64,000 bases of DNA from positions 1-64,000 of the forward strand of contig JAKQEA010000194.1 of assembly GCA_029558715.1 (NCBI GenBank), given 5' to 3'. The notes below the pieces were generated by a model, which searched no databases, had not been told where the DNA came from, and saw only the letters and a program-made list of their open reading frames with translations. The stretch comes from Bacteroidota bacterium. GTDB taxonomy: Bacteria > Bacteroidota > Bacteroidia > Chitinophagales > Chitinophagaceae. A program made the translations under genes and the position numbers. This document shows positions 1-64,000 of this stretch, one piece after another; the first letter of the stretch is position 1; the number at the start of each line of letters is the position of its first letter.

Positions 1-2132
1 ACGTAAGTAGCTGTCAGATTACCTGAAGTCATTACGTTTGGAGCAGGACAAGTAGCCGTTACCGGAACAGGGCTATTAAATATAAAGCCATTTAATGGTG
101 CTGCTACAGTAATGCTTGCATTATTAATGTCAAAGAAAATATTACCAATAGCTTCCACTTTTATTCTTCCTGTTGTAGTTAAACCAACAGGGATAGTAAT
201 ATCTTCTGTGCCATCATTGGGTGTACTTGCAGCTAAAACGGTTGGGAATGTAACGCCACCGTCTGTTGAGAAAGATATCTTAACATTAGTACAGTTGATG
301 GGGGCACCAGTAGTACCGTTTACAGACCATGTAACCGTTTGAGTAGAACCACCTGGATAGCTTACAGCCGTATTCTGAGAAGTAATCAGGAATGGACCTG
401 TCGCTGCATTTACTGTAACAGTCATATCAGTAAATGCTGTCTGTCCAACTGCAGTTCCATTATAAGGTCTGTTGTCCCTAACAGTAAGTCTGAAATTTAG
501 TGTCCGCCCTACATTACTCAACGCCTCTGTATTTGCGATCGCATCACCACCAGGCAAAGGGCCTGTAAGATTAGCACCTGTAAGGATTGTTGACAACCTT
601 GGCATCAATCTCGTAGGAGATGTTGTAGCAGGCCATGTCAGCCAGTTGGGGCCTGTAGGTTTATTCTCACGGGCCACACTATTATTTCCAGTCTGTCCTG
701 CACCATCATCATTCTGCTCCCAGCAATAAGTCAGTACATCACCTGGATCAGCATCTGTTGCAGAGCCAGTTAATGCAAAAGGAGTTGAAATTGGAATAGT
801 ATAGCTAGAAACAGGGGCTACAACAGGGGTAGCATTTATACCCGTAAGTGGTGTAGTTATAGGACAGGTTTTAGTTGCCAGGTTAACTTGTATCTGCTGG
901 ATGGAAGCTTCATGGAAGATATCGATGGAATGAGGAGCAACATCCTGGCCGGTAATACCGGCATAGCCCATGATGGTGATCCCAGAGCCAACCTCCTTAT
1001 TTACTCCAGTTCCTTCATTTGACATCGAGAAAGTGTGGTTTGCTCCGAGCTGGTGACCCACCTCATGCGCAACATAGTCAATATCAAAATTGTCTCCTTG
1101 TGGAATACCATCAGCAGGTGATGTGATACCGCGGCCTTTGGTAGACCCGGTACCTGAGGCAACTCCATCAACGCAAACACAACCTATGCAGCCAGCATTT
1201 CCACCTCCTCCAGAGGCTCCAAACATATGGCCAATATCATAAGCAGCATTGTTGGCCGTTATTGGTGTTCCTGGTCCGGTTAGCGATGTATTCAGGGCTA
1301 TTTGTAATTGAGTATTCCAGCTTCCCAATGTTGTATATGGATCGGTAGCAGGATCGTAATAGATTACATTGACTGTTTCAGGTACCAGATTCAGGTGCAG
1401 TGCCAAATCTTTCTCATAGCAACCATTGGTACGGGTAAGTGTAGCATTGAAAGCTGCTAAAACCAGTGCCACCTGCGCCGAACTGGTAGCACCAAACCAG
1501 TTAGAGTATTCACCATTACAGGATTGTGCCAGTCGCATTGTTTTTAATTGCCCGGCATCACTTTCAATAAGGTTTACTCTTGCATTCAAATCAGCAGCCA
1601 ATTGCTGATCAGATGTAGAGCATAACCATGGCGCCCCCCCTTTCTTACGCTGAGATTTGAAAACTGCATAAATAGTGTGATCCTGAGAATAAGGCTCAAT
1701 GTATTCGTTAGGGCCGTTAGCTCTGAAAACCATCGTCTGAATACCTTGAGGCGAAATGCTCAGCTTCAATGTTGCTGAGATATCTGTAATTCCTCTTCCC
1801 GAAAAAGCTCTGATCTGAGGAAACTGGGCCTGTAAAGCCGGTTCAAAGTTTGAGGCTTCGTAAACTTCAAACTGCTCAAGACTACCATCAGCATTCGGGA
1901 GCGAAATAACTGTTGAACGCCTTGCCTGGTTGTCTGTGATAGTAAATAATTCCTGCCTTAAAGGCTCAATGTTCAATTGAAACAAATTGAACACCTTGGG
2001 GAAAGATTGTCTTGCAACAGCCTTATCAGTGATGATCCCACTGTTATCGGTTCGTGATGACCAATAATTTTGTTGGCCAAAAACAGCCGAATAAAATAAC
2101 CCCGTAAATAACAAGAGTGTAAATTTTCTCAT
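1..2132 (-). CDS. Secreted reprolysin-like zinc metalloprotease, 3' end cut by window edge
   Basis: Secreted protease, probably acting outside the cell. The frame starts at an ATG whose product begins MRKFTLLLFTG, a signal peptide ending near FGQQ. The zinc site HEVGHQLGANH (HExxHxxGxxH) falls at about residues 356-366, and a Met-turn (ITIMGYAG) follows about 30 residues later, so it belongs to the metzincins, closest to the M12B/reprolysin-like group of Bacteroidota. The start, the zinc motif and the last codons at the window edge are all in one frame, so no frameshift is apparent. The part after the catalytic domain looks like beta-sandwich repeats (Pro/Thr-rich, with CPAPN near the edge). 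Proteins of this type usually end in a T9SS sorting domain, but that end lies outside the window. A run of seven G in the coding strand (1634-1640) encodes part of KKGGAP. Confidence 0.85.
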   Translation of the reverse strand, partial: MRKFTLLLFTGLFYSAVFGQQNYWSSRTDNSGIITDKAVARQSFPKVFNLFQLNIEPLRQELFTITDNQARRSTVISLPNADGSLEQFEVYEASNFEPALQAQFPQIRAFSGRGITDISATLKLSISPQGIQTMVFRANGPNEYIEPYSQDHTIYAVFKSQRKKGGAPWLCSTSDQQLAADLNARVNLIESDAGQLKTMRLAQSCNGEYSNWFGATSSAQVALVLAAFNATLTRTNGCYEKDLALHLNLVPETVNVIYYDPATDPYTTLGSWNTQLQIALNTSLTGPGTPITANNAAYDIGHMFGASGGGGNAGCIGCVCVDGVASGTGSTKGRGITSPADGIPQGDNFDIDYVAHEVGHQLGANHTFSMSNEGTGVNKEVGSGITIMGYAGITGQDVAPHSIDIFHEASIQQIQVNLATKTCPITTPLTGINATPVVAPVSSYTIPISTPFALTGSATDADPGDVLTYCWEQNDDGAGQTGNNSVARENKPTGPNWLTWPATTSPTRLMPRLSTILTGANLTGPLPGGDAIANTEALSNVGRTLNFRLTVRDNRPYNGTAVGQTAFTDMTVTVNAATGPFLITSQNTAVSYPGGSTQTVTWSVNGTTGAPINCTNVKISFSTDGGVTFPTVLAASTPNDGTEDITIPVGLTTTGRIKVEAIGNIFFDINNASITVAAPLNGFIFNSPVPVTATCPAPNVMTSGNLTATY

Positions 2133-2157
2133 AAAGAAGTTTTAGATAAATAAGGTT

Positions 2158-2179
2158 TTGAAAGCAATTGCGCTTTCAA
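2158..2179. repeat. 8-bp inverted repeat upstream of the metalloprotease gene
   Basis: TTGAAAGC and GCTTTCAA flank a 6-nt centre, about 25 nt upstream of the protease start codon. It could be an operator or a 5' leader hairpin. No T-run follows, so it is not a terminator. Function is inference. Confidence 0.4.
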
Positions 2180-2300
2180 ATTATGGTAGCCATCAGACTG
2201 TTAAAATTAGGGATTTTTCAAATTCGCCAAAAAGCAAATTGTATTAATTCTGGCGCTTATTCCAGCCAGGATATTAGGTGAGAATTGGGTATTCTGGCAT

Positions 2301-2329
2301 AAAAAAGCCCCTGTAATTATACAGGGGCC
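2301..2329 (-). terminator. Rho-independent terminator of groES-groEL
   Basis: A perfect 9-bp stem (GCCCCTGTA / TACAGGGGC) with a 4-nt loop is followed on the minus strand by six T. It lies about 30 nt after the groEL stop codon. Confidence 0.88.
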
Positions 2330-2360
2330 TGAATTTGTATGTTCTTTTCTTCCGTGCCTA

Positions 2361-4001
<1,641 letters not shown>

Positions 4002-4050
4002 TCAATTTGATAATTAGGAAATTTGATAATTCGACAATAACTGGTTTTAA

Positions 4051-4073
4051 TTGGCACATTGTCACATTGCCAA
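4051..4073. repeat. Stem-loop in the groES-groEL spacer
   Basis: TTGGCA and TGCCAA (extendable to AATTGGCA / TGCCAAATT with a slight offset) flank CATTGTCACAT in the 87-nt spacer. The same spacer has two copies of ATTTGATAATT (about 4004-4030). It may be an RNA processing or stabilising hairpin between the two cistrons; this is inference. Confidence 0.4.
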
Positions 4074-4082
4074 ATTGGTTAA

Positions 4083-4364
4083 TTAAACTATCGCCAGGAT
4101 ATCTGATTCTCTCATGATGAGGAAATCTTCACCGTCTATCTGGATCTCTGTACCGGCATATTTGCCATAAAGAACCGTGTCTCCGGTTTTAACTGTAACC
4201 GGCTCATCTTTTTTGCCGGGTCCGGCAGCGATAACGGTACCACGTTGTGGTTTTTCTTTAGCTGTATCGGGGATAATAATACCACCTGCAGTTTTTTCTT
4301 CTGCTGCGGCAGCTTTCACAATTACCCTGTCATGAAGTGGGGTAACACTGACTTTCTTAGCCAT
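4083..4364 (-). CDS. groES: Co-chaperonin GroES (Hsp10)
   Basis: Heptameric lid of the GroEL chamber. At 93 aa it has the normal size. The start [17 protein letters not shown] and the mobile loop containing [17 protein letters not shown] are typical, as is the [14 protein letters not shown] segment. It is the first gene of the groESL operon. On the minus strand a near-consensus -7 box (TACCTTCG, RC of 4422-4429, one mismatch to TAnnTTTG) lies about 57 nt upstream of the start. Confidence 0.98.
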
Positions 4365-4561
4365 AATTGTATTGATTTTGTGTTTTTTGATTGGATGGAC
4401 ACCCTGTTTGTTCAGGGGCAGCGAAGGTACAGGAAATACTATGCCGGGGCTTTACAAACGGAAAAATTTTCAGGTATTGTCAGGTTAATACAGCTTTTGG
4501 CCAGAAACACAGAAATTTTTACTGCCGCAAGTGACAAATTTTCACTTTTATAAAATTTACC

Positions 4562-5080
4562 TCAAACTGATGGCAAGCCTATAAGCTCAATCGCTGTCCC
4601 TGCTTCCTGCACAAATGTTTTGCCCTTATATGTGCCTTTTAAAAGCAACTTATCGTTTTTGCCTGCAGGCTTTAGTGGTTCTGCCAGCCCGGCGTCAATG
4701 GGTTCCAGGTATAATTGCCATAAAACCGACCCTTTTGTTGGATTGATGATTATTTTTTGATTACCTAACCGGGATATTCCTGCTTCTACAGGCAACTGTT
4801 CAATCAGATTTGCCCGGATTAAAAAAACCTTGAATCCTTTGTATGCCGTATCCCAAACTATATGCCGGCTGGTAGTCTCTGCATAAATAGTTACGATCGT
4901 ATCCCGCCTGACCAAAGATGGAAAAACTGGAATATTACCCGGCAATCTCTCTGTATAAAATGTATGTACTTTTTTTACCAGTTGCCCTGATTGGGCACAA
5001 GAAAACAAATTACAGGAGCTAAAAATAATACAGGAGAATATGAACATCCTTAAACACGAACTAAGACAGGCAGTTTTCAT
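4562..5080 (-). CDS. Small secreted protein of unknown function
   Basis: 172 aa, not recognised. The N-terminus has a hydrophobic signal (LRMFIFSCIIFSSCNLFSCAQ) with several Cys, one of which could be a lipoprotein acceptor (SSC or FSC), so export to the periplasm or membrane is likely. The rest is beta-rich, without catalytic motifs. The start codon lies only 13 nt after the T-run of the terminator of the preceding gene, leaving little room for its own promoter, so its transcription may rely on read-through or on a promoter inside the hairpin. The C-terminal codons lie about 200 nt from groES, transcribed the same way. Confidence 0.6.
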   Translation of the reverse strand: MKTACLSSCLRMFIFSCIIFSSCNLFSCAQSGQLVKKVHTFYTERLPGNIPVFPSLVRRDTIVTIYAETTSRHIVWDTAYKGFKVFLIRANLIEQLPVEAGISRLGNQKIIINPTKGSVLWQLYLEPIDAGLAEPLKPAGKNDKLLLKGTYKGKTFVQEAGTAIELIGLPSV

Positions 5081-5092
5081 TTTAAAGATTTT

Positions 5093-5126
5093 AAAAAAGC
5101 CTGCCCTTATTCAGGCAGGCTTTTTT
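5093..5126 (-). terminator. Terminator after the Asp-box protein gene
   Basis: GCCTGCC and GGCAGGC form a perfect 7-bp stem (13 bp with the A/T arms) around an 8-nt loop, with T-runs on both strands. It follows the stop codon at 5142 on the minus strand. Confidence 0.88.
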
Positions 5127-5141
5127 GTAGCCATGTACTGG

Positions 5142-8100
5142 TTATTGAATACTGACCCTTAAACTTTCTGTTCTATTGCCAGCAGTAACCCTTAAAACAT
5201 AAATACCCCCGGCGATCTGGTAACTATTCAATGGTAATACAACATAGCCTTCAATCCGGCCCGGCTCCCATCGTTTTACCAATTGCCCTGAACTGCTTAT
5301 TAATTGTACAGATACATTTTGCCGCTCCTGGTTATTAATAATGAATGAAATCGTTTCTCTTACCGGGTTCTGAACCAGCTCAACAAATTTTTCCGGCCGG
5401 TTATTATTGATCCTGATAATAGCGCTGTACTTAGAACGGCCATCCTGATCCACCATTTTAAGCCTGTAGAAATTTACCGTCTTAGCTAGTACTGGATCTG
5501 TAAAGGAATAATTCTGTGTTTGTGCCGGATTTTGTATAGCATTAACCGTTCCTGCAACACTGAACTGAGACCCGTCATAACTTCGCTGTATCTCAAAATT
5601 GCTCAGGTTGTATTGATTAGTGGTCTGCCACTGCAATTCACTATGATATTGTGTATTTAAAGAACCGCTGAAAGAAAGAAGATCAACAGGCAGTGTTACT
5701 AAATTATCCACCAGGAAAAACTTAGAAAACCCAGTAAATGATGCGGTGAATACATAATCGCTGCCATTATAAGCCGCAAAGCTTGTTGTCACAATAGTAG
5801 TATTCCCGGAATTGGCTGCAGCCATTGTTGCAGCAGTTGTTTTCGCAATTCGCAGGTTTGCCGGTGCTTTACCTCCTAATTCTGCAGCAGTAAAATACAG
5901 CCCGATCGTATAAGTGGAGCCGGCATTGGTAGTAGGCGTTACTTCGATTACCTTTTGTGAACGTTCCCCGCCTAAAAATGATTGCCAGGTATCTCCTGCT
6001 TCATACAAATTGGAGCTGACACAACCCAGGCTACCAGATGCACCGGTAACGCTATTAATAAGCCGGCCAGCCGCAGAAGAATAAAAATAATAAGTACCAT
6101 TATTGCCTAAGTGCTCTGTAACATTATTATTTAATACAGTTTCCACGGTTGTCGTTGTCGGTGCAACATCGTTGTCTCCAATATAAAAAGTATAACTGGT
6201 GCTGCTTGGTGCAGCCACAGCATCTGTTCCACCTCCGATAGAATAATTAAAGGTGAAAAAATCCGGAGTGGTTCCTTCAACCTGAGCATCATTGTATACC
6301 CTGATAGTGATTGTTTGCTGCGCCGCAGACCCATTAGGGAAAGTGATTATGTTAGAAGGAGCAGCAAAATTTCCGTTTGTTGTAAAATCATAATCTATGC
6401 CTTGTGTGGCGGTTGCTCCACCGGCTATACTTAATGTTACGGCTGCAGCACCGGTCGGTGCTTTATCTATGTGCATATTCAGCGTATAATCTGTATAATT
6501 TCTGCAACCTGTTGTAGCTCCTGTAGCTTCTGTTTTTACACTACTATATGTATATGAAGAAGCAAACCGCACATATGGAAGTGATGGAGTTATAGTTGAT
6601 GTCCATAAACCCCTTCCGTGGGTAGCAGCCAGAAAAGTATTGTCATTAAAGCGATACTGCAACATGTCTGTTCGTACTGCCGGCAAACTTGAATTTTGAA
6701 CCCAAACGGTAGAACCCCCATTGATAAGGCTTGTTTCATATATCCCCATATCGGTAGCAAGAATTGCCTGTGTGTTATCATCAGGATAAAACATTGCCCA
6801 CCTTACAGGAATATCCGGAAGTCCTGTACCAGTAATATTTGTCCATCCTGCAGCTCCTCCGCCAACTGTACTTACCCATACATGAGTAGCACCATAATTA
6901 GAAAATGTGGCAAGTAAATTATTCTCCGTGGTTCCTTGAGCTATACAACTAACAGTTGAAGCACTCATCCCCGTTCCGGTTATATCCAAAGCAACAGGAG
7001 ATCCTGATTCAGCATTACTCACCCTTACAATTTTACCGTTTGTAGTTCCAAAAAACACACGGTTGGGTGTATATTTTGACACTGAAGTATGAGACACAGT
7101 ACCACCTGCAAAAGCTCCTACCAGTACTGATGTACCGGATGAACCTGTAGTAGGGTCATTCCAGCGTAAATACCGCCCGGCAGACCATGCTCCATATAAC
7201 CGGTTATTAACATCATCATAATCAGTGGGACTAATGAACAGGCCGGAATTACCAAAATTAATATTTGACCAGGTAGCTCCGCCATTTGTACTTCTCCGAA
7301 AATTGCTATACACATATGAACCAAACTGGAATTGTGGCTCATCTTCATCTATATGGACAAAAGCACCATCGCCGCCTGTTACTTCCACACTACTTGTGAT
7401 ACCCGGTCCATTCAACTGGTGAACACCATTATCTTGTGTTCCTCCTAAAAAATAATTCGTTGAGGTGGGGTGAATAGCGCAGGCATAAAACTGTTTTAAC
7501 CGGAGCCCCACATTCCTGTCAGCAAAAGTGGCACCGTCATCACCCGAATAGAATATACCCCCGTCTCCTCCATCCAGAACCTGGTTGTTATTCCAGACAA
7601 TAATATGATGATCGGCATGAATATAATTACTTGAACCAGGCACACCAGTAACCCAAACAGAATTTAATGACCAGGTAGCACCACCATCGGTTGATCTGTA
7701 ACTATTAAGCCCCCCTACCATGACATTATCCGGATTCGAAGGATCTACCCCAATCGCAAGATTATACCAGGCCTGACCACTACTAACCGGTGCGGAACCA
7801 CCCGTGGTAGGCGTTGTTGTAGTTACCGCCCAGTTGTCTCCCCCATCAGTTGATTTCCATACCTGGTTTGTCTGGTAAGAAGAATTTGCCGGCAAAGCAT
7901 ATAAAGTATTTCCGGCAGTCGCAATATCAACGTTGTAAGCAGTAGAGGTAAATGAAACAGTAGGTGAAGTCCAGGTTCCTGCCGCAACAGTGGAAGGTAT
8001 ATCTGTAAACCGGTAACCCGATGGATTTCCATCAAAATAACCGCCTGCATATCCACATACAATATGCAGACGACCGGTACTGCTCATTTCCATTTCAGTC

Positions 8101-8930
8101 ACAGCCCTGTTCAATCCCGTCGGTGTAATATTTGTCCATGTAGTACCGCCATCTGTTGATCGTTGAATCCCCGTAAGGTTAGGTCCCATGGTTGACACAT
8201 AAATAATATTTGCATCAGTGGGATCACATACCACATTTGAAACATTCCAGAAATTTACAGTGGAAGGCAATAAATTCCATGTAACACCATTATCGGTGCT
8301 TTTCCAGACACCTCCACCCTGTACTGCATCTGCATTTACAGATTTTTCACCTGTACCAAAATACATTATATTATTATTGGCAGGGCTTTGACAAATGGAA
8401 GCAACTGCAAGATTTCCTAAGAAATCATTTACTAATGTCCAGGAAGGTGATGCCACTGTTATATCAGTTGTTTTCCAGAGTCCCCCTGCTACACCACCCA
8501 CCCAAACTGTACTATTATCGCCGTCAGAAAGATCAACCCATATTGCTCTCATCCGGCCACTTGTGACGCTTGACCCAAGTCTGCCATTTCCATTGCTTGG
8601 TCCTACTGCATCTGAACTGGAACCTCTCTCTGCCCATGTTAATGCATTTATCCGTTGTACATATGAGCCGTTGCTCCGGGCAGCCTTTAATTCCTCCATG
8701 GCATTTATCAGGCGGGTTTTAGGAACATATCCCAGTGCGATATCTTTTGTCCGTTCAAACTCCATTTTTTGGGCTTCCAGAATACCATCCTGTTTTGCAG
8801 CAGCAAAGTGAGTACTGTTTTTTGCATTTCTTTCAGCGCCTATTCTTTGCTTGTCATGCGATGGATTAATATTTGTGCAGGAAAAGAACAATGTTGTCAC
8901 CAGAACAACAAAAAGTAAGGTTTTATTCAT
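5142..8930 (-). CDS. Large surface protein: Asp-box beta-propeller, Calx-beta-like region and T9SS sorting domain
   Basis: 1262 aa exported protein. The start MNKTLLFVVLVTTLFFSC resembles a lipoprotein signal with Cys at residue 18. Residues about 100-780 contain many Asp-box/BNR motifs of the form STDGGxTW, as in sialidases and the VPS10/sortilin fold, so one or two beta-propellers are likely. Residues about 785-920 resemble a Calx-beta domain (GIDYDF, TITIRVYND). The last ~80 residues (from FVELVQNPVRE, with GGIYVLRV near the end) are a type A T9SS sorting domain. No sialidase catalytic set (RIP motif, Arg triad) is obvious, so binding or adhesion is as plausible as glycan cleavage. It is monocistronic, with its own terminator. 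The combination of a Cys-type signal and a T9SS tail is odd. Confidence 0.85.
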   Translation of the reverse strand: MNKTLLFVVLVTTLFFSCTNINPSHDKQRIGAERNAKNSTHFAAAKQDGILEAQKMEFERTKDIALGYVPKTRLINAMEELKAARSNGSYVQRINALTWAERGSSSDAVGPSNGNGRLGSSVTSGRMRAIWVDLSDGDNSTVWVGGVAGGLWKTTDITVASPSWTLVNDFLGNLAVASICQSPANNNIMYFGTGEKSVNADAVQGGGVWKSTDNGVTWNLLPSTVNFWNVSNVVCDPTDANIIYVSTMGPNLTGIQRSTDGGTTWTNITPTGLNRAVTEMEMSSTGRLHIVCGYAGGYFDGNPSGYRFTDIPSTVAAGTWTSPTVSFTSTAYNVDIATAGNTLYALPANSSYQTNQVWKSTDGGDNWAVTTTTPTTGGSAPVSSGQAWYNLAIGVDPSNPDNVMVGGLNSYRSTDGGATWSLNSVWVTGVPGSSNYIHADHHIIVWNNNQVLDGGDGGIFYSGDDGATFADRNVGLRLKQFYACAIHPTSTNYFLGGTQDNGVHQLNGPGITSSVEVTGGDGAFVHIDEDEPQFQFGSYVYSNFRRSTNGGATWSNINFGNSGLFISPTDYDDVNNRLYGAWSAGRYLRWNDPTTGSSGTSVLVGAFAGGTVSHTSVSKYTPNRVFFGTTNGKIVRVSNAESGSPVALDITGTGMSASTVSCIAQGTTENNLLATFSNYGATHVWVSTVGGGAAGWTNITGTGLPDIPVRWAMFYPDDNTQAILATDMGIYETSLINGGSTVWVQNSSLPAVRTDMLQYRFNDNTFLAATHGRGLWTSTITPSLPYVRFASSYTYSSVKTEATGATTGCRNYTDYTLNMHIDKAPTGAAAVTLSIAGGATATQGIDYDFTTNGNFAAPSNIITFPNGSAAQQTITIRVYNDAQVEGTTPDFFTFNYSIGGGTDAVAAPSSTSYTFYIGDNDVAPTTTTVETVLNNNVTEHLGNNGTYYFYSSAAGRLINSVTGASGSLGCVSSNLYEAGDTWQSFLGGERSQKVIEVTPTTNAGSTYTIGLYFTAAELGGKAPANLRIAKTTAATMAAANSGNTTIVTTSFAAYNGSDYVFTASFTGFSKFFLVDNLVTLPVDLLSFSGSLNTQYHSELQWQTTNQYNLSNFEIQRSYDGSQFSVAGTVNAIQNPAQTQNYSFTDPVLAKTVNFYRLKMVDQDGRSKYSAIIRINNNRPEKFVELVQNPVRETISFIINNQERQNVSVQLISSSGQLVKRWEPGRIEGYVVLPLNSYQIAGGIYVLRVTAGNRTESLRVSIQ

Positions 8931-9138
8931 AGCTGAGGTTTTTGATTTGCCTAATGTACTAAAAAACCCTTACGCAAAATCCGGTGGTGATAAATTGTCC
9001 TTATACTTATCTGGCTAAACCTGAGACGTCAATTATTTTATTCGGCATTAAGATATTATTATACTTATTTACTTTGCCACAGGTATAATCGCATAAAACC
9101 AAATTCGCCTATCTTCGCACCTCAAATAGTTCTTCCTC

Positions 9139-10065
9139 ATGATCAGCAGACGAAATATCCGGGTAAAAGTGATGCAGACATTGTATACTCTTTCCGCATC
9201 AGAAGGTGAAGTGAAACCCGGTGAGCCAAAAAAATTACTGCAACAACATTTTGACCAAACCCGTTCCCTGCTGGTGTATCTTACCTGGTTTCTTACAGAA
9301 ATAACAAGGTACGCTGAAAAGGATGCTTACAAAAAAGCATCAAAACACCTGCCTACTGCTGAGGATCTGAATGTAAATACCAAATTAGCCGGCAATGAAG
9401 TGATATGGAAAATGCTGGAAGACGATGCATTGAAAGAACAGTTTATCAAAGAAAAACCTGAACTCATCGCCGATAAAGAGCTTATAAGAAAGATATACTA
9501 TACCCTGACCGATACTCCCGAGTACAAAACATACATAGGTACTGCATCAAGAGAAAAACCCGATGAGAAAAAAATCATTGAGTTTATTCTCAATGACCTG
9601 CTGCTTGCGAATGAAGTCTTCGTTTCACATATTGAAGAAAATTTTTCAAACTGGGATGATGACGGAGAAATGGTGGTGCAATTGCTTACCGGTTATATAC
9701 AAAAACCAGGCAGTATCAATTTTAAACAAATGATGAGTTCTGATAAGGAACAATTTGCCTATAGCCTTTTGCAGACTGTAATGGAAAAAAGTGAACACCT
9801 GCAGGCATTGATCATCCCCAAACTAAAAAACTGGGATCCGGAACGGATTGCCCAACTGGATATGATCATGATGAAAATGGGGGTGGCAGAATTCCTCTTC
9901 TTTGAAACGATCCCCCCTAAAGTGACTATCAACGAATATATAGATCTGGCCAAGGATTACAGCACCCAGCAAAGCGGTCAGTTCGTGAATGGAATATTGG
10001 ATAATATCCACAAAGAACTTGTCCAGCAGGGGAAAATGCAGAAAGTTGAATATAAAAAGCCATAG
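9139..10065 (+). CDS. nusB: Transcription antitermination factor NusB (long Bacteroidota form)
   Basis: RNA-binding component of the Nus/rRNA antitermination complex. The family-typical parts are at both ends: SRRNIRVKVMQTLYTL at residues 3-18, and the C-terminal half with PKVTINEYIDLAKDYST and the FVNGILDNI helix. At 308 aa it is about twice the E. coli length because of an extra central helical region (about residues 30-180), as known for Bacteroidota NusB. It begins a run with the DUF1573 protein, yajC and coaE. A near-consensus -7 box TATCTTCG lies at 9110-9117, 21 nt before the ATG. Confidence 0.95.
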   Translation: MISRRNIRVKVMQTLYTLSASEGEVKPGEPKKLLQQHFDQTRSLLVYLTWFLTEITRYAEKDAYKKASKHLPTAEDLNVNTKLAGNEVIWKMLEDDALKEQFIKEKPELIADKELIRKIYYTLTDTPEYKTYIGTASREKPDEKKIIEFILNDLLLANEVFVSHIEENFSNWDDDGEMVVQLLTGYIQKPGSINFKQMMSSDKEQFAYSLLQTVMEKSEHLQALIIPKLKNWDPERIAQLDMIMMKMGVAEFLFFETIPPKVTINEYIDLAKDYSTQQSGQFVNGILDNIHKELVQQGKMQKVEYKKP

Positions 10066-10088
10066 GCTGCCAGCTCAGTGCTTTTTTC

Positions 10089-10096
10089 TACATTTG
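10089..10096 (+). promoter_or_regulatory. -7 promoter box TACATTTG upstream of the DUF1573 gene
   Basis: Exact match to the Bacteroidota TAnnTTTG element, about 40 nt before the start codon at 10137. I did not find a TTG at the expected 17-23 nt upstream, so it may be a secondary promoter inside the nusB operon. Confidence 0.45.
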
Positions 10097-10136
10097 CAAT
10101 CCATTAATTTATCTGGACCTAAAAAAATAGTGTTTT

Positions 10137-10589
10137 ATGAAACAATTATTATTTGTACTGGTAGCGGCTCTCAGCATTGCTGCATGTAAAAATATTGACG
10201 AAAAGAATACTCCGGTTGTGACAATGACCAAAGAGGAAATGGAAAAGGCGAAAACTGATACTGCTAATTTTACCAGTATTCAATGGCTTGATTCGATGAC
10301 CCTGAACATGGGTAAACTGGCAAAAGATAAAGAGATTGAAATAACCTGGCGGTTCAAAAACACAGGCAACAAAAACCTTATCATAGAAAGCGCTTCTGCT
10401 TCCTGCGGTTGCACGGTGCCAGAAGTACCTAAAGAACCATTTGCACCGGGACAGGAAGGTGTTATTAAAGCGAAATTCAATGGCAGCGGAAATGGAACTA
10501 TAACTAAACAGGTACATGTAGTGGCCAATACTTCCCCTGCCAAAGACCATACACTTACATTCACAGGAGAAATAACAGAAAAAAAATAA
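10137..10589 (+). CDS. DUF1573 domain lipoprotein
   Basis: 150 aa. The signal peptide ends in the lipobox SIAAC (Cys17), so the protein is a lipoprotein on a periplasmic or outer membrane face. The body matches DUF1573, an Ig-like beta-sandwich: the ITWRFKNTGNKNLIIESASASCGCTVPE segment carries the CGCT motif typical of the family, and the end reads as a beta-strand. The biochemical role of the family is not established. It lies 71 nt after nusB and 9 nt before yajC, the usual Bacteroidota order, suggesting a link to envelope biogenesis. Confidence 0.9.
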   Translation: MKQLLFVLVAALSIAACKNIDEKNTPVVTMTKEEMEKAKTDTANFTSIQWLDSMTLNMGKLAKDKEIEITWRFKNTGNKNLIIESASASCGCTVPEVPKEPFAPGQEGVIKAKFNGSGNGTITKQVHVVANTSPAKDHTLTFTGEITEKK

Positions 10590-10598
10590 AAAAACAGC

Positions 10599-10937
10599 AT
10601 GTATACAATTTATCTATTACAAGAAACAGCAAAGTCGCCCGGATTTGGCGGATTCCAGTTCATTTTTCTAGGGTTAATGATCCTGGTATTTTGGCTATTC
10701 TTCATCCGTCCGCAGGCAAAAAGAGCTAAGAACCAAAAAGTATTTATCGAAAACCTCGGTAAAGGAGACAAAATAGTTACAATAGCGGGCATCCATGGTG
10801 TCATCAACAAAGTAAATGATGATGGAACCCTGAATATCGAAATAAGTCCCGGCAGTTATATTAAAATAGAAAAATCAGCGATCAGTATGGATTGGACATC
10901 GGCATTAAATAAACCGGCTGTTGCAGACAAAAAATAA
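10599..10937 (+). CDS. yajC: Preprotein translocase subunit YajC
   Basis: Small inner-membrane protein associated with SecDF. 112 aa with one transmembrane helix (about residues 18-40: GFQFIFLGLMILVFWLFF), then the family motif IRPQAKRAKNQ, followed by the cytoplasmic KGDKIVTIAGIHGVINKVND segment. It lies 9 nt after the DUF1573 gene and is followed by a terminator. The secDF gene lies about 4.3 kb away in the same orientation but in a separate transcription unit. Confidence 0.96.
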   Translation: MYTIYLLQETAKSPGFGGFQFIFLGLMILVFWLFFIRPQAKRAKNQKVFIENLGKGDKIVTIAGIHGVINKVNDDGTLNIEISPGSYIKIEKSAISMDWTSALNKPAVADKK

Positions 10938-10962
10938 CTGTTGATTTAAATCATTGTAAGGA

Positions 10963-10995
10963 AAGCGGCTGAATAATGCAGCCGCTTCTTTATTT
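10963..10995 (+). terminator. Terminator after yajC
   Basis: AAGCGGCTG and CAGCCGCTT form a 9-bp stem with a 7-nt loop, followed by CTTTATTTT. It ends the nusB-DUF1573-yajC unit. Confidence 0.82.
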
Positions 10996-11032
10996 TAGTA
11001 CTATAAATTTTACCCGGTAAATCAGGATAGCA

Positions 11033-11620
11033 ATGATTCGTATTGGTCTTACAGGAGGTATTGGGAGCGGAAAATCCACTGTTGCAAAAATTTTTGAGAC
11101 ATTAGGCATACCCGTTTACTATGCCGATGATGCAGCAAGGAAACTGATGAATACCAATGATGAATTAAAGCTGGCTATTCTTGAGCATTTTGGTGAGGAC
11201 AGTTACAAAGACGGGCTGCTTGACAGAAAATATATTGCATCTATTGTCTTCAATGACAAAGAAAAACTTGATTTACTAAACTCTTTTATTCATCCTGCTA
11301 CCATAAAAGATGCGGAAGAGTGGATGCTGCGGCAAAAGGCCCCTTATGCCATCAAAGAAGCAGCTTTACTTTTTGAAAGCGGTGCATCTGAAAATCTTGA
11401 TTACATCATAGGAGTATATGCCCCGCAACATCTCCGTGTACAGCGGGTCATGAAAAGGGATAAACTCCCTGTTGAAGAGATCATGAAACGCATCAGCCGG
11501 CAAATTGATGAAGAAATGAAAATGAAGCTCTGCGATTTTGTTATTACAAATAATGAGCAGGAATTATTGACACCACAGGTAATAAAGCTTCATGAAAAAT
11601 TCATTGCACAAAATACCTGA
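11033..11620 (+). CDS. coaE: Dephospho-CoA kinase
   Basis: Last step of coenzyme A synthesis: ATP-dependent 3'-phosphorylation of dephospho-CoA. 195 aa, a normal length. The P-loop GLTGGIGSGKST starts at residue 5; the YYADDAARKL segment matches the CoA-binding region with its conserved Asp, and the later LLFESG and QRVMKRD motifs are in place. It follows the yajC terminator by about 40 nt, so it probably has its own promoter. Confidence 0.97.
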   Translation: MIRIGLTGGIGSGKSTVAKIFETLGIPVYYADDAARKLMNTNDELKLAILEHFGEDSYKDGLLDRKYIASIVFNDKEKLDLLNSFIHPATIKDAEEWMLRQKAPYAIKEAALLFESGASENLDYIIGVYAPQHLRVQRVMKRDKLPVEEIMKRISRQIDEEMKMKLCDFVITNNEQELLTPQVIKLHEKFIAQNT

Positions 11621-11674
11621 CTTGGTTCGGTTTTTCTAAAATTTGTATCTTAGAATATCCAAATAAACCTTACG

Positions 11675-12421
11675 ATGAAAAAATCTCTTACAGCAATCGC
11701 TGTCATTATTTTTATTTCAACAACTGCTTTTCCCCAAAAACCGGTACAGCCGAAAGCTAAGCTTACAGAATATTCGATAGTAAAAGATACTACCGGTACA
11801 GAGTTTCCCTATGCTATCTGGAATAAATTATTATATACAGGCCGATACAGTATAAAACCAGAGAGTCCCCAAAACGAAAACTCTCATTTTATCATTACAC
11901 GTCTTTCAGATGAAGAGTTTGAAAAAAGGATGACATCCCTGCCCAAACCAAAAGAAAGCAAATACTTTACAACAGGAAGTGATTTTTCCCATTTTAAAGC
12001 AAAAGATCTGAACGGAAATAAAATAAATACAAAAGACCTGGCCGGCAAAACAATCGTTTTAAATTTCTGGTTTATCAATTGCCCACCCTGCCAGATGGAA
12101 ATGCCTGACCTGCATAAGTTGACTGAAACATTTAAAGAAGATACTTCGATTGTGTTCCTTGCTGTCGCCCTCGATCAAAAAGATGAATTGAAAGAATTCT
12201 TAAAAACTCATCCGTTTGGTTACAAAATTATTGATGATGGCCGCTACATATCTAACCAATACCGGCTAAATTCTTACCCAACCAATGTGGTGATCTCCCC
12301 CGAAGGAAAAGTATATTTTCACAGCACAGGACTTAGTACCAATACAGTTTACTGGCTCAAGAAATCAATTGAAGAACTAAAACAAACAATGAATAAGAAT
12401 TTGCAGACAGGAACAAATTAA
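11675..12421 (+). CDS. TlpA-like secreted thioredoxin-fold protein
   Basis: 248 aa. A signal peptide (ITAIAVIIFISTTAFPQ) directs export. The C-terminal ~150 residues are an AhpC/TlpA-type thioredoxin domain: AKDLNGNKINTKDLAGK, then LNFWFINCPPCQMEMPDL with the redox motif CPPC, and the cis-Pro segment SYPTNVVI. The N-terminal ~90 residues are a Bacteroidota-specific extension of unknown role. It probably reduces or transfers disulfides in the periplasm, but the partner is unknown. It ends 4 nt from the convergent aminotransferase gene. Confidence 0.9.
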   Translation: MKKSLTAIAVIIFISTTAFPQKPVQPKAKLTEYSIVKDTTGTEFPYAIWNKLLYTGRYSIKPESPQNENSHFIITRLSDEEFEKRMTSLPKPKESKYFTTGSDFSHFKAKDLNGNKINTKDLAGKTIVLNFWFINCPPCQMEMPDLHKLTETFKEDTSIVFLAVALDQKDELKEFLKTHPFGYKIIDDGRYISNQYRLNSYPTNVVISPEGKVYFHSTGLSTNTVYWLKKSIEELKQTMNKNLQTGTN

Positions 12422-12425
12422 CCTG

Positions 12426-13628
12426 TCATTTTAGTTTAGCCAGTGCTGCTTTGATCCTCCTCCACCCTTCTTCGATCTTTTCCATACTATTGGCAAAAGA
12501 AAAACGGACACATTTCGGTTCTCCGAATGCATCACCCATTACAGATGATACGTGGGCTGTATTGAGCAGGTACATCGAAAAATCGGCAGCATTTGTAATA
12601 ATGGTTTCCCCGTCAGATTTACCATAGTAAGAACTCACATCCGGGAAAATATAGAAAGCTCCCTCCGGCTCAGGGCAGGTTATCCCTGGAATTTCTTTCA
12701 CTATCTCCAACACTTTTTTCCTTCTTCTTGCAAATTCCTCAACCATCTCCATTGATGGACGCAAATCAGTGGTAAGCGCCACAACTGCTGCTTTTTGTGT
12801 AATTGAATTTGTACCGCTGGTGAATTGTCCCTGCACTTTTTCACATGCTTTGGCGATATCTGTATTCGCAGCAATATAACCTAAACGCCAGCCCGTCATA
12901 GCAAACCCTTTACTGAGTCCGTTAATGATTACAACCCTTTCTTTCACTTCCTCAAACTGAGCAATGCTTTCATGCCGGCCGGCAGGCCTGCCTGTAAAAT
13001 TGATGTATTCGTAAATTTCATCAGAAAGGATCACAATATCCGGGTGTTTCCTGAAAACTTCCACCAAAGAAGCTAATTCCTCTTTACTATAGACAGCGCC
13101 GCTTGGATTGCAAGGTGATGAAAACAAAAACACTTTTGACCTGGGTGTAATGGCAGCTTCCAGTTGTGCTGCATTTATTTTAAAACCCTGTTGAGGGGTG
13201 CTTTTTATTTCAACCACTTTTCCCCGGGCAATTTTTACCAATTCACTATAAGTAACCCAATACGGAGTGGGAATGATCACTTCATCACCTTCATCAACCA
13301 ATGCAAGTATAGCATTAGCCAGGCTTTGCTTAGCTCCGGTAGATACTACAATATTCTCGGGCTTATAGTCAAGGTTGTTATCCCTTTTAAGTTTTGAACA
13401 TACGGCTTCTCTTAAATCCAGGAACCCCGGAACAGGAGTATAATGACTCCAGTTATCATGAATAGCTTTGACAGCAGCTTCTTTAATGTGTTCGGGTGTA
13501 TCAAAGTCGGGTTCGCCAAGACTAAGGTCTATCACATCAATTCCCTTCGCCCTGAGTTCACGGCCAAGCTTAGCCATCTTTAATGTTTCTGGCTCATTAA
13601 AGCGTTGCAAAAAAGAAGATAACTGCAT
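12426..13628 (-). CDS. PLP-dependent aminotransferase, aspartate aminotransferase family (class I/II)
   Basis: 400 aa cytoplasmic enzyme. It has the IDLSLGEPDFDTP start region, the NPSGAVYSKEEL loop, SDEIYEYINF with the PLP-ring Asp, and the Schiff-base lysine in INGLSKGFAMTGWRLGY (about residue 240), followed near the end by RFSFANSMEKIEEG with the carboxylate-binding Arg. Together these place it in the AAT subgroup Ib; aspartate/2-oxoglutarate is the most likely substrate pair, but aromatic or prephenate substrates cannot be excluded from sequence alone. Confidence 0.94.
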   Translation of the reverse strand: MQLSSFLQRFNEPETLKMAKLGRELRAKGIDVIDLSLGEPDFDTPEHIKEAAVKAIHDNWSHYTPVPGFLDLREAVCSKLKRDNNLDYKPENIVVSTGAKQSLANAILALVDEGDEVIIPTPYWVTYSELVKIARGKVVEIKSTPQQGFKINAAQLEAAITPRSKVFLFSSPCNPSGAVYSKEELASLVEVFRKHPDIVILSDEIYEYINFTGRPAGRHESIAQFEEVKERVVIINGLSKGFAMTGWRLGYIAANTDIAKACEKVQGQFTSGTNSITQKAAVVALTTDLRPSMEMVEEFARRRKKVLEIVKEIPGITCPEPEGAFYIFPDVSSYYGKSDGETIITNAADFSMYLLNTAHVSSVMGDAFGEPKCVRFSFANSMEKIEEGWRRIKAALAKLK

Positions 13629-13715
13629 GGAAATAATACTAATTTATAAATTAACAATGATGGCAGGCTGACGTTATATCAGAGGCGTGAAGATATGCAA
13701 ATTGAAAATAACCCG

Positions 13716-15041
13716 TCAATGACTGTAATCAAAAATAAAGGAAGATAGTACGGGTTGATATTTCCTAACTCTTGTTCGTTCATATTCATAAATCACACGA
13801 CCAAGATTCTTCATAAAAGGAAGCCCGGTTGTTTTATATTCGTACTTATCATCATTGAATATCCCGTCACTGTTACAGTGTATAACGGCACTGAGAAAGA
13901 ATTCAATATTATTATCAAAATCGGCGATATAAGCTGCATCGATCATAAATCCATATGCATCTCCCGGTTTATTAAAAATCCGGATACCTTTTTCAGCCTG
14001 CCCTTTTTCTGAGCCGTAGTAAAGGAATTTTACATAAGTATCCCAATAACCCGCTGTATCATAAACCGGTGACCGGGATTCATAAGGCATCATCGACATA
14101 TACTTACGCAAAAAAACATAATCATCTTCTGTAAGATTGAAGCGCATCTTTTCAGGTACTGCCCCCGGAAATATTATACTCCGCACAATGCTGTGCAATT
14201 CCTCCAGTGTTAACCGGTTTTTAATAGAAAAATCAAATGGTTCATTAATTAACTGTCTTCCCCTGTAGAATCCTTTTCCCATCTTCGTATTCCGTAGCGC
14301 ATATACCAACCGGCTTCTTTCAGCAGCTTTCTCATAAACAATATCTCCGGCCGAATCTAAAAACCTGACCGGATTAGTATAACGGTTCTCTTCCTCGGTC
14401 AAACTTATTTCCAGCCGGTGAATGATCTGTGCATTCCTGTATCCCATTCCATGCAAGGTATTATTGATATACTCCTGTCCCAGGAATTCGTACAGCCGGT
14501 TAAAAGCATCATTATCACTTACCAGTAATATTTTTTTGATATAATGAGCAATCGTTGGCCGACCATCAGGTGCCGAAGGGTCATTACTTACAGCAGTTTG
14601 AAACTCTCCCTCCGCCCCGGTTATCATAGTCGTATTTCGGTCAAGTCCCGGAATTTTCAACTCGTTGAGTTTTTGGAGTGCCAATATTGCCACAGGCAAT
14701 TTAACCGTAGAAGCGGGGTAGAAATAACGGCTGCTGTCATTTCCATAAAAGTGATCTGTAAACTGAGGTTTTCCTTTCTTACTTCTGTCAATCCGGGTAT
14801 AAATGATCTGAATGCCCAGCTTTTCTTTTTGCAAAACAACTGAATCAAAAAATTGAGGATATTTTCCTAACAGATTGTGAATGAAAGTATCAGGCATTGA
14901 TCTGGTTTGAAAAATCGATTGTTTCCCGGCTTTTTTATTTGGTCCGCTTTTTTCGCTCATGTGCTGGGCGATTCCAGCCAGGCCCAGGATAAAACTGGAG
15001 ATAAATAGTACAAACAGCCGGCTTATTTTAGTTACCCTCAT
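13716..15041 (-). CDS. Class A beta-lactamase-like serine hydrolase
   Basis: 441 aa exported protein with an N-terminal signal helix (RLFVLFISSFILGLAGIA). The penicillin-binding fold motifs are SxxK at residues 111-114 (STVK) and SDN at 175-177 (VSDND). The third motif, normally KTG, appears as KPG within FNKPGDAYG. This pattern fits the Beta-lactamase2-type serine hydrolases; resistance activity is uncertain, and a housekeeping peptidase or esterase role is as likely. A -7 box TACCTTTG lies 7 nt upstream of the start codon, so the message should have almost no leader. Confidence 0.85.
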   Translation of the reverse strand: MRVTKISRLFVLFISSFILGLAGIAQHMSEKSGPNKKAGKQSIFQTRSMPDTFIHNLLGKYPQFFDSVVLQKEKLGIQIIYTRIDRSKKGKPQFTDHFYGNDSSRYFYPASTVKLPVAILALQKLNELKIPGLDRNTTMITGAEGEFQTAVSNDPSAPDGRPTIAHYIKKILLVSDNDAFNRLYEFLGQEYINNTLHGMGYRNAQIIHRLEISLTEEENRYTNPVRFLDSAGDIVYEKAAERSRLVYALRNTKMGKGFYRGRQLINEPFDFSIKNRLTLEELHSIVRSIIFPGAVPEKMRFNLTEDDYVFLRKYMSMMPYESRSPVYDTAGYWDTYVKFLYYGSEKGQAEKGIRIFNKPGDAYGFMIDAAYIADFDNNIEFFLSAVIHCNSDGIFNDDKYEYKTTGLPFMKNLGRVIYEYERTRVRKYQPVLSSFIFDYSH

Positions 15042-15048
15042 TGCCTTC

Positions 15049-15056
15049 CAAAGGTA
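15049..15056 (-). promoter_or_regulatory. -7 promoter box TACCTTTG next to the serine hydrolase start
   Basis: Exact TAnnTTTG on the minus strand, 7 nt upstream of the ATG at 15041. The predicted transcript start falls about 3-4 nt before the ATG. Confidence 0.55.
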
Positions 15057-15110
15057 CAGATTGCCCTGAGTTAAGTTTTTAAAAATCAGCTATCAAGAAC
15101 CCTTTTTTAG

Positions 15111-15143
15111 TTGCCCGGAATTAATCCGAAACAGCTATCTTTG
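15111..15143 (+). promoter_or_regulatory. Bacteroidota promoter of secDF
   Basis: TTG at 15111-15113, 22 nt spacer, TATCTTTG at 15136-15143. Both elements and the spacing fit the Bacteroidota consensus TTG-N17-23-TAnnTTTG. The predicted leader is about 80 nt. Confidence 0.72.
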
Positions 15144-15229
15144 CCGTCCTTAAAATTTCTGTAAACTCTTTGTTCTGCTAGCTGAAAAGAGCTGTTGATA
15201 AAGAGATAAAAATGTAAATCGATCAACGT

Positions 15230-18200
15230 ATGCAACTGAAAGGTTTGGTTCGCTTTTTCACAGTGCTGCTTATTGTCTACTCACTCTATCAGTTATCTTT
15301 TACCTGGTTTGTCAGAAACCATGAAAAGAAAATGGAAGCCAGGGCAAGGAATTATGTGAAAAATAATTTCCCGGGTGCGGAAGCAAAATACCCCGGCAAC
15401 AAAGACTCTCAAGCTATTTACACAGAAGAACTGGAAAAAATATACCAGAAACACCGTGACAGCCTGATAAAAAATTCAGAGAACACTACTGTTACCTACG
15501 GTATCAATGGGGCTATGAGTTATAAGAAAGCCAAGGAAGAAGAATTGAATCTTGGTCTCGATCTGCAGGGTGGCATGAACGTTACACTGGAAGTAGAGAT
15601 GACAGGTCTGCTGAAATCATTGGCAAATAATTCCACTGATCCTAATTTTTTAGCTGCCCTGAAAAATGCAGATGACAGGAAGGCTAACAGCGATGCTGAC
15701 TTCATTACACTATTTATCCAGGAATACAGAAAGCTGGAACCTAACAGGCCACTGGCAACTTTATTTTCCGGAGCCAGCTCAAATGCTATAGACATAAAAT
15801 CAAGTGATAGTAAAGTTGAAAGCTATATCCGTGACCAGGCTAAATCTGCATTCAACCTTACATTCGACAGGCTGAGCACCCGTATCGATCAGTTTGGTGT
15901 GGCACAACCATCTATCAATCCTATCCCCAATAGAGGGTTGATCAATGTGGAATTGCCGGGTATTAAAGACAAAGACAGGGTAAGAAAGCTATTACAAAGC
16001 ACAGCCAACCTTCAATTCTGGGAAGTATACACCCTACAGGATAATAATTATGGAACAGGATGGCAAAGAACTATTCTTGCTTTCAATGCAAAATACGGTG
16101 GTGTAGAAGATACCACTGCCAAAAAAGATTCTGCTGCTCCAAAAGTTGATACAACACAAAATACTGTTACAAAAACGACAGATACCACAAAACCAAAGAC
16201 TCTTTCTGATGATATCGGGAAAACGACCAATGATACTGGTGGCAAAAAAGTACCTGCAGACCAGGGTGCAGCAAAAATTACCATTGACAAGTACCTGCAG
16301 TTTGGACAACCTTACCGTGATGAAAAAGGGAATGTATCATACCCTTCTGCAATAGGCGCAGTCGCCATAAGAGATACGGCACTTTTCAGAAGTTATCTGA
16401 ATGAGTTCAAAGGTAATTTTCCGTCTGATATTGTATGGGCTTATGGAATACCAGAAAAAGATAAGAAGGGAAAAGCTTCCACTTCTGTGCCATTGTATGC
16501 ACTGAAAACATATAACCGCATACAGGCAAAACTGGAAGGCGATGCGATTTCTGAAGCCCGGCAGGATTTTGATCAATACGGCAAAGTGCAGATCGAAATG
16601 AAGATGAAGCCTGCAGGAGCCAGCATCTGGAAAAAAATGACAGAGGAAAATGTTGGTAAGCCTATTGCCATCGTTCTTGATAATGTCGTTCAGTCTGCAC
16701 CCAATGTTATCAATGCGATCCCTAACGGTATTTCTTCTATCTCCGGAAGTTATACACAACAGGAAGCCGCCGACCTTGCCAATATATTAATGATCGGTAA
16801 ACTGCCCGCTCCTGCTAAAATCGTACAGGAACAGCAGGTTGGGCCTACCCTGGGTGCTGAAGCAATTCGTGGCGGTTCATTAGCATTTATTATTTCCTTT
16901 GTAGTGATATTCCTGCTGATGCTAGTTTACTACAACACCAGCGGTTGGGTCGCTAATATTGCCCTTATTTTAAACTTACTATTTACCGTAGGTATACTTG
17001 CAGGATTAGGAGCAACATTAACTGCTCCCGGTATAGCAGGTCTGGTATTAACCATCGGTATGGCGGTAGACACCAACGTAATTATCTATGAACGTATAAA
17101 AGAAGAGCTTTCAAAAGGCAAGGGGTATATTCCGGCCATTAATGAAGGATATAAACGTTCATTGCCGCCTGTGCTGGATGCCCACGTTACTACCTTATTA
17201 ACGGCCTTTATTCTTTTCTATTTTGGATTAGGACCAGTTAAAGGTTTTGCTACCACACAGATAATTGGTATCCTGCTTTCATTATTCTGTGGTATCCTTG
17301 TTAGCCGTTGGATAACTGATATATTCACTAATAAGAAGAAGCATCTCGAATACTTCACCGGTATATCCCGTCGTATATTCAAACATGCCAAATTCAAGTT
17401 CATCGAATACCGAAAAATAGCCTATATAATCTCATTCGTGGTATTGGCACTAGGTATTGCTTCATTCTTTAATGGATTCAGCTATGGTGTTGAATTTAAT
17501 GGAGGACGCAGCTATACTATTCAGTTCGACAAAAAAGTAGACGAGGAAAAAGTAAGAGAAGACCTTAATAAAGCTTTCGAAGGTGAGAACACCATTATAA
17601 AAACAATAGGTGATAACTCCAAACTGGATATAACAACTTCTTACCTGATTAAAGATACCCGTCCCTCAGCAGACTCCGTCGTGGCAGTGAAATTGTACGA
17701 AGGACTAAAAAGCTACCTTCCTGCTAACCTGAGTTTTGAGCAGTTCAAAACAGAGAAGTACATGCCACAGTCTAAAAAAGTACTTCCGACGATATCAGAT
17801 GATTTGAAGAAAGGAGCTTTAAAAGCCACCCTTTTTGCATTATTGGTAATCTTCTTGTATATCTTCATCCGTTTCCGCGACTGGAGATATTCTTTGGGTA
17901 CAATTGTAGCTTTGCTGCATGACGTATTTGTTACACTGATCGTATTCTCGTTTGCAAAAGCAATTGTTCCTTTCCCTCTGGAGATAGATCAGCATTTTAT
18001 TGCGGCTGTATTAACGGTGATCGGCTTCTCTATGAATGATACGGTAATCGTATTTGACCGTATCCGTGAAGACAGCAGACTGATGCCGACTGCACCAAGA
18101 GCTGAAGTGATCAACAGGGCCATCAACGAAACACTTAGCCGTACGATCATGACGTCGCTGACAGTATTCCTTACTATCCTGATCCTGTTCCTTGTAGGCG

Positions 18201-18373
18201 GTGAAGTAACGAGAGGCTTTGCCTTTGCCATGCTGATTGGTGTTATCACCGGTACGTATTCTTCTATCTTTGTGGCTGCGCCGATACTGGTTGACCTGGG
18301 TGGCAAAAGACCATTAGGCAAAAAAGCTGTAGTAGAAAAAAAGCCTTCGGTTACTACGTCGACTAAGATTTAG
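15230..18373 (+). CDS. secDF: Fused protein translocase subunit SecDF
   Basis: Inner-membrane RND-type protein that uses the proton gradient to pull exported proteins through SecYEG. 1047 aa. SecD half: first helix near residues 7-25, GLDLQGGMNVTLEV, TRIDQFGVAQPSI, and GLVLTIGMAVDTNVIIYERI in a transmembrane segment. SecF half: FNGFSYGVEFNGGRSYTI and VIGFSMNDTVIVFDRIRED. The fused arrangement is normal for Bacteroidota. Between about residues 295 and 345 there is a Thr/Lys/Asp-rich low-complexity insertion in the periplasmic P1 region, absent from E. coli SecD. It is monocistronic, with a consensus promoter upstream and a strong terminator downstream. Confidence 0.97.
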   Translation: MQLKGLVRFFTVLLIVYSLYQLSFTWFVRNHEKKMEARARNYVKNNFPGAEAKYPGNKDSQAIYTEELEKIYQKHRDSLIKNSENTTVTYGINGAMSYKKAKEEELNLGLDLQGGMNVTLEVEMTGLLKSLANNSTDPNFLAALKNADDRKANSDADFITLFIQEYRKLEPNRPLATLFSGASSNAIDIKSSDSKVESYIRDQAKSAFNLTFDRLSTRIDQFGVAQPSINPIPNRGLINVELPGIKDKDRVRKLLQSTANLQFWEVYTLQDNNYGTGWQRTILAFNAKYGGVEDTTAKKDSAAPKVDTTQNTVTKTTDTTKPKTLSDDIGKTTNDTGGKKVPADQGAAKITIDKYLQFGQPYRDEKGNVSYPSAIGAVAIRDTALFRSYLNEFKGNFPSDIVWAYGIPEKDKKGKASTSVPLYALKTYNRIQAKLEGDAISEARQDFDQYGKVQIEMKMKPAGASIWKKMTEENVGKPIAIVLDNVVQSAPNVINAIPNGISSISGSYTQQEAADLANILMIGKLPAPAKIVQEQQVGPTLGAEAIRGGSLAFIISFVVIFLLMLVYYNTSGWVANIALILNLLFTVGILAGLGATLTAPGIAGLVLTIGMAVDTNVIIYERIKEELSKGKGYIPAINEGYKRSLPPVLDAHVTTLLTAFILFYFGLGPVKGFATTQIIGILLSLFCGILVSRWITDIFTNKKKHLEYFTGISRRIFKHAKFKFIEYRKIAYIISFVVLALGIASFFNGFSYGVEFNGGRSYTIQFDKKVDEEKVREDLNKAFEGENTIIKTIGDNSKLDITTSYLIKDTRPSADSVVAVKLYEGLKSYLPANLSFEQFKTEKYMPQSKKVLPTISDDLKKGALKATLFALLVIFLYIFIRFRDWRYSLGTIVALLHDVFVTLIVFSFAKAIVPFPLEIDQHFIAAVLTVIGFSMNDTVIVFDRIREDSRLMPTAPRAEVINRAINETLSRTIMTSLTVFLTILILFLVGGEVTRGFAFAMLIGVITGTYSSIFVAAPILVDLGGKRPLGKKAVVEKKPSVTTSTKI

Positions 18374-18396
18374 TAAGACAAAAAAACTTCAATAAT

Positions 18397-18430
18397 AAAA
18401 AGCCTGTGGTAAATTGCCACAGGCTTTTTT
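18397..18430 (+). terminator. Terminator after secDF
   Basis: GCCTGTGG and CCACAGGC form a perfect 8-bp stem with a 7-nt loop, followed by six T. The next start codon begins at the base right after the T-run. Confidence 0.9.
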
Positions 18431-18679
18431 ATGCCAAAACATCTAACAATATTAAATACGGGGATAACAGTATTTTGTATTTTCAATATATTGAGAATAT
18501 TTTTCTCAGCAGGTGGCCCATGGGGTTTGGGTTATATGCTACTATGGATTTTTCCTCTTATTTGGATTATTACGATCCTGGTTGATCAGGTTTTAAAAAG
18601 TATAATAAAAGATAAAGTAATCCTAAATGTTACCGGAGCTATACTCCTTAGTATTTTTTTATTCATTACTTACACCTAA
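18431..18679 (+). CDS. Small three-helix membrane protein of unknown function
   Basis: 82 aa, not recognised. Three hydrophobic stretches (about residues 8-27, 31-50 and 62-81) separated by short polar turns predict a membrane protein. The ATG touches the T-run of the secDF terminator, so there is no room for a separate promoter; expression would need read-through or an RNA start inside the hairpin. Because of that the start is uncertain (an inner ATG at about 18536 would remove the first helix). The regular hydrophobic pattern favours a real gene, but this is not certain. Confidence 0.5.
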   Translation: MPKHLTILNTGITVFCIFNILRIFFSAGGPWGLGYMLLWIFPLIWIITILVDQVLKSIIKDKVILNVTGAILLSIFLFITYT

Positions 18680-18681
18680 GC

Positions 18682-18701
18682 AAGCTTCACTAAAGAAGCT
18701 T
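18682..18701. repeat. 7-bp inverted repeat between convergent genes
   Basis: AAGCTTC and GAAGCTT with a 6-nt loop, between the small membrane protein and the Fe-S carrier gene. No T-run on either side, so a weak terminator at best. Confidence 0.35.
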
Positions 18702-18737
18702 AAAAGAATAAAAAACACAAATCAAGCTTGAGTGTTA

Positions 18738-19079
18738 TTAGACTGCAAAAGAAGTCCCGCAACCACAAGTAGTGCTGGCATTGGGGTTTTTAAAAGTGAA
18801 CCCCCGGTTATTTAATCCATCCTGCCAATCTACCTGCATTCCGTATAAATAAATTTCATGTGCTTTATCCATTATACAGGCTATACCCCCAGTTTCAAAA
18901 TGGCTGTCATTATCTTTGGGATGATCAAATCCAAGTATATAAGTCATCCCTGAGCAACCTCCTCCTTTTACACCTATTCTTAACCTCTGGGTATTGTCAA
19001 AACCGTCAGCAGTCATCAGGTTTTTAATTGCTGTGATAGCTCCGGTAGTTAATGTAACAGGCGCTGTAGTTGTTTCCAT
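18738..19079 (-). CDS. A-type iron-sulfur carrier (HesB/IscA/ErpA family)
   Basis: 113 aa. Carrier that binds and delivers Fe-S clusters to target enzymes. The three conserved cysteines are present: one in KGGGCSGMTYILGF and two in the C-terminal CGCGTSFAV. The length and the ACT-free single-domain structure are normal. It cannot be assigned to IscA, SufA or ErpA from sequence alone, and no suf or isc genes are next to it. A -7 box TAATTTTG lies 4 nt before the ATG, predicting a leaderless transcript. Confidence 0.94.
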   Translation of the reverse strand: METTTAPVTLTTGAITAIKNLMTADGFDNTQRLRIGVKGGGCSGMTYILGFDHPKDNDSHFETGGIACIMDKAHEIYLYGMQVDWQDGLNNRGFTFKNPNASTTCGCGTSFAV

Positions 19080-19083
19080 GCTG

Positions 19084-19091
19084 CAAAATTA
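19084..19091 (-). promoter_or_regulatory. -7 promoter box TAATTTTG at the Fe-S carrier start
   Basis: TAnnTTTG match on the minus strand, 4 nt upstream of the ATG. The expected transcript start coincides with the start codon. Confidence 0.45.
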
Positions 19092-19176
19092 ATTATTCTT
19101 TCCATAGTTTAAAGGCTGCTATTTTTCGAAGAAGGGAAATTTATAGATCAAAACTACCTGTTGTGCTGCTGAAGTT

Positions 19177-19211
19177 TTGAGCCTGAACTATTCTTAATCA
19201 ACGTACTTTTG
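19177..19211 (+). promoter_or_regulatory. Possible promoter of the membrane protein-mutase operon
   Basis: TTG at 19177-19179, 24 nt spacer, TACTTTTG at 19204-19211, 23 nt before the ATG at 19235. The spacer is one longer than the usual 17-23. Confidence 0.5.
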
Positions 19212-19234
19212 TGTATTAAAACAAACCATCATCC

Positions 19235-19738
19235 ATGGACCTGACCACTTTGAGTCTTTTATTGTCCGCCGTAGCGATAGTAATGGCTACTTATTCATTT
19301 ACCCGTACTCCTCAAAAGCAACCTGCTCCGGTAACAAAGGAGAAATTCGACAGTATACCCCTCAGGCTGCAGGCTTATGAGAGATTGGTATTACTGACAG
19401 AAAGAATTGCCCTTCCAAACCTTATTGGCCGCCTGAACCAACCCGGTATTTCTGCTGCAGAAATGAAGATCATTCTGACAGAAAATATTAAACAGGAATT
19501 TGAATACAACAGTACCCAGCAACTTTATGTAAGCCCGGTCAGCTGGGATGCAGTAAGAAACCTGAAAGAGCAAAATATTATGGTGATTAACCAGGTGGCT
19601 TCTACCCTGCCGCCCGCTGCTTCTGCATCAGAATTGAATAAAAAAATACTGGAAGTATTATTATCGCAACAAAACGGAGCCATACATGAAATGGTAGCCC
19701 AAACAATAAATCATGAAGCAAAGAAGCTGATGTCGTAG
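19235..19738 (+). CDS. Membrane-anchored protein of unknown function
   Basis: 167 aa, not recognised. One N-terminal membrane helix (about residues 4-21, [20 protein letters not shown]), then a mostly helical soluble part ([20 protein letters not shown], and an amphipathic stretch rich in Asn/Gln/Leu). It lies 20 nt before the acyl-CoA mutase gene, so the two are probably co-transcribed; a functional link to the mutase is only suggested by that. No enzymatic motif is visible. Confidence 0.75.
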
Positions 19739-19758
19739 ATTTTTTTACCTGCAAAAAA

Positions 19759-21324
19759 ATGATCATGGATACCCAAAAGAAATACACAGATTCCGGCCTG
19801 GAAATAAAGCCTGTGTATACAAGTGATGATCTGCCCTCAACCAAAACAGAGAAACCCGGTGATTTTCCTTTTACAAGAGGTGTACAGCCAGATATGTACC
19901 GCGGCAAACTCTGGACCATGCGGCAGTATGCCGGTTTTTCGACAGCTGAAGAAAGTAATAAAAGGTATCACTATTTATTGTCGCAGGGAGTCAGTGGATT
20001 AAGCGTAGCCTTTGATCTGCCCACACAGATTGGATACGACAGTGACCATGCGTTGGCAGAAGGCGAAGTAGGCAAGGTTGGTGTTGCTATTGACTCTATT
20101 GAAGACATGCAGACCTTGTTCAATGACATCAAACTGGAAGAAGTAAGTACCTCTATGACGATCAATGCTACTGGCTTTATATTACTTTCTTTATATGTGG
20201 CATTAGCAAAACAACAGGGAGCTGATCTTAAAAAAATATCCGGTACTATTCAAAATGATATTCTGAAGGAATATGCTGCCAGGGGAACATACATATACCC
20301 TCCCAAGCCTTCCATGCGCATTATTACAGATATATTTGAATGGTGTAGTAATGAAGTACCAAAATGGAACACAATTTCCATCTCTGGTTATCATATTCGT
20401 GAAGCAGGGAGCACAGCGGTTCAGGAAATAGCTTTTACATTAAGTAATGGGAAAGCCTATGTGGAAGCCGCATTAAAAAAAGGATTGGATATAAATGTCT
20501 TTGGCAAAAGGCTTTCGTTCTTTTTCAATTCACATAACAATTTATTTGAAGAAGTAGCCAAATTCAGAGCGGCCAGGAGAATGTGGGCACGGATCATGAA
20601 AGATTTGGGAGCCACTGATCCTAAAGCGATGATGCTGCGCTTTCATACACAGACTGGAGGAAGCACACTCACAGCACAGCAACCGTTAAATAATATTTCA
20701 AGAGTCACAATACAAACATTAGCAGCGGTGCTGGGCGGCACTCAATCATTGCATACGAATGGGTATGACGAAGCCCTGAGCCTGCCAACCGAGGAGGCGG
20801 CCAGAATTGCATTAAGAACCCAGCAGATAGTTGCGTTTGAAAGCGGCGCTCCTGATACCGTTGATCCTCTTGCAGGGTCATATTTTATTGAGTCGCTTAC
20901 TAACGAAACAGAGGCCGCAGCATGGAAATTAATCGGGAAGATAGATGCCATGGGTGGCAGCGTACCGGCAATTGAACAAGGGTTTATTCAAAATGAAATA
21001 GCCAGAAGTGCGTATGAATACCAGAAAAATATTGAAACAGGTGAAAAGATAATTGTTGGTGTTAATAAATTCCATATTGACGAAGCCGGTAAGATTCCCA
21101 TATTAAAAGTAGATGATAGTATCCGGACAGTGCAGGCTGGCAAACTGGAAAAACTCAGGAGCAATCGCAATCCGGCCAAATGTGATCAGTTATTACAATT
21201 GCTAAGTGATAAAGCCAGCAGCGGAGAGAATATTATGCCTGTTGTGGTCGAGGCGGTAGAAAACAAATGTACACTGGGAGAGATAGCCGATACTTTACGG
21301 GAAATTTTTGGAGAGTACAAATAG
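19759..21324 (+). CDS. Methylmalonyl-CoA mutase-type large (substrate-binding) chain without B12 domain
   Basis: 521 aa TIM-barrel chain of a coenzyme B12-dependent acyl-CoA mutase. It has RQYAGFST (Tyr57), ARGTYIYPP (Arg175) and SISGYHI (Tyr211-His212). The spacing of these equals that of Tyr89, Arg207 and Tyr243-His244 in the P. shermanii enzyme; Tyr89/Arg207 are the residues that distinguish methylmalonyl-CoA from isobutyryl-CoA mutases. The chain stops after LREIFGEYK, where the full-length enzyme would continue into its cobalamin-binding domain, so a separate small B12 subunit is needed; none is in the window. It follows the 167-aa membrane protein by 20 nt. A second ATG two codons in is an alternative start. 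Confidence 0.9.
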
Positions 21325-21333
21325 AATTATACT

Positions 21334-21891
21334 GTGCGTAACCAATTAATCAGGCTTTTATTCATTCTGCAGTTGGTTGGTCTTCTGTCTTTTTCTGCAC
21401 AGGGGCAACCTGATATAGCAATTGATTGGAAAAACAAGACTGTCACTCTTAATAATGCCTCTATTACCAGGCAATCAACTCTTACAGATATCAGAAAAGC
21501 TATCGGGAGCGAAAACAGAGTTTTAGCAGAAGATAATAACCCTACAAGATTATACATTTATGACAGCCTGGGTATTGACTTTGTCATTGATACAGTAAAG
21601 AATATTCTTCAAAAACTTACAATTCGTTTATCAAAAGGCCGTAAAGATTTTGATTCAACTCCTGAAAATTTATTCACGGGAAAACTGGTTTCAAATAACA
21701 AATCAATTAATCCAGACGATAAAATAGAGGCTATACTGCTAAAAACAAACCTTCCTTTCAAAGAATGGGCTCCTGGCTTCTACTGGTACTCAGCTGACAA
21801 TGAAGAATTCAGTGTTACTATCGCATATAGAGATAAAAAAAGGGATGTGATCAGCACAGTATACATTCTGTTTAGCGAAGAAAAAGAATAA
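21334..21891 (+). CDS. Secreted protein of unknown function
   Basis: 185 aa, not recognised. It starts with GTG, 9 nt after the mutase stop, so it may belong to the same transcript. The signal peptide (LIRLLFILQLVGLLSFSAQG) suggests export. The mature part begins with a short beta-strand segment (IAIDWKNKTVTLNN) and is beta-rich. No catalytic motif is seen. Confidence 0.65.
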   Translation: MRNQLIRLLFILQLVGLLSFSAQGQPDIAIDWKNKTVTLNNASITRQSTLTDIRKAIGSENRVLAEDNNPTRLYIYDSLGIDFVIDTVKNILQKLTIRLSKGRKDFDSTPENLFTGKLVSNNKSINPDDKIEAILLKTNLPFKEWAPGFYWYSADNEEFSVTIAYRDKKRDVISTVYILFSEEKE

Positions 21892-21955
21892 CCTGGTTGT
21901 TTTTTCAATTGGTGATTTCCCCTATCTTTTAGTTAATTTTATTAAAACCTTTTTT

Positions 21956-23503
21956 ATGGGGCAAAAACTTTGTCAGATAATACTTTCTGTATTTCTTATA
22001 ATTTCTTACCAGGCATCTGTAGCACAATCACCTTCATTTCTTACCGACAGCCTCGACAACTATATTGAAAGAGGAATGAAGCAATGGCAAATACCAGGAC
22101 TGGCAATAGCTATTGTAAAAGACGGGAAAGTTATTCTTAGTAAGGGTTACGGAATAAAAGAGTTAGGAAAGGAAGATAAAGTAGATGAGAATACGCTTTT
22201 CATTATCGCTTCCAATTCAAAACTTTTTACAGGAACAGCGATCGCTGAATTAGATTATGAGAAAAAATTATCGCTGAACGATAAAGTCACCAAATATATA
22301 CCCTGGTTTAGTTTGTATGACTCTACTTCCACCAAACTTGTTAATATAAGAGATGTCTTGTGCCACCGGCTTGGTACTAAAACATTCCAGGGCGATTTTA
22401 CATTCTGGAATTCAAATCTTCCTAAAGATTCAATTATCTGGAAAATGCGCTACCTGAAGCCTACAGGTGAATTCAGACAGGATTATGGCTATTGTAATGC
22501 TGGCTTTCTTGTAGCCGGTGAAATTCTTGCCAAAGTATCGGGGTTAAGCTGGGAAGAATATGTTAAGCAACATATCCTGACTCCCCTGTCTATGAAAAAT
22601 ACCTATATGAATACAGCAGGCTTAGCCAGCAGGACTAATGTAGCTTATCCCCACAACAACCTGTACAGTTCAATAACCAAAATCCCATTTGACAATGTTG
22701 ACAACCTGGGACCGGCTACCAGTATGGTCAGCAACGTAAAAGACCTCACTAAATGGCTGCTCTTACAATTAGATAGTGGCAGATATGAAGGCAAGCAGGT
22801 ATTACCATGGGCAGTTTTACAAAAAACCAGGGATGTCAATATTATTACCGGCAGCCGTAAATCAACTGTTTACCCGATTCATTTCCGTGGCTATGGACTT
22901 GGGGTTAATACGGCAGATTATGCTGGCAGGCAGGTATATTGGCATACCGGTGGAGCTTTTGGCCACGTAACAAATGTTTGCTTTGTTCCGGAAGAAAAAT
23001 TAGGCATTACCATACTTACCAATAACGACAACCAAAATTTTTTTGAAGCCCTTCGTTACCAGATACTCGATGCCTACTTAGGTGTTCCTTACTCTGACAG
23101 GAGTAAATTTCAATGGGGATTTTTTGAGCAGAATAAAAAAGAACTCGACAAAGAACTCGCCATACTGAAAAAAAGGGTTGAAAAGAAAACCATACCCGAA
23201 ATAAAGCTGGAAGATTTTGCCGGCGAATATTTCAATACAGTATATGGGAAAATAACGATAAACAAAAGCGGCAATATGCTCATTTGCCGTTTTCAACACC
23301 ATCCGGACCTGATCGGGTACATGGAGTATATGGATAATAATGAATTCCGTATAACGTATTCAAATATTGGCTATGGAATATATCCTGCAAAATTTTCGCT
23401 GGCAGATGGCAAACCAACTTCAGTAGAAATCAGGGCAAATGATTTTGTGGAAAGTGATGCATACATTTTCGTTAAGCCTATTAAAACCGTAACAGCCAAC
23501 TAA
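21956..23503 (+). CDS. Class C beta-lactamase-type serine hydrolase
   Basis: 515 aa exported serine hydrolase of the AmpC/DD-peptidase/EstB fold. Signal peptide at residues 1-24. Catalytic motifs: SxxK at 86-89 (SNSK), YxN in YGYCNAG near 178, and HTGG near 329 in place of KTG. The C-terminal ~120 residues (from DFAGEYFNTVYGKI) form a lipocalin-like tail similar to DUF3471. Such proteins act as peptidases, esterases or lactamases; the substrate cannot be told. It ends before a bidirectional terminator. Confidence 0.9.
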   Translation: MGQKLCQIILSVFLIISYQASVAQSPSFLTDSLDNYIERGMKQWQIPGLAIAIVKDGKVILSKGYGIKELGKEDKVDENTLFIIASNSKLFTGTAIAELDYEKKLSLNDKVTKYIPWFSLYDSTSTKLVNIRDVLCHRLGTKTFQGDFTFWNSNLPKDSIIWKMRYLKPTGEFRQDYGYCNAGFLVAGEILAKVSGLSWEEYVKQHILTPLSMKNTYMNTAGLASRTNVAYPHNNLYSSITKIPFDNVDNLGPATSMVSNVKDLTKWLLLQLDSGRYEGKQVLPWAVLQKTRDVNIITGSRKSTVYPIHFRGYGLGVNTADYAGRQVYWHTGGAFGHVTNVCFVPEEKLGITILTNNDNQNFFEALRYQILDAYLGVPYSDRSKFQWGFFEQNKKELDKELAILKKRVEKKTIPEIKLEDFAGEYFNTVYGKITINKSGNMLICRFQHHPDLIGYMEYMDNNEFRITYSNIGYGIYPAKFSLADGKPTSVEIRANDFVESDAYIFVKPIKTVTAN

Positions 23504-23523
23504 ATATTAACTGTTTCTTCATC

Positions 23524-23559
23524 AAAAAAAGGCGGGACAACTATTTATCCCGCCTTTTT
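23524..23559. terminator. Bidirectional terminator between convergent genes
   Basis: GGCGGGA and TCCCGCC form a 7-bp stem with a 10-nt loop. T5 follows on plus, and A7 (T7 on minus) lies before the stem, so it can stop both the class C hydrolase gene and the gene at 23576-23956. Confidence 0.88.
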
Positions 23560-23575
23560 AATAGGTCGTGATGAA

Positions 23576-23956
23576 TTACATCCACTTGCTCAGGTATTCA
23601 TTGAATTCATGCCTCAGGATATTCATCACCTTTTCAAATCCTTCATACTTTTCATGAAGCCCTGCATGCTCAGCTACCATGGTAGTCTCCATTCTTCCAC
23701 CATGCTTTTGAGCATCACTTCCCAGTTTTTCAACGTAAAGGTTTACCTCATGTTTTAATTCATCAATATTATTTCGCTGAACAATAAACTGATTCTGGAA
23801 ATGTTCAACCCCCTGCCGTGCTTCAAAGGATGTATTCTTCAAAGCCACTTCTGCCAGCCGGCTCTCCATTATATCCAGTTCATCCTTATAAAAACCAAAC
23901 CCTTTTTGCCATATGGTATGGTCTGTTCCTATGCGGGTAATATTAGTATAGCTCAT
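23576..23956 (-). CDS. Small all-helical protein of unknown function
   Basis: 126 aa, soluble, not recognised. The sequence is almost entirely predicted helix (heptad-like patterns in DELDIMESRLAEVALK and in the FEKVMNILRHEFNEYLSKW end), with several His residues (HF, LKHEV, QKHGG, EHAGLHEK) that could bind metal. It has no signal peptide. It ends at a shared terminator, so it is probably a single-gene unit. Confidence 0.65.
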   Translation of the reverse strand: MSYTNITRIGTDHTIWQKGFGFYKDELDIMESRLAEVALKNTSFEARQGVEHFQNQFIVQRNNIDELKHEVNLYVEKLGSDAQKHGGRMETTMVAEHAGLHEKYEGFEKVMNILRHEFNEYLSKWM

Positions 23957-24073
23957 ATTTTTTTCTTTTAACCAAAACTATTCTCCCTTTTAGTCAAATA
24001 AACTGACGGTAGTCATTAAACTGTATGATAGATTTCAGAAATTACGAAATCAGCATCTGGAAAAATATGTGCA

Positions 24074-24101
24074 TAAAAAAAGCGTCCTGACAGACGCTTT
24101 C
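24074..24101 (-). terminator. Terminator after glnS
   Basis: AAGCGTC and GACGCTT form a 7-bp stem with a 6-nt loop, followed on the minus strand by a T-run. It lies about 23 nt after the glnS stop. Confidence 0.82.
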
Positions 24102-24123
24102 AAAAATTTTAATACTATTTATC

Positions 24124-25800
24124 TTATCCCTTCTTCACTTCTTTTGCCCAGGCATCCTTTAATCCAACAGTCTTATTGAACACCAACTGAGCTGAAGTAG
24201 AATCCTTATCCAGCACAAAATATCCTTTTCTTATAAACTGGTATCGATCACCTGCAACAGCATTCTTCATAGATGGTTCAGCATAAACACAGGGTAATAC
24301 CTGTAATGAATCGGAATTAAGATATTCCTTGAAGTCCCCTTCCTCATCAGTTGGATCTTCCACTTTAAACAAGCGGTCATACAAACGTACCTCAGCAGTA
24401 ATAGCATGTCGCACACTTACCCAATGCAATGTTCCTTTTACGTTGATACCACTTGTATCCGAACCGCTTTTACTTTCTGGTATATAAGTACATCTTACTT
24501 CAGTAACATGTCCTGCCTCATCTTTTACCACCTCTTCGCACTTTATGATATAAGCACTTTTTAATCGTACCATCTGTCCGGGAGCCAGGCGAAAATATTT
24601 TTTAGGCGGTATCTCCATAAAATCTTCCCGCTCTATATACAGCTCGGCGCTAAATGGAATTTCCCTGGTACCACCCTGCTCATCTTCCGGGTTGTTTTCG
24701 CTGTGTAAGATTTCTTCCTGGCCGGTGTAATTAGTGATTACCACTTTCAATGGATCAAATACCACCATCCGGCGTAATGAGATCTTATTAAGATGTTCCC
24801 TTACACAAAACTCCAGCAGCCCAACATCCACCATATTCTCTCTTTTGGCCACCCCAATCCTGTCGCAAAAATCACGGATACTTTCCGGTGTGTAACCACG
24901 ACGACGCAGCCCGCTGATAGTCGGCATTCTCGGATCATCCCAGCCATCTACATGCTTTTCATTAACCAGTTGCAGTAATTTTCTTTTACTGGTAACTGTA
25001 TAATTAATATTTCTCCTGGCAAACTCGTACTGGTGTGAAGGGTATATTTCCAGTTTTTCAATCAACCAGTCATATAATTCACGGTGCGGTACAAATTCAA
25101 GTGTACAGATTGAATGAGTTACTTGTTCAATAGAATCACTCTGGCCATGTGCAAAATCATACATCGGGTAAATACACCATTTGTCGCCAGTCTGGTGGTG
25201 ATGGGCATGCTTGATACGATAAAGGATCGGATCCCGCATCAACATATTGATATGTGCCATATCGATCTTTGCCCTCAGCGTTCTGCTTCCGTCAGGAAAC
25301 TCACCATTCTTCATTCGTTCAAATAAACTGAGGTTTTCATCGACGGGTCTTCCCCGGTACGGACTGTTCTTACCCGGCTCGGTTGGTGTGCCTTTCATTG
25401 CGGCTATTTCTTCACTACTACTGTCGTCCACATAGGCCAATCCCTTTTTAATAAGCTTAATAGCATACTCATATAAAGTATCGAAATAATCAGAAGCATA
25501 ATGCTCATTCTTCCATTCAAATCCCAACCAATGGATATCTTCCTTAATGCTATCCACATACTCTGTATCTTCTGTTTCCGGATTAGTATCATCAAACCTC
25601 AGGTTAGTATAACCCGGATATTTCTGGGTAAGCCCGAAATTCAAACAAATACTTGATGCATGTCCTATATGCAAATAACCATTAGGCTCCGGCGGAAAAC
25701 GGGTAACAATGCTTTTATATTTCCCGTTTTTCAGGTCCTCCTCTATTATCTCTTCCAGGAAATTAAGGCTTCGTTCTTCTTTTTTTACTTCTTCCATCAT
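24124..25800 (-). CDS. glnS: Glutamine--tRNA ligase
   Basis: Class I aminoacyl-tRNA synthetase charging tRNA-Gln. 558 aa from the chosen start. HIGH motif in [17 protein letters not shown], GlnRS-type KMSKS variant in [13 protein letters not shown], and the C-terminal beta-barrel anticodon-binding part. Presence of GlnRS means the organism need not use the GatCAB route for Gln-tRNA. The start MMEEVKK (ATG at 25800, or the next ATG at 25797) is preferred over a TTG 9 nt upstream, because the -7 box TAACTTTG (25807-25814) would place transcription after that TTG. Confidence 0.96.
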
Positions 25801-25806
25801 AAGTCG

Positions 25807-25814
25807 CAAAGTTA
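25807..25814 (-). promoter_or_regulatory. -7 promoter box TAACTTTG at glnS
   Basis: Exact TAnnTTTG on the minus strand, 6 nt before the ATG at 25800. Predicts a leader of about 2-3 nt. Confidence 0.5.
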
Positions 25815-25835
25815 AGGAAATGAACCGTTTAAGCA

Positions 25836-25865
25836 GAAGGCGGCCGTATTAAACGCACCGCCTTC
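25836..25865 (-). terminator. Weak terminator-like hairpin after the tandem membrane protein pair
   Basis: GAAGGCGG and CCGCCTTC form an 8-bp stem with a 14-nt loop between the stop at 25888 and glnS. No good T-run follows, so it is only a possible terminator. Confidence 0.4.
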
Positions 25866-25887
25866 CCAAAACAGGCTATTTAGTCAG

Positions 25888-26325
25888 TTACTTATCTTCA
25901 GTTGAGTCTTTGTCACTTGATTTAACTCTCTCATTACCGGGAATTTTTGCCAGGGCTTCTGCCAGCTTTGCCCTTTCTTTTGATACCCTTCTGCCTCTGA
26001 AAAAGAGATACAGGTTAAAAAAAAGCATAATTCCCAGGTATATACTAAACCCGCCAATCTTTGCACTCAATATTTCGAGCAATGTCCGCTCATCTGTTAT
26101 GGCAGAAGCAATCTCCATGATCCAGAGTGCAAAACCAAGATTAAGCAGGTAAAACCCAGTTTCGAAGAGTTTGTTTGTAGAAAGGGCGATATCGGTTTTG
26201 CCATGAAAGATATCCAGCATAAAGGCTTTGCTGTTCTTGAACAGAATATGTGCTACATACCAGGTAAGTAAAATTACAACAGGTAAATAGATCAGGTAAG
26301 CCGTAAAATTGTAGGTCGTGTTCAT
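25888..26325 (-). CDS. Membrane protein of unknown function, second of a tandem paralogous pair
   Basis: 145 aa, not recognised. Three or four hydrophobic helices (near residues 8-26, 53-72 and 90-107), then a basic, charged cytoplasmic-looking tail (RGRRVSKERAKLAEALAK). The shared layout with the upstream neighbour (MNT start, YLIYL/YILYL helix, YLLNLGFA/YLLNLGYA core) shows a local gene duplication. It begins 5 nt after the stop of that gene, so both are co-transcribed. Confidence 0.75.
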   Translation of the reverse strand: MNTTYNFTAYLIYLPVVILLTWYVAHILFKNSKAFMLDIFHGKTDIALSTNKLFETGFYLLNLGFALWIMEIASAITDERTLLEILSAKIGGFSIYLGIMLFFNLYLFFRGRRVSKERAKLAEALAKIPGNERVKSSDKDSTEDK

Positions 26326-26330
26326 ATACT

Positions 26331-26690
26331 TTATTTTTTATGTTGATGAAAATGATGTTTCTTTTTACTGAACAGGTAAATAACAGTCATATTAAAGAAA
26401 TGGATCACAGCAAGAGTAAGCATGATTTTACCCGTCATAACCAACACACTGCTTATTAATTCCCCCGGGTTATTCACCGTTTGCCATGACCGTATCATCA
26501 AAGCAGCATAACCAAGATTCAGTAAATAATAACTGGTTAATAAAATTCTGTTGATAAAATCAGTCAACGCTTCATCACTATGTAAAAGACGGAGAATATA
26601 CACCCTGCCATTCCGGTAAAAGATAAGCCCCACATGAACGGTAATGAAGTAAGTGATAACCAGGTAGAGAATGTAAGCGAGGGTGTTCAT
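26331..26690 (-). CDS. Membrane protein of unknown function, first of a tandem paralogous pair
   Basis: 119 aa, not recognised. Hydrophobic helices near residues 5-25, 50-66 and 80-105; the C-terminus is Lys/His-rich (KKKHHFHQHKK), which could bind metal or lipid headgroups. It aligns by eye with the next gene over most of its length, sharing the YYLLNLGYA segment and the same helix spacing. The neighbour has a longer charged tail instead of the His-rich one. Confidence 0.72.
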   Translation of the reverse strand: MNTLAYILYLVITYFITVHVGLIFYRNGRVYILRLLHSDEALTDFINRILLTSYYLLNLGYAALMIRSWQTVNNPGELISSVLVMTGKIMLTLAVIHFFNMTVIYLFSKKKHHFHQHKK

Positions 26691-26865
26691 ACAGGAGGTT
26701 TTGTGGTACTTAATCGCTTTCAGAAACCAAAGTTAATAATGTTTTTCATATTTTCAATATTTTCTGAAAATAAATTAACATACCCGTTTAGAGATTCTTT
26801 ACTGGCAGCCCGCCTATTTTTATCTCGCAACTAAAACTTAACTTTCCGTAAAACCTGCAACGAGT

Positions 26866-28032
26866 ATGGCTGTCACCAGCAATGACCTTTTCTATTCCCG
26901 GCTTCCTGTAAATGAAATCCCCCTGGGCGATCTGCTGATGGAGAATCACCTTTTCTTTAAAGTACCTGATAACTGGCATGTATTGATCACTGATGTAAAA
27001 AACAGTACCCAGGCAGCACTGGATGGTCAGCATCAGACGGTAAACCTGGTAGCCACCGGGAGTATAGTTGCTGCTCTGAATATTGCTTTTAAGGACAATA
27101 TATCAGTCCCTTTTTTCTTTGGAGGCGATGGAGCCACTTTTATTATACCGCCTTCTTTATTGGCACCAACACTTACCGCACTTCAACAACATAGAGAGAA
27201 TACCCTAAACAATTTTAAGCTTGATCTTCGGGTAGGGCATGTTCCTGTAACTGAAGTCTATGAACAGGGGCATGAGCTCAGGCTAAGTAAACTAAAGACT
27301 TCTGACCTTTTCAATATCCCGGTTTTACTCGGTAATGGATTAATCTTTGCTGAAAGAAAAATAAAAGCGGCAGACCAGCCCTCGCCTCCCCTGCTGAATA
27401 ATACAGGAGAACTTGATATGAGCGGTATGCACTGCAGATGGGATAAGATTAAACCACCAGCTAATAATTTTGAAGTAGTCTGCCTGCAGGTTATTGCCAA
27501 AGATGGAATACAACAGGCTGATGCATTCAGGCAGGTGATAGAAAGCATTGATAAAATCTATGGTGCCCCGGAGGTTCGTAAGCCAATCAGTATTTCAAAA
27601 CTCAGAATGATGGCGACATTTGAAAAAATAGGCAGAGAAATGAGAACAAGACTGGGTGGGTTTAATGCTATGTATTTGCTTCGCACATGGATCACTACAT
27701 CAATAGGCAAGATATACTTTAAAACAAAAAAAGGTAAAGAATACCTGTACAAGCTTGTCGACATGTCTGATACCCTCGTAATTGATGGAAAAATAAATAC
27801 TGTGATCACAGGATCGCCAGAACAAAGAGAGCAATTGAAAGCAGTATTGGATGACCTTGAAAAGCGGGACAAAATTCTTTACGGACTACATGTAAGCAGT
27901 GAATCCGTTATGTCCTGTTATGTCCGGAATATGGATGACCAGCATGTTCATTTTGTTGATGGGGCTGACGGTGGCTATACTAACGCAGCCGGAGTACTAA
28001 AAAAGAAGATTCACTCCTTACAGACCAATTAA
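26866..28032 (+). CDS. DUF3095 family protein, class III cyclase-like fold
   Basis: 388 aa, soluble. Matches DUF3095 by eye. The N-terminal half has features of the nucleotidyl cyclase catalytic fold: ITDVKNSTQAA at residues ~40-52, where the class III metal-binding Asp would lie, and PFFFGGDGATFIIP at ~82-95, resembling the second metal-Asp hairpin. The C-terminal half is less recognisable. Cyclase activity is not established for this family; product and role are unknown. A stress-protein pair follows 96 nt downstream on the same strand. Confidence 0.82.
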   Translation: MAVTSNDLFYSRLPVNEIPLGDLLMENHLFFKVPDNWHVLITDVKNSTQAALDGQHQTVNLVATGSIVAALNIAFKDNISVPFFFGGDGATFIIPPSLLAPTLTALQQHRENTLNNFKLDLRVGHVPVTEVYEQGHELRLSKLKTSDLFNIPVLLGNGLIFAERKIKAADQPSPPLLNNTGELDMSGMHCRWDKIKPPANNFEVVCLQVIAKDGIQQADAFRQVIESIDKIYGAPEVRKPISISKLRMMATFEKIGREMRTRLGGFNAMYLLRTWITTSIGKIYFKTKKGKEYLYKLVDMSDTLVIDGKINTVITGSPEQREQLKAVLDDLEKRDKILYGLHVSSESVMSCYVRNMDDQHVHFVDGADGGYTNAAGVLKKKIHSLQTN

Positions 28033-28102
28033 TAACCGGCAGCATATTAAAATCAGTAGCCAGAATGAGGGTTATCATAGTTACTTGCCGGTAATATCAG
28101 CA

Positions 28103-28119
28103 AATTGCTTTAAGCAATT
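28103..28119. promoter_or_regulatory. 17-nt palindrome before the universal stress protein genes
   Basis: AATTGCTT-T-AAGCAATT, an 8-bp perfect inverted repeat with a one-base centre, 9 nt upstream of the start codon at 28129. The position suits an operator or a translational hairpin. Role is inference. Confidence 0.45.
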
Positions 28120-28128
28120 AAATTTCTG

Positions 28129-28974
28129 ATGAAAAAGATTCTTGTTCCAACCGATTTTTCCCCGAATGCTGAAAGAGCGATTGACTATGCTGTACAGATC
28201 GCCAAACTAAACCAGGCAACGATCTATCTCATTCATGCATGTGATCATCTGGACACCCTGTACATGGAAGGTGCTATTCCCAAAGCTGAATATAATAAAA
28301 CGATCGCCGACGAAGCATTTAATAATCTTGAAGTTCTTAGAAGAAGCATAGAAGAAACCGAGCAGGTATTAGTAAACATACAGCTATACAGCGGGCCGAT
28401 TAATGATACAATACTTGTTGCCGCTGAAGAACACCAGGCTGATCTTGTAATAATGGGCACTCTGGGTGTATCAGGGCTAAAGGAAAAGATATTTGGAAGC
28501 AAGACGGCTTCAATCATAAGCAACAGCAAAATCCCTGTCCTGGCGATACCACTGGAATATGACTGGAGTCCCCCTGCAAAATTCCTCCTTGCCATCAATC
28601 ATTTTGATGAAGATATTGCCACATTAAAACCTTTATTTGACCTGGCCAGGGTATTTAATACCGAAGTACAGGTAACAATATTTACTGATGAAGATGTAGC
28701 CGGGGCATCCGATTTTTTGAAGGATGCAAAAGAAATTGAATTCATGGAAGAAAAATTAAAAAGGGAATATGAGGGTATCCCTATTACTGCAAAACACCTT
28801 TCCGGCCGCTATTTTGAAGAAAGCATTACAGCATACATAGATAAAAATAATATTGACCTGCTGGCTATGGCAACTCACAAGAGAAGCCTTATTGGCAGTA
28901 TTTTTAACAGAAGTATTACCCGGAGGATGAGTTATCATGCAAAGGTTCCTGTACTCGCTATACCGGTTCAATAA
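28129..28974 (+). CDS. Universal stress protein, two UspA domains
   Basis: 281 aa cytoplasmic protein made of two UspA domains in tandem (about 1-143 and 146-281). The first has the start MKKILVPTDFSPNAERAIDYA and the ATP-binding pattern G-x2-G-x9-G-S (GTLG...GSKTAS), so it probably binds ATP. The second domain ends in MATHKRSLIGSIFNRSITRR, where the glycines are lost, and is probably structural. It forms a pair with the next gene, 31 nt downstream. USPs modulate survival under stress; the partner is unknown. Confidence 0.92.
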   Translation: MKKILVPTDFSPNAERAIDYAVQIAKLNQATIYLIHACDHLDTLYMEGAIPKAEYNKTIADEAFNNLEVLRRSIEETEQVLVNIQLYSGPINDTILVAAEEHQADLVIMGTLGVSGLKEKIFGSKTASIISNSKIPVLAIPLEYDWSPPAKFLLAINHFDEDIATLKPLFDLARVFNTEVQVTIFTDEDVAGASDFLKDAKEIEFMEEKLKREYEGIPITAKHLSGRYFEESITAYIDKNNIDLLAMATHKRSLIGSIFNRSITRRMSYHAKVPVLAIPVQ

Positions 28975-29005
28975 AATTTATTTTGTAATAAATTACTAAT
29001 ACAAA

Positions 29006-29860
29006 ATGAAAACAATACTTATACCTTTCGATTTTTCAGAAAATGCCAGAAAAGCACTGGAATATGCCATGCAACTTGCTAAAGTTGTTGAATCAAATTT
29101 ATACCTATACCATGTACTGCATGAGTCTCCATACAAACTGGCAACTGCCACCAATGAACAGGAAATGGAAAAGCTCATAAAGAAAGATGAAGACGAAAAA
29201 ACAAGGGCATTAAAAGAGGAAATATACAAAGCACTTTTAAACCTTAAAATCTCATTCCCTTCCGAAAAGATAAAAGCCAAAGCGGAATATAATCCGTTGA
29301 TAGTCGAAAAAATAATTTCAGTGGCCAAAGAACTCGATGCAGACCTTATCGTTATGGGAACTCATGGTGCTTCAGGAATCAAAAAATTCTTTTTTGGTTC
29401 TAATACATCAAATATGATCGCCAGATCCGATATCCCCGTTTTAGCAATACCCCAGCATTTCGGGTATAATACTGTAAGAACTATTCTTTACGCTTCCGAC
29501 CTGGAAAACCCGGAAGCAGAATTAAACAGGCTTATTCCATTTGCCAGGAGTGTACATGCCGGAATAGATTTATTGCATTTTGATTATGGTCCTGATGAAA
29601 TTAAAAAAACTGATGAAGAAGTGGCGCAAATAATTAAAAAGACAGGTTACCTTGATATCAGGCTGGTAAAACAAACCGCAGATGTGGAAGTGCCATTACT
29701 GAAGCAGATACGGCATTTCATGGAGAGTAATAATCCGCAGTGGCTTGTAATGTTCACACGAGAAAGAAGTATGTGGGACAAACTATTTATTGGCAGCAAA
29801 ACAGAGGATATGGCCAATACTTTGAAGCTGCCGCTATTAAGTTTTAAAAAACCTGATTAG
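29006..29860 (+). CDS. Universal stress protein, two UspA domains (tandem paralogue)
   Basis: 284 aa, same architecture as its neighbour. First domain: MKTILIPFDFSENARKALEYA, then GTHGASGIKKFFFGSNTS with the complete G-x2-G-x9-G-S ATP site. Second domain is degenerate (MFTRERSMWDKLFIGSKTED). The two proteins share their layout but are clearly diverged, so the duplication is not recent. It is convergent with the cupin gene, 16 nt apart. Confidence 0.92.
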   Translation: MKTILIPFDFSENARKALEYAMQLAKVVESNLYLYHVLHESPYKLATATNEQEMEKLIKKDEDEKTRALKEEIYKALLNLKISFPSEKIKAKAEYNPLIVEKIISVAKELDADLIVMGTHGASGIKKFFFGSNTSNMIARSDIPVLAIPQHFGYNTVRTILYASDLENPEAELNRLIPFARSVHAGIDLLHFDYGPDEIKKTDEEVAQIIKKTGYLDIRLVKQTADVEVPLLKQIRHFMESNNPQWLVMFTRERSMWDKLFIGSKTEDMANTLKLPLLSFKKPD

Positions 29861-29876
29861 GCAACTGATCAGTTTG

Positions 29877-30380
29877 CTATTGCCGGCAAAGTCTTTCAAT
29901 AAGCAGCTTGTGTTGCGGATACTGCTTTACTAAACCGGCAGATTGAGCCAATTCAAAATCTTCAAAGTCAAAACCCGGGGCAACAGTACATCCTACAAAT
30001 GAAAAAAAAGTTTGAGGCGCAGGTTCACTTGCAAACCAATAACCTGCCGGAACAACATACTGGAATATCTCTCCTTTTTCAATTTTGTTTCCAAGTTTTA
30101 CCGTCACCAGTTCCCCGGCAGGATCGATAACATGGATCAATAATGTTTCGCCGGCATAAAAATGCCAACACTCATCGCTCATAATACGGTGAAAAGCAGA
30201 AAAATTTCCTTTCTCCAGTAGAAAATAAATAGCAGTAGAAAAAGGTCGATTGCCCGTAAACCCTGCGCCAAGACATTCGAGTGAAATATTGCCTTCAGAC
30301 TGATAAGTCCTTGCATAATACCCGCCTTCCGGATGAGGTGCCATCTTAAATTTTTCGATAAGACCTTCGACAGTTGGCAT
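29877..30380 (-). CDS. Cupin-fold protein, DUF985 family
   Basis: 167 aa single-domain cupin. It has the family signature FKMAPHPEGGYYARTYQSE near the N-terminus, STAIYFLLEKGNFSAFHRI, the metal-site-like DECWHFYAGETLLIHV, and GEIFQYVVPAGYWFASEP. The family is well conserved but its substrate is not firmly known. It is 13 nt downstream of the CocE-type hydrolase on the same strand, so the two are probably co-transcribed. Confidence 0.88.
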   Translation of the reverse strand: MPTVEGLIEKFKMAPHPEGGYYARTYQSEGNISLECLGAGFTGNRPFSTAIYFLLEKGNFSAFHRIMSDECWHFYAGETLLIHVIDPAGELVTVKLGNKIEKGEIFQYVVPAGYWFASEPAPQTFFSFVGCTVAPGFDFEDFELAQSAGLVKQYPQHKLLIERLCRQ

Positions 30381-30393
30381 AACCCAAATTTGT

Positions 30394-32286
30394 TTAAAAG
30401 CCCTTTTTCACCTGTTGTTCACCTCCCACTCCTATTACCGAACTGCCATATACCTTTATGGTTGATTTTATAAAATCTTTCTCCTCGGCTTTAAAAATAT
30501 TCTCGACGTACTGCTGTGGGTTACGATCAATATACGGGAACCAGGTACTATGTATCTGGATCATTATTTTATGCCCTTTTTTAAAAGTATGAAGCACATC
30601 CTGCAAGGGAACATTCACATCAGTTACCTGGCCGGGGATAAAAGGCTCCGGCTTTTCAAAGCTATTTCGGAATCTTCCCCTGAACGTTTCACTGCGAACT
30701 AATTGCTGATAACCTCCCATTACTATATTCTTGGGATTATGATCATAGTTTGGGTGATCAGCCGGATAAACGTCGATCAGTTTCACAATAAAATCTGCAT
30801 CAGTACCTGACATGGCGACTTTTAACCTGGCGAGAATTTCTCCGGCCACTGTCACTTCATCGTCCAGTACTTCAGTTTCAAAAGTCAATACATCCGGCCT
30901 CTTTGAAGCATCCCGTTGGTCATCGCTCATAAAATTCCTTGGTGTAAATGTTAATCCTTCTGTCTGTGAAGTATAAGGAACAGGTTTCGCCGGGTCGCTT
31001 ATGTATTCAAAGCTCATTTTTTCATCCAAAGGTTTATTTACAGATAGTTTTCCATTCTCGCCAAAGTATAATTTTAACGGTGGAATATCCTTAGGCGGCC
31101 ACACATCAAATTTTTCCCATTGTTTCTTCCCGGTATTGAACATATATGCTTCAGGTAAGTTCAAATCCCCTTCATTTTTTAAGTGATATGCAAAGAAGGT
31201 CCTCTCTATCTCCTTTTGAAAAAAAGTTGAGATGCTGTCCCCAAAATAAATATGGTTATGTGTACTTTTTCCTTTTTCATTAGCCCAGTCCCCATGTCCC
31301 CAGGGGCCCATCACAATACTATTTCTGGCGCCGGGAGTAGTCTTTTCAATCGTTTTATAAATATTTAACGGACCATAGAGATCTTCTGCATCAAACCACC
31401 CACCAACGGTAAGTACGGCTGGCTTTATATTATTCAGATGTGGTAATAAATTTCTTTTTTGCCAGAAAGTATCATAATTAGGATGGTTGATGATCTGTTG
31501 CCAGAAGAAATTATCATGATGATACTTCTCCGTAATATTTTTAAGTGGCCCCTGTTTTAAATGAAAATCATACCCATCTTTTGGCGACTGTCCATAAAAC
31601 CGCATAATCTCCGGTATAAACCAATCGTTCCTGGTTGTATCCTTTTTCTGGTAGCCAAATACGGCAAAGGCCGCCGTATAGCTTTGCAGGTATGCTCCCA
31701 TATGATGAAAATCATCAAAGAAGAAGTCAGAGACCGGCGCCTGGGGTGAACAAGCTTTTAGCGCCGGGTGTGCATCAGGCAACGATGCTGCCGAATAAAA
31801 TCCAGGGTAAGAAATGCCATATATTCCAACTTTTCCATTATTACCTTTCAGGTTCTTTACCATCCAATCTATTGTATCCCAGGTATCTGAGCTCTCATCA
31901 ATATCTTTCTTGTTCTTAGTATCATTGCCGGGAATATTGGGTGTCATATTATTAAACAACCCATCACTCATATACCTGCCTCTCACATCCTGAAAAACGA
32001 GTATGTACCCATCCTGTACAAGGTATTTGGAAGGATGCCCATGTGTTTTATAATCACCATATCCTGAAGCATTATAACAGGTTCTGTTCATTAGTATCGG
32101 GTATGTTTTTGACTTATCCTTCGGCATATACACAACAGTGAAGAGTTTTGCCCCATCCCGCATAGGAATACGGTATTCAAACTTTTCATAATGCTCCCGC
32201 ATATATAAAGAATCTTCGTTAATCTTCTGAGCACTGGTAAACCCCGGAACAAGGCTAAACAGTATAATACTTATTATAAGACGCAT
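30394..32286 (-). CDS. CocE/NonD family serine hydrolase (X-Pro dipeptidyl-peptidase S15-like)
   Basis: 630 aa exported alpha/beta hydrolase. Signal peptide MRLIISIILFSLVPGFTSA. The nucleophile elbow GISYPG (in KVGIYGISYPGFYSAAS, near residue 155) and the later GPWGHGDW (near residue 345) are family motifs; the oxyanion region lies in FQDVRGRYMSDG. The C-terminal ~200 residues form the jelly-roll domain. Members cleave esters such as cocaine, glutaryl-7-ACA or X-Pro peptides; the substrate here is unknown, and a secreted peptidase or acylase is most likely. Confidence 0.92.
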   Translation of the reverse strand: MRLIISIILFSLVPGFTSAQKINEDSLYMREHYEKFEYRIPMRDGAKLFTVVYMPKDKSKTYPILMNRTCYNASGYGDYKTHGHPSKYLVQDGYILVFQDVRGRYMSDGLFNNMTPNIPGNDTKNKKDIDESSDTWDTIDWMVKNLKGNNGKVGIYGISYPGFYSAASLPDAHPALKACSPQAPVSDFFFDDFHHMGAYLQSYTAAFAVFGYQKKDTTRNDWFIPEIMRFYGQSPKDGYDFHLKQGPLKNITEKYHHDNFFWQQIINHPNYDTFWQKRNLLPHLNNIKPAVLTVGGWFDAEDLYGPLNIYKTIEKTTPGARNSIVMGPWGHGDWANEKGKSTHNHIYFGDSISTFFQKEIERTFFAYHLKNEGDLNLPEAYMFNTGKKQWEKFDVWPPKDIPPLKLYFGENGKLSVNKPLDEKMSFEYISDPAKPVPYTSQTEGLTFTPRNFMSDDQRDASKRPDVLTFETEVLDDEVTVAGEILARLKVAMSGTDADFIVKLIDVYPADHPNYDHNPKNIVMGGYQQLVRSETFRGRFRNSFEKPEPFIPGQVTDVNVPLQDVLHTFKKGHKIMIQIHSTWFPYIDRNPQQYVENIFKAEEKDFIKSTIKVYGSSVIGVGGEQQVKKGF

Positions 32287-32360
32287 ACTTATTTATTTAA
32301 TATGGCTAATGATACAATCATCTAAACTAAGGAAAATAAAAAGAGAAATTCTGCCATTAA

Positions 32361-32389
32361 TAAAAAAACCCGGAATAAATCCGGGGTTT
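32361..32389 (-). terminator. Terminator after the secreted protein gene at 32410
   Basis: AAACCCGG and CCGGGGTTT pair with one bulged G around a 7-nt loop, followed on the minus strand by seven T, about 20 nt after the stop. Confidence 0.68.
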
Positions 32390-32409
32390 AACACTAGTCT
32401 TTACAAATC

Positions 32410-33240
32410 TCATTTATACCCTGTCCATTCACGGTTGGTCATATCAAACAACCAGAACGTTCCATTAGTATACGAGAAATTAAAAGTAGCCTCAGCAATT
32501 GCATCAGCCGGTAATTTTAGGGTACGGGTCAAAAATCCATCTTTGATATTGTATAATTCAATTTGCATATCCATAAAATTCAAAAAACCTAATTCGGCAC
32601 CAGGCATCCCGGTATATACTATGGTGGTCCTGTTATGATTTTCCGGTTCTTCTGTTTCATCCTCATCTTCGCTAACTCCGTCTGCTTTTGTTCTGCCCCA
32701 ATGTATCATTACATTATTGCTTTCAATGGCGCTGTCACGCCTATAAGCATATACCATGCTTCCATATAAAAACAACACTTGTTTTTTTGCAGCATTATAA
32801 GCTCCCACACACTGCTCAGATGGCTGATTTAAGCCCTCAAATAAGGTTTTTACTTCTTCTACCATCCCATTTTTACCTAATTTGTAAGTAAACCATCCAA
32901 AAGATCCATAGGCATTGCCTTCAATAGTCTTTGTCAACGGGTTGTACCACAACCCTCTTACATCTTCCCCGGTACTGTGTTCATCATTTGAAATTCTTTT
33001 ACCACTTGCATCAAACACTGACAATGGATAGCCGACATTTCCAGCCATTGCAGCATAATATTTCTTTTGAACAGGATGCCAAACTACTGAACCACCTCTT
33101 GTACCCGGCATATCATCATCAACCGTTCTGGCCATTTTCAGAGTGATTGTTTTCTTAAGTTCCCGGGGTTTACCGGCATTTTGGGCTACAGTTTGAAGTG
33201 ATAGTATTGTCGTCACAGCAGCAAGGAAAAGTAGTTTCAT
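32410..33240 (-). CDS. Secreted protein of unknown function
   Basis: 276 aa, not recognised. Signal peptide at residues 1-19 (MKLLFLAAVTTILSLQTVAQ). The mature part is beta-rich with repeating short blocks such as GGSVVWHPVQKKYYAA, GLWYNPLTKTIEGNAYG and ENCVGAYN-like turns, consistent with a small beta-propeller-like fold. An acidic linker (SEDEDETEEPE) lies near residue 195. No catalytic site is seen. Confidence 0.7.
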   Translation of the reverse strand: MKLLFLAAVTTILSLQTVAQNAGKPRELKKTITLKMARTVDDDMPGTRGGSVVWHPVQKKYYAAMAGNVGYPLSVFDASGKRISNDEHSTGEDVRGLWYNPLTKTIEGNAYGSFGWFTYKLGKNGMVEEVKTLFEGLNQPSEQCVGAYNAAKKQVLFLYGSMVYAYRRDSAIESNNVMIHWGRTKADGVSEDEDETEEPENHNRTTIVYTGMPGAELGFLNFMDMQIELYNIKDGFLTRTLKLPADAIAEATFNFSYTNGTFWLFDMTNREWTGYK

Positions 33241-33288
33241 TTGTTAGAATTTTATGTAAAGAAAGGAAGTTTAAGTATCAGAACAATC

Positions 33289-33300
33289 CCCTCCGGAGGG
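33289..33300. repeat. 12-nt GC-rich palindrome between divergent genes
   Basis: CCCTCCGGAGGG, perfect, followed by TATTTT, between the divergent genes at 33240 and 33365. Possible shared operator; no factor can be named. Confidence 0.35.
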
Positions 33301-33364
33301 TATTTTACCCATAATCCGGTCTTTCAAAATAGCCTATTTTCGTTACTCAACCATTTTATTTAAA

Positions 33365-33892
33365 ATGCCGAGAAGTAATTTTTTGATCCTGCTCCTGTTG
33401 TTACCAGTCGCAACAATCGCCCAAAACTGGAAAACCTTTTCTGATACAGGCATTGCCTTTACAGCGAAATACCCGGCCAACTGGGTCAGTAAGATAAAGG
33501 AGGAAAAAAGGGTCTTTTTCACCTCTCCTCCCGATAGTGATAACGACAATTTCCGGGAAAATATCAACGTCAGCATAAAAGCAAACCCGGCATATGGCAC
33601 CGAAATAAAAATTAAAGACGCAGTTCCTTCTGTAACCGAATCCCTGGAAAAGAGTATCACTGATTTCAAGCTTGAGTCCGAAACCTATTTCAAATGGAAT
33701 AATTCAGAAGCAGCAGAATTGGTATATACTGGTGTATATGACATAAATGGCCTCACCAATAGTATCCGTATCACACAATGGTTTTGTTTCTGGAAAGGTA
33801 AGTTATATACCGCCACCTTCACCGCACTCAAAGATGCTTCTACACATAATGAAAATGCAAAAAAAATACTGAACAGTATAGTATTTAAATAA
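33365..33892 (+). CDS. Secreted PsbP-like protein of unknown function
   Basis: 175 aa. Signal peptide LILLLLLPVATIAQ. The mature sequence (WKTFSDTGIAFTAKYPANWVSK, FTSPPDSDNDNFRENINVS, then RITQWFCFWKGKLYTATFTA and the end NAKKILNSIVFK) has the pattern of the PsbP/Mog1p-type alpha-beta fold often seen in small bacterial secreted proteins. The match is by pattern only; no role can be given. Confidence 0.7.
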   Translation: MPRSNFLILLLLLPVATIAQNWKTFSDTGIAFTAKYPANWVSKIKEEKRVFFTSPPDSDNDNFRENINVSIKANPAYGTEIKIKDAVPSVTESLEKSITDFKLESETYFKWNNSEAAELVYTGVYDINGLTNSIRITQWFCFWKGKLYTATFTALKDASTHNENAKKILNSIVFK

Positions 33893-33939
33893 ATGTATAT
33901 AAGATTTCAGCGACTCTTTTTATAATTGCAAATAGGTTT

Positions 33940-33947
33940 TATTTTTG
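33940..33947 (+). promoter_or_regulatory. -7 promoter box TATTTTTG of the META lipoprotein gene
   Basis: TAnnTTTG match, 18 nt before the ATG at 33966. No TTG at the right distance upstream. Confidence 0.4.
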
Positions 33948-33965
33948 CCCCAAAAAGAATAAGTG

Positions 33966-34445
33966 ATGAAATCCCTGTTTAACCTGTTTATTCTTTCTGT
34001 TTTGTTTATTGTAGCTTGTAATAATGATGAATCTGAAAAGGAAGCTGCCCCTTCCGCAGCTCCTGCTATAGAAAAAAAGAATGTCGTTCAGGCTGCTGCT
34101 ACACCTTCTTTAAATGGACTTTGGGAACTGACTGATATTGCAGGTATTAAAACCGGTTTAGCAAAGCTATACCCCCGTCAAAAACCGAACCTGAACTTTG
34201 ATCTTCAATCCGGTGCTGTCAGAGGCAGTACCGCCTGTAACAGGTTCTTATGCCAGGTGAAAATAGAAGGTGAAAAAATGAATTTTGGCGATCCCGCAAT
34301 GACTAAAGTAGCCTGCCCCGGTGACGGCGAAAAAGTGTTCCTGGAAGCTTTAAAGAAGATAAATTCTTTTTCCATTATCGATAGTAACTTTCTCCAGCTT
34401 CGTGCAGACAGTCTCGAGATGATGCGATTTTCAAGAAAACTGTAA
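33966..34445 (+). CDS. META domain lipoprotein (HslJ-like)
   Basis: 159 aa from the ATG; a GTG one codon earlier (33963) is an alternative. Signal peptide FNLFILSVLFIVAC with the Cys lipobox, then a Lys/Ala/Pro-rich linker. The body is a META domain: LNGLWELTDIAG, then DLQSGAVRGSTACNRFLCQVKIEG with the conserved GSTACNR segment, and AMTKVACPGD. HslJ-type proteins affect envelope stress and antibiotic tolerance in enterobacteria; that role is not shown here. Confidence 0.85.
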   Translation: MKSLFNLFILSVLFIVACNNDESEKEAAPSAAPAIEKKNVVQAAATPSLNGLWELTDIAGIKTGLAKLYPRQKPNLNFDLQSGAVRGSTACNRFLCQVKIEGEKMNFGDPAMTKVACPGDGEKVFLEALKKINSFSIIDSNFLQLRADSLEMMRFSRKL

Positions 34446-34484
34446 CCAATTTCATAAACTATTACCTTTATAAAAAGATACTCT

Positions 34485-34634
34485 ATGTCCTTATTGAATC
34501 AGAACAACAAAAAAGGCAAAAAGAAAGAAGATAAAAAAAAGGGAGCCAACGCCTCAGGCTCAAAATTTATACAAAAACCCAAGTCTGGTTTTGTAAGTAA
34601 ACAACAAAATACAGGTTCCCAGCGGGGTAGCTAA
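34485..34634 (+). CDS. Tiny lysine-rich basic protein of unknown function
   Basis: 49 aa, too short for the usual gene cut-off. The sequence begins MSLLNQNNKKGKKKEDKKK and continues with SKFIQKPKSGFVSKQQ, ending GSQRGS: about one residue in four is lysine, there is no hydrophobic core, and it is probably disordered and nucleic-acid or ribosome binding. A near-consensus box TACCTTTA lies at 34463-34470. It begins 39 nt after the META gene and ends 17 nt before the SET-domain gene, so the latter two could be one transcript. Function unknown. Confidence 0.6.
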   Translation: MSLLNQNNKKGKKKEDKKKGANASGSKFIQKPKSGFVSKQQNTGSQRGS

Positions 34635-34651
34635 TCCAAGATTAATAAATA

Positions 34652-35068
34652 ATGACTAAGGAAGAGTTAATGAAAGAACTTTCCGGGGAGACTTATGCCA
34701 TGCTAAAGCCATCCCCGGTTCATGGAATTGGCGTTTTTGCCATGCAGCATATTCCGAAAGGATGCCGCACTATATTTTCGAATAATATAGGGCAATGGGT
34801 AAGGCTGCCAATAACTGAAGTAGAACAATTACCATCTCACTCCAGAAACCTGGTAGAAACATATTGTCTTTATGATGATGAACATTATTATGTTCCCGAT
34901 TATGGCTTCAAAGTGATGGATATGGTAAACTACCTTAATCATTCTTCAACCCCAAATATCATATCGGTCAATCATGGAGAATATTTTGAAGCTCTGACCG
35001 ATATTCCTGAAGGAGCTGAATTACTGATCAACTATGGGGAAATTGTGAATACAAACGAATATGATTGA
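34652..35068 (+). CDS. SET domain protein (putative protein-lysine methyltransferase)
   Basis: 138 aa, a nearly bare SET domain. Starts with SPVHGIGVFAMQHIPKGCR, which is the typical first SET strand; NHSSTPN at residues 96-102 is the NHSxxPN motif that binds S-adenosylmethionine, and Tyr128 in LLINYGE is the catalytic tyrosine position. No pre- or post-SET cysteines. Bacterial SET proteins methylate lysines on proteins, but the substrate is unknown. The lysine-rich 49-residue protein lies 17 nt upstream and is a possible but untested target. Confidence 0.88.
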   Translation: MTKEELMKELSGETYAMLKPSPVHGIGVFAMQHIPKGCRTIFSNNIGQWVRLPITEVEQLPSHSRNLVETYCLYDDEHYYVPDYGFKVMDMVNYLNHSSTPNIISVNHGEYFEALTDIPEGAELLINYGEIVNTNEYD

Positions 35069-35099
35069 TTTCGCTGCAGGTTCACTTTTAAAACTATTT

Positions 35100-36095
35100 T
35101 TAATTTTTTACATACAATTTGTACCGCAGGACCATGTCATTATTGTAGAGGAGGTACAACCATTTAACATCAGCTGAAGCTATTGGATATATGTATTTGT
35201 ATTTACCTGGTTTGACCGGAGCCTGTTCCATTGCAACTGGTTTAAGAAATACCCATGAGTCTGAATGCTGAAATATTGCAGAATCAACAGACATATCAGG
35301 AGATATCTGCTGGTCCCGTTCTGCATCATCTGTAGCCAGCTCCAGTTGAATCGTATCACCTACCCTTGCCTCAATAACCCCTGTAGCAGGACTGAAAGAA
35401 GTAATCCTGTATTTGATAAATGATTTTTGCTTAAACGGTGACCCCATAAATTCTTCGGGTACCTGTGCATCAGAAAGTAACGTCCACCTAAGATCATCCG
35501 GGTAGTGATCCCTGATAAATTTTTCAGGTGGGGTTAGAAAATACTGTGCATCATAATCCCGTACAAATTCATTACCTCCTCTTGCTATATAACCACTAGC
35601 CCAGGTAACATCCAGCAACCGCCAGTCTCCTTCCAGGTAAACGGCATTCCAGGTATGATTTACGCCAAATTTTGGCATCGGCTTATTGGTATTACTTCTT
35701 GCATATCCAATAATGATCGCACTTCGTATACCTGAAAAATCACATAAGGTGGTAAAAAGACGGGCATAGCCATCACAAACAGCTTCTTTCTTTTTCAAGA
35801 CTGATTCTGCCACTCTCTCATTAAGTGGTTTCAGAGGAGCATCATTATCATCATCTACGGTGGAAAATCGTTGCGAAGCAGATCCGATAATAATATTCTT
35901 ACTCCTTGATCGGACCCGGTAAGAAATATTATCTGTGATCCACCTGAATATCCTGGTCACTTTTTCCCGGTCAGTCACACAACCTGCTGTAATTTTTTTT
36001 GCCAATATTTCAGGGTCCTCATCGCCAGGTCCAGGCTGCTGGGCGATAATAACTGGAGTACAAAAGAGGAATAATATGAGTGGTAGTATTTTCAT
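35100..36095 (-). CDS. Secreted transglutaminase-like cysteine protease domain protein
   Basis: 331 aa. Signal peptide MKILPLILFLFCTPVIIAQ. The transglutaminase-like core has the catalytic Cys in KKEAVCDGYARLFTTLC (about residue 110), the His in GVNHTWNAVYLEGDWRLLDVTW (about residue 146), and the Asp in the same segment (LLDVTW), giving a Cys-His-Asp triad. The last ~130 residues are beta-rich. Such proteins are thought to be proteases or peptide cyclases on cell-wall peptides; the substrate is unknown. It lies 35 nt from the LytTR regulator gene, transcribed the same way. Confidence 0.9.
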   Translation of the reverse strand: MKILPLILFLFCTPVIIAQQPGPGDEDPEILAKKITAGCVTDREKVTRIFRWITDNISYRVRSRSKNIIIGSASQRFSTVDDDNDAPLKPLNERVAESVLKKKEAVCDGYARLFTTLCDFSGIRSAIIIGYARSNTNKPMPKFGVNHTWNAVYLEGDWRLLDVTWASGYIARGGNEFVRDYDAQYFLTPPEKFIRDHYPDDLRWTLLSDAQVPEEFMGSPFKQKSFIKYRITSFSPATGVIEARVGDTIQLELATDDAERDQQISPDMSVDSAIFQHSDSWVFLKPVAMEQAPVKPGKYKYIYPIASADVKWLYLLYNNDMVLRYKLYVKN

Positions 36096-36130
36096 CCCTC
36101 ATAAATTTAATAAATTCCAGGAACAAGGGT

Positions 36131-36847
36131 TTACCGTTTTAAAAAACGATTCCGGAGCAGTTTTTCCATCACTTCATCCTTCTGATTGCGGCTGATAGGT
36201 ATATGATGCTGACCAATCTTTATCTCGTTTCCCTCTATACTATCAACCTTTGACGCGGAAATAATGTATGATTTGTGTACTTTAATAAATTTATCACCAG
36301 GCAAATAATCTTCCACAGATTTAAAAGTAAGATAGGTCATGTATTTTTTCCCGGTTGTATGAATGGTAACATAATTCTGCAAAGCCTCTACAAATAAGAC
36401 CTCATCAAATAATATCCTGACCAGTTTATTATCTGCTTTTATAAAAAAATATTCTGATGCAGCCGCATCTGCCACATTCTTGTCCCGTACTTCATAGTAT
36501 TCTTTCGCTTTTAAAACTGCTTTCAGAAAGCGATCAAAAGAGACAGGCTTTACCAGGTAGTCTAACGCATTTACTTCAAACCCTTCCAGGGCATACTGCG
36601 GATAAGCCGTAGTGAATATCACGGGTGGCGGATGCTGCAGTGATCTGAAAAAATCAAGGCCTGTGATTTTGGGCATTTGAATATCAAGAAAGAGTAACTG
36701 TGTTTGTCCGTTGCTGATAAATTCAGTTGCTTGCAATGGATTATCAAACTCCGCTGCCAGGTCAAGAAAATCGACATCGGCAATGTATTCTTTAAGGCCC
36801 TTTCTGGCCAGTGGTTCGTCATCAATAACAATGCAATTAATTATCAT
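36131..36847 (-). CDS. LytTR family response regulator
   Basis: 238 aa, cytoplasmic. Receiver domain (1-120) with the acidic pair in VIDDEPLAR, the phosphoacceptor Asp in LLFLDIQMP (about residue 54) and the conserved Lys in LVKPVSFDRF. The C-terminal ~100 residues are a LytTR DNA-binding domain (KLVRILFDEVLFVEALQNYVTIH, then the SYIISASKVDSIEGNEI and HHIPISRNQK strands). Its gene overlaps the sensor gene by 4 nt, so they are a cotranscribed two-component pair. Target genes are not identifiable. Confidence 0.96.
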   Translation of the reverse strand: MIINCIVIDDEPLARKGLKEYIADVDFLDLAAEFDNPLQATEFISNGQTQLLFLDIQMPKITGLDFFRSLQHPPPVIFTTAYPQYALEGFEVNALDYLVKPVSFDRFLKAVLKAKEYYEVRDKNVADAAASEYFFIKADNKLVRILFDEVLFVEALQNYVTIHTTGKKYMTYLTFKSVEDYLPGDKFIKVHKSYIISASKVDSIEGNEIKIGQHHIPISRNQKDEVMEKLLRNRFLKR

Positions 36848-37869
36848 GATAATCGGATATTTAAGTGTACTGTAAAAAGATCATCCTGGTTGCTGATCAC
36901 CAGGTCATGCTTACCGGGATATAGCAATTCAAGTCTCCGTCTGACGTTGCTGAGCCCAATACCTCCCGGCCGGTCAATTGATGGTTGCTTTTCCTTTGAA
37001 TTTTCAACTGAAAATATCAATGTACTGTTTTCGTATTGCATATCCACTCTCACAAAATTAGTTTTATCACTATGATGAGAAATATGCTTGAATGCATTCT
37101 CAACAAAAGATACTAATAGTAATGGCTCAATATTAAATCCTCTGACTGAAGGAGCGCAACTGAAGCTAACAGCATACTTCTCATCCTTTCGTAACTGCTG
37201 CAAGTCCATATAATCTTTAAGGTATTGAATTTCTTTCTCAACAGGTATTTTATCCCCGTTAGCCTCGTACAACTGGTAACGCAGCATTTCAGAAAACTTA
37301 TGCAGTGTTTCCCTGGCGGCTGTATTACTCTTATCAATCAGGAAATAAACGGAGTTCAACGAGTTGAATAAAAAATGAGGATTGATCTGGGATTTTAAAA
37401 AGCTTAGTTCGGCTTCTGCCTTTTCCCTTGCTGTTTCTGCCATCCGCTGCTGCAATTTCCCATAATCAAACATTAACTTGATAGCGGCTCCGGCTATAAC
37501 TAAAAATAAATGAGGAATAACATTATCATACACCCTTGCTTTAATATCCTGGCTCCAGTTATACAATGGCGAACTATTAAGCACCCTTCCAATAATATTC
37601 ATTTTTATAATGCTGCTTACTATCACCAGTGTAAGCAGGCAGATTGCAAAAAGAAAATACCTTTTCCTGTAAAGTAGCCTGGGTATTAACAGGTAATTGG
37701 TAACAGAGATCATGATGATAAGATCAACTACCTTAATCAGTGTTACAATAAAAGCTTTCTGCTCGCTGGAATAATCATCTACCCTGAAAAAAAACCAGAT
37801 TCCAAACACCAGTAACCAGAAAATCACATGATGCAGTTTGTACTTTATAAAGAAAGGGGCGTTGTGCAT
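36844..37869 (-). CDS. LytS/YpdA-type sensor histidine kinase
   Basis: 341 aa. Four membrane helices in residues ~1-125 (HHVIFWLLVFGIWFFF, then VVDLIIMISVTNYLLI, FLFAICLLTLVIVSSI and another around 115), a coiled-coil linker (QRMAETAREKAEAEL), the phosphoacceptor His in SQINPHFLFNSLNSVYFL (about residue 170), and an HATPase_c domain with VENAFKHISH and GGIGLSNVRRRL. It is the sensor of the next gene; the stimulus is unknown. The pair is transcribed together with a 4-nt overlap (ATGA). Confidence 0.96.
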   Translation of the reverse strand: MHNAPFFIKYKLHHVIFWLLVFGIWFFFRVDDYSSEQKAFIVTLIKVVDLIIMISVTNYLLIPRLLYRKRYFLFAICLLTLVIVSSIIKMNIIGRVLNSSPLYNWSQDIKARVYDNVIPHLFLVIAGAAIKLMFDYGKLQQRMAETAREKAEAELSFLKSQINPHFLFNSLNSVYFLIDKSNTAARETLHKFSEMLRYQLYEANGDKIPVEKEIQYLKDYMDLQQLRKDEKYAVSFSCAPSVRGFNIEPLLLVSFVENAFKHISHHSDKTNFVRVDMQYENSTLIFSVENSKEKQPSIDRPGGIGLSNVRRRLELLYPGKHDLVISNQDDLFTVHLNIRLS

Positions 37870-38037
37870 AGTTCAAAATAAAAGTACAAATTCCAGCCGG
37901 TAGTGGAGATTACATTAAAGGATGAATTTACTTGACCAATTACATCGCTGCATTTCATCAGGTTTTTTCTTCCGCTGGTGTAGTTATCTCCCGGAAAAGG
38001 AGAAACCGGACGAAATTGAGCTGACAAAACAAATTAT

Positions 38038-38688
38038 ATGAAAACATATTTGCTGATAGTGATTGCTTTTTGCAATTCATTGAATGCCTGCAGTCAAAAT
38101 AAATCCGGGTCAGCCGCAGAAAGTAAAACAAAAGTGGGTGGAAACTGTGAAGGTTGTGAAGCTATTTACGAAAGCCCGGTACCTTTTGAAAAGTTAAACT
38201 GGATAGATACATTACCAGATTTCAATGATCCGGGATCAAAACTGGAGATCAGCGGTATTGTATATAAAAAAGATGGAAAGACCCCCGCTGCAGGTGTCGT
38301 CATTTATATTTATCATACGGATCAAAAGGGAGTGTACCCGGTAAAAGGGGATGAAAAAGGATGGGACAAACGACACGGCTACATCAGAGGGTGGGTAAAA
38401 ACAAATGACAAAGGACAATACAGGTTCTATACTTTGGTGCCAGCTTCTTATCCCAATAGTAATAATCCAAAACATATTCACCCTGTTATAAAAGAGTCAG
38501 ACAAGAATGAATACTGGATAGATGAATTTTTGTTCGCTGATGATCCGTTACTACCAATAAAGGAAAGAAATAAAATTACATTCAGGGGTGGTAGCGGTAT
38601 ACTCGTTACAGTTAACAATAATGGTCTGCTTAGAGCGCAAAGAAATATAATACTCGGGGAAAATATACCTGGCTACCCCAAACAATAA
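38038..38688 (+). CDS. Intradiol dioxygenase-fold lipoprotein
   Basis: 216 aa. The signal peptide (LLIVIAFCNSLNACSQ) has a lipobox Cys18. The mature part matches the intradiol ring-cleavage dioxygenase beta-barrel: LEISGIVYKKDGKTPAAGVVIYIYHTD, then GWVKTNDKGQYRFYTLVPASYP, and a NPKHIHPVI segment where His ligands would lie. A Tyr near residue 140 could complete an Fe(III) site. Exported members of this fold are known and often lack a proven catechol activity. A single-gene unit on plus. Confidence 0.82.
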   Translation: MKTYLLIVIAFCNSLNACSQNKSGSAAESKTKVGGNCEGCEAIYESPVPFEKLNWIDTLPDFNDPGSKLEISGIVYKKDGKTPAAGVVIYIYHTDQKGVYPVKGDEKGWDKRHGYIRGWVKTNDKGQYRFYTLVPASYPNSNNPKHIHPVIKESDKNEYWIDEFLFADDPLLPIKERNKITFRGGSGILVTVNNNGLLRAQRNIILGENIPGYPKQ

Positions 38689-38690
38689 AC

Positions 38691-39167
38691 TTATTTAATA
38701 AACAGAATTGCTTTGACCCTGTAGTGTGTTATAATTCTTTCTACCTGGTTAATGATCATTCCGTTGACGGTAAGTCTCCACAGATTCTTTTCTTTGTCAA
38801 ATATAGATTCAATCGTACCCTTTAAGACAGGTACAAAGGAGGTTTGCTCACCGGATTTAAAGGTGTATGCAGCTTCCACCTCTCCCCTGCTTTTAGAACC
38901 TTGTTTGATTTTGTAGGTAGTATTTTTCAATCTTTTTTCATGAAAGTAGAGTGTAAAAAACTGGTCTCTTTGTTCCACCTTAATGGTAAGTTTCCCTTTC
39001 ATCCGGTACACCTTCAGTACTACTGGCCTTCCTTCAATAAAAAAATTGTTTGAGCTGGCGGTATCTGTAATATAAACAGGGCAACGGCTAAGGGTAGTAT
39101 CTCTTTCTTCCTGTGCTAATACAGGTAAAGAAATGAACATAACGGTTACGATAAAGAGATAACGCAT
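38691..39167 (-). CDS. Small secreted protein of unknown function
   Basis: 158 aa, not recognised. Signal peptide MRYLFIVTVMFISLPVLAQ. The mature part is beta-rich and basic (VLKVYRMKGKLTIKVEQRDQFFTLYF) with no catalytic motifs. It ends 2 nt from the stop of the convergent dioxygenase-fold gene, so the two mRNAs may overlap at their 3' ends. Confidence 0.65.
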   Translation of the reverse strand: MRYLFIVTVMFISLPVLAQEERDTTLSRCPVYITDTASSNNFFIEGRPVVLKVYRMKGKLTIKVEQRDQFFTLYFHEKRLKNTTYKIKQGSKSRGEVEAAYTFKSGEQTSFVPVLKGTIESIFDKEKNLWRLTVNGMIINQVERIITHYRVKAILFIK

Positions 39168-39228
39168 TTTGAGGTGATTGAAACTAAAAAATACGAATAA
39201 TTACGAACATAACGGCAACAAGATTGGC

Positions 39229-39909
39229 TCAGCCTTTCTTTTCTCTTTCTCCAAAGAGCAAGCTGCCGATTCTCACCATCGTAGTTCCTTCATCCAAAGC
39301 AATTTTATAATCGCTGCTCATACCCATTGAGAGAATTTCCATTGGATGCTGACTAACTGGTAACCGGGTCCTGGTATCTTCAAATATCTTTTTCAGCTGC
39401 TTAAACTCTGTTCTCACGACATTCATATCAGTTGTAAAGCTTGCCATACCCATCAATCCGCAAATGCGTACATGAGTCATGTTCAAACTATTTACCTGGT
39501 CCATTGCAAGAATAAGCTCTTCTTCATTGAAGCCGAACTTTGATTCTTCTTGTGCAATATGTACCTGTAGAAGGCAATCAATCCTTCTTCCAGCTTTTTC
39601 GCCCTGCTTGCTGATCTCTTTCAATAACTTAAAACTGTCAACCCCGTGTATCAAATGAACAAACGGAGCGATATATTTTACTTTATTACTTTGTAAATGA
39701 CCAATAAAATGCCAGCGGATATCTGCAGGAAGAATGACGGATTTATCTACTAACTCCTGAACGTAGTTTTCTCCGAAATCACGATGGCCAAGATTGTATA
39801 GTTCAAAAATATCCTCAACCGGTTTTGTTTTGGATACGGCAACAAGTATGGCTTGCTTATCAGCTAACTCATTAATAATACTTTTATACTTCGCTGTATT
39901 GACCGGCAT
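39229..39909 (-). CDS. YggS/PLPBP family pyridoxal phosphate-binding protein
   Basis: 226 aa, TIM-barrel fold. PLP-lysine in ILVAVSKTKPVEDI (about residue 27), then GHRDFGENYVQEL, WHFIGHLQSNKVKYI, and the phosphate-binding end MEILSMGMSSDYKIAL and VRIGSLLFGER. Members are PLP homeostasis proteins rather than enzymes. Length and motifs are normal. It lies between the secreted protein and acyl-CoA dehydrogenase genes, all on minus. Confidence 0.96.
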   Translation of the reverse strand: MPVNTAKYKSIINELADKQAILVAVSKTKPVEDIFELYNLGHRDFGENYVQELVDKSVILPADIRWHFIGHLQSNKVKYIAPFVHLIHGVDSFKLLKEISKQGEKAGRRIDCLLQVHIAQEESKFGFNEEELILAMDQVNSLNMTHVRICGLMGMASFTTDMNVVRTEFKQLKKIFEDTRTRLPVSQHPMEILSMGMSSDYKIALDEGTTMVRIGSLLFGEREKKG

Positions 39910-39975
39910 CTTGTAAAATTAAAATGTGCAAACGATTTTCTTTCATTTGCACATCAGATAAAGAAATTATCCAGT

Positions 39976-41130
39976 TTATTTTAAGATAGATCTGCTGATA
40001 ACGATCCGCTGCACCTCACTGGTACCTTCGTATATCTGGGTGATCTTGGCATCCCGCATCAGCCTTTCTACATGATACTCTTTTACAAAACCATAGCCGC
40101 CATGTATCTGTACTGCCTCTGTAGTGGTCCACATGGCTGTTTCAGAAGCATATACTTTGGCCATCGAAGAGCTGAGTGTATAATCAATATCATTGTCTTT
40201 TTCCCAGGCAGCTTTCAGGCAAAGTAACCTGGCAGCTTCTATCCGGGTAGCCATATCAGCCAGCTTGAAAGCGATGATCTGGTGGTTCATAATTTCAGTA
40301 CCAAAGGCTTTCCTGGTTTTCGAATATGCTTTTGCCAACTCATATGCTCCGCTGGCAATACCCAGTGCCTGGGAAGCTATCCCAATTCTGCCACCAGCTA
40401 ATGTTTTCATAGCGAACTTAAATCCAAATCCATCCTCCCCGATCCTGTTTTCTTTGGGCACTTTTACATCATTGAACATTACTGTATGCGTATCACTTCC
40501 ACGAATGCCCAATTTGTTTTCTTTTGCAGCCACTACTACTCCGGGCCAGTTCTTTTCTACGATCAGGCAATTGATTCCCTTCGAACCCTTTGTCGGATCT
40601 GTCTGAGCTATTACTAGGTAAACAGAAGCCGTTCCTCCATTAGTTATCCAGTTTTTGGTTCCGTTCAGCAAATAATGATCTCCCTTATCTTCTGCTGTCG
40701 TTCTTTGTGAAGTAGCATCACTGCCAGCTTCGGGTTCGCTGAGCATAAATGCTCCGATATACAATTCACCATCTTTTTGCCCCTGCGCTAACCGTGACAA
40801 ATATTTCTGCTTTTGTTCTTCGTTGCCGTATTCCTGCAAGCCATAACATACCAGGCTGTTGTTAACACTCATACATACACTCACACTGGCATCTACTTTA
40901 CTTATTTCTTCCATAGCCAGTACATAACTCACCGTATCCATCCCGGCACCACCATATTCTGGTTTCACCATCATACCCATAAAACCCAGTTCTGCCAGTT
41001 TAGTGATTTGTTCACGGGGAAACTGCTGCTTTTCATCCCGTTCTATTACTCCCGGCAGACATTCATTTTGTGCAAAATCCCGGGCTGCTTTTTGAATCAT
41101 CAGTTGCTCTTCATTCAGTTGAAATAACAT
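39976..41130 (-). CDS. Acyl-CoA dehydrogenase (short/medium-chain type)
   Basis: 384 aa from the start MLFQLNEEQLM. FAD-dependent first oxidation in fatty or branched acyl-CoA breakdown. Motifs: AFMLSEPEAGSDATSQRTTAE, the acyl binding NGTKNWITNGG, the substrate-region KTRKAFGTEIMNHQIIAFKLADM and the catalytic Glu region QIYEGTSEVQRIVISRSIL. The start is nine codons inside the first ATG in frame (41157), chosen because the family begins here. A -7 box TATATTTG lies 39 nt upstream of the chosen start. Confidence 0.95.
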   Translation of the reverse strand: MLFQLNEEQLMIQKAARDFAQNECLPGVIERDEKQQFPREQITKLAELGFMGMMVKPEYGGAGMDTVSYVLAMEEISKVDASVSVCMSVNNSLVCYGLQEYGNEEQKQKYLSRLAQGQKDGELYIGAFMLSEPEAGSDATSQRTTAEDKGDHYLLNGTKNWITNGGTASVYLVIAQTDPTKGSKGINCLIVEKNWPGVVVAAKENKLGIRGSDTHTVMFNDVKVPKENRIGEDGFGFKFAMKTLAGGRIGIASQALGIASGAYELAKAYSKTRKAFGTEIMNHQIIAFKLADMATRIEAARLLCLKAAWEKDNDIDYTLSSSMAKVYASETAMWTTTEAVQIHGGYGFVKEYHVERLMRDAKITQIYEGTSEVQRIVISRSILK

Positions 41131-41169
41131 ATAGTAAAAATTTACAAACCCAAACAAGTGTTAGCCGTG

Positions 41170-41177
41170 CAAATATA
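41170..41177 (-). promoter_or_regulatory. -7 promoter box TATATTTG of the acyl-CoA dehydrogenase gene
   Basis: Exact TAnnTTTG on the minus strand, upstream of both possible starts. No TTG at 17-23 nt. Confidence 0.4.
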
Positions 41178-41272
41178 AGGTCAAATCAGGCTGCCCGCTT
41201 ATTTGTATTTAAGATGATAATTGTCAGCTAGTACCCGATTTTTCTCATCGCATCCCTAACGGAATTTTGGCC

Positions 41273-41280
41273 TACCTTTG
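41273..41280 (+). promoter_or_regulatory. -7 promoter box TACCTTTG of ccmE
   Basis: Exact TAnnTTTG, 17 nt before the ATG at 41298. No clear TTG at the expected distance. Confidence 0.45.
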
Positions 41281-41297
41281 TACTGCAAAAAAAATTC

Positions 41298-41714
41298 ATG
41301 AAGAAAATACATATTATCCTGCTTGTTTTAATTGCCGGTTCTATAGGCGTCTTACTTACTTTCCTAAAAACAGCCAGCACTTATGATACGATTGATACAG
41401 CTATTGCCAAACCCGGTAAATTCGTTCACCTGATGGCTAAATTGGACAAATCCCAACCTATTGAGTACGATGCCGTTAACAACCCGAATTATTTAAGCTT
41501 CACTGCTATTGATACCCTTGGAAAATCTGTGAAAGTGGTTTATCATAATGCCAAGCCGGATAACCTTGAAATCAGCGAAAAACTAGTATTAAAAGGAAAG
41601 TATAATAACGGGCAATTTGAATGCAAAGACATACAAACCAAATGCCCATCCAAATACAAAGAAGAACAGGCAAAAGGTGGTACACACCCCGGGAATGTTC
41701 CTGCAAAGAAATAA
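41298..41714 (+). CDS. ccmE: Cytochrome c maturation heme chaperone CcmE, CxxxY type
   Basis: 138 aa. One N-terminal membrane anchor (IHIILLVLIAGSIGVLLTFL), then the OB-fold beta-barrel with ESKLVLKGKYNNGQFE-like strand near residue 100. The heme-binding site is C116-P-S-K-Y120 (CxxxY), the variant found in some delta-proteobacteria and archaea, instead of the HxxxY of E. coli CcmE. It transfers heme to cytochromes c through the CcmF/CcsA partner whose gene follows 61 nt downstream. The flexible Lys/Gly tail is usual. Confidence 0.9.
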   Translation: MKKIHIILLVLIAGSIGVLLTFLKTASTYDTIDTAIAKPGKFVHLMAKLDKSQPIEYDAVNNPNYLSFTAIDTLGKSVKVVYHNAKPDNLEISEKLVLKGKYNNGQFECKDIQTKCPSKYKEEQAKGGTHPGNVPAKK

Positions 41715-41774
41715 TGACCCTTCGCAAACTATCGCTGCAGCAATTTTTATCGGTAAATAATTCTAAACTACAGT

Positions 41775-44240
41775 ATGGACTATATCGGAGAAAATTTATT
41801 ACCCGGACAATTAGGACATTTTTTTATTGTGCTTTCCCTGGTAGCTTCTCTTCTTGCCACAGTTACTTATCTTCTTGCCGCTCAATCAAAGAACGAAACA
41901 GATTCGATTGCATGGAAAAAATTGGCCCGTTATGCCTTCATTGTTGAAGTGATCTCCGTTTTCTCCATTTTCGGTATTTTATTCTATATCATTCATAACC
42001 ATCTTTTCGAGTACCATTATGCATGGAAACATAGCAGCCGGTCATTAGAATTCAAATACCTGCTGGCCTGTTTCTGGGAAGGCCAGGAAGGAAGCTTTCT
42101 TCTTTGGAGTGCCTGTCATAGTATTCTGGGTGTTATTCTTATCAAACGCAGCGGCAAATGGGAGGCTCCGGTGATGACGATTGTAAGTTTTGCACAATTT
42201 GCATTGGCAACAATGGTTGCCGGTATCTACATTTTCGGGTGGAAAATGGGCTCTAACCCGTTTATTCTTTTAAGAGATTCTGGTGTCTTTGATAATGCCC
42301 CCGGCCTGCATATCAACTTTGATGTGAATCAACCTTTGCGTCCTGATTATATGCAATCAGTTAAAGATGGAAATGACCTGAATCCTTTATTGCAAAATTA
42401 CTGGATGGTGATCCACCCACCGGTTTTGTTCATGGGATTTGCTTCTACTATCGTTCCCTTTGCCTTTGCCATGGCAGGCTTATGGAAAAAACAATTTGGT
42501 GAATGGACCAAGCCTGCTTTACCGTGGGCATTGTTTTCTGCAGCTGTATTAGGAGTAGGTATTATGATGGGCGGCATGTGGGCCTATGAGTCACTTACAT
42601 TTGGCGGCTACTGGGCATGGGATCCCGTAGAGAACGCCTCATTGGTGCCATGGATGATATTGGTGTCCGGTATCCACACATTACTTATTTACAGGCATAG
42701 CGGTCATTCCCTGAGAGCTACCTACTTATTCTTCATCCTTGCTTTTGGTTTCATTCTTTATTCTACGTTCCTTACCCGTAGCGGAATACTGGGAGAATCA
42801 TCAGTACATGCTTTTACCGACCTAGGGATGAACTTTCAGTTGCTTACATTCCTGCTGATCTTTGTATTGCCATCGTTAGCATTCTTTTTTTACAGGTACA
42901 ACCAGATTCCTTCAGTTCAAAAAGAGGAAAATACTTCTTCCCGGGAATTCTGGATGTTTATCGGGGCATTGGTTTTCTTTCTTTCGGCCATTGTAATCAT
43001 TGGAAAAACATCTTTACCGGTTTTCAATAAAATATTCGGAACTAAAATTGCCCCTCCGGAGGATGCGGAATTCGCTTATAATAGTATCCAGGTTTATGTT
43101 GCCATAATAGTTGCGGCATTAACTGCGATCTCTCAATATTTAAAATACAAGGACACTCCGGGACAATACTTCTGGAAAAAGATATTAATACCAACTATTA
43201 TTACAGCTGTTCTTTCCTTGTTGTTCTTCCTTTTCGATGAGATCAATTACAATAAAAAAGGCCCCATCTTCCAGGGATCTATCTGGCTGGCAGTGGTTTG
43301 TAGCATTTATACCATAGTAGCGAATGCCGGTTATATCTGGCTTGGCTTAAAAGGCAGCCTGAAACTTTCGGGAGGTTCAATTGCTCATGTGGGATTTGGT
43401 ATGGTACTGCTGGGCATCCTGATCTCTTCATCCAATAAAGAAGTATTATCTAACAATATTGGCGGCATTCCGGCACCACTGGCTGAAGGAGAGGATCCCA
43501 GGGAAAACCTGACCCTGGTTAAAGACATGACAGCAAATATGGGCCGCTACTCGTTGACCTATGAAGGAGATTCAGCACACCCTAAAAAGCAGTTATGGTT
43601 CTATAAGGTCCGGTTCAGGAGTAATGATGGAAAAGAAGAATTTGTACTGATGCCAAATGCTTTTGTCAATTATAAAGGCAATGAAGGCCTGATGGCAAAC
43701 CCTGATGCCAAACATTACTGGGATCATGATGTATTTACCTATATCACTTCTATTCCTAATCCTGAAAATGCAAAGGATACCACTTCATTTAAACCATATA
43801 CCCGCAAACAGGGAGATTCCCTCTTTTATAGCAAAGGATTTATCATTGTACAGGATATAAAACAAAAGGACAGCGTTCCACAGGAACTGTTTGGAGCCCA
43901 GGGAATGTTGTATGAAGTACCACTGAAAATCTATTCTAAAAGCGGCTCCGTATTTTCAGTTACTTCCCGGCTGGCTAATGCTAAAGGAGAATGGTTTGCT
44001 ATACCGGATACCATCACCTCTGAAAGTCTTATTCTTCAGCTGCAAAAAGTAAATCCGGACAAAAGTATAGAGCTTGGTGTTAAGGAATCAAATGCAATAA
44101 TGAAATATGTAACGCTAAAAGCCTACCGTTTCCCCCTCATCAAACTACTTTGGTATGGTGTATGGATAACAGCGATAGGCATCATAATCAGCATGGTCAG
44201 GCGCATCCGGTTAAACCGGACTGGCAGGACCGTGTCCTAA
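41775..44240 (+). CDS. Cytochrome c maturation protein, CcmF/CcsA type
   Basis: 821 aa inner-membrane protein with about 13 to 15 helices. The WWD-motif YWAWDPVENASLVPW lies near residue 280, and the conserved heme-handling His residues are near HPPVLFMGF and HTLLIYRHSGHSL. It joins heme to apocytochromes c. It has the CcmF-like overall size and a C-terminal periplasmic part (from about residue 540: RYSLTYEGDSAHPKKQ). It follows ccmE with a 61-nt gap and ends 84 nt before the DUF4294 gene; ccmB, ccmC and ccmG are not in the window. Confidence 0.92.
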   Translation: MDYIGENLLPGQLGHFFIVLSLVASLLATVTYLLAAQSKNETDSIAWKKLARYAFIVEVISVFSIFGILFYIIHNHLFEYHYAWKHSSRSLEFKYLLACFWEGQEGSFLLWSACHSILGVILIKRSGKWEAPVMTIVSFAQFALATMVAGIYIFGWKMGSNPFILLRDSGVFDNAPGLHINFDVNQPLRPDYMQSVKDGNDLNPLLQNYWMVIHPPVLFMGFASTIVPFAFAMAGLWKKQFGEWTKPALPWALFSAAVLGVGIMMGGMWAYESLTFGGYWAWDPVENASLVPWMILVSGIHTLLIYRHSGHSLRATYLFFILAFGFILYSTFLTRSGILGESSVHAFTDLGMNFQLLTFLLIFVLPSLAFFFYRYNQIPSVQKEENTSSREFWMFIGALVFFLSAIVIIGKTSLPVFNKIFGTKIAPPEDAEFAYNSIQVYVAIIVAALTAISQYLKYKDTPGQYFWKKILIPTIITAVLSLLFFLFDEINYNKKGPIFQGSIWLAVVCSIYTIVANAGYIWLGLKGSLKLSGGSIAHVGFGMVLLGILISSSNKEVLSNNIGGIPAPLAEGEDPRENLTLVKDMTANMGRYSLTYEGDSAHPKKQLWFYKVRFRSNDGKEEFVLMPNAFVNYKGNEGLMANPDAKHYWDHDVFTYITSIPNPENAKDTTSFKPYTRKQGDSLFYSKGFIIVQDIKQKDSVPQELFGAQGMLYEVPLKIYSKSGSVFSVTSRLANAKGEWFAIPDTITSESLILQLQKVNPDKSIELGVKESNAIMKYVTLKAYRFPLIKLLWYGVWITAIGIIISMVRRIRLNRTGRTVS

Positions 44241-44323
44241 TTTTGGCATTTTTGAAACAGCATCCTTCGTAGTTTTACTGTCAGTATAAGAAATTCGAAT
44301 ACTGTTTTCTAATTTTATCCTCT

Positions 44324-45037
44324 GTGGATTACGCTAAAAAAAATATACCACTCCTTTTCCTGCTACTTGTCTTGGCAACAATGACAAGCAGCCGGGCCTT
44401 TAGCCAAAATCCATCTCCTGCATCCGAACCTATAGTTGACTCAACCGAATGGGCCCTCCAATACATGAAAGAACAACGCAAAAAATGGGGACCGAACGAT
44501 ACGATTATTCTTCCCGCCATCTGGTATCACCATGAAATAGTTAACTATAAGGAAATGGAAATGGCATGGGTTTCTAACCTGTCTCCGGAAAAACTGAAAA
44601 AATATATTGAAGAATGGACCAGGCTTAGAAATGCTGTTTATGTTACTTATCCGTATGCCCGGATCGCCGGTTCCACTATCAACGATATCAATTCGAATCT
44701 GGCCAGTGTAAGTTCGAAAAAAGAACGAAAGGCGTATATCAAATCAAGAGAAAAAGAACTGAAAAAGCAATTCAGCGATCCTCTTTCCAACCTGTCTGTA
44801 TACCAGGGAAAAATTCTGATGAAACTGATCAATCGTCAAACAGGAAATAACTGTTATGAAATTATCAAAGAATATAAAGGCGGATTCAATGCAAGGTTTT
44901 ACCAAACGGTTGCCTTTTTTGTAGGTGGCAACCTGAAACAGGATTGGGACCTTGTAAAGAATAAACTGGATAAGGATATTGAGAATATTGTAAAAGAAAT
45001 AGACGGCTCCTGGTACAACAATCCTTACAGGAAGTAA
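44324..45037 (+). CDS. DUF4294 family secreted protein
   Basis: 237 aa, starting at GTG. A signal-like hydrophobic segment (IPLLFLLLVLATMTSS) directs export. The body fits DUF4294, a Bacteroidota-specific family: DTIILPAIWYHHEIVNY, then RTRLRNAVYVTYPYARIAGSTIND-like segment, KILMKLINRQTGNNCYEIIKEYKGGFNARFYQTVAFF. Function of the family is unknown. It follows the CcmF/CcsA gene in the same direction. Confidence 0.85.
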   Translation: MDYAKKNIPLLFLLLVLATMTSSRAFSQNPSPASEPIVDSTEWALQYMKEQRKKWGPNDTIILPAIWYHHEIVNYKEMEMAWVSNLSPEKLKKYIEEWTRLRNAVYVTYPYARIAGSTINDINSNLASVSSKKERKAYIKSREKELKKQFSDPLSNLSVYQGKILMKLINRQTGNNCYEIIKEYKGGFNARFYQTVAFFVGGNLKQDWDLVKNKLDKDIENIVKEIDGSWYNNPYRK

Positions 45038-45096
45038 TTATTATGTAGTCAATTTCCTGGTACGTTCTGATCCTCCCTACTCTCACTGTAATAAAA

Positions 45097-45104
45097 TACA
45101 TTTG
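45097..45104 (+). promoter_or_regulatory. -7 promoter box TACATTTG of bshB1
   Basis: Exact TAnnTTTG. The transcript would start about 45108, which supports the start at 45132 over a longer reading from 45102. Confidence 0.5.
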
Positions 45105-45131
45105 CAATTATTTTTAATATTTCACACTAAT

Positions 45132-45869
45132 ATGAAAGCAGATATTCTTGCCATAGGCGTTCATCCTGATGATGTGGAACTGGGATGCTCGGGCACATTG
45201 ATCAACGAAACCAAAAAAGGGAAAAAAGTAGTAATCGTTGACCTGACACAAGGCGAACTCGGGACCAGAGGGACCATTGAGACCCGCTACCAGGAGGCTG
45301 CCAATGCAGCGATGATATTGGGTGTACATGCAAGAGAGAACCTGAAAATGAGAGATGGTTTTTTTAAGAATGATGAAGAACATCAATTAAAACTGATTGC
45401 AGCTATACGTAAGTACCAGCCTGATATAGTTATTGGAAATGTGTTACATGACAGGCATCCTGACCATGGAAGAGCCGGAAAACTCATTGCCGACAGCTGT
45501 TTCCTGGCAGGTCTTTCTAAGATAGAAACTAAAGATGAGAAACAGGAAAAGCAGGAAAGGTGGCGTCCCTCTTATGTATTACATTATATACAGGATTGGT
45601 ACCATGAGCCTGATCTGCTGATCGATATCAGTGATGTATTTGATCAGCGTATGAGAGCCATTGAGGCATATTCCACACAATTTCATACGGGTGCAGACAG
45701 CAATGAGGGCCCTCAAACCTATATTTCCACACCCGATTTTCTTGAAAGTGTTATCGCAAGAGCAAGAATGTTTGGCAAACGTATCGGTGTAAAGTATGCT
45801 GAAGGTTTTATCAGCGAGAAAAAAATTGGCATCCGGAACCTTGATGCACTGATACAAAATGAAACCTGA
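45132..45869 (+). CDS. bshB1: Bacillithiol biosynthesis deacetylase BshB1
   Basis: 245 aa, cytoplasmic LmbE/PIG-L family zinc deacetylase that removes the acetyl group from N-acetylglucosaminyl-malate. Zinc site HPDDVELGCSGT (AIGVHPDDVE) near residue 10, then LTQGELGTRGT, DIVIGNVLHDRHPDHGRAGKLI with the HPDH third ligand, and FHTGADSNEGPQTYIS, which is specific to BshB1. The long extension from 45102 is not used. A BstA-like protein lies at 55.6 kb, consistent with bacillithiol in this organism; bshA and bshC are not in the window. Confidence 0.95.
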   Translation: MKADILAIGVHPDDVELGCSGTLINETKKGKKVVIVDLTQGELGTRGTIETRYQEAANAAMILGVHARENLKMRDGFFKNDEEHQLKLIAAIRKYQPDIVIGNVLHDRHPDHGRAGKLIADSCFLAGLSKIETKDEKQEKQERWRPSYVLHYIQDWYHEPDLLIDISDVFDQRMRAIEAYSTQFHTGADSNEGPQTYISTPDFLESVIARARMFGKRIGVKYAEGFISEKKIGIRNLDALIQNET

Positions 45870-45918
45870 ATCAATGTTTGATTGAACTATCCCAATAAAA
45901 CGTTAAACAAACAGTCGT

Positions 45919-45930
45919 TGATTCATATCA
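45919..45930. promoter_or_regulatory. TGAT-N4-ATCA inverted repeat before the desaturase promoter
   Basis: TGATTCATATCA, part of the larger imperfect repeat CGTTGAT/ATCAAACG, 17 nt upstream of the TTG element of the desaturase promoter. A candidate regulator site; the factor is unknown. Confidence 0.35.
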
Positions 45931-45946
45931 AACGATTGACTTATTT

Positions 45947-45979
45947 TTGATACAATGTGGCAGTTTAAGACTACCTTTG
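45947..45979 (+). promoter_or_regulatory. Bacteroidota promoter of the desaturase gene
   Basis: TTG at 45947-45949, 22 nt, TACCTTTG at 45972-45979: both elements and the spacing fit. It falls inside the extended reading from 45947, supporting the start at 46004. Confidence 0.72.
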
Positions 45980-46003
45980 CCAATCAGTAATTACAGTATT
46001 AAA

Positions 46004-47071
46004 ATGACATTCCCAAAATTCTCCGGAACAGCACAATCCTTTCATGCTGAATTAAAGAAAAGAATCAGCGATTATTTTAAAGATGCCGGTAAAGCTCCTA
46101 CAGGGAACTTTCAATTGTATTTTAAAGCGATCTTCCTTGTTGTGGCTTACGTGGCAGTATATACTCACCTGATATTTTTTACACCTGCCACCTGGCTTGC
46201 TTTGACTGAATGTGTAGTATTAGGCGGATTAACTGCGGCTATTGGCTTTAATGTCATGCATGATGGCATGCACGGAAGTTTCAGCAAATACAAATGGGTA
46301 AACACCATGGCCGGCCTGTCTCTTAATTTTTTAGGTGCTAATAATTTCATGTGGAAGACCAAACATAATATCATTCACCACACCTATACAAATATTGAAG
46401 GGCTGGATGATGATATTGAGGCTAAACCACTACTCCGTCTTTGCGACACACAGAAATATTATAAAATACACCGTTTTCAACACTGGTACTTCTGGGCCGC
46501 CTATTCTTTACTTTATATCTGGTGGGTCTTTGTAACTGACTATAAGAAATATTTTTTGAAAAGAATCGGATCTGTCCCCTTAAAACCAATGTCTGCAGGT
46601 GACCATATTTCTTTCTGGGGTTTTAAACTATTACATGCATTTCTTTTTATCGCCTTGCCAATTTATGTAGTGGGCTTTACTCCCTGGCTGATTGGCTTTC
46701 TGATATTCGGTCTGTTTGCAGGGTTTGTATTGAGTATTGTATTCCAACTGGCACATACTGTGGAACATACACATTTCCCTCATGCAGATGTTGAAAGTAA
46801 CAAAATGGAAGATGAGTGGGCAATCCACCAATTGAAGACAACAGCCAATTTTGCTACCCGGAATAAAGTAATATCCTGGTTAGTCGGAGGGCTGAATTTC
46901 CAGGTAGAACACCATTTATTCCCTAAAGTATCGCATGTTCACTATCCTGCAATCAGCAAGATCATCAAAAAAGCATGTGAAGATTTTGGAGTTACCTATA
47001 TCGAGTATCCCAAAATGAGGTTGGCGCTGGCTTCCCATGTTTCTCATTTAAGAAACCTCAGCCGCAAATAA
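46004..47071 (+). CDS. Membrane fatty acid desaturase (acyl-lipid/acyl-CoA type)
   Basis: 355 aa integral membrane di-iron enzyme. The three His boxes are MHDGMHGSF, HNIIHHTYTNIEG and NFQVEHHLFP, the last with the QxxHH form of front-end and linoleoyl-CoA-type desaturases. Membrane spans near 50-70, 74-92, 165-185 and 210-245. No fused cytochrome b5 domain. It inserts a double bond into acyl chains; position unknown. The start MTFPKFSGTA is preceded by a consensus promoter, and the longer start at 45947 lies within it. A terminator follows. Confidence 0.95.
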   Translation: MTFPKFSGTAQSFHAELKKRISDYFKDAGKAPTGNFQLYFKAIFLVVAYVAVYTHLIFFTPATWLALTECVVLGGLTAAIGFNVMHDGMHGSFSKYKWVNTMAGLSLNFLGANNFMWKTKHNIIHHTYTNIEGLDDDIEAKPLLRLCDTQKYYKIHRFQHWYFWAAYSLLYIWWVFVTDYKKYFLKRIGSVPLKPMSAGDHISFWGFKLLHAFLFIALPIYVVGFTPWLIGFLIFGLFAGFVLSIVFQLAHTVEHTHFPHADVESNKMEDEWAIHQLKTTANFATRNKVISWLVGGLNFQVEHHLFPKVSHVHYPAISKIIKKACEDFGVTYIEYPKMRLALASHVSHLRNLSRK

Positions 47072-47089
47072 CCGCATTAAAAAAACTAG

Positions 47090-47120
47090 AAAAGGGAGTT
47101 GCAGGCAGCTCCCTTTTGTT
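47090..47120 (+). terminator. Terminator after the desaturase gene
   Basis: AAAGGGAG and CTCCCTTT form an 8-bp stem with a 10-nt loop, ending in TTTTGTTTG. Confidence 0.75.
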
Positions 47121-47187
47121 TGCCTTCAATTCTTTTTGCCACAAGACAAAACCCCTGTAACTTGCACCGTTTTTCAATTACAGATAT

Positions 47188-48231
47188 ATGGTTGACCTTT
47201 CCTCTTATGACCCTAACAGTGTAAGCAATCCCAATAATAATATTTTTGGATTACCCACTTCAGAAGATAATGCCAAACTGGTAATCATTCCTGTTCCATG
47301 GGAAGTAACTGTAAGTTACGGTGCAGGCACAGCAAGAGCACCCGAGTCAATTCTTAAGGCCAGTTACCAGGTAGACCTTTTTGATCCTGAAATGCCGGAT
47401 GCCTGGAAGCAAGGATTTTTTATGCGGCATACAGACAGGAAAATCCTGATGAAGAGTGACTATCTGAGAAAAGAAGCTGAACTCTATATAGATTATATTT
47501 CAAAAGGAGAAGATGTTAATGCCAACCAGTTCATGTGCAAAACGCTGAGAGAAGTAAATGAAGGTGGTGTTTTCCTGACAGAGTGGATGCATGAACAAAC
47601 AAAAGCATTACTGGAAAAAGACAAACTGGTGGCTGTATTAGGCGGCGATCATAGTGCGCCATTAGGTTACATGAAAGCCGTTGGTGAAAAATACGGAGAC
47701 TTTGGAATTCTTCAGATCGATGCTCATTGTGATCTTCGGGATACTTACGAGGGCTTTAAACATTCTCATGCCAGCATCATGTTTAATGCATTGAAAGAAA
47801 TAACACAGTTACAAAGACTGGTACAGGTGGGGATAAGAGATTATAGCCAGATAGAATGGGATTATATTAAAAACAGCAATTATAAGGTCATCGCTTATTT
47901 TGACAGGGAGATAAAGAAAAGACAATTTGAAGGGGAATCATGGAAAACGCTGGCAGAGGAAATAGTAAGCAAACTTCCGCAACAGGTATATATCAGTTTT
48001 GATATTGATGGACTGGACAGGAAACTTTGCCCTCATACAGGTACTCCGGTTCCCGGAGGATTCGAGTTGGAAGAAGTGTTTTTCATTTTCAGAAAAGTGC
48101 TGGAAAGTGGCCGTAAAATCGTTGGCTTTGACCTCAGTGAAGTTGGAGTGAGTGATTCTGACTGGAATGCCAATGTAGGAGCAAGAGTACTTTTTAAATT
48201 GTGCAATTTATTGGTGACAAGCAATAGCTGA
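47188..48231 (+). CDS. Ureohydrolase (arginase/agmatinase/formimidoylglutamase family)
   Basis: 347 aa binuclear manganese hydrolase. All Mn ligands are present: GGDHSAPLGY near residue 154, DAHCDLR near 181, and SFDIDGLD near 272. Substrate-specific loops are not diagnostic, and the N-terminal ~110 residues are longer than in arginase; members in Bacteroidota are called formimidoylglutamase or agmatinase-like without proof. It heads a four-gene run: the next start lies 1 nt after its stop, then a 4-nt overlap and a 6-nt gap, so it is very likely co-expressed with the radical SAM enzyme and exporter. Confidence 0.92.
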   Translation: MVDLSSYDPNSVSNPNNNIFGLPTSEDNAKLVIIPVPWEVTVSYGAGTARAPESILKASYQVDLFDPEMPDAWKQGFFMRHTDRKILMKSDYLRKEAELYIDYISKGEDVNANQFMCKTLREVNEGGVFLTEWMHEQTKALLEKDKLVAVLGGDHSAPLGYMKAVGEKYGDFGILQIDAHCDLRDTYEGFKHSHASIMFNALKEITQLQRLVQVGIRDYSQIEWDYIKNSNYKVIAYFDREIKKRQFEGESWKTLAEEIVSKLPQQVYISFDIDGLDRKLCPHTGTPVPGGFELEEVFFIFRKVLESGRKIVGFDLSEVGVSDSDWNANVGARVLFKLCNLLVTSNS

Positions 48232-48232
48232 A

Positions 48233-48781
48233 ATGCCCAGATTCCGATTTCTCCTAAAGAATGAAAAATTAAAGCAATACCATCAGATTGCTTTTTATAT
48301 TATTTTTATCAACCTGCTGGCTTTTGTATATATAGCAATAGCAACTACTCAAAAAGATATACGGATTAGTTCAATTATTACAGCTGTAATACTTACAGGT
48401 GCACTTGCTATCGATTATTTCCTTGAAAAATTAAAAAATAATGAAGACACTCCGTATAAACTTTTAGCCGAGTATATTATCGCACTGGCCTGGTTTAAAG
48501 CAGGTTTCTGGTGGCTGGCATTAATTTTTTTCATTCTGGGAATGTTGTATCTCGGCGCAAAAAGAAAACTTCTGGTCAGCATTTTTACTGATAAAATACT
48601 TTATCCATCTCTTCCTCAAAAGCATATATCATGGCCTGAATTAAATGCAATTATTTTAAAAGACGGACTATTGACCATTGACTTCAAAAACAACAAGCTC
48701 ATTCAGCAAGCCATAGATGAAAACAGTCCTGTAAATGAGCAGGAATTTAACGAGTTTTGCAGGCAGCAATTAAATAAATGA
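48233..48781 (+). CDS. Small membrane protein of unknown function in the ureohydrolase-radical SAM operon
   Basis: 182 aa, not recognised. About four hydrophobic helices in the first ~115 residues (IAFYIIFINLLAFVYIAI, ISSIITAVILTGALAI, then one near 88 and one near 102) and a soluble C-terminal ~65 residues (SWPELNAIILKDGLLTIDFKNNK). It begins 1 nt after the ureohydrolase stop, and its stop codon overlaps the next start codon (ATGA), so translational coupling with the radical SAM gene is likely. Its role may be to anchor or assist the enzyme, but this is inference. Confidence 0.82.
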   Translation: MPRFRFLLKNEKLKQYHQIAFYIIFINLLAFVYIAIATTQKDIRISSIITAVILTGALAIDYFLEKLKNNEDTPYKLLAEYIIALAWFKAGFWWLALIFFILGMLYLGAKRKLLVSIFTDKILYPSLPQKHISWPELNAIILKDGLLTIDFKNNKLIQQAIDENSPVNEQEFNEFCRQQLNK

Positions 48782-50079
48782 GTTTATCACAATCCCCATA
48801 CATACTTTACTCCGACGGTAAAGGAAATATTTTTGAAGACACTTCATTATATGTAACCGGCCGCACAGGCTGGGACGCAGTACCGGTACCCGAAGATGAA
48901 TGGATTGAATTACCCGATGGGGGTTCATTGTATGAATTACCCGGAAGACGAGGCATTGGTATCGATGTTGAGACCGGTGATATGCGGCTTTGTGAAAAAG
49001 GCTGGGCTGTTGCCGCATTTATTCCTCCGGCACATACTGGTTTCTATTTGGCTGCCTATGAAACAGCATCCGATGCTCCTATCCTTCCCTTATTTTGTTA
49101 TACTGCAGCAGGCTGGTTTAATGATAAATTCTATGTACCTGCCATCCGAATTGAACCGGATATCAGGCAGGAATGTGCCGGATATGATGCAAAAAAAGTA
49201 GAAGCCGGTGCCAAAGAATTACTCAAACATTATCCGCAAAACAGGTTAGTGGCACACCTGATGAATAATTGTGCATTGACTTACAGTTGCCCCGCAGCCA
49301 GAAACTTTGCATTGGGCAGATGGGAATGCCCCGTACCTGCATCACCGGCTTGTAATGCCAATTGTGTAGGGTGCATCTCACTGCAGCCCGATGAGGAGCC
49401 TATCGTTTCTACACAAGACAGATTGACCTTTAAACCTACCCCGGAAGAGATTGTTGAGTTCACTGTTCCTCACCTGGAAACAGCACCCTACCCTATCATC
49501 AGTTTCGGGCAAGGTTGCGAAGGTGAACCTTTGCTGATGTGGGAAACCATTCGTGATGCGATTATTGAGATCAGGAAACACACAAAAAAAGGGAGTATCA
49601 ATATTAATACAAATGGATCCAGGCCGGATGCCGTGAAAGTCCTTTGCGAAGCCGGACTTGATTCTATCCGTGTAAGTACCAACTCAGCCAGGAGAGAAAT
49701 TTACACTCCTTATTATCGTCCTAACAATTACGACTTTGACGATATTGTTGAAAGCCTGAAAGTCGTTAACTCATTTGGTGGCTGGACATCCATCAACTAT
49801 TTCGTTTTCCCGGGAATGACCGATTCAGTTGCAGAATATGAAGCATTGAGAAAGCTGATAAAGGAAACCGGGTTAAAGATGATCCAGTGGCGCAATTTCA
49901 ACATTGATCCCGACTGGTATCTTGGCAAGATTGGCGTGACAGATACAGGTGAATGCATAGGAGTCAAACAACTACAGGAACTGATCCGGGAAGAATTTCC
50001 CGATCTGAAATACGGCTACTTTAACCCTCCCATGGAACGCATCAGAGGAAAGTTTGAACTGGATTTTGCACACTACTAA
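48778..50079 (+). CDS. Radical SAM enzyme of unknown substrate
   Basis: 433 aa. The 4Fe-4S/SAM cluster site is C192-N-A-N-C196-V-G-C199 (CxxxCxxC), followed by the GQGCEGEPLLMW segment (a GGE-like strand), INTNGSRPDAVKVLC and SIRVSTNSARREIYTPYYRP. The N-terminal ~185 residues form a separate domain (DGGSLYELPGRRGIGIDVE), with no recognised fold. There is no SPASM or extra Fe-S cysteine cluster at the C-terminus. It overlaps the membrane protein gene by 4 nt and lies 6 nt before an exporter gene, suggesting a modified small product. No substrate is known. Confidence 0.9.
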   Translation: MSLSQSPYILYSDGKGNIFEDTSLYVTGRTGWDAVPVPEDEWIELPDGGSLYELPGRRGIGIDVETGDMRLCEKGWAVAAFIPPAHTGFYLAAYETASDAPILPLFCYTAAGWFNDKFYVPAIRIEPDIRQECAGYDAKKVEAGAKELLKHYPQNRLVAHLMNNCALTYSCPAARNFALGRWECPVPASPACNANCVGCISLQPDEEPIVSTQDRLTFKPTPEEIVEFTVPHLETAPYPIISFGQGCEGEPLLMWETIRDAIIEIRKHTKKGSININTNGSRPDAVKVLCEAGLDSIRVSTNSARREIYTPYYRPNNYDFDDIVESLKVVNSFGGWTSINYFVFPGMTDSVAEYEALRKLIKETGLKMIQWRNFNIDPDWYLGKIGVTDTGECIGVKQLQELIREEFPDLKYGYFNPPMERIRGKFELDFAHY

Positions 50080-50085
50080 GAGTTA

Positions 50086-50994
50086 ATGAATCAGCCGATC
50101 AAAAAAAATATTTACATAGGTATCAGCCTTGCCGTACTGGCAACATTTATCTGGTCGTGGAATTTTATCATCGCAAAAGGGATATACAAAGAAATCCCTC
50201 CGGTGAGTCTTGCCTTTTTACGCTGGCTGACTGCCACAATCATCATTTTCCCGTTTGCTTATCAATCTTTCAAGAAAGAATGGTCCTCAGTACGGAAATC
50301 CTGGCTTTACTTTTTGATAGCGGCTGCTACCGGTGTAGCTATGTTCAACACATTTGTGTATATCGGTGCACAATATACTACTGCCATAAACCTGGCCCTG
50401 ATAGGAACTACTTCTTCTCCAATTCTTTCTGTAATCTTTGCCCGGATATTTCTGAAAGAAAAAATCAGTGGCGCAAAGGTGATTGGAATAACCACTTGTA
50501 TAGCCGGTATTTTGTTTCTGTTGTCAAAAGGGAATTTTCAAAACCTGTTACACCTGAAATTTACCCGGGGTGATACCTGGGTTTTGCTGGCAGGTCTTTC
50601 TTTCGCTGTTTACAATACAATGGTTAAGAAAAAGCCAGTTACTGTTTCCCCGGTCAACTTTCTTTTTATTGTTTTTGCGGTAGGAACAATCCTTCTTTTT
50701 CCTTTCTACCTGGAAGAAGCAGCGAATACAGCTCCTGTTTCGTATACTGCAAATAACATTCTTATCATCTTGTATCTTGGTTTAGGAGCTTCTGTTATCT
50801 GTTTCTGGATCTGGAATATTGCTATCCGCAATCTTGGCGCAGGAAGGGCTGCATTGTTTGGTAATCTTATACCTGTTTTCAGCACTTTGGAAGCCGTATT
50901 GGTGTTGGGCGAAAAAATAACCTGGGTACATGTAGTGAGTTTTACCCTTGTGCTGGCTGGCTTATTTGCAGCCAATATCCAAAAAAGAAGTTAA
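50086..50994 (+). CDS. EamA/DMT superfamily transporter
   Basis: 302 aa with about ten membrane helices in two EamA repeats (roughly 10-140 and 155-298). Features: WSWNFIIAKGIYKEIPPVSLAFLRWL near residues 23-48, INLALIGTTSSPILSVIFARIFLKEKISG at the end of the first repeat, and the matching FGNLIPVFSTLEAVLVLGEKITWVH in the second. It probably exports a small metabolite or amino acid-like compound, perhaps the product of the preceding enzymes. Last gene of the operon. Confidence 0.93.
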   Translation: MNQPIKKNIYIGISLAVLATFIWSWNFIIAKGIYKEIPPVSLAFLRWLTATIIIFPFAYQSFKKEWSSVRKSWLYFLIAAATGVAMFNTFVYIGAQYTTAINLALIGTTSSPILSVIFARIFLKEKISGAKVIGITTCIAGILFLLSKGNFQNLLHLKFTRGDTWVLLAGLSFAVYNTMVKKKPVTVSPVNFLFIVFAVGTILLFPFYLEEAANTAPVSYTANNILIILYLGLGASVICFWIWNIAIRNLGAGRAALFGNLIPVFSTLEAVLVLGEKITWVHVVSFTLVLAGLFAANIQKRS

Positions 50995-50997
50995 TCA

Positions 50998-52482
50998 TTA
51001 TTTACAGGCTCCTCTTAATGTAAGCTCTAATGCAGCTTCGAATTCTTTTTCTGCAGCTGGTGAGTCAAACGTTATCCAGCAGTCAAGGGTAAGTTGCCTA
51101 ACAGAATGCCAACCTAAATCATCGGTTCCATGCCTAACATACATACCACCGGTTGATTGCCATTTGCCATTTACACATTTGTATTCAATATCATAATCCA
51201 CCCATTTGCGGATGACATGTATGGAATAAGAGAACATTTTTGAAGTTGAAAATGCTTTGGCCATTTTCTCTCCAATATCAGTTGCCTTATCCAGTTCCAG
51301 TTCTTCCAGTAATTCTTTTATCTTTTCATACACATCATTCCCCTCTTTACTGTGCCCGCAGGGAAGCACTTTGCGATCATCAATCTCACAGGCAAATGTC
51401 TTGTGCCATCTCCATCTGACAGTTGCACCCTCCGGGTCACATGGCTGATCTCCGATGTATCCGTATGAACCCGGGTAACCACTTTCATTCTTTAAATCAC
51501 TTAAATCAATCTGGTTTGCTGTACTGCTATTATCCGGCAGATCAAGATTCACATTCACTGAAAAAGTGCCTGATTTTATACTTTGTATATCAAACTTCCG
51601 TGTAAATATTCCTGAGCCTTCAGTTGCAGGTGATAAAGGAATAACAATAGTATTTGCCGGCATCATTGTAACGGTTGCAGGCGAAATATTATTCAAAGAC
51701 AGAATTGCAGTATCCGGTAAACCTTGCAGACCCGAAATCTTTATATCAATATAAGTCCTTTCCCCTTTTGATAAATTCAGTTTGCCGGCAGAAACATCCA
51801 TGCTGACACCTGAAATTCTTTGATTGCATGCCTGACTGTTCTTTTCATTATTATCTGTTATGTTTAATGTTTGTAAACCAACAGCGTCAGCCGGGTATTT
51901 AAAAATACATTGACGTGGTGATTCTGCAAGCACTTCAGCAGGTGTACTTCCTAATGAACATTTTGTATTGGAAGCGTCCCCATCAAAAGGACCAGTAATA
52001 TTAACCGGGGTACCCACCAGCACATGAGATGGGTGGCTGCAGTTTTGTAATGATGCGGAAATAGTTTTGTCCAAATTATTTAGCGTAAAAGAAAGTTGGC
52101 CAACTTTAGCACCACTACCGTTTATCAGTTCTATCGGTGAAACCTGCTTTCCACCGGAATGTAAAAGCCATTTCATCAACCCGGGTTTTGAAGGAACAGA
52201 AGTTCTGTTCCCATCAATGCTTACAGTGTACTTAATAAGTTCTGAAAGGTTTTTTTCAACCTGTTTTGCATTTTTACCAATTGGTTCAGCTAACACTGTT
52301 CCTGAAATAACTTCTCCCGGCCTTATATCATCAGGCAGGTAAACTTTTATAGTACCGGCCGGAGTATTGAAAACTGCGGTTGTTAGCCCTTTTTGGGTTG
52401 AGATAGTTTGAGCCCAGATTATTGATGCAGGTACAAGCAGGAATAAAGAGAGCACAGAAGAGAAAAATATTGACTTTCTCAT
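50998..52482 (-). CDS. Large secreted protein of unknown function
   Basis: 494 aa from the start MRKSIFFSSVLSLFLLVPASIIWAQ, a clear signal peptide; an upstream in-frame ATG at 52572 would add 30 residues and bury the signal, so it is not used. The first ~150 residues are beta-rich (AVFNTPAGTIKVYLPDDIRPGEVISGTVLAE), with beta-sandwich-like repeats in the middle; the last 150 contain many Cys and Trp (PCDPEGATVRWRWHKTFACEID). No catalytic motif is recognised. It converges with the DMT gene 4 nt away. Confidence 0.72.
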   Translation of the reverse strand: MRKSIFFSSVLSLFLLVPASIIWAQTISTQKGLTTAVFNTPAGTIKVYLPDDIRPGEVISGTVLAEPIGKNAKQVEKNLSELIKYTVSIDGNRTSVPSKPGLMKWLLHSGGKQVSPIELINGSGAKVGQLSFTLNNLDKTISASLQNCSHPSHVLVGTPVNITGPFDGDASNTKCSLGSTPAEVLAESPRQCIFKYPADAVGLQTLNITDNNEKNSQACNQRISGVSMDVSAGKLNLSKGERTYIDIKISGLQGLPDTAILSLNNISPATVTMMPANTIVIPLSPATEGSGIFTRKFDIQSIKSGTFSVNVNLDLPDNSSTANQIDLSDLKNESGYPGSYGYIGDQPCDPEGATVRWRWHKTFACEIDDRKVLPCGHSKEGNDVYEKIKELLEELELDKATDIGEKMAKAFSTSKMFSYSIHVIRKWVDYDIEYKCVNGKWQSTGGMYVRHGTDDLGWHSVRQLTLDCWITFDSPAAEKEFEAALELTLRGACK

Positions 52483-52706
52483 AGCAGTGCTTTTACTAAA
52501 TTTAATACAGTTTGCCGAATTTGAAGAAAACATTAAAAACACGGCAAAACCCAGCAGATTGAGTTGAAACAAGCCTGGACTGTTCTTCCCAAAATCTTAA
52601 CATTTTATAAATCAACATTCATGCAAGTTGCACAGCGTTTGCATCGTTAATAACACCTGTGTATAAACAGGGCTGTCTTTCATTGATAATCAAAGCTTAA
52701 ATTTGT

Positions 52707-53588
52707 ATGAACAACGCCTACGCTATGTCTGCATCCCTTGAAGCCCAATACCGTTCAAAAGCCACTATGATAACGGCTGGTTTTGCCGGTGTGGCTATAT
52801 TGCTGATGTTCCTGCTGAAATGGAAGCTTCCCGTTTTTGAAAAGGTAGTAGAAATGCCCGGCATTGAAGTGGAGCTGAACCTGCCTCCTGACCCTCCTAT
52901 ACCTCTTGAAGAAGGCGGTGGCGGCGGTGGTAATCCCGTTCAGGCAGCAGGAAATCCCGGTATAGCACAGGCTGCCCCAATGCCTCCGGGAACGAATGAA
53001 GATTCCAAAAACATTGAAGAAGACAATGAAAGTTCCAGCCCGGCAATCACCAAACCAGTTGTAACGAAACCAAAGGCTACAGCCATCACAAATACTTCTA
53101 TAACTAAAGCTGAGCCTAAGGAGATAAAAACACCAGCTCCTCCAAGGCCCAAAGCTGTAATGGACGGGAAAAATATTACAGGAACTCAAAAGGGCGGTAA
53201 TAATGCTGATAACTACGACCAGGCTGGTGGCAGGGGTAATGGCAATGGTGTTGGGACCGGTAATGGTGTAGGTGGAGGCAATGGCAACGGTGTTGGCGGA
53301 GGAAACGGTTCCGGAACAGGGGGTGGCAGTGGCCCAAGAGTAACAAGAGGCGACAGAAAGATCGTACGCAGCTATTCTTTTGAAGGAGACCTGGATAAAG
53401 CTACCATTTATGCCAACGTAAACGTATCACCTGACGGCATCGGAAAATTCGTAAGTATCGCCAAGGGATCCTCCAATAGCAGCAATGCGTATAAAGAAGC
53501 CATCATCCGTTACCTGCAGAACATTAAGTTTGATAAAGCTGATCATGAATCCATGATCACTGTTCAGTTTAATTTCAGGGTTAACTAA
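52707..53588 (+). CDS. TonB-like protein with glycine/asparagine-rich linker
   Basis: 293 aa. N-terminal membrane helix (about residues 25-40, AGFAGVAILLMFLLKW), then PPDPPIPLEEGGGGG, an Ala/Pro/Lys-rich linker (TKPVVTKPKATAIT), a Gly/Asn repeat of GNGNGVGGGN type (about residues 172-212), and a C-terminal ~80-residue domain (IYANVNVSPDGIGKFVSIAKG, ending TVQFNFRVN) with the fold pattern of TonB/TolA tails. It may energise an outer membrane system; no receptor is near. A -7 box TAAATTTG ends 1 nt before the first ATG, so the real start could be the second ATG at 52725. Confidence 0.8.
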   Translation: MNNAYAMSASLEAQYRSKATMITAGFAGVAILLMFLLKWKLPVFEKVVEMPGIEVELNLPPDPPIPLEEGGGGGGNPVQAAGNPGIAQAAPMPPGTNEDSKNIEEDNESSSPAITKPVVTKPKATAITNTSITKAEPKEIKTPAPPRPKAVMDGKNITGTQKGGNNADNYDQAGGRGNGNGVGTGNGVGGGNGNGVGGGNGSGTGGGSGPRVTRGDRKIVRSYSFEGDLDKATIYANVNVSPDGIGKFVSIAKGSSNSSNAYKEAIIRYLQNIKFDKADHESMITVQFNFRVN

Positions 53589-53606
53589 CACAAGATTATT
53601 GAAGAG

Positions 53607-53645
53607 AAAAAACCATTTCGCCCAAAACGAAATGGTTTTTTATTT
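53607..53645 (+). terminator. Terminator between the TonB-like gene and folC
   Basis: A 14-bp perfect stem (AAAAAACCATTTCG / CGAAATGGTTTTTT) with a 7-nt loop, ending in T6. The -7 box of folC follows directly. Confidence 0.9.
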
Positions 53646-53656
53646 AATGCAACCAC

Positions 53657-53664
53657 TATTTTTG
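53657..53664 (+). promoter_or_regulatory. -7 promoter box TATTTTTG at folC
   Basis: TAnnTTTG match 5 nt before the ATG at 53670, after the upstream terminator. Predicts a near-leaderless transcript. Confidence 0.5.
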
Positions 53665-53669
53665 TCCCG

Positions 53670-55046
53670 ATGAATTACGAGCAGACCATTGATTATTTAT
53701 TTACCCGGCTACCCATGTTTAGTCGTATTGGTGCTGCTGCATTCAAAAAAGATCTTACCAACACCATCGAACTTTGCCTAACGCTGGGCAACCCTCATCA
53801 GCAATTCAAATCGGTTCATATCGCCGGAACCAATGGTAAAGGTTCAGTCAGTCATATACTGGCCGCTATTTTACAAACAGCTGGTTACAAAACAGGTCTT
53901 TACACTTCCCCGCACCTGAAAGATTTCCGTGAGAGAATAAAAGTGGACGGCGAAATGATACCCGAACAATACGTCGTTGATTTTACTGAGAGGATACAAC
54001 CACTTATTGAAAAAATGGAGCCCAGTTTTTTTGAAATTACTGTAGCAATGGCATTCGATTATTTTGCACAGCAAAAGGTTGATATCGCTATTATTGAAAC
54101 CGGCCTCGGTGGAAGATTGGACAGTACCAATGTCATTACACCTGAACTTTCTGTGATCACCAATATTGGTTGGGATCATATGAATATGCTCGGAGACACA
54201 TTGGAAAAAATCGCTTTTGAAAAAGCTGGAATAATAAAACCCGGAATTCCGGTAGTAATCGGGGAAGTGTTACCTGAAACTGAACCAGTGTTTGAAAAAG
54301 TAGCAATAGAAAAAAATGCCCAGCTGCATATTTCGTCTCACAAAAGACAGGTTACAGACTGGTATTGGAAGAAGCATCAACTGATCGTGGAGGTAGCAGA
54401 AAAGCAATATACAGATCATAAGACTTATCATCTTGACCTGCCTGGAATATACCAGGCAAAAAACCTGCTGACAGTTCTTGAAGCCTGCTCTCAACTACAA
54501 CAAAAAGGCTTTAGGATCACTGATGAAATAATTCATACGGCTCTTGCACAATCGAAAAAGCTGACAGGCCTGCATGGCCGGTGGGAGGTCATTCATAATT
54601 CTCCTCTCGTAGTATTGGATGTGGCGCATAATATAGATGGCATAAAACAACTGGTGCAGCAAATAGAACTAACAGAACATCAGCAATTGCATATCATCAT
54701 TGGTATGGTAAAAGACAAGGAAACAGAAAAGGTACTTGAGCTTCTGCCGAAGAATGCAACTTATTATTTCACCAGGGCACAAATACCAAGAGCACTGCCC
54801 GAAGAAGAATTGGCTGCAAAAGCAACCCGGTACGGGTTAAAAGGAAAAACATTTTCAAATGTAAATTTCTCTCTTTACAGCGCTTCTCATAAAGCAACGA
54901 AAAAAGATATGATCATTGTTTGCGGAAGTATTTTCCTGGTGGGTGAAGTAAGCCTGAACAGCGTAAAGGAAATATGGGGGAAGGAGGAATATTCTACAGG
55001 TGTATTTGATGCAATTGAAATGGCAGCATGGACATTCTTTCGTTAA
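53670..55046 (+). CDS. folC: Bifunctional folylpolyglutamate synthase / dihydrofolate synthase
   Basis: 458 aa Mur-ligase-fold enzyme that adds glutamates to folate. ATP-binding loop AGTNGKGSVSHIL (about residue 52), then YTSPHLKDFRERIKVDG, TVAMAFDYFAQQKVDIAIIETGLGGRLDSTNVI and ITNIGWDHMNMLGDTLEKIAFEKAGIIKPGIP. The C-terminal domain carries GLHGRWEVI and VLDVAHNIDGIK. Length and motif order are normal. Its 3' end overlaps the convergent NUDIX gene by 4 nt. Confidence 0.97.
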   Translation: MNYEQTIDYLFTRLPMFSRIGAAAFKKDLTNTIELCLTLGNPHQQFKSVHIAGTNGKGSVSHILAAILQTAGYKTGLYTSPHLKDFRERIKVDGEMIPEQYVVDFTERIQPLIEKMEPSFFEITVAMAFDYFAQQKVDIAIIETGLGGRLDSTNVITPELSVITNIGWDHMNMLGDTLEKIAFEKAGIIKPGIPVVIGEVLPETEPVFEKVAIEKNAQLHISSHKRQVTDWYWKKHQLIVEVAEKQYTDHKTYHLDLPGIYQAKNLLTVLEACSQLQQKGFRITDEIIHTALAQSKKLTGLHGRWEVIHNSPLVVLDVAHNIDGIKQLVQQIELTEHQQLHIIIGMVKDKETEKVLELLPKNATYYFTRAQIPRALPEEELAAKATRYGLKGKTFSNVNFSLYSASHKATKKDMIIVCGSIFLVGEVSLNSVKEIWGKEEYSTGVFDAIEMAAWTFFR

Positions 55047-55591
55047 TAGTGTAATTCACCCAGCTTCTCCAGTGCATACAAAATACAGGAAACATGCATA
55101 CCCTGGATGATCTTATTCTCCCTGAGTAACTGCTTTAACTCATCTATGCTCATCTCCAGTACTTCTATCTCTTCATTCTCATCCAGTTTTTGCTCCGCTA
55201 CTTTCTTTCCTCCCTTTGCCAGGAACATGTGTAACAAATTGGAATTAGTTGAAGGATTAGGTGATATTTTCCCGAGATAATCAAAAGATGAAAAGGTATA
55301 GCCTGTTTCTTCCAGTAATTCCCTGGCAATAGCATACTCAACATTGGTATCTGTATCATCAACACAACCACCGGGAATTTCAATACAGGTTTCACCCAGT
55401 GCATGCCGGTATTGCTTTACCATTATAATTTTTCCCTCCTCGGTAACAGGTAAGGCCCCTACCCAGGTAGAGAATTCATAGACATAATAAGGATCGACGA
55501 TCTTTCCGCCGGGAGTTTCACATTTATCACGGCGTACCTTAAACCACTTATCATTAAACAGGTATTCTGAAGAGAGGGTTTTCCATTTCAT
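55043..55591 (-). CDS. NUDIX hydrolase, ADP-ribose pyrophosphatase-like
   Basis: 182 aa. Nudix box (GX5EX7REUXEEXGU) in GGCVDDTDTNVEYAIARELLEETGY, with the catalytic glutamates in RELLEETG. The loop TPGGKIVDPYYVYEF and the KQYRHALGETCIEIPGG segment point to an ADP-ribose/NDP-sugar pyrophosphatase rather than mutT. First two residues of the family's substrate loop cannot assign the exact compound. Starts 1 nt downstream of the BstA-like gene's stop, so it is last in a minus-strand operon. Confidence 0.93.
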   Translation of the reverse strand: MKWKTLSSEYLFNDKWFKVRRDKCETPGGKIVDPYYVYEFSTWVGALPVTEEGKIIMVKQYRHALGETCIEIPGGCVDDTDTNVEYAIARELLEETGYTFSSFDYLGKISPNPSTNSNLLHMFLAKGGKKVAEQKLDENEEIEVLEMSIDELKQLLRENKIIQGMHVSCILYALEKLGELHY

Positions 55592-55592
55592 T

Positions 55593-56132
55593 TTACCATC
55601 CTTTTCTTTCTCTCAAAGAAGTAATATGCGCTACATGATGTTTGCCATGCCAGGCATACATGCCCAGCAGGAACCATAACCGCATCGTCTTCTTATGCTC
55701 CGGGTGAAAAACAGTTTTGTTATTCCAATCATCATCGGTAACATACTTTAATGTTTCATACAAACGGGCATGCACTGCATGTAAAATTGTGACAGATATA
55801 TTAACCGGTAATTTCTGAACATCATGCAGCTCAGCCCATTTATTTTCATCATAAGGCTTTATGGTGGGATTTTCTTCAGTTAACCCAAGCTTGAAGCGTA
55901 TATAGGCATTCATATGGCTGTCAGCCACATGGTGCACTAACTTATGCACCGTCCATCCACCTTCCCTGTAAGCTGTTTGTAACTGAGCTTCATCCAGGTT
56001 TAGAATTGCATTCTCAATTTGTAATGGCAGGAATTTTATATCTGCCAGCCATTCTATCTTTTGTTCGATAGAAAATGGTTTTGGCTCATACTGCCCGATC
56101 GGGTAACGGGGGTCAACTGCAGCAACAGGCAT
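55593..56132 (-). CDS. DinB-fold bacillithiol S-transferase-like protein (BstA/YfiT family)
   Basis: 179 aa four-helix bundle metal-binding protein. The start region DPRYPIGQYEPKPFS is a family signature; metal His in KLVHHVADSHMNAYIRFKL and in WHGKHHVAHITSLRERKGW at the C-terminus. Members conjugate bacillithiol to electrophiles such as antibiotics or alkylators. The bshB1 gene 10 kb away shows the organism makes bacillithiol. Substrate unknown. It sits in a minus-strand run with FKBP and NUDIX genes. Confidence 0.9.
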   Translation of the reverse strand: MPVAAVDPRYPIGQYEPKPFSIEQKIEWLADIKFLPLQIENAILNLDEAQLQTAYREGGWTVHKLVHHVADSHMNAYIRFKLGLTEENPTIKPYDENKWAELHDVQKLPVNISVTILHAVHARLYETLKYVTDDDWNNKTVFHPEHKKTMRLWFLLGMYAWHGKHHVAHITSLRERKGW

Positions 56133-56141
56133 AGAAAAAAT

Positions 56142-56582
56142 TTATCGTTTTATTATTTCAATCAGTTCAACTTCAAATATAAGTGTGGCGCCACCGGGGA
56201 TATCACTACCGGCCCCCCTGTCTCCATATGCCAGGTGTGAAGGTATCCACAATCTCCAATGACTCCCTTCCTTCATCAGCGGCAAAGCAATTTGCCAGCC
56301 TTTTATTAATGCAGTAAGCGGTGCAGAAAAGGGTTGCCCCCTTTTAAAAGAATTATCAAATTCTTTTCCGTCCAGCAGAGATCCTTTGTAGTGGGCTTTC
56401 ACAGTGTCCCTGAGCAAGGGCTGATCACCTGTTCCTTCCTTTATCACTTCATACTGTATCCCTTCGGGCAATTCTTTCACCCCGCTCTTCATTCTGTTTT
56501 CGGTCATGAAAGCTGTTCCTGCAGCTTTCTGTGCTTCAATTTTTCCCTGCATAAATTCCTTTAGTTTATTCTGAATACTCAT
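56142..56582 (-). CDS. FKBP-type peptidyl-prolyl cis-trans isomerase
   Basis: 146 aa, no obvious signal peptide, so likely cytoplasmic. A short helical N-terminal part (LKEFMQGKIEAQKAAGTAF) resembles the FkpA/Mip linker, then a single FKBP domain: VKAHYKGSLLDGKEFDNSFKRGQPF, LIKGWQIALPLMKEGSHWRLWIPSHLAYGDRG, and the end IPGGATLIFEVELIEI. The active-site aromatic/Asp residues are in place. Lies 9 nt from the BstA-like gene and 6 nt from the ABC ATPase gene. Confidence 0.95.
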   Translation of the reverse strand: MSIQNKLKEFMQGKIEAQKAAGTAFMTENRMKSGVKELPEGIQYEVIKEGTGDQPLLRDTVKAHYKGSLLDGKEFDNSFKRGQPFSAPLTALIKGWQIALPLMKEGSHWRLWIPSHLAYGDRGAGSDIPGGATLIFEVELIEIIKR

Positions 56583-56588
56583 ACTTGA

Positions 56589-57350
56589 TTATCCTTCTCT
56601 TAATGAATGGCCTGTCAGGCTGATAAATACATCCTCCAGGTTAGCCATCTTCATTTCTTTTGGCCTCTCAAAACCTGATGCTACGAGGTTATCAACCAGT
56701 TTATCAGGAGAATCCATTGCTATGATCTTTCCTGCATCAATAATTGCCACCCTGTCACAGAGATACTCTGCTTCATCCATATAATGTGTCGTAATAATAA
56801 CCGTTGTTCCTCTTGCCCTTATATTTTTAACCAACTCCCACAAACTTCTTCTTGCCTGTGGATCCAGTCCGGTTGTGGGTTCATCCAGGAAAATAATTCT
56901 GGGTTGATTGATTAATGTTGTTGCAACTGAAAAACGTTGCTTCTGACCGCCGCTCAGCTCTTTCACTTTTGCTTTTGCTTTATCCTTCAGATTCACCATT
57001 TCCAGTAATTCCATAGGGTCCACATCACGGTTGTATAAACCACAAAAAAGTTCGATCAGCTGCAAAAGATTTAAACCCGGATAATAACCACTCGTTTGTA
57101 ACTGCACCCCGATTATCTTCTTGATCTCGTTCGGTTGTTTATCCAGGTTCAGTCCATCCACTATTACTTCCCCACTGGTTTTTTCACGAAGGGTTTCAAT
57201 GATCTCCAGTGTAGTTGATTTCCCGGCACCATTAGGGCCCAGTAATCCAAAAATTTCGCCTTCCATTACATCAAACGAAACTCCTTTCACCGCCTGGAAA
57301 TTTCCGTAGTTCTTTACCAGGTTCTTTACAGATATTATTGTATTGCTCAT
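56589..57350 (-). CDS. ABC transporter ATP-binding protein (drug/lipid exporter type, DRA subfamily)
   Basis: 253 aa. Walker A GLLGPNGAGKSTT (about residues 35-47), signature LSGGQKQRFSV, Walker B RIIFLDEPTTGLDP, and the switch His in IITTHYMDE. C-terminal NLEDVFISLTGHSLREG is the DRA-type tail. The partner permease is not in the operon, which instead contains FKBP and GNAT genes, so the membrane subunit is likely elsewhere. It starts 1 nt before the GNAT stop on the same strand. Confidence 0.95.
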   Translation of the reverse strand: MSNTIISVKNLVKNYGNFQAVKGVSFDVMEGEIFGLLGPNGAGKSTTLEIIETLREKTSGEVIVDGLNLDKQPNEIKKIIGVQLQTSGYYPGLNLLQLIELFCGLYNRDVDPMELLEMVNLKDKAKAKVKELSGGQKQRFSVATTLINQPRIIFLDEPTTGLDPQARRSLWELVKNIRARGTTVIITTHYMDEAEYLCDRVAIIDAGKIIAMDSPDKLVDNLVASGFERPKEMKMANLEDVFISLTGHSLREG

Positions 57351-57351
57351 T

Positions 57352-57819
57352 TTAAATGCCTGGGAATAAAGATAACTCCATTTTTACATCTGCTGTCAGG
57401 AATGGTGCATCAGCCACTTCAATATACCTGAATCCGAATTTTTCATACAAGCTCAATGCAGCTTTCAGCTGGCTGTTCGAAAATAGCAAGAGCTTTTCTG
57501 CTTTTAATCTTTCCGCTTCATTCAGGCAACGTTGCAGTAATAGTTTACTGATTCCCTGTCCCCTGTATGCTGGGTCAACTGCCATTTTTACCAATTCATA
57601 TTCTTTTTCATTCGCCTTCCATAAACCAGCTGTACCAATTACTTTATCTCCGTCCATTGCAAAAAAAATACAGCCGCCACTTGCCAGGACAGTTCCGGAA
57701 GGGTCATTTAATATTTCAAGATCGTGTGACTCTGTCAGATCATACTTATCCAGCCATTCCAGGTTCAATCTTTTAAAGTCAGGCTGATACCTATCTGTAT
57801 AATCAATGATGGTTATCAT
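57352..57819 (-). CDS. GNAT family N-acetyltransferase
   Basis: 155 aa. Acetyl-CoA site in [20 protein letters not shown] (motif A, QGISKLL about residues 93-100), with the C-terminal motif B end [17 protein letters not shown]. Substrate cannot be assigned. The stop codon lies 1 nt from the ABC gene start, and the start overlaps the fbp stop by 4 nt, so the three genes are co-transcribed. Confidence 0.9.
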
Positions 57820-58832
57820 GCTTTGTCGTTGAGATAGGTCTCCAGTTCTTCCATCATCAGCTTACTGCCTACAAAAAATGGTGTTCGCTGGTGCAATTCT
57901 GTCGGTTGAATATCCAATATTCTTTTTTTCCCATCAGTAGCTTTTCCTCCTGCTACTTCAACTATAAATGCAAAAGGGTTACATTCATACAACAACCTGA
58001 GTTTACCTTTTGGCTTATCAGTAGTACCCGGATAAGTGAAAATACCACCCTTTATCAGGTTACGATGCACATCGGCCACCATACTTCCAATATAACGTTG
58101 GGTGTAAGGTCCGCCATTGGTCTTATCCTTTTTCTGGCAGGCAGTAATATATTTTTTTACCCCTTCCTCGTACTTAAAAAAGTTGCCATGATTTACAGAA
58201 TAAATTTTACCCAGTTCCGGGCATTTTATATCGGCATGACTCAGCGTCCACTCACCTATTGAAGGATCAAGGGTAAAGCCATTTACTCCTCTCCGGGTTG
58301 CATACACAAGCATAGTAGATGAACCATAAATCATATAACCGGCAGCCACTTGCTGATTCCCCGGTTGCAAAAAATCTTCAATGGTCACGGCTGTTCCAAT
58401 CGGGGAAACCCTTTTGTATACACAGAATATGGTACCAATAGATACATTTACATCAATATTGGCGCTGCCATCCAGCGGATCATACAGGCACACATATTTT
58501 GATTTCTTACTGATCTCATCATCAAAAGCCACAAAATCGTCCAGCTCTTCGCTGGCAATGCCTGCACAACTGATACCGTGTCTCAAAACACCGGTAAACT
58601 GATCATTCGCATAAACATCCAGTTTCTTTACCTCTTCCCCCTGCACATTAATCGTTCCTGCATCGCCAAGAATATCCACGAGGCCGGCTTTATTCACTTC
58701 CACATTCACTCTTTTAGCCGCTAAACCAATATCCCGTAAAAGCCGCGACAATTCACCGGTGGCATTAGGAAAATCTCTCAGCTGCTGAATGGTAAACTCA
58801 TCCAGGGTTAAAATCTTTCTGTTTATAGACAT
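57816..58832 (-). CDS. fbp: Fructose-1,6-bisphosphatase, class I
   Basis: 338 aa from [13 protein letters not shown]; an in-frame ATG 19 codons upstream (58889) lies above the predicted -7 box TACTTTTG (58854-58861) and is rejected. Gluconeogenic enzyme that hydrolyses fructose-1,6-bisphosphate. Metal site in [15 protein letters not shown] (the FBPase signature), then the phosphate-binding [25 protein letters not shown] and the [18 protein letters not shown] end. Convergent-type overlap with the GNAT gene (4 nt); divergent from lysC. Confidence 0.97.
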
Positions 58833-58853
58833 GTTGGCAAGTTTGGGTCTGAG

Positions 58854-58861
58854 CAAAAGTA
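58854..58861 (-). promoter_or_regulatory. -7 promoter box TACTTTTG of fbp
   Basis: Exact TAnnTTTG on the minus strand, 21 nt upstream of the chosen start. A CAA (TTG on minus) lies 25 nt further, slightly too far. Confidence 0.5.
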
Positions 58862-58954
58862 AGGGTTTGGATGGGAGTTGAAAAGTCAACAGGATGCAGA
58901 TTGAAAAGGAATATTAACGACATTTGCCGACTTATCAACCTGTCAGGAAAACAA

Positions 58955-60217
58955 ATGAAGGTCTTCAAATTCGGCGGCGCCTCAGTCAATAGCATAGATA
59001 GAATAAAGAACCTTGTCCCTATCATGAAACATTGGTCCAATGATAAAATTGTGGTCATTGTGTCTGCTATGGGCAAAACGACCAATGCGCTTGAGAAAGT
59101 TACAGAAGCCTTTTACGCCGGTAAAAAAGAAGAAGCACTGCAATTATTCGACCAGGTAAAGCAGCAGCATCTTAGTACTGCTAAATATCTTTTGGTCACC
59201 CATTACCTTTCATGCGAAACGCAGCTGAAAGACTTTTTCACCGAGGTAGAGTGGCTGCTGCATGATAAACCGGTGAGAGATTATGACTACTACTACGACC
59301 AGGTGGTTTGTGCCGGCGAACTATTCTCTACTTCTATAGTCAGCGCTTACCTCAATGAAGCAGGAATAAATAACAAATGGCTGGATGTTCGTGACATTTT
59401 CAGAACAGATGATGATTTCAGGGATGCTTCCATTGACTGGGAGTTTACCAAACAAAAAGTAGATGAACTGGTAGTACCCGAGTTGAACAAAAATAATATC
59501 GTTTTAACACAGGGTTTTATTGGCGCCACTGATGAGAACGAAAGCACAACACTTGGCAGAGAAGGAAGTGACTACACTGCTGCAGTTTTCGCCAATATGC
59601 TGGATGCAGACAGTCAAACCATCTGGAAAGATGTAGAATCTGTGATGAATGCAGACCCAAAACAATTTCCCGATGCCTTGTCCATACCAGAGCTGAATTA
59701 CAACGAAGTCATTGAAATGGCTTATTATGGAGCACAGGTCATTCACCCAAAAACCATCAAGCCGCTTCAAAACAAAGGCATCCCATTATTTGTTAAATGC
59801 TTTTTAGATCCCTCCCTGCCGGGAACAGTGATACATAACAAACCTGTTCATCACTTACCTCCTATCATTGTACTGAAAGAAAAACAGGCCTTACTGGAAA
59901 TGAATTCGAGAGATTTTTCATTTGTTGGAGAACAGCATGTTGGCCACTTGTATCATCTTTTTGAAAAGCTGCATATTAAACCCAACCTGACACAAAACGG
60001 GGCGATCAGTTTTCTGTGTGTGCTGGATGACAGAACTGAAAAAATTGAAAAGCTGGCATTAGAAGCCTCTGCTTTCCTTGATGTACAGGTAAAAAAAGGC
60101 TTGTCATTACTGACCATTCGTCATTACAATAAAGAAATAGTTGAAAAACTTACTGCCGGAAAGTCTTTATTACTCAGACAACAAACTCCTGAAACTGTTC
60201 AGTTCTTGCTAGGGTGA
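58955..60217 (+). CDS. lysC: Aspartate kinase
   Basis: 420 aa from MKVFKFGGASVNS; a longer reading from 58871 is rejected because the KFGGAS motif must lie near the N-terminus. First step of the lysine/threonine/methionine pathway (ATP + aspartate). Motifs: VFKFGGASV, TQGFIGATDENESTTLGREGSDYTAA, VESVMNADPKQFPDA and MAYYGAQVIHPKTIKP. The C-terminal ~120 residues are ACT-like and may carry feedback regulation, although the usual ACT pattern is weak. It is not fused to homoserine dehydrogenase. Confidence 0.94.
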   Translation: MKVFKFGGASVNSIDRIKNLVPIMKHWSNDKIVVIVSAMGKTTNALEKVTEAFYAGKKEEALQLFDQVKQQHLSTAKYLLVTHYLSCETQLKDFFTEVEWLLHDKPVRDYDYYYDQVVCAGELFSTSIVSAYLNEAGINNKWLDVRDIFRTDDDFRDASIDWEFTKQKVDELVVPELNKNNIVLTQGFIGATDENESTTLGREGSDYTAAVFANMLDADSQTIWKDVESVMNADPKQFPDALSIPELNYNEVIEMAYYGAQVIHPKTIKPLQNKGIPLFVKCFLDPSLPGTVIHNKPVHHLPPIIVLKEKQALLEMNSRDFSFVGEQHVGHLYHLFEKLHIKPNLTQNGAISFLCVLDDRTEKIEKLALEASAFLDVQVKKGLSLLTIRHYNKEIVEKLTAGKSLLLRQQTPETVQFLLG

Positions 60218-60224
60218 AACTGGT

Positions 60225-61424
60225 TCAGTTTGCTTCTACAGTAATTGTCTGAATCATTTTTTTTGCCACCGGCTTTTCATGTAATGTTGCTGGCTGCCAG
60301 GTACCCATTCTCTCAAGGCGGGATATAAGCTCATCATTGAAATCTTCTCCTTCCTTCAGACCTTTTAATACTTTAAAATTAACCGGAACACCATCCTTGT
60401 CAACAATAAATTCCACCTGGATAAAAGCTTTATTAATTCCCCTTGGCAAATAGGCAGTCATTTCATTTCCAAGAGATTCAAGGTATTTCATAAAAGCCTG
60501 CCCTCCTCCGGGGTATTGCGGCCATTGATGAACCGCATCAGCCAATGTACCAACATTTCTTTCCCTGTGATGAACAGGAATCCTTTTGACCGGTTGTTTT
60601 GATTCCGCTACTGGTTTAACTTTTTTGAGGCCGGCCTCATTGATGATATACTCCCCTTTTTCCCCTATCATTACAACAGGCAATTGCTTATACTTTTCAA
60701 AGTAATCGAAAGCATCTTCAAGCCTGTCGGTAAATTTTTTTAGCTCGCTATCGTCTTTTGTCAGACTCTCCAGGTATTTAATACTCTTTTCTACATTATA
60801 TCGAATGGGGAAAATATGAACAGGAATAAAATCCTGACCACGGTCTTTGGCATGAGCTGCCAAAATATACAGCTCATCGATCTGTTCATCCCGGATGGGT
60901 ATACAACCGACAGTTACGCAACTGCCATGTATATAAATTTCACTGCCCGGTTTTAATGAATCACTCAAAATTTTGTCAGATACGTTGGGATAGTTTATCC
61001 CCAGTGATAAGTAATAATTACTTCTTGGATTGAACTCATTAATATAATAAAATCCTTCCGGCACCTGGTAGTCTCCCTGCATCCTTTTGGGTCCAAGGGA
61101 ACCGGCCAATGCACAAACTTTGTATGTTTTAAATAACCGGAACTGATCTTTTATATCATTTTTCACCCAGACTTCCAATTGGCTATCATATTTGAAAGAA
61201 CGGATGTACAGGTATTTGGCAGGCCATTGCAATTTCTTTGCCTCAAATTGTTTTTGCAGGGTATCTTCCTTTCTTTCCAATGCCTCATTAGGTCTTGGAA
61301 AAGTTTTTTGGTAGTCAATAAATGAGTAAGAATTACTGCCTCCCTTTGAAGCTGCAGGAGAAGGCTGTCCTGCTGATGCCAGCACAATGCTAACTGATAA
61401 TAGAATGAAAAAAAGGTTCTTCAT
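60225..61424 (-). CDS. YafK-type L,D-transpeptidase fused to a TonB-like C-terminal domain
   Basis: 399 aa from MKNLFFILLSVSIVLASA, a signal peptide (a start 9 nt upstream is possible). The catalytic part is of the YkuD/YafK type: HGSCVTVGC with His166 and Cys174, plus QVPEGFYYINEFNPRSNYYLSLGINYP upstream. The enzyme class joins or cuts peptidoglycan peptides; YafK (DpaA) releases Braun lipoprotein in E. coli. The last ~100 residues (from QWPQYPGGGQAFMKYLE, with IQVEFIVDKDGVPVNFKV and TWQPATLHEKPV) match the TonB_C pattern, so this is a fusion of wall enzyme and energy-transducer-like domain. Convergent to lysC, 7 nt apart. Confidence 0.85.
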   Translation of the reverse strand: MKNLFFILLSVSIVLASAGQPSPAASKGGSNSYSFIDYQKTFPRPNEALERKEDTLQKQFEAKKLQWPAKYLYIRSFKYDSQLEVWVKNDIKDQFRLFKTYKVCALAGSLGPKRMQGDYQVPEGFYYINEFNPRSNYYLSLGINYPNVSDKILSDSLKPGSEIYIHGSCVTVGCIPIRDEQIDELYILAAHAKDRGQDFIPVHIFPIRYNVEKSIKYLESLTKDDSELKKFTDRLEDAFDYFEKYKQLPVVMIGEKGEYIINEAGLKKVKPVAESKQPVKRIPVHHRERNVGTLADAVHQWPQYPGGGQAFMKYLESLGNEMTAYLPRGINKAFIQVEFIVDKDGVPVNFKVLKGLKEGEDFNDELISRLERMGTWQPATLHEKPVAKKMIQTITVEAN

Positions 61425-61527
61425 TATTTCCACTTACTGTATCAACGGCCGTTTAAAGGTATTGTTATAGGCTAATTGCCAAACTTTTGTAAATATACTT
61501 AAAAAGACCTGAGACCCTGCTAATAAT

Positions 61528-61569
61528 AAGTACGAAATATCAACAACTGCCTGTTAATACTTCGTACTT
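61528..61569 (-). repeat. 9-bp inverted repeat after hppD
   Basis: AAGTACGAA and TTCGTACTT, 24 nt apart, about 15 nt after the hppD stop. The stem can extend past one mismatch. No T-run follows, so it is a weak terminator or a regulator site. Confidence 0.45.
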
Positions 61570-61583
61570 TCTGCAAGTTTATA

Positions 61584-62717
61584 TCAGAGATTTCCTCTTG
61601 CTTCCTGTTCCCTTTCTATTGCTTCGAAGAGTGCTTTAAAATTTCCCTTACCAAAGCTCTTCGCTCCTTTCCGCTGAATGATCTCGAAAAAAAGTGTGGG
61701 TCTGTCTTCAACAGGTTTTGAGAACAACTGTAATAAGTAACCTTCATTATCCCTGTCCACCAGTATACCCAGCTCCCGTAGTGGTTCCAGGTCTTCATCA
61801 ATATGGCCTACCCTGTCCAGCAGATCATCATAATAAGATGTGGGCACTTTGAGGAACTCCACACCCCGGCTTTGTAATTCTCTTACCGTTTTTACAATAT
61901 CATTTGTCGCCATGGCAACATGCTGACAACCTTCCCCATTGTAAAATTCAAGGTACTCTTCCACCTGGCTTTTCTTCTTTCCTTCTGCAGGTTCATTAAT
62001 GGGAAATTTCACAAATCCATTTCCACTGCTCATTACTTTACTCATAAGAGCAGAATATTCAGTGGAGATATCTTCATCATCAAAAGACAATATATTTTTA
62101 AACCCCATCACATCCTCATAAAACTTAACCCATGGGTTCATCCGGTTCCAGCCAACATTTCCCACACAATGATCAACATAAAGTAATCCTGTGTCTGCGG
62201 GTTTAAAATGGGGATTACCCCATGGCCTGTAACCGGGCATAAAAGCACCATTGTAATTTTTCCGCTCAATAAATAAATGAACTGTATCTCCATACGTATG
62301 AATGCCGCTCATGACCAGTTCCCCATCAGTATCTTTCAGCCGGGTGGGTTCCATATAACTTTTCGCACCTCTTTTGGTCGTCTCATTCCATGCACTGCTG
62401 GCATCAGGTACTCTTAGCGATAAGGCTTTTACTCCATCACCATGCTTATAGATATGGTCGGCAATCGGGTTATCTGTTCTCAATGGTGTTGTCAATACAA
62501 AAGTGAGTTTGTGCTGACGGACCGCATAACTGGCCCGGTCTTTTACCCCGGTTTCTGGTCCTGCATAGGCAAGGGCCTGGAAACCAAAAGCACTCATGTA
62601 ATAATGGGCTGCCTGTTTAGCATTGCCCACATAAAATTCTACGTAATCGGTTCCTTCAAGCGGAAGGAAATCTGTTTGTGTTGCTTTATTAATAGCAGGA
62701 TCTGTTGTTACTGGCAT
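61584..62717 (-). CDS. hppD: 4-hydroxyphenylpyruvate dioxygenase
   Basis: 377 aa from MPVTTDPAINKATQ; an upstream in-frame ATG at 62801 would add 28 residues that do not fit the family. Fe(II) enzyme of tyrosine breakdown giving homogentisate. Two vicinal-oxygen-chelate halves: the N-terminal TDYVEFYVGNAKQAAHYYMSAFGF and the C-terminal LYVDHCVGN with His ligand, QHVAMATNDI with the second His, and LFFEIIQRKGAKSFGKGNFKALFEAIE with the Glu ligand near the end. No other tyrosine pathway gene is in the window. Confidence 0.96.
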   Translation of the reverse strand: MPVTTDPAINKATQTDFLPLEGTDYVEFYVGNAKQAAHYYMSAFGFQALAYAGPETGVKDRASYAVRQHKLTFVLTTPLRTDNPIADHIYKHGDGVKALSLRVPDASSAWNETTKRGAKSYMEPTRLKDTDGELVMSGIHTYGDTVHLFIERKNYNGAFMPGYRPWGNPHFKPADTGLLYVDHCVGNVGWNRMNPWVKFYEDVMGFKNILSFDDEDISTEYSALMSKVMSSGNGFVKFPINEPAEGKKKSQVEEYLEFYNGEGCQHVAMATNDIVKTVRELQSRGVEFLKVPTSYYDDLLDRVGHIDEDLEPLRELGILVDRDNEGYLLQLFSKPVEDRPTLFFEIIQRKGAKSFGKGNFKALFEAIEREQEARGNL

Positions 62718-62938
62718 AATCAAACGTTTAAAATTCTTTAAATAAATAGGTTCAGCGAGTGGCAGGAAAAGCAAAGCAGATTTTGCTTTAGTGAGTGGCA
62801 TCCATCGCCAATGTTTGCATCAACAGGCTGAACAGGCTGCGCTCATCTGTGAACACTTTATGAGGATAATCGGGAATCATTGTACAAAGCTAACTAAAAA
62901 AGAAAAAGCACAACAGCATCGCTCAGGCAGCCGCACCC

Positions 62939-62946
62939 TATCTTTG
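62939..62946 (+). promoter_or_regulatory. -7 promoter box TATCTTTG at purK
   Basis: Exact TAnnTTTG, 4 nt before the ATG at 62951. The expected transcript start coincides with the start codon. Confidence 0.6.
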
Positions 62947-62950
62947 CCTG

Positions 62951-64000
62951 ATGCAAAAGATCGGTATTTTGGGTGGTGGTCAGTTGGGTCGTATGCTATT
63001 GCAGGCGGCGGCTAATTACCCGGTAGAAACCTTTGTTTTAGAAAACGATACAGAGTGCCCCGCTGCCCACCTATGCCATTATTTTAGCAAGGGGGATATT
63101 AGAGATTTTGACACTGTTTATAATTTTGGTAGAAATTTAGATGCAATCACCATAGAGATTGAAAATGTGAATGTTAAGGCTTTAGAAAAATTGGAGGCAG
63201 AAGGTGTGAGAATATACCCAAAGCCATCTGTTTTGACAACTATCAAGAACAAGATCCTGCAAAAAGAATATTACCGCCAGCACCAGATTCCTACCTCTGA
63301 TTTTATCATTACTAATAATCTTTCAGAGCTAAAACAAGCAGAAGATTTTTTACCGGCTGTACACAAAGTCAGCGAAGGCGGGTACGATGGCAAAGGAGTA
63401 CAATTATTAAAAACAAAAGAGAGTATCGGAAAGGGATTTGATGCCCCGGCAGTCTTGGAGAAGATGGTGAACATTCATAAAGAAATCGCACAAATGATTG
63501 CCATTAATGAAAAAGGAGAAACTGCTTTATATCCGCCGGTTGAAATGCTTTTTGACCCGGACCTGAACCTGCTTGATTACCAGCTATGCCCGGCCGAATT
63601 AAGTACACAAACACTGTATAAAGTGGAAGCTATTGCATTATCTGTTGTCAGAAATTTTAAATCCCCGGGCATTTTTGCGGTTGAGATGTTTGTTGATAAA
63701 AATGGGGAAGTGCTGGTAAACGAGACTGCACCACGGGTGCATAATAGTGGTCATCATACTATCGAGGCTCACTACAGTTCTCAGTTCGATATGCTCTGGC
63801 GGTTGATACTGGGTTATCCATTAGGGAATACTGATGCCATTCTTCCGTCAATTATGGTAAATATTATCGGCACTGAGGGGCATATCGGTGAGGTTATGTA
63901 TGAAGGGCTCGATGAAGTTCTGAAAATTGATAACGCATACGTTCATTTGTATGGGAAGAAAGAAACAAAACCTGGCCGTAAGATGGGGCATGTAACAATT
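62951..64000 (+). CDS. purK: 5-(carboxyamino)imidazole ribonucleotide synthase, 3' end cut by window edge
   Basis: ATP-grasp enzyme of purine synthesis that carboxylates AIR. The start MQKIGILGGGQLGRML is the PurK signature, followed by LENDTECPAA, the ITIEIENVN segment, VHKVSEGGYDGKGVQLL (the ATP-grasp glycine loop) and FAVEMFVDKNGEVLVNETAPRVHNSGHHT, which carries the metal ligands and is diagnostic. About 350 codons are present without interruption, nearly the whole protein. It is divergent from hppD with 233 nt between them; besides the -7 box of purK, I see nothing in that gap. Confidence 0.96.
   Translation, partial: MQKIGILGGGQLGRMLLQAAANYPVETFVLENDTECPAAHLCHYFSKGDIRDFDTVYNFGRNLDAITIEIENVNVKALEKLEAEGVRIYPKPSVLTTIKNKILQKEYYRQHQIPTSDFIITNNLSELKQAEDFLPAVHKVSEGGYDGKGVQLLKTKESIGKGFDAPAVLEKMVNIHKEIAQMIAINEKGETALYPPVEMLFDPDLNLLDYQLCPAELSTQTLYKVEAIALSVVRNFKSPGIFAVEMFVDKNGEVLVNETAPRVHNSGHHTIEAHYSSQFDMLWRLILGYPLGNTDAILPSIMVNIIGTEGHIGEVMYEGLDEVLKIDNAYVHLYGKKETKPGRKMGHVTI

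Follow-up and report, generated by a model that had tools for sequence, protein, structure and literature searches.

A conserved gene unit in a Chitinophagales family that encodes an agmatinase-type ureohydrolase, a small membrane protein and a radical SAM enzyme of no named family

Genes for a ureohydrolase, a small membrane protein, a radical SAM (rSAM) enzyme and an EamA/DMT-family transporter lie side by side in a 64,000-nt stretch of Bacteroidota DNA, here called the window. Which of these genes belong together, and what might they do? The initial annotation had read all four as one pathway, in which a guanidino or formimino compound is hydrolyzed, modified by radical chemistry and exported. 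We compared the locus with those of relatives and analyzed each of the proteins that it encodes.

Layout of the locus and conservation of gene order

The four open reading frames and the sizes of their junctions were as first described: genes 1 to 4 are joined, in order, by a 1-nt gap, a 4-nt ATGA overlap and a 6-nt gap (Table 1). Downstream, gene 4 meets a convergent neighbor, whose open reading frame ends 3 nt past it. A terminator-like hairpin lies upstream of gene 1; four such hairpins were found, a count not above that in shuffled sequences (mean, 4.1).

Table 1. Features of the locus (positions in the window)
Feature	Position	Strand	Details
Gene 1, agmatinase-type ureohydrolase	47188-48231	+	347 aa
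Gene 2, small membrane protein	48233-48781	+	182 aa
Gene 3, rSAM enzyme	48778-50079	+	433 aa
Gene 4, EamA/DMT-family transporter	50086-50994	+	302 aa
N-terminal domain of rSAM enzyme	48778-49323	+	residues 1-182
CxxxCxxC cluster motif of rSAM enzyme	49351-49374	+	C192, C196, C199
Additional invariant cysteines of rSAM enzyme	49270-49290	+	C165 and C171
Invariant cysteine of rSAM enzyme	49516-49518	+	C247
Terminator-like hairpin	47090-47117	+	12-pair stem, T-rich tail; between upstream desaturase gene and gene 1

Gene order was compared in a thinned set of 40 loci of the window's family, obtained from 111 loci with a threshold of 85% rSAM identity; eight order-level loci (L031 to L038) and one locus with only an rSAM remnant (L050) were left out. 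The ureohydrolase gene directly preceded the membrane protein gene in 30 of 39 thinned loci, and the membrane protein gene directly preceded the rSAM gene in 35 of 40. For flanking pairs, the corresponding counts were 4 of 39 (desaturase and ureohydrolase), 7 of 40 (bshB and desaturase), 10 of 40 (rSAM and tonB) and 16 of 38 (tonB and folC). The exporter gene, which the initial annotation had included in the system, followed the rSAM gene in only 10 of 40 thinned loci, the level of a flanking gene, and adjoined it in 25 of 77 named loci. We rejected it as part of the system: the exporter, which matches PF00892 (E = 7.1e-47) in two stretches and has the two EamA repeats of its family, is an occasional passenger encoded by an optional downstream gene. 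Nothing supported the proposed series of hydrolysis, modification and export. In the eight order-level loci that were left out, the ureohydrolase gene was adjacent to the rSAM gene in two, and the membrane protein gene and the exporter gene were adjacent in none.

Adjacency in relatives had been set beforehand as the test of the grouping. Among 63 relatives with both genes, the ureohydrolase and rSAM genes were adjacent, on the same strand and in the same order, in 50, of which 30 belong to the window's genus; the grouping is present in most relatives with the genes but not in all. In a second family (f3), the two were adjacent in four of eight loci read (L034, L037, L241 and L243). In other families such adjacency was rare, with none in the 5 loci read from one (f16) and none in the 11 read from another (f18). 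Fisher tests of these gene associations are confounded by phylogeny and were given little weight. Eight of 71 rSAM-bearing genomes had no gene 1 ortholog, indicating that the rSAM enzyme does not depend on this ureohydrolase itself; all eight had AguA-type matches (one known from a 41-residue fragment only). We conclude that the conserved unit consists of genes 1 to 3, whose order is above background, and not of all four genes; the three probably function as one unit.

The membrane protein has three hydrophobic segments (residues 19-37, 45-63 and 90-108) and a soluble C-terminal part. It is fast-evolving, one copy was found in the window genome, and the window protein had no Pfam match above the cutoff (best match, DctM; E = 0.02).

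The ureohydrolase and neighboring polyamine genes

Gene 1 encodes a protein that matches PF00491 (E = 7.1e-52) and carries the Mn-ligand motifs reported at the outset (GGDHS, DAHCD and DIDGLD), in which we take H155, D178, H180, D182, D272 and D274 to be the ligands. Its best NCBIfam model is that of agmatinase (TIGR01230), at 165.2 bits, 9 bits short of the cutoff of 174.3. The same model was the top NCBIfam match for all 10 gene 1-type proteins scanned (149.4 to 178.3 bits; 1 of 10 above 174.3). The score with the arginase (RocF) model was 90.5 bits against a cutoff of 227.6; the window genome has a separate arginase-type gene on another contig (C39; 210.0 bits). A loop histidine, H194 in gene 1, was present in all 116 distinct gene 1-type open reading frames (105 by a strict pattern and 11 from reading the printed motif); one ortholog (L043) has DAHSN where others carry DAHxD. 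E. coli SpeB shares with gene 1 the arginase-family Mn motifs, the loop histidine and the best model match, but gene 1 is only 27% identical to it and is additionally joined to rSAM and membrane protein genes. Gene 1 is thus best read as an agmatinase, which very probably converts agmatine to putrescine, and not as a formimidoylglutamase (HutG). Of the two substrate types first proposed, a guanidino compound is the most likely; a formimino compound is disfavored by the profile scores and by the absence of the HutG loop.

AguB-type and AguA-type genes precede the gene 1 ortholog in 10 of 80 named loci, with the AguA-type gene 63 to 512 nt upstream on the same strand. One locus (L189) has SpeA-like and homospermidine-synthase-like genes beside the ureohydrolase gene, and another (L201) has a SpeD-SpeE fusion, both halves of which score above the cutoff; the AguA, AguB, SpeA and DHS neighbors score under curated cutoffs. 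Agmatine-consuming enzymes are also encoded together in speA-speB and aguA-aguB operons. What sets this cluster, in which AguB-, AguA- and agmatinase-type genes share a locus, apart from those operons is the presence of the membrane protein and rSAM genes. In the window genome, agmatine and polyamine genes are not adjacent to gene 1. Among 100 good genomes, 19 of the 21 without a gene 1 ortholog had an AguA-type gene or another, SpeA-linked agmatinase type. Since some putrescine route was found in 98 of the 100, co-occurrence of the rSAM enzyme with such routes is uninformative. A lead on a spermidine riboswitch, taken from PMC10853860, was dropped, as positions 40000 to 56000 had no Rfam match at the gathering level.

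The radical SAM enzyme

The gene 3 product matches PF04055 (E = 1.5e-15; 58.2 bits against a gathering threshold of 29.5) and has the features of the rSAM superfamily, including the CxxxCxxC motif that had been noted at residues 192 to 199. The cysteines of this motif are conserved in 120 of 120 aligned sequences, some of them near-duplicates, and C165, C171 and C247 are conserved in the same 120. Because of these three extra cysteines, the initial claim that the enzyme has no auxiliary cluster is not established; they are possible ligands of a second cluster, and their spacing may resemble that in lipoyl synthase. The only cysteines after C247, C290 and C393, are not invariant (117 and 73 of 120), and the enzyme lacks the Cys-rich C-terminal auxiliary domain of the SPASM/twitch type. 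It carries CEGEP where we take GGEP to be usual.

No NCBIfam family could be assigned to the window protein, which scored at most 27.8 bits with any model (cutoffs, 129.7 to 400); for 18 other members, compared by E value only, the best was 7.4e-9. Judged by these profiles, the enzyme fits no named curated family. MoaA, NrdG2 and TIGR04100 share with it the rSAM core and CxxxCxxC motif, with weak profile matches over the core, but it falls far below their cutoffs and has its own N-terminal domain. A PDB search with the window sequence returned nothing at E <= 1, and a search with the rSAM profile gave weak matches, ten in number (best E = 0.00018) and almost all of them to the core. The AlphaFold2 model (pLDDT, 85.5; pTM, 0.85) matched the barrel of known structures in Foldseek, with HydE giving the best E value; among the 50 matches listed, the top target-normalized TM score was 0.58, for lipoyl synthase, and model-normalized scores were at most 0.40. 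The enzyme has the barrel in common with HydE and lipoyl synthase, but it is only about 10% identical to the latter, and its N-terminal domain alone gave no match. This domain is mainly beta to about residue 124, with helices after. The first analysis had been unable to place these N-terminal ~185 residues, and nor could we: the window sequence had no Pfam match there, and a fold search gave no PDB match at E <= 0.001.

The rSAM gene was present in 125 of the 133 genomes sampled from the window's family, nine of them smaller than 2 Mb with a completeness of 90% or more, and its occurrence is patchy in four further families of this order. A phylum-wide sample of 296 genomes contained 11 full-length matches, all in the window's order, and three weak partial matches outside it. 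A contig scan confirmed at least 566 relatives, of which the best 80 were kept, and further relatives may occur outside Bacteroidota. Plasmid records contained no relatives of the enzyme, and viral contigs gave 12 candidates, none of which was confirmed. The enzyme is a near-core gene product of a large environmental family, yet it fits no named family and its N-terminal domain resembles no solved fold.

Possible roles of the unit

The explanation that we favor as a whole, with moderate confidence, is an operon of an agmatinase, a membrane protein and an orphan rSAM enzyme that serves a radical step tied to polyamines. The agmatinase would hydrolyze agmatine to putrescine and urea and would be made together with the lineage-specific membrane protein and the rSAM enzyme. 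The latter would use a 5′-deoxyadenosyl radical, possibly on putrescine, on a polyamine derived from it or on a macromolecule that carries or needs it, and the membrane protein may dock or regulate the agmatinase/rSAM pair. That the rSAM substrate is polyamine linked is a leading guess, held with some reserve; modification of the translation machinery follows it closely. More tentatively, the rSAM enzyme, to date known only from Chitinophagales, might catalyze a radical reaction not yet described, whose target would be a polyamine or an RNA or protein with a putrescine-derived group, with supply enzyme and membrane partner encoded in the same operon. We know of no described polyamine pathway that includes radical chemistry on polyamines or polyamine-linked molecules; such a reaction, if confirmed, would be of a type new to these pathways. 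The gene link to agmatine and putrescine offers a first specific, testable substrate class for this enzyme. A literature search found no paper linking an rSAM enzyme and a membrane protein to polyamine operons. Archaeal-type hypusine or agmatidine chemistry was also considered, and a search of the hypusine literature gave no link.

Alternatively, the rSAM enzyme may act on the translation machinery by modifying rRNA, tRNA or a ribosomal protein. Joint regulation of polyamine supply and translation, and not a pathway common to the two enzymes, would then explain why the agmatinase is transcribed with it. We regard this as possible, if somewhat doubtful. The enzyme is highly conserved (136 of 433 positions kept in at least 99% of 120 sequences), and in 8 of 26 loci read in which the rSAM gene is away from the ureohydrolase gene it adjoins translation or RNA genes: infC (L032, and by resemblance L244), rbfA (L035), ftsY (L066) or a following gene for an RluA-type pseudouridine synthase (L235, L236 and L238, and L229 with one short gene between). 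However, these eight loci may go back to some four events, neighbors with a role in translation are frequent in any genome, and many of the other such contexts have no neighbor of this kind (for example, L033, L036, L038, L231, L232, L234 and L237). The neighborhoods read showed no conserved small precursor-peptide gene, consistent with a translation target; maturation of a ribosomally synthesized peptide (RiPP) was considered, and neither a SPASM domain nor a conserved small open reading frame beside the rSAM gene was noticed.

It is improbable that the trio lacks a common function and only reflects a gene order retained among close relatives. A larger block (bshB, desaturase, tonB and folC) is also partly conserved in the genus, and the ureohydrolase and rSAM genes are apart in 13 of the 63 genomes with both. 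Against this, adjacency in the thinned loci is lost faster for flanking pairs than for the trio, and the ureohydrolase-rSAM adjacency recurs in another family, in which the ureohydrolase is only about 50% identical.

Least likely of all, and rejected on loop, score and genomic distribution, is that gene 1 encodes a formimidoylglutamase of histidine breakdown that lies beside the rSAM gene incidentally. In one relative (G081, L183), an ortholog with 50% identity lies immediately after hutI. Of 117 relatives, 104 have HutI and 98 have HutU above the cutoff, and the window genome has HutI and HutU on two contigs with no second strong HutG found. But gene 1, although of the same superfamily, scores 71.8 bits with the hutG model (TIGR01227; cutoff, 229.15), and 8 of 10 proteins of its type, those for which this model was listed, score 63 to 75. 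When the gene 1 type was aligned with ureohydrolases of the HutG, arginase and agmatinase types, the hut-cluster ureohydrolases of four relatives all have an SGT loop without the histidine (DAHxDLR...SGT), whereas the gene 1 type retains an agmatinase-like histidine loop (...SHA); the one of the four that was scanned (L214) exceeds the hutG cutoff. Histidine operons elsewhere, which had been named as a test, thus carry a different type in these four relatives and the gene 1 type in the single ortholog beside hutI. Two near-complete genomes (G055 and G063) have the gene 1 type but neither a HutU match nor a HutI above the cutoff. The window genome also has another ureohydrolase (contig C119), for which hutG was the only NCBIfam model listed, at 74.9 bits and so below the cutoff. 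Naming gene 1 a formimidoylglutamase is a likely annotation trap and should be avoided.

Conservation of gene order in the operon

The initial annotation described four tightly packed genes encoding a ureohydrolase (C), a small membrane protein (Mem), a radical SAM enzyme (rSAM) and a DMT exporter. Re-reading the window sequence confirmed the four open reading frames, their coordinates and their junctions. A BshB1-type bacillithiol deacetylase gene lies upstream of the operon.

Coordinates of the window genes and of selected features in loci of relatives
Feature	Location	Strand	Length (aa)	Profile match
C, ureohydrolase	window 47188-48231	+	347	Arginase (Pfam)
Mem, small membrane protein	window 48233-48781	+	182	no Pfam family
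rSAM, radical SAM enzyme	window 48778-50079	+	433	Radical_SAM (Pfam)
Exporter	window 50086-50994	+		EamA (Pfam)
BshB1-type bacillithiol deacetylase	window 45132-45869			TIGR04001, 299.3 bits vs 182.5
C ortholog with altered metal-ligand position	L043:9957-11018
C ortholog after hutI	L183:1460-3768 (genome G081)
SpeD-SpeE fusion	L201:4322-5611		429	both halves over NCBIfam cut-offs

A near-full-length rSAM ortholog occurs in 71 of 117 relatives, and one more (G003) has rSAM remnants only. A strong C ortholog (over 150 bits; some of those counted are contig-edge fragments) is present in 89. Both occur together in 63 genomes, and in 50 of these rSAM directly follows C on the same strand. These 50 comprise 30 genomes of the window's genus, 18 from the family's other genera and two from another family. 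We also counted neighbors in 80 named loci, which are the best 80 of 566 confirmed relatives and hence the closest ones. Among the 77 of these with enough upstream sequence, C adjoined in 61, mem in 69 and both in 60; for the exporter, 77 had enough sequence downstream, and it adjoined in 25 of these. The corresponding counts in 39 whole-genome loci, of which eight came from families other than the window's, were 27, 30 and 25, with the exporter adjacent in 10 of 38.

So that close relatives would count for less, we thinned the window-family loci at 85% rSAM identity, leaving 40. The pairs C-mem (30/39), mem-rSAM (35/40) and C-rSAM (28/39) were kept in most loci, compared with desaturase-C (4/39) and bshB-desaturase (7/40) upstream and rSAM-tonB (10/40), rSAM-exporter (10/40) and tonB-folC (16/38) downstream. 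These pair counts lead us to conclude that the trio is retained beyond background gene order and that the exporter is not a member. The conserved operon is real and was correctly spotted, but the exporter should be dropped from the system, and the conservation is weaker outside the family. Searches of a literature library with few subscription-journal papers and no bioRxiv preprints, together with a broader search, yielded no description in which we recognized the C-mem-rSAM set. At L050, the G003 locus, only C-terminal rSAM remnants accompany a mem match and the flanking genes, apparently a recent loss.

An agmatinase-type ureohydrolase

Window C scored highest against the NCBIfam agmatinase model (165.2 bits; cut-off, 174.3), followed by arginase (90.5; 227.6) and hutG (71.8; 229.15). 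Agmatinase was the best match for all 10 C-type proteins (C orthologs, the window's included) that were scanned, at 149.4 to 178.3 bits, and only the protein from L192 exceeded the cut-off. The initial annotation had raised formimidoylglutamase in a histidine-breakdown operon as a possibility. One C ortholog (L183; 50% identical) does follow hutI, which counts against the agmatinase reading, and no other context with a direct hut link was seen for the family; however, hutU-hutI clusters in four relatives include a HutG of their own, separate from C (HutG and HutI of L212 flank one gene on the opposite strand). The scanned HutG of L214, one of these four, is over the hutG cut-off at 264.4 bits. 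All four HutGs read DAHxDLR...SGT in the loop where C reads DAHCDLRDTYEGFKHSHAS, and a SpeA-linked agmatinase from another relative (L168), which exceeds the cut-off at 226.9 bits, shares the His-type loop of C. All 116 distinct C-type ORFs keep the loop His, 105 by the strict pattern and 11 by reading the printed motif. Among them, the otherwise full-length ortholog of L043 has DAHSN in place of the DAHxD of its relatives, changing one metal-ligand position. A single in-frame stop interrupts the ureohydrolase-matching stretch in each of genomes G015, G052 and G089, suggesting decay there.

Gene context agrees with the agmatinase-type reading. In 10 of the 80 named loci (best 80 of 566), C is preceded on the same strand by genes of the AguB type (N-carbamoylputrescine amidase) and AguA type (agmatine deiminase), with the AguA-type gene 63 to 512 nt before C (L225 and L084 share a genome, as do L061 and L104). 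SpeA-like and homospermidine-synthase-like genes precede C in L189, and a single ORF fusing SpeD (adenosylmethionine decarboxylase) to SpeE (spermidine synthase) immediately precedes it in L201. Neighbor names are best NCBIfam matches and, the fusion apart, fell under the cut-offs (AguA, 280.0 vs 381.8; AguB, 322.5 vs 410.25; L189 SpeA, 149.0 vs 624.1; L189 DHS-like protein, 115.3 vs 450); none of the 117 genomes passed the speA cut-off. In the window genome, AguB-AguA-type genes, a SpeA-like gene and a deoxyhypusine-synthase-family gene lie on other contigs (C80, C9 and C233, respectively). Of 100 genomes at least 90% complete, 38 have C and an AguA-type gene, 41 C alone, 16 an AguA-type gene alone and five neither, where AguA-type calls were set by us from E-values and contig-edge fragments were counted; another SpeA-linked agmatinase type occurs in three of those five. 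C should thus be re-read as an agmatinase: it very probably has that activity and would make putrescine.

The radical SAM enzyme and the membrane protein

The interest of the operon rests on its orphan radical SAM enzyme. Although rSAM belongs to the radical SAM superfamily by Pfam, the window protein fell far below every listed NCBIfam radical SAM cut-off, and all 19 members scanned gave only weak E-values. An AlphaFold2 model of the whole protein was good (pLDDT, 85.5; pTM, 0.85), with pLDDT under 50 at residues 194 to 212, which include two of the three cysteines of the CxxxCxxC motif (residues 192 to 199). A fold search with this model placed radical SAM barrels on top, and a few barrels of other kinds followed with weaker E-values. 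The N-terminal domain had been called unplaceable, and so it proved: the window sequence matched no Pfam family, and the domain modeled alone (pLDDT, 84.2; pTM, 0.65) gave no fold match at an E value of ≤0.001. Two Pfam families weakly matched this domain in other members (best E value, 0.01) and were not credited. Six cysteines are invariant in 120 aligned sequences: C192, C196 and C199 of the motif plus C165, C171 and C247. Because of the latter three, rSAM may carry a second Fe-S cluster; the spacing of C165-C171 ahead of the motif presumably recalls lipoyl synthase.

Mem, found as one copy in the window genome, has three hydrophobic segments followed by a soluble part and evolves fast (mean column identity, 32% over 17 aligned members). 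Its only Pfam line was sub-threshold (DctM, 14.2 bits vs 23.8), and the 17 members gave weak, scattered matches only (best E value, 0.0017). Mem adjoins rSAM without an adjacent C in nine of the 77 named loci (among the best 80 of 566; in three, C is farther away within the locus) and in five of the 39 others, of which only two, from G010 and G025, lack any C ortholog. Since mem stays by rSAM where C is not adjacent, it is more likely a partner of rSAM than of the agmatinase. In two loci (L062 and L063), a tandem pair of mem-type genes separates the ureohydrolase gene from rSAM; the second of the pair in L063 was assigned by resemblance.

Possible roles and distribution of rSAM

The C-mem-rSAM operon is conserved, C is of the agmatinase type, and polyamine-type genes neighbor C in some relatives; rSAM may perform a polyamine-linked radical step. 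The chief rival reading is that rSAM modifies RNA or protein in translation. Of the 26 loci read in which rSAM lies apart from C, 8 have it next to infC, rbfA or ftsY or ahead of an RluA-type pseudouridine synthase gene; this is a plain count, and the eight may represent about four events. The polyamine and translation readings need not be mutually exclusive, because RNA or protein bearing a group derived from a polyamine would be consistent with both. In f18, a distant family of the order, the RluA-type gene (PF00849) follows rSAM in 4 of 11 loci read (L229, L235, L236 and L238), directly or with one short gene between.

At an E value of ≤1e-20, 163 of the 396 genomes in the order carry rSAM. 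By hand count, these comprise 125 of the 133 genomes from the window's family, whose eight negatives were taken to be the ones tabulated ahead of the order-level rows, and 38 genomes from families f3, f16, f18 and f21, including one weaker match (G443). A phylum sample of 296 genomes gave 11 full-length matches, all within the order, and three weak partial ones. Outside the window's family the C-rSAM link is weaker, with no adjacency in five f16 or 11 f18 loci read. In f3, C and rSAM are adjacent without mem in four of eight loci read (L034, L037, L241 and L243; of the remaining four, L240 lies on a short contig), which suggests that the C-rSAM link predates the entry of mem. Divergent ccmE- and ccmF-like genes, named by resemblance, lie upstream of the ureohydrolase in L034, L037, L243 and L246 (only the ccmE-like gene was seen in L246), which represent two families; this placement is apparently an old arrangement.
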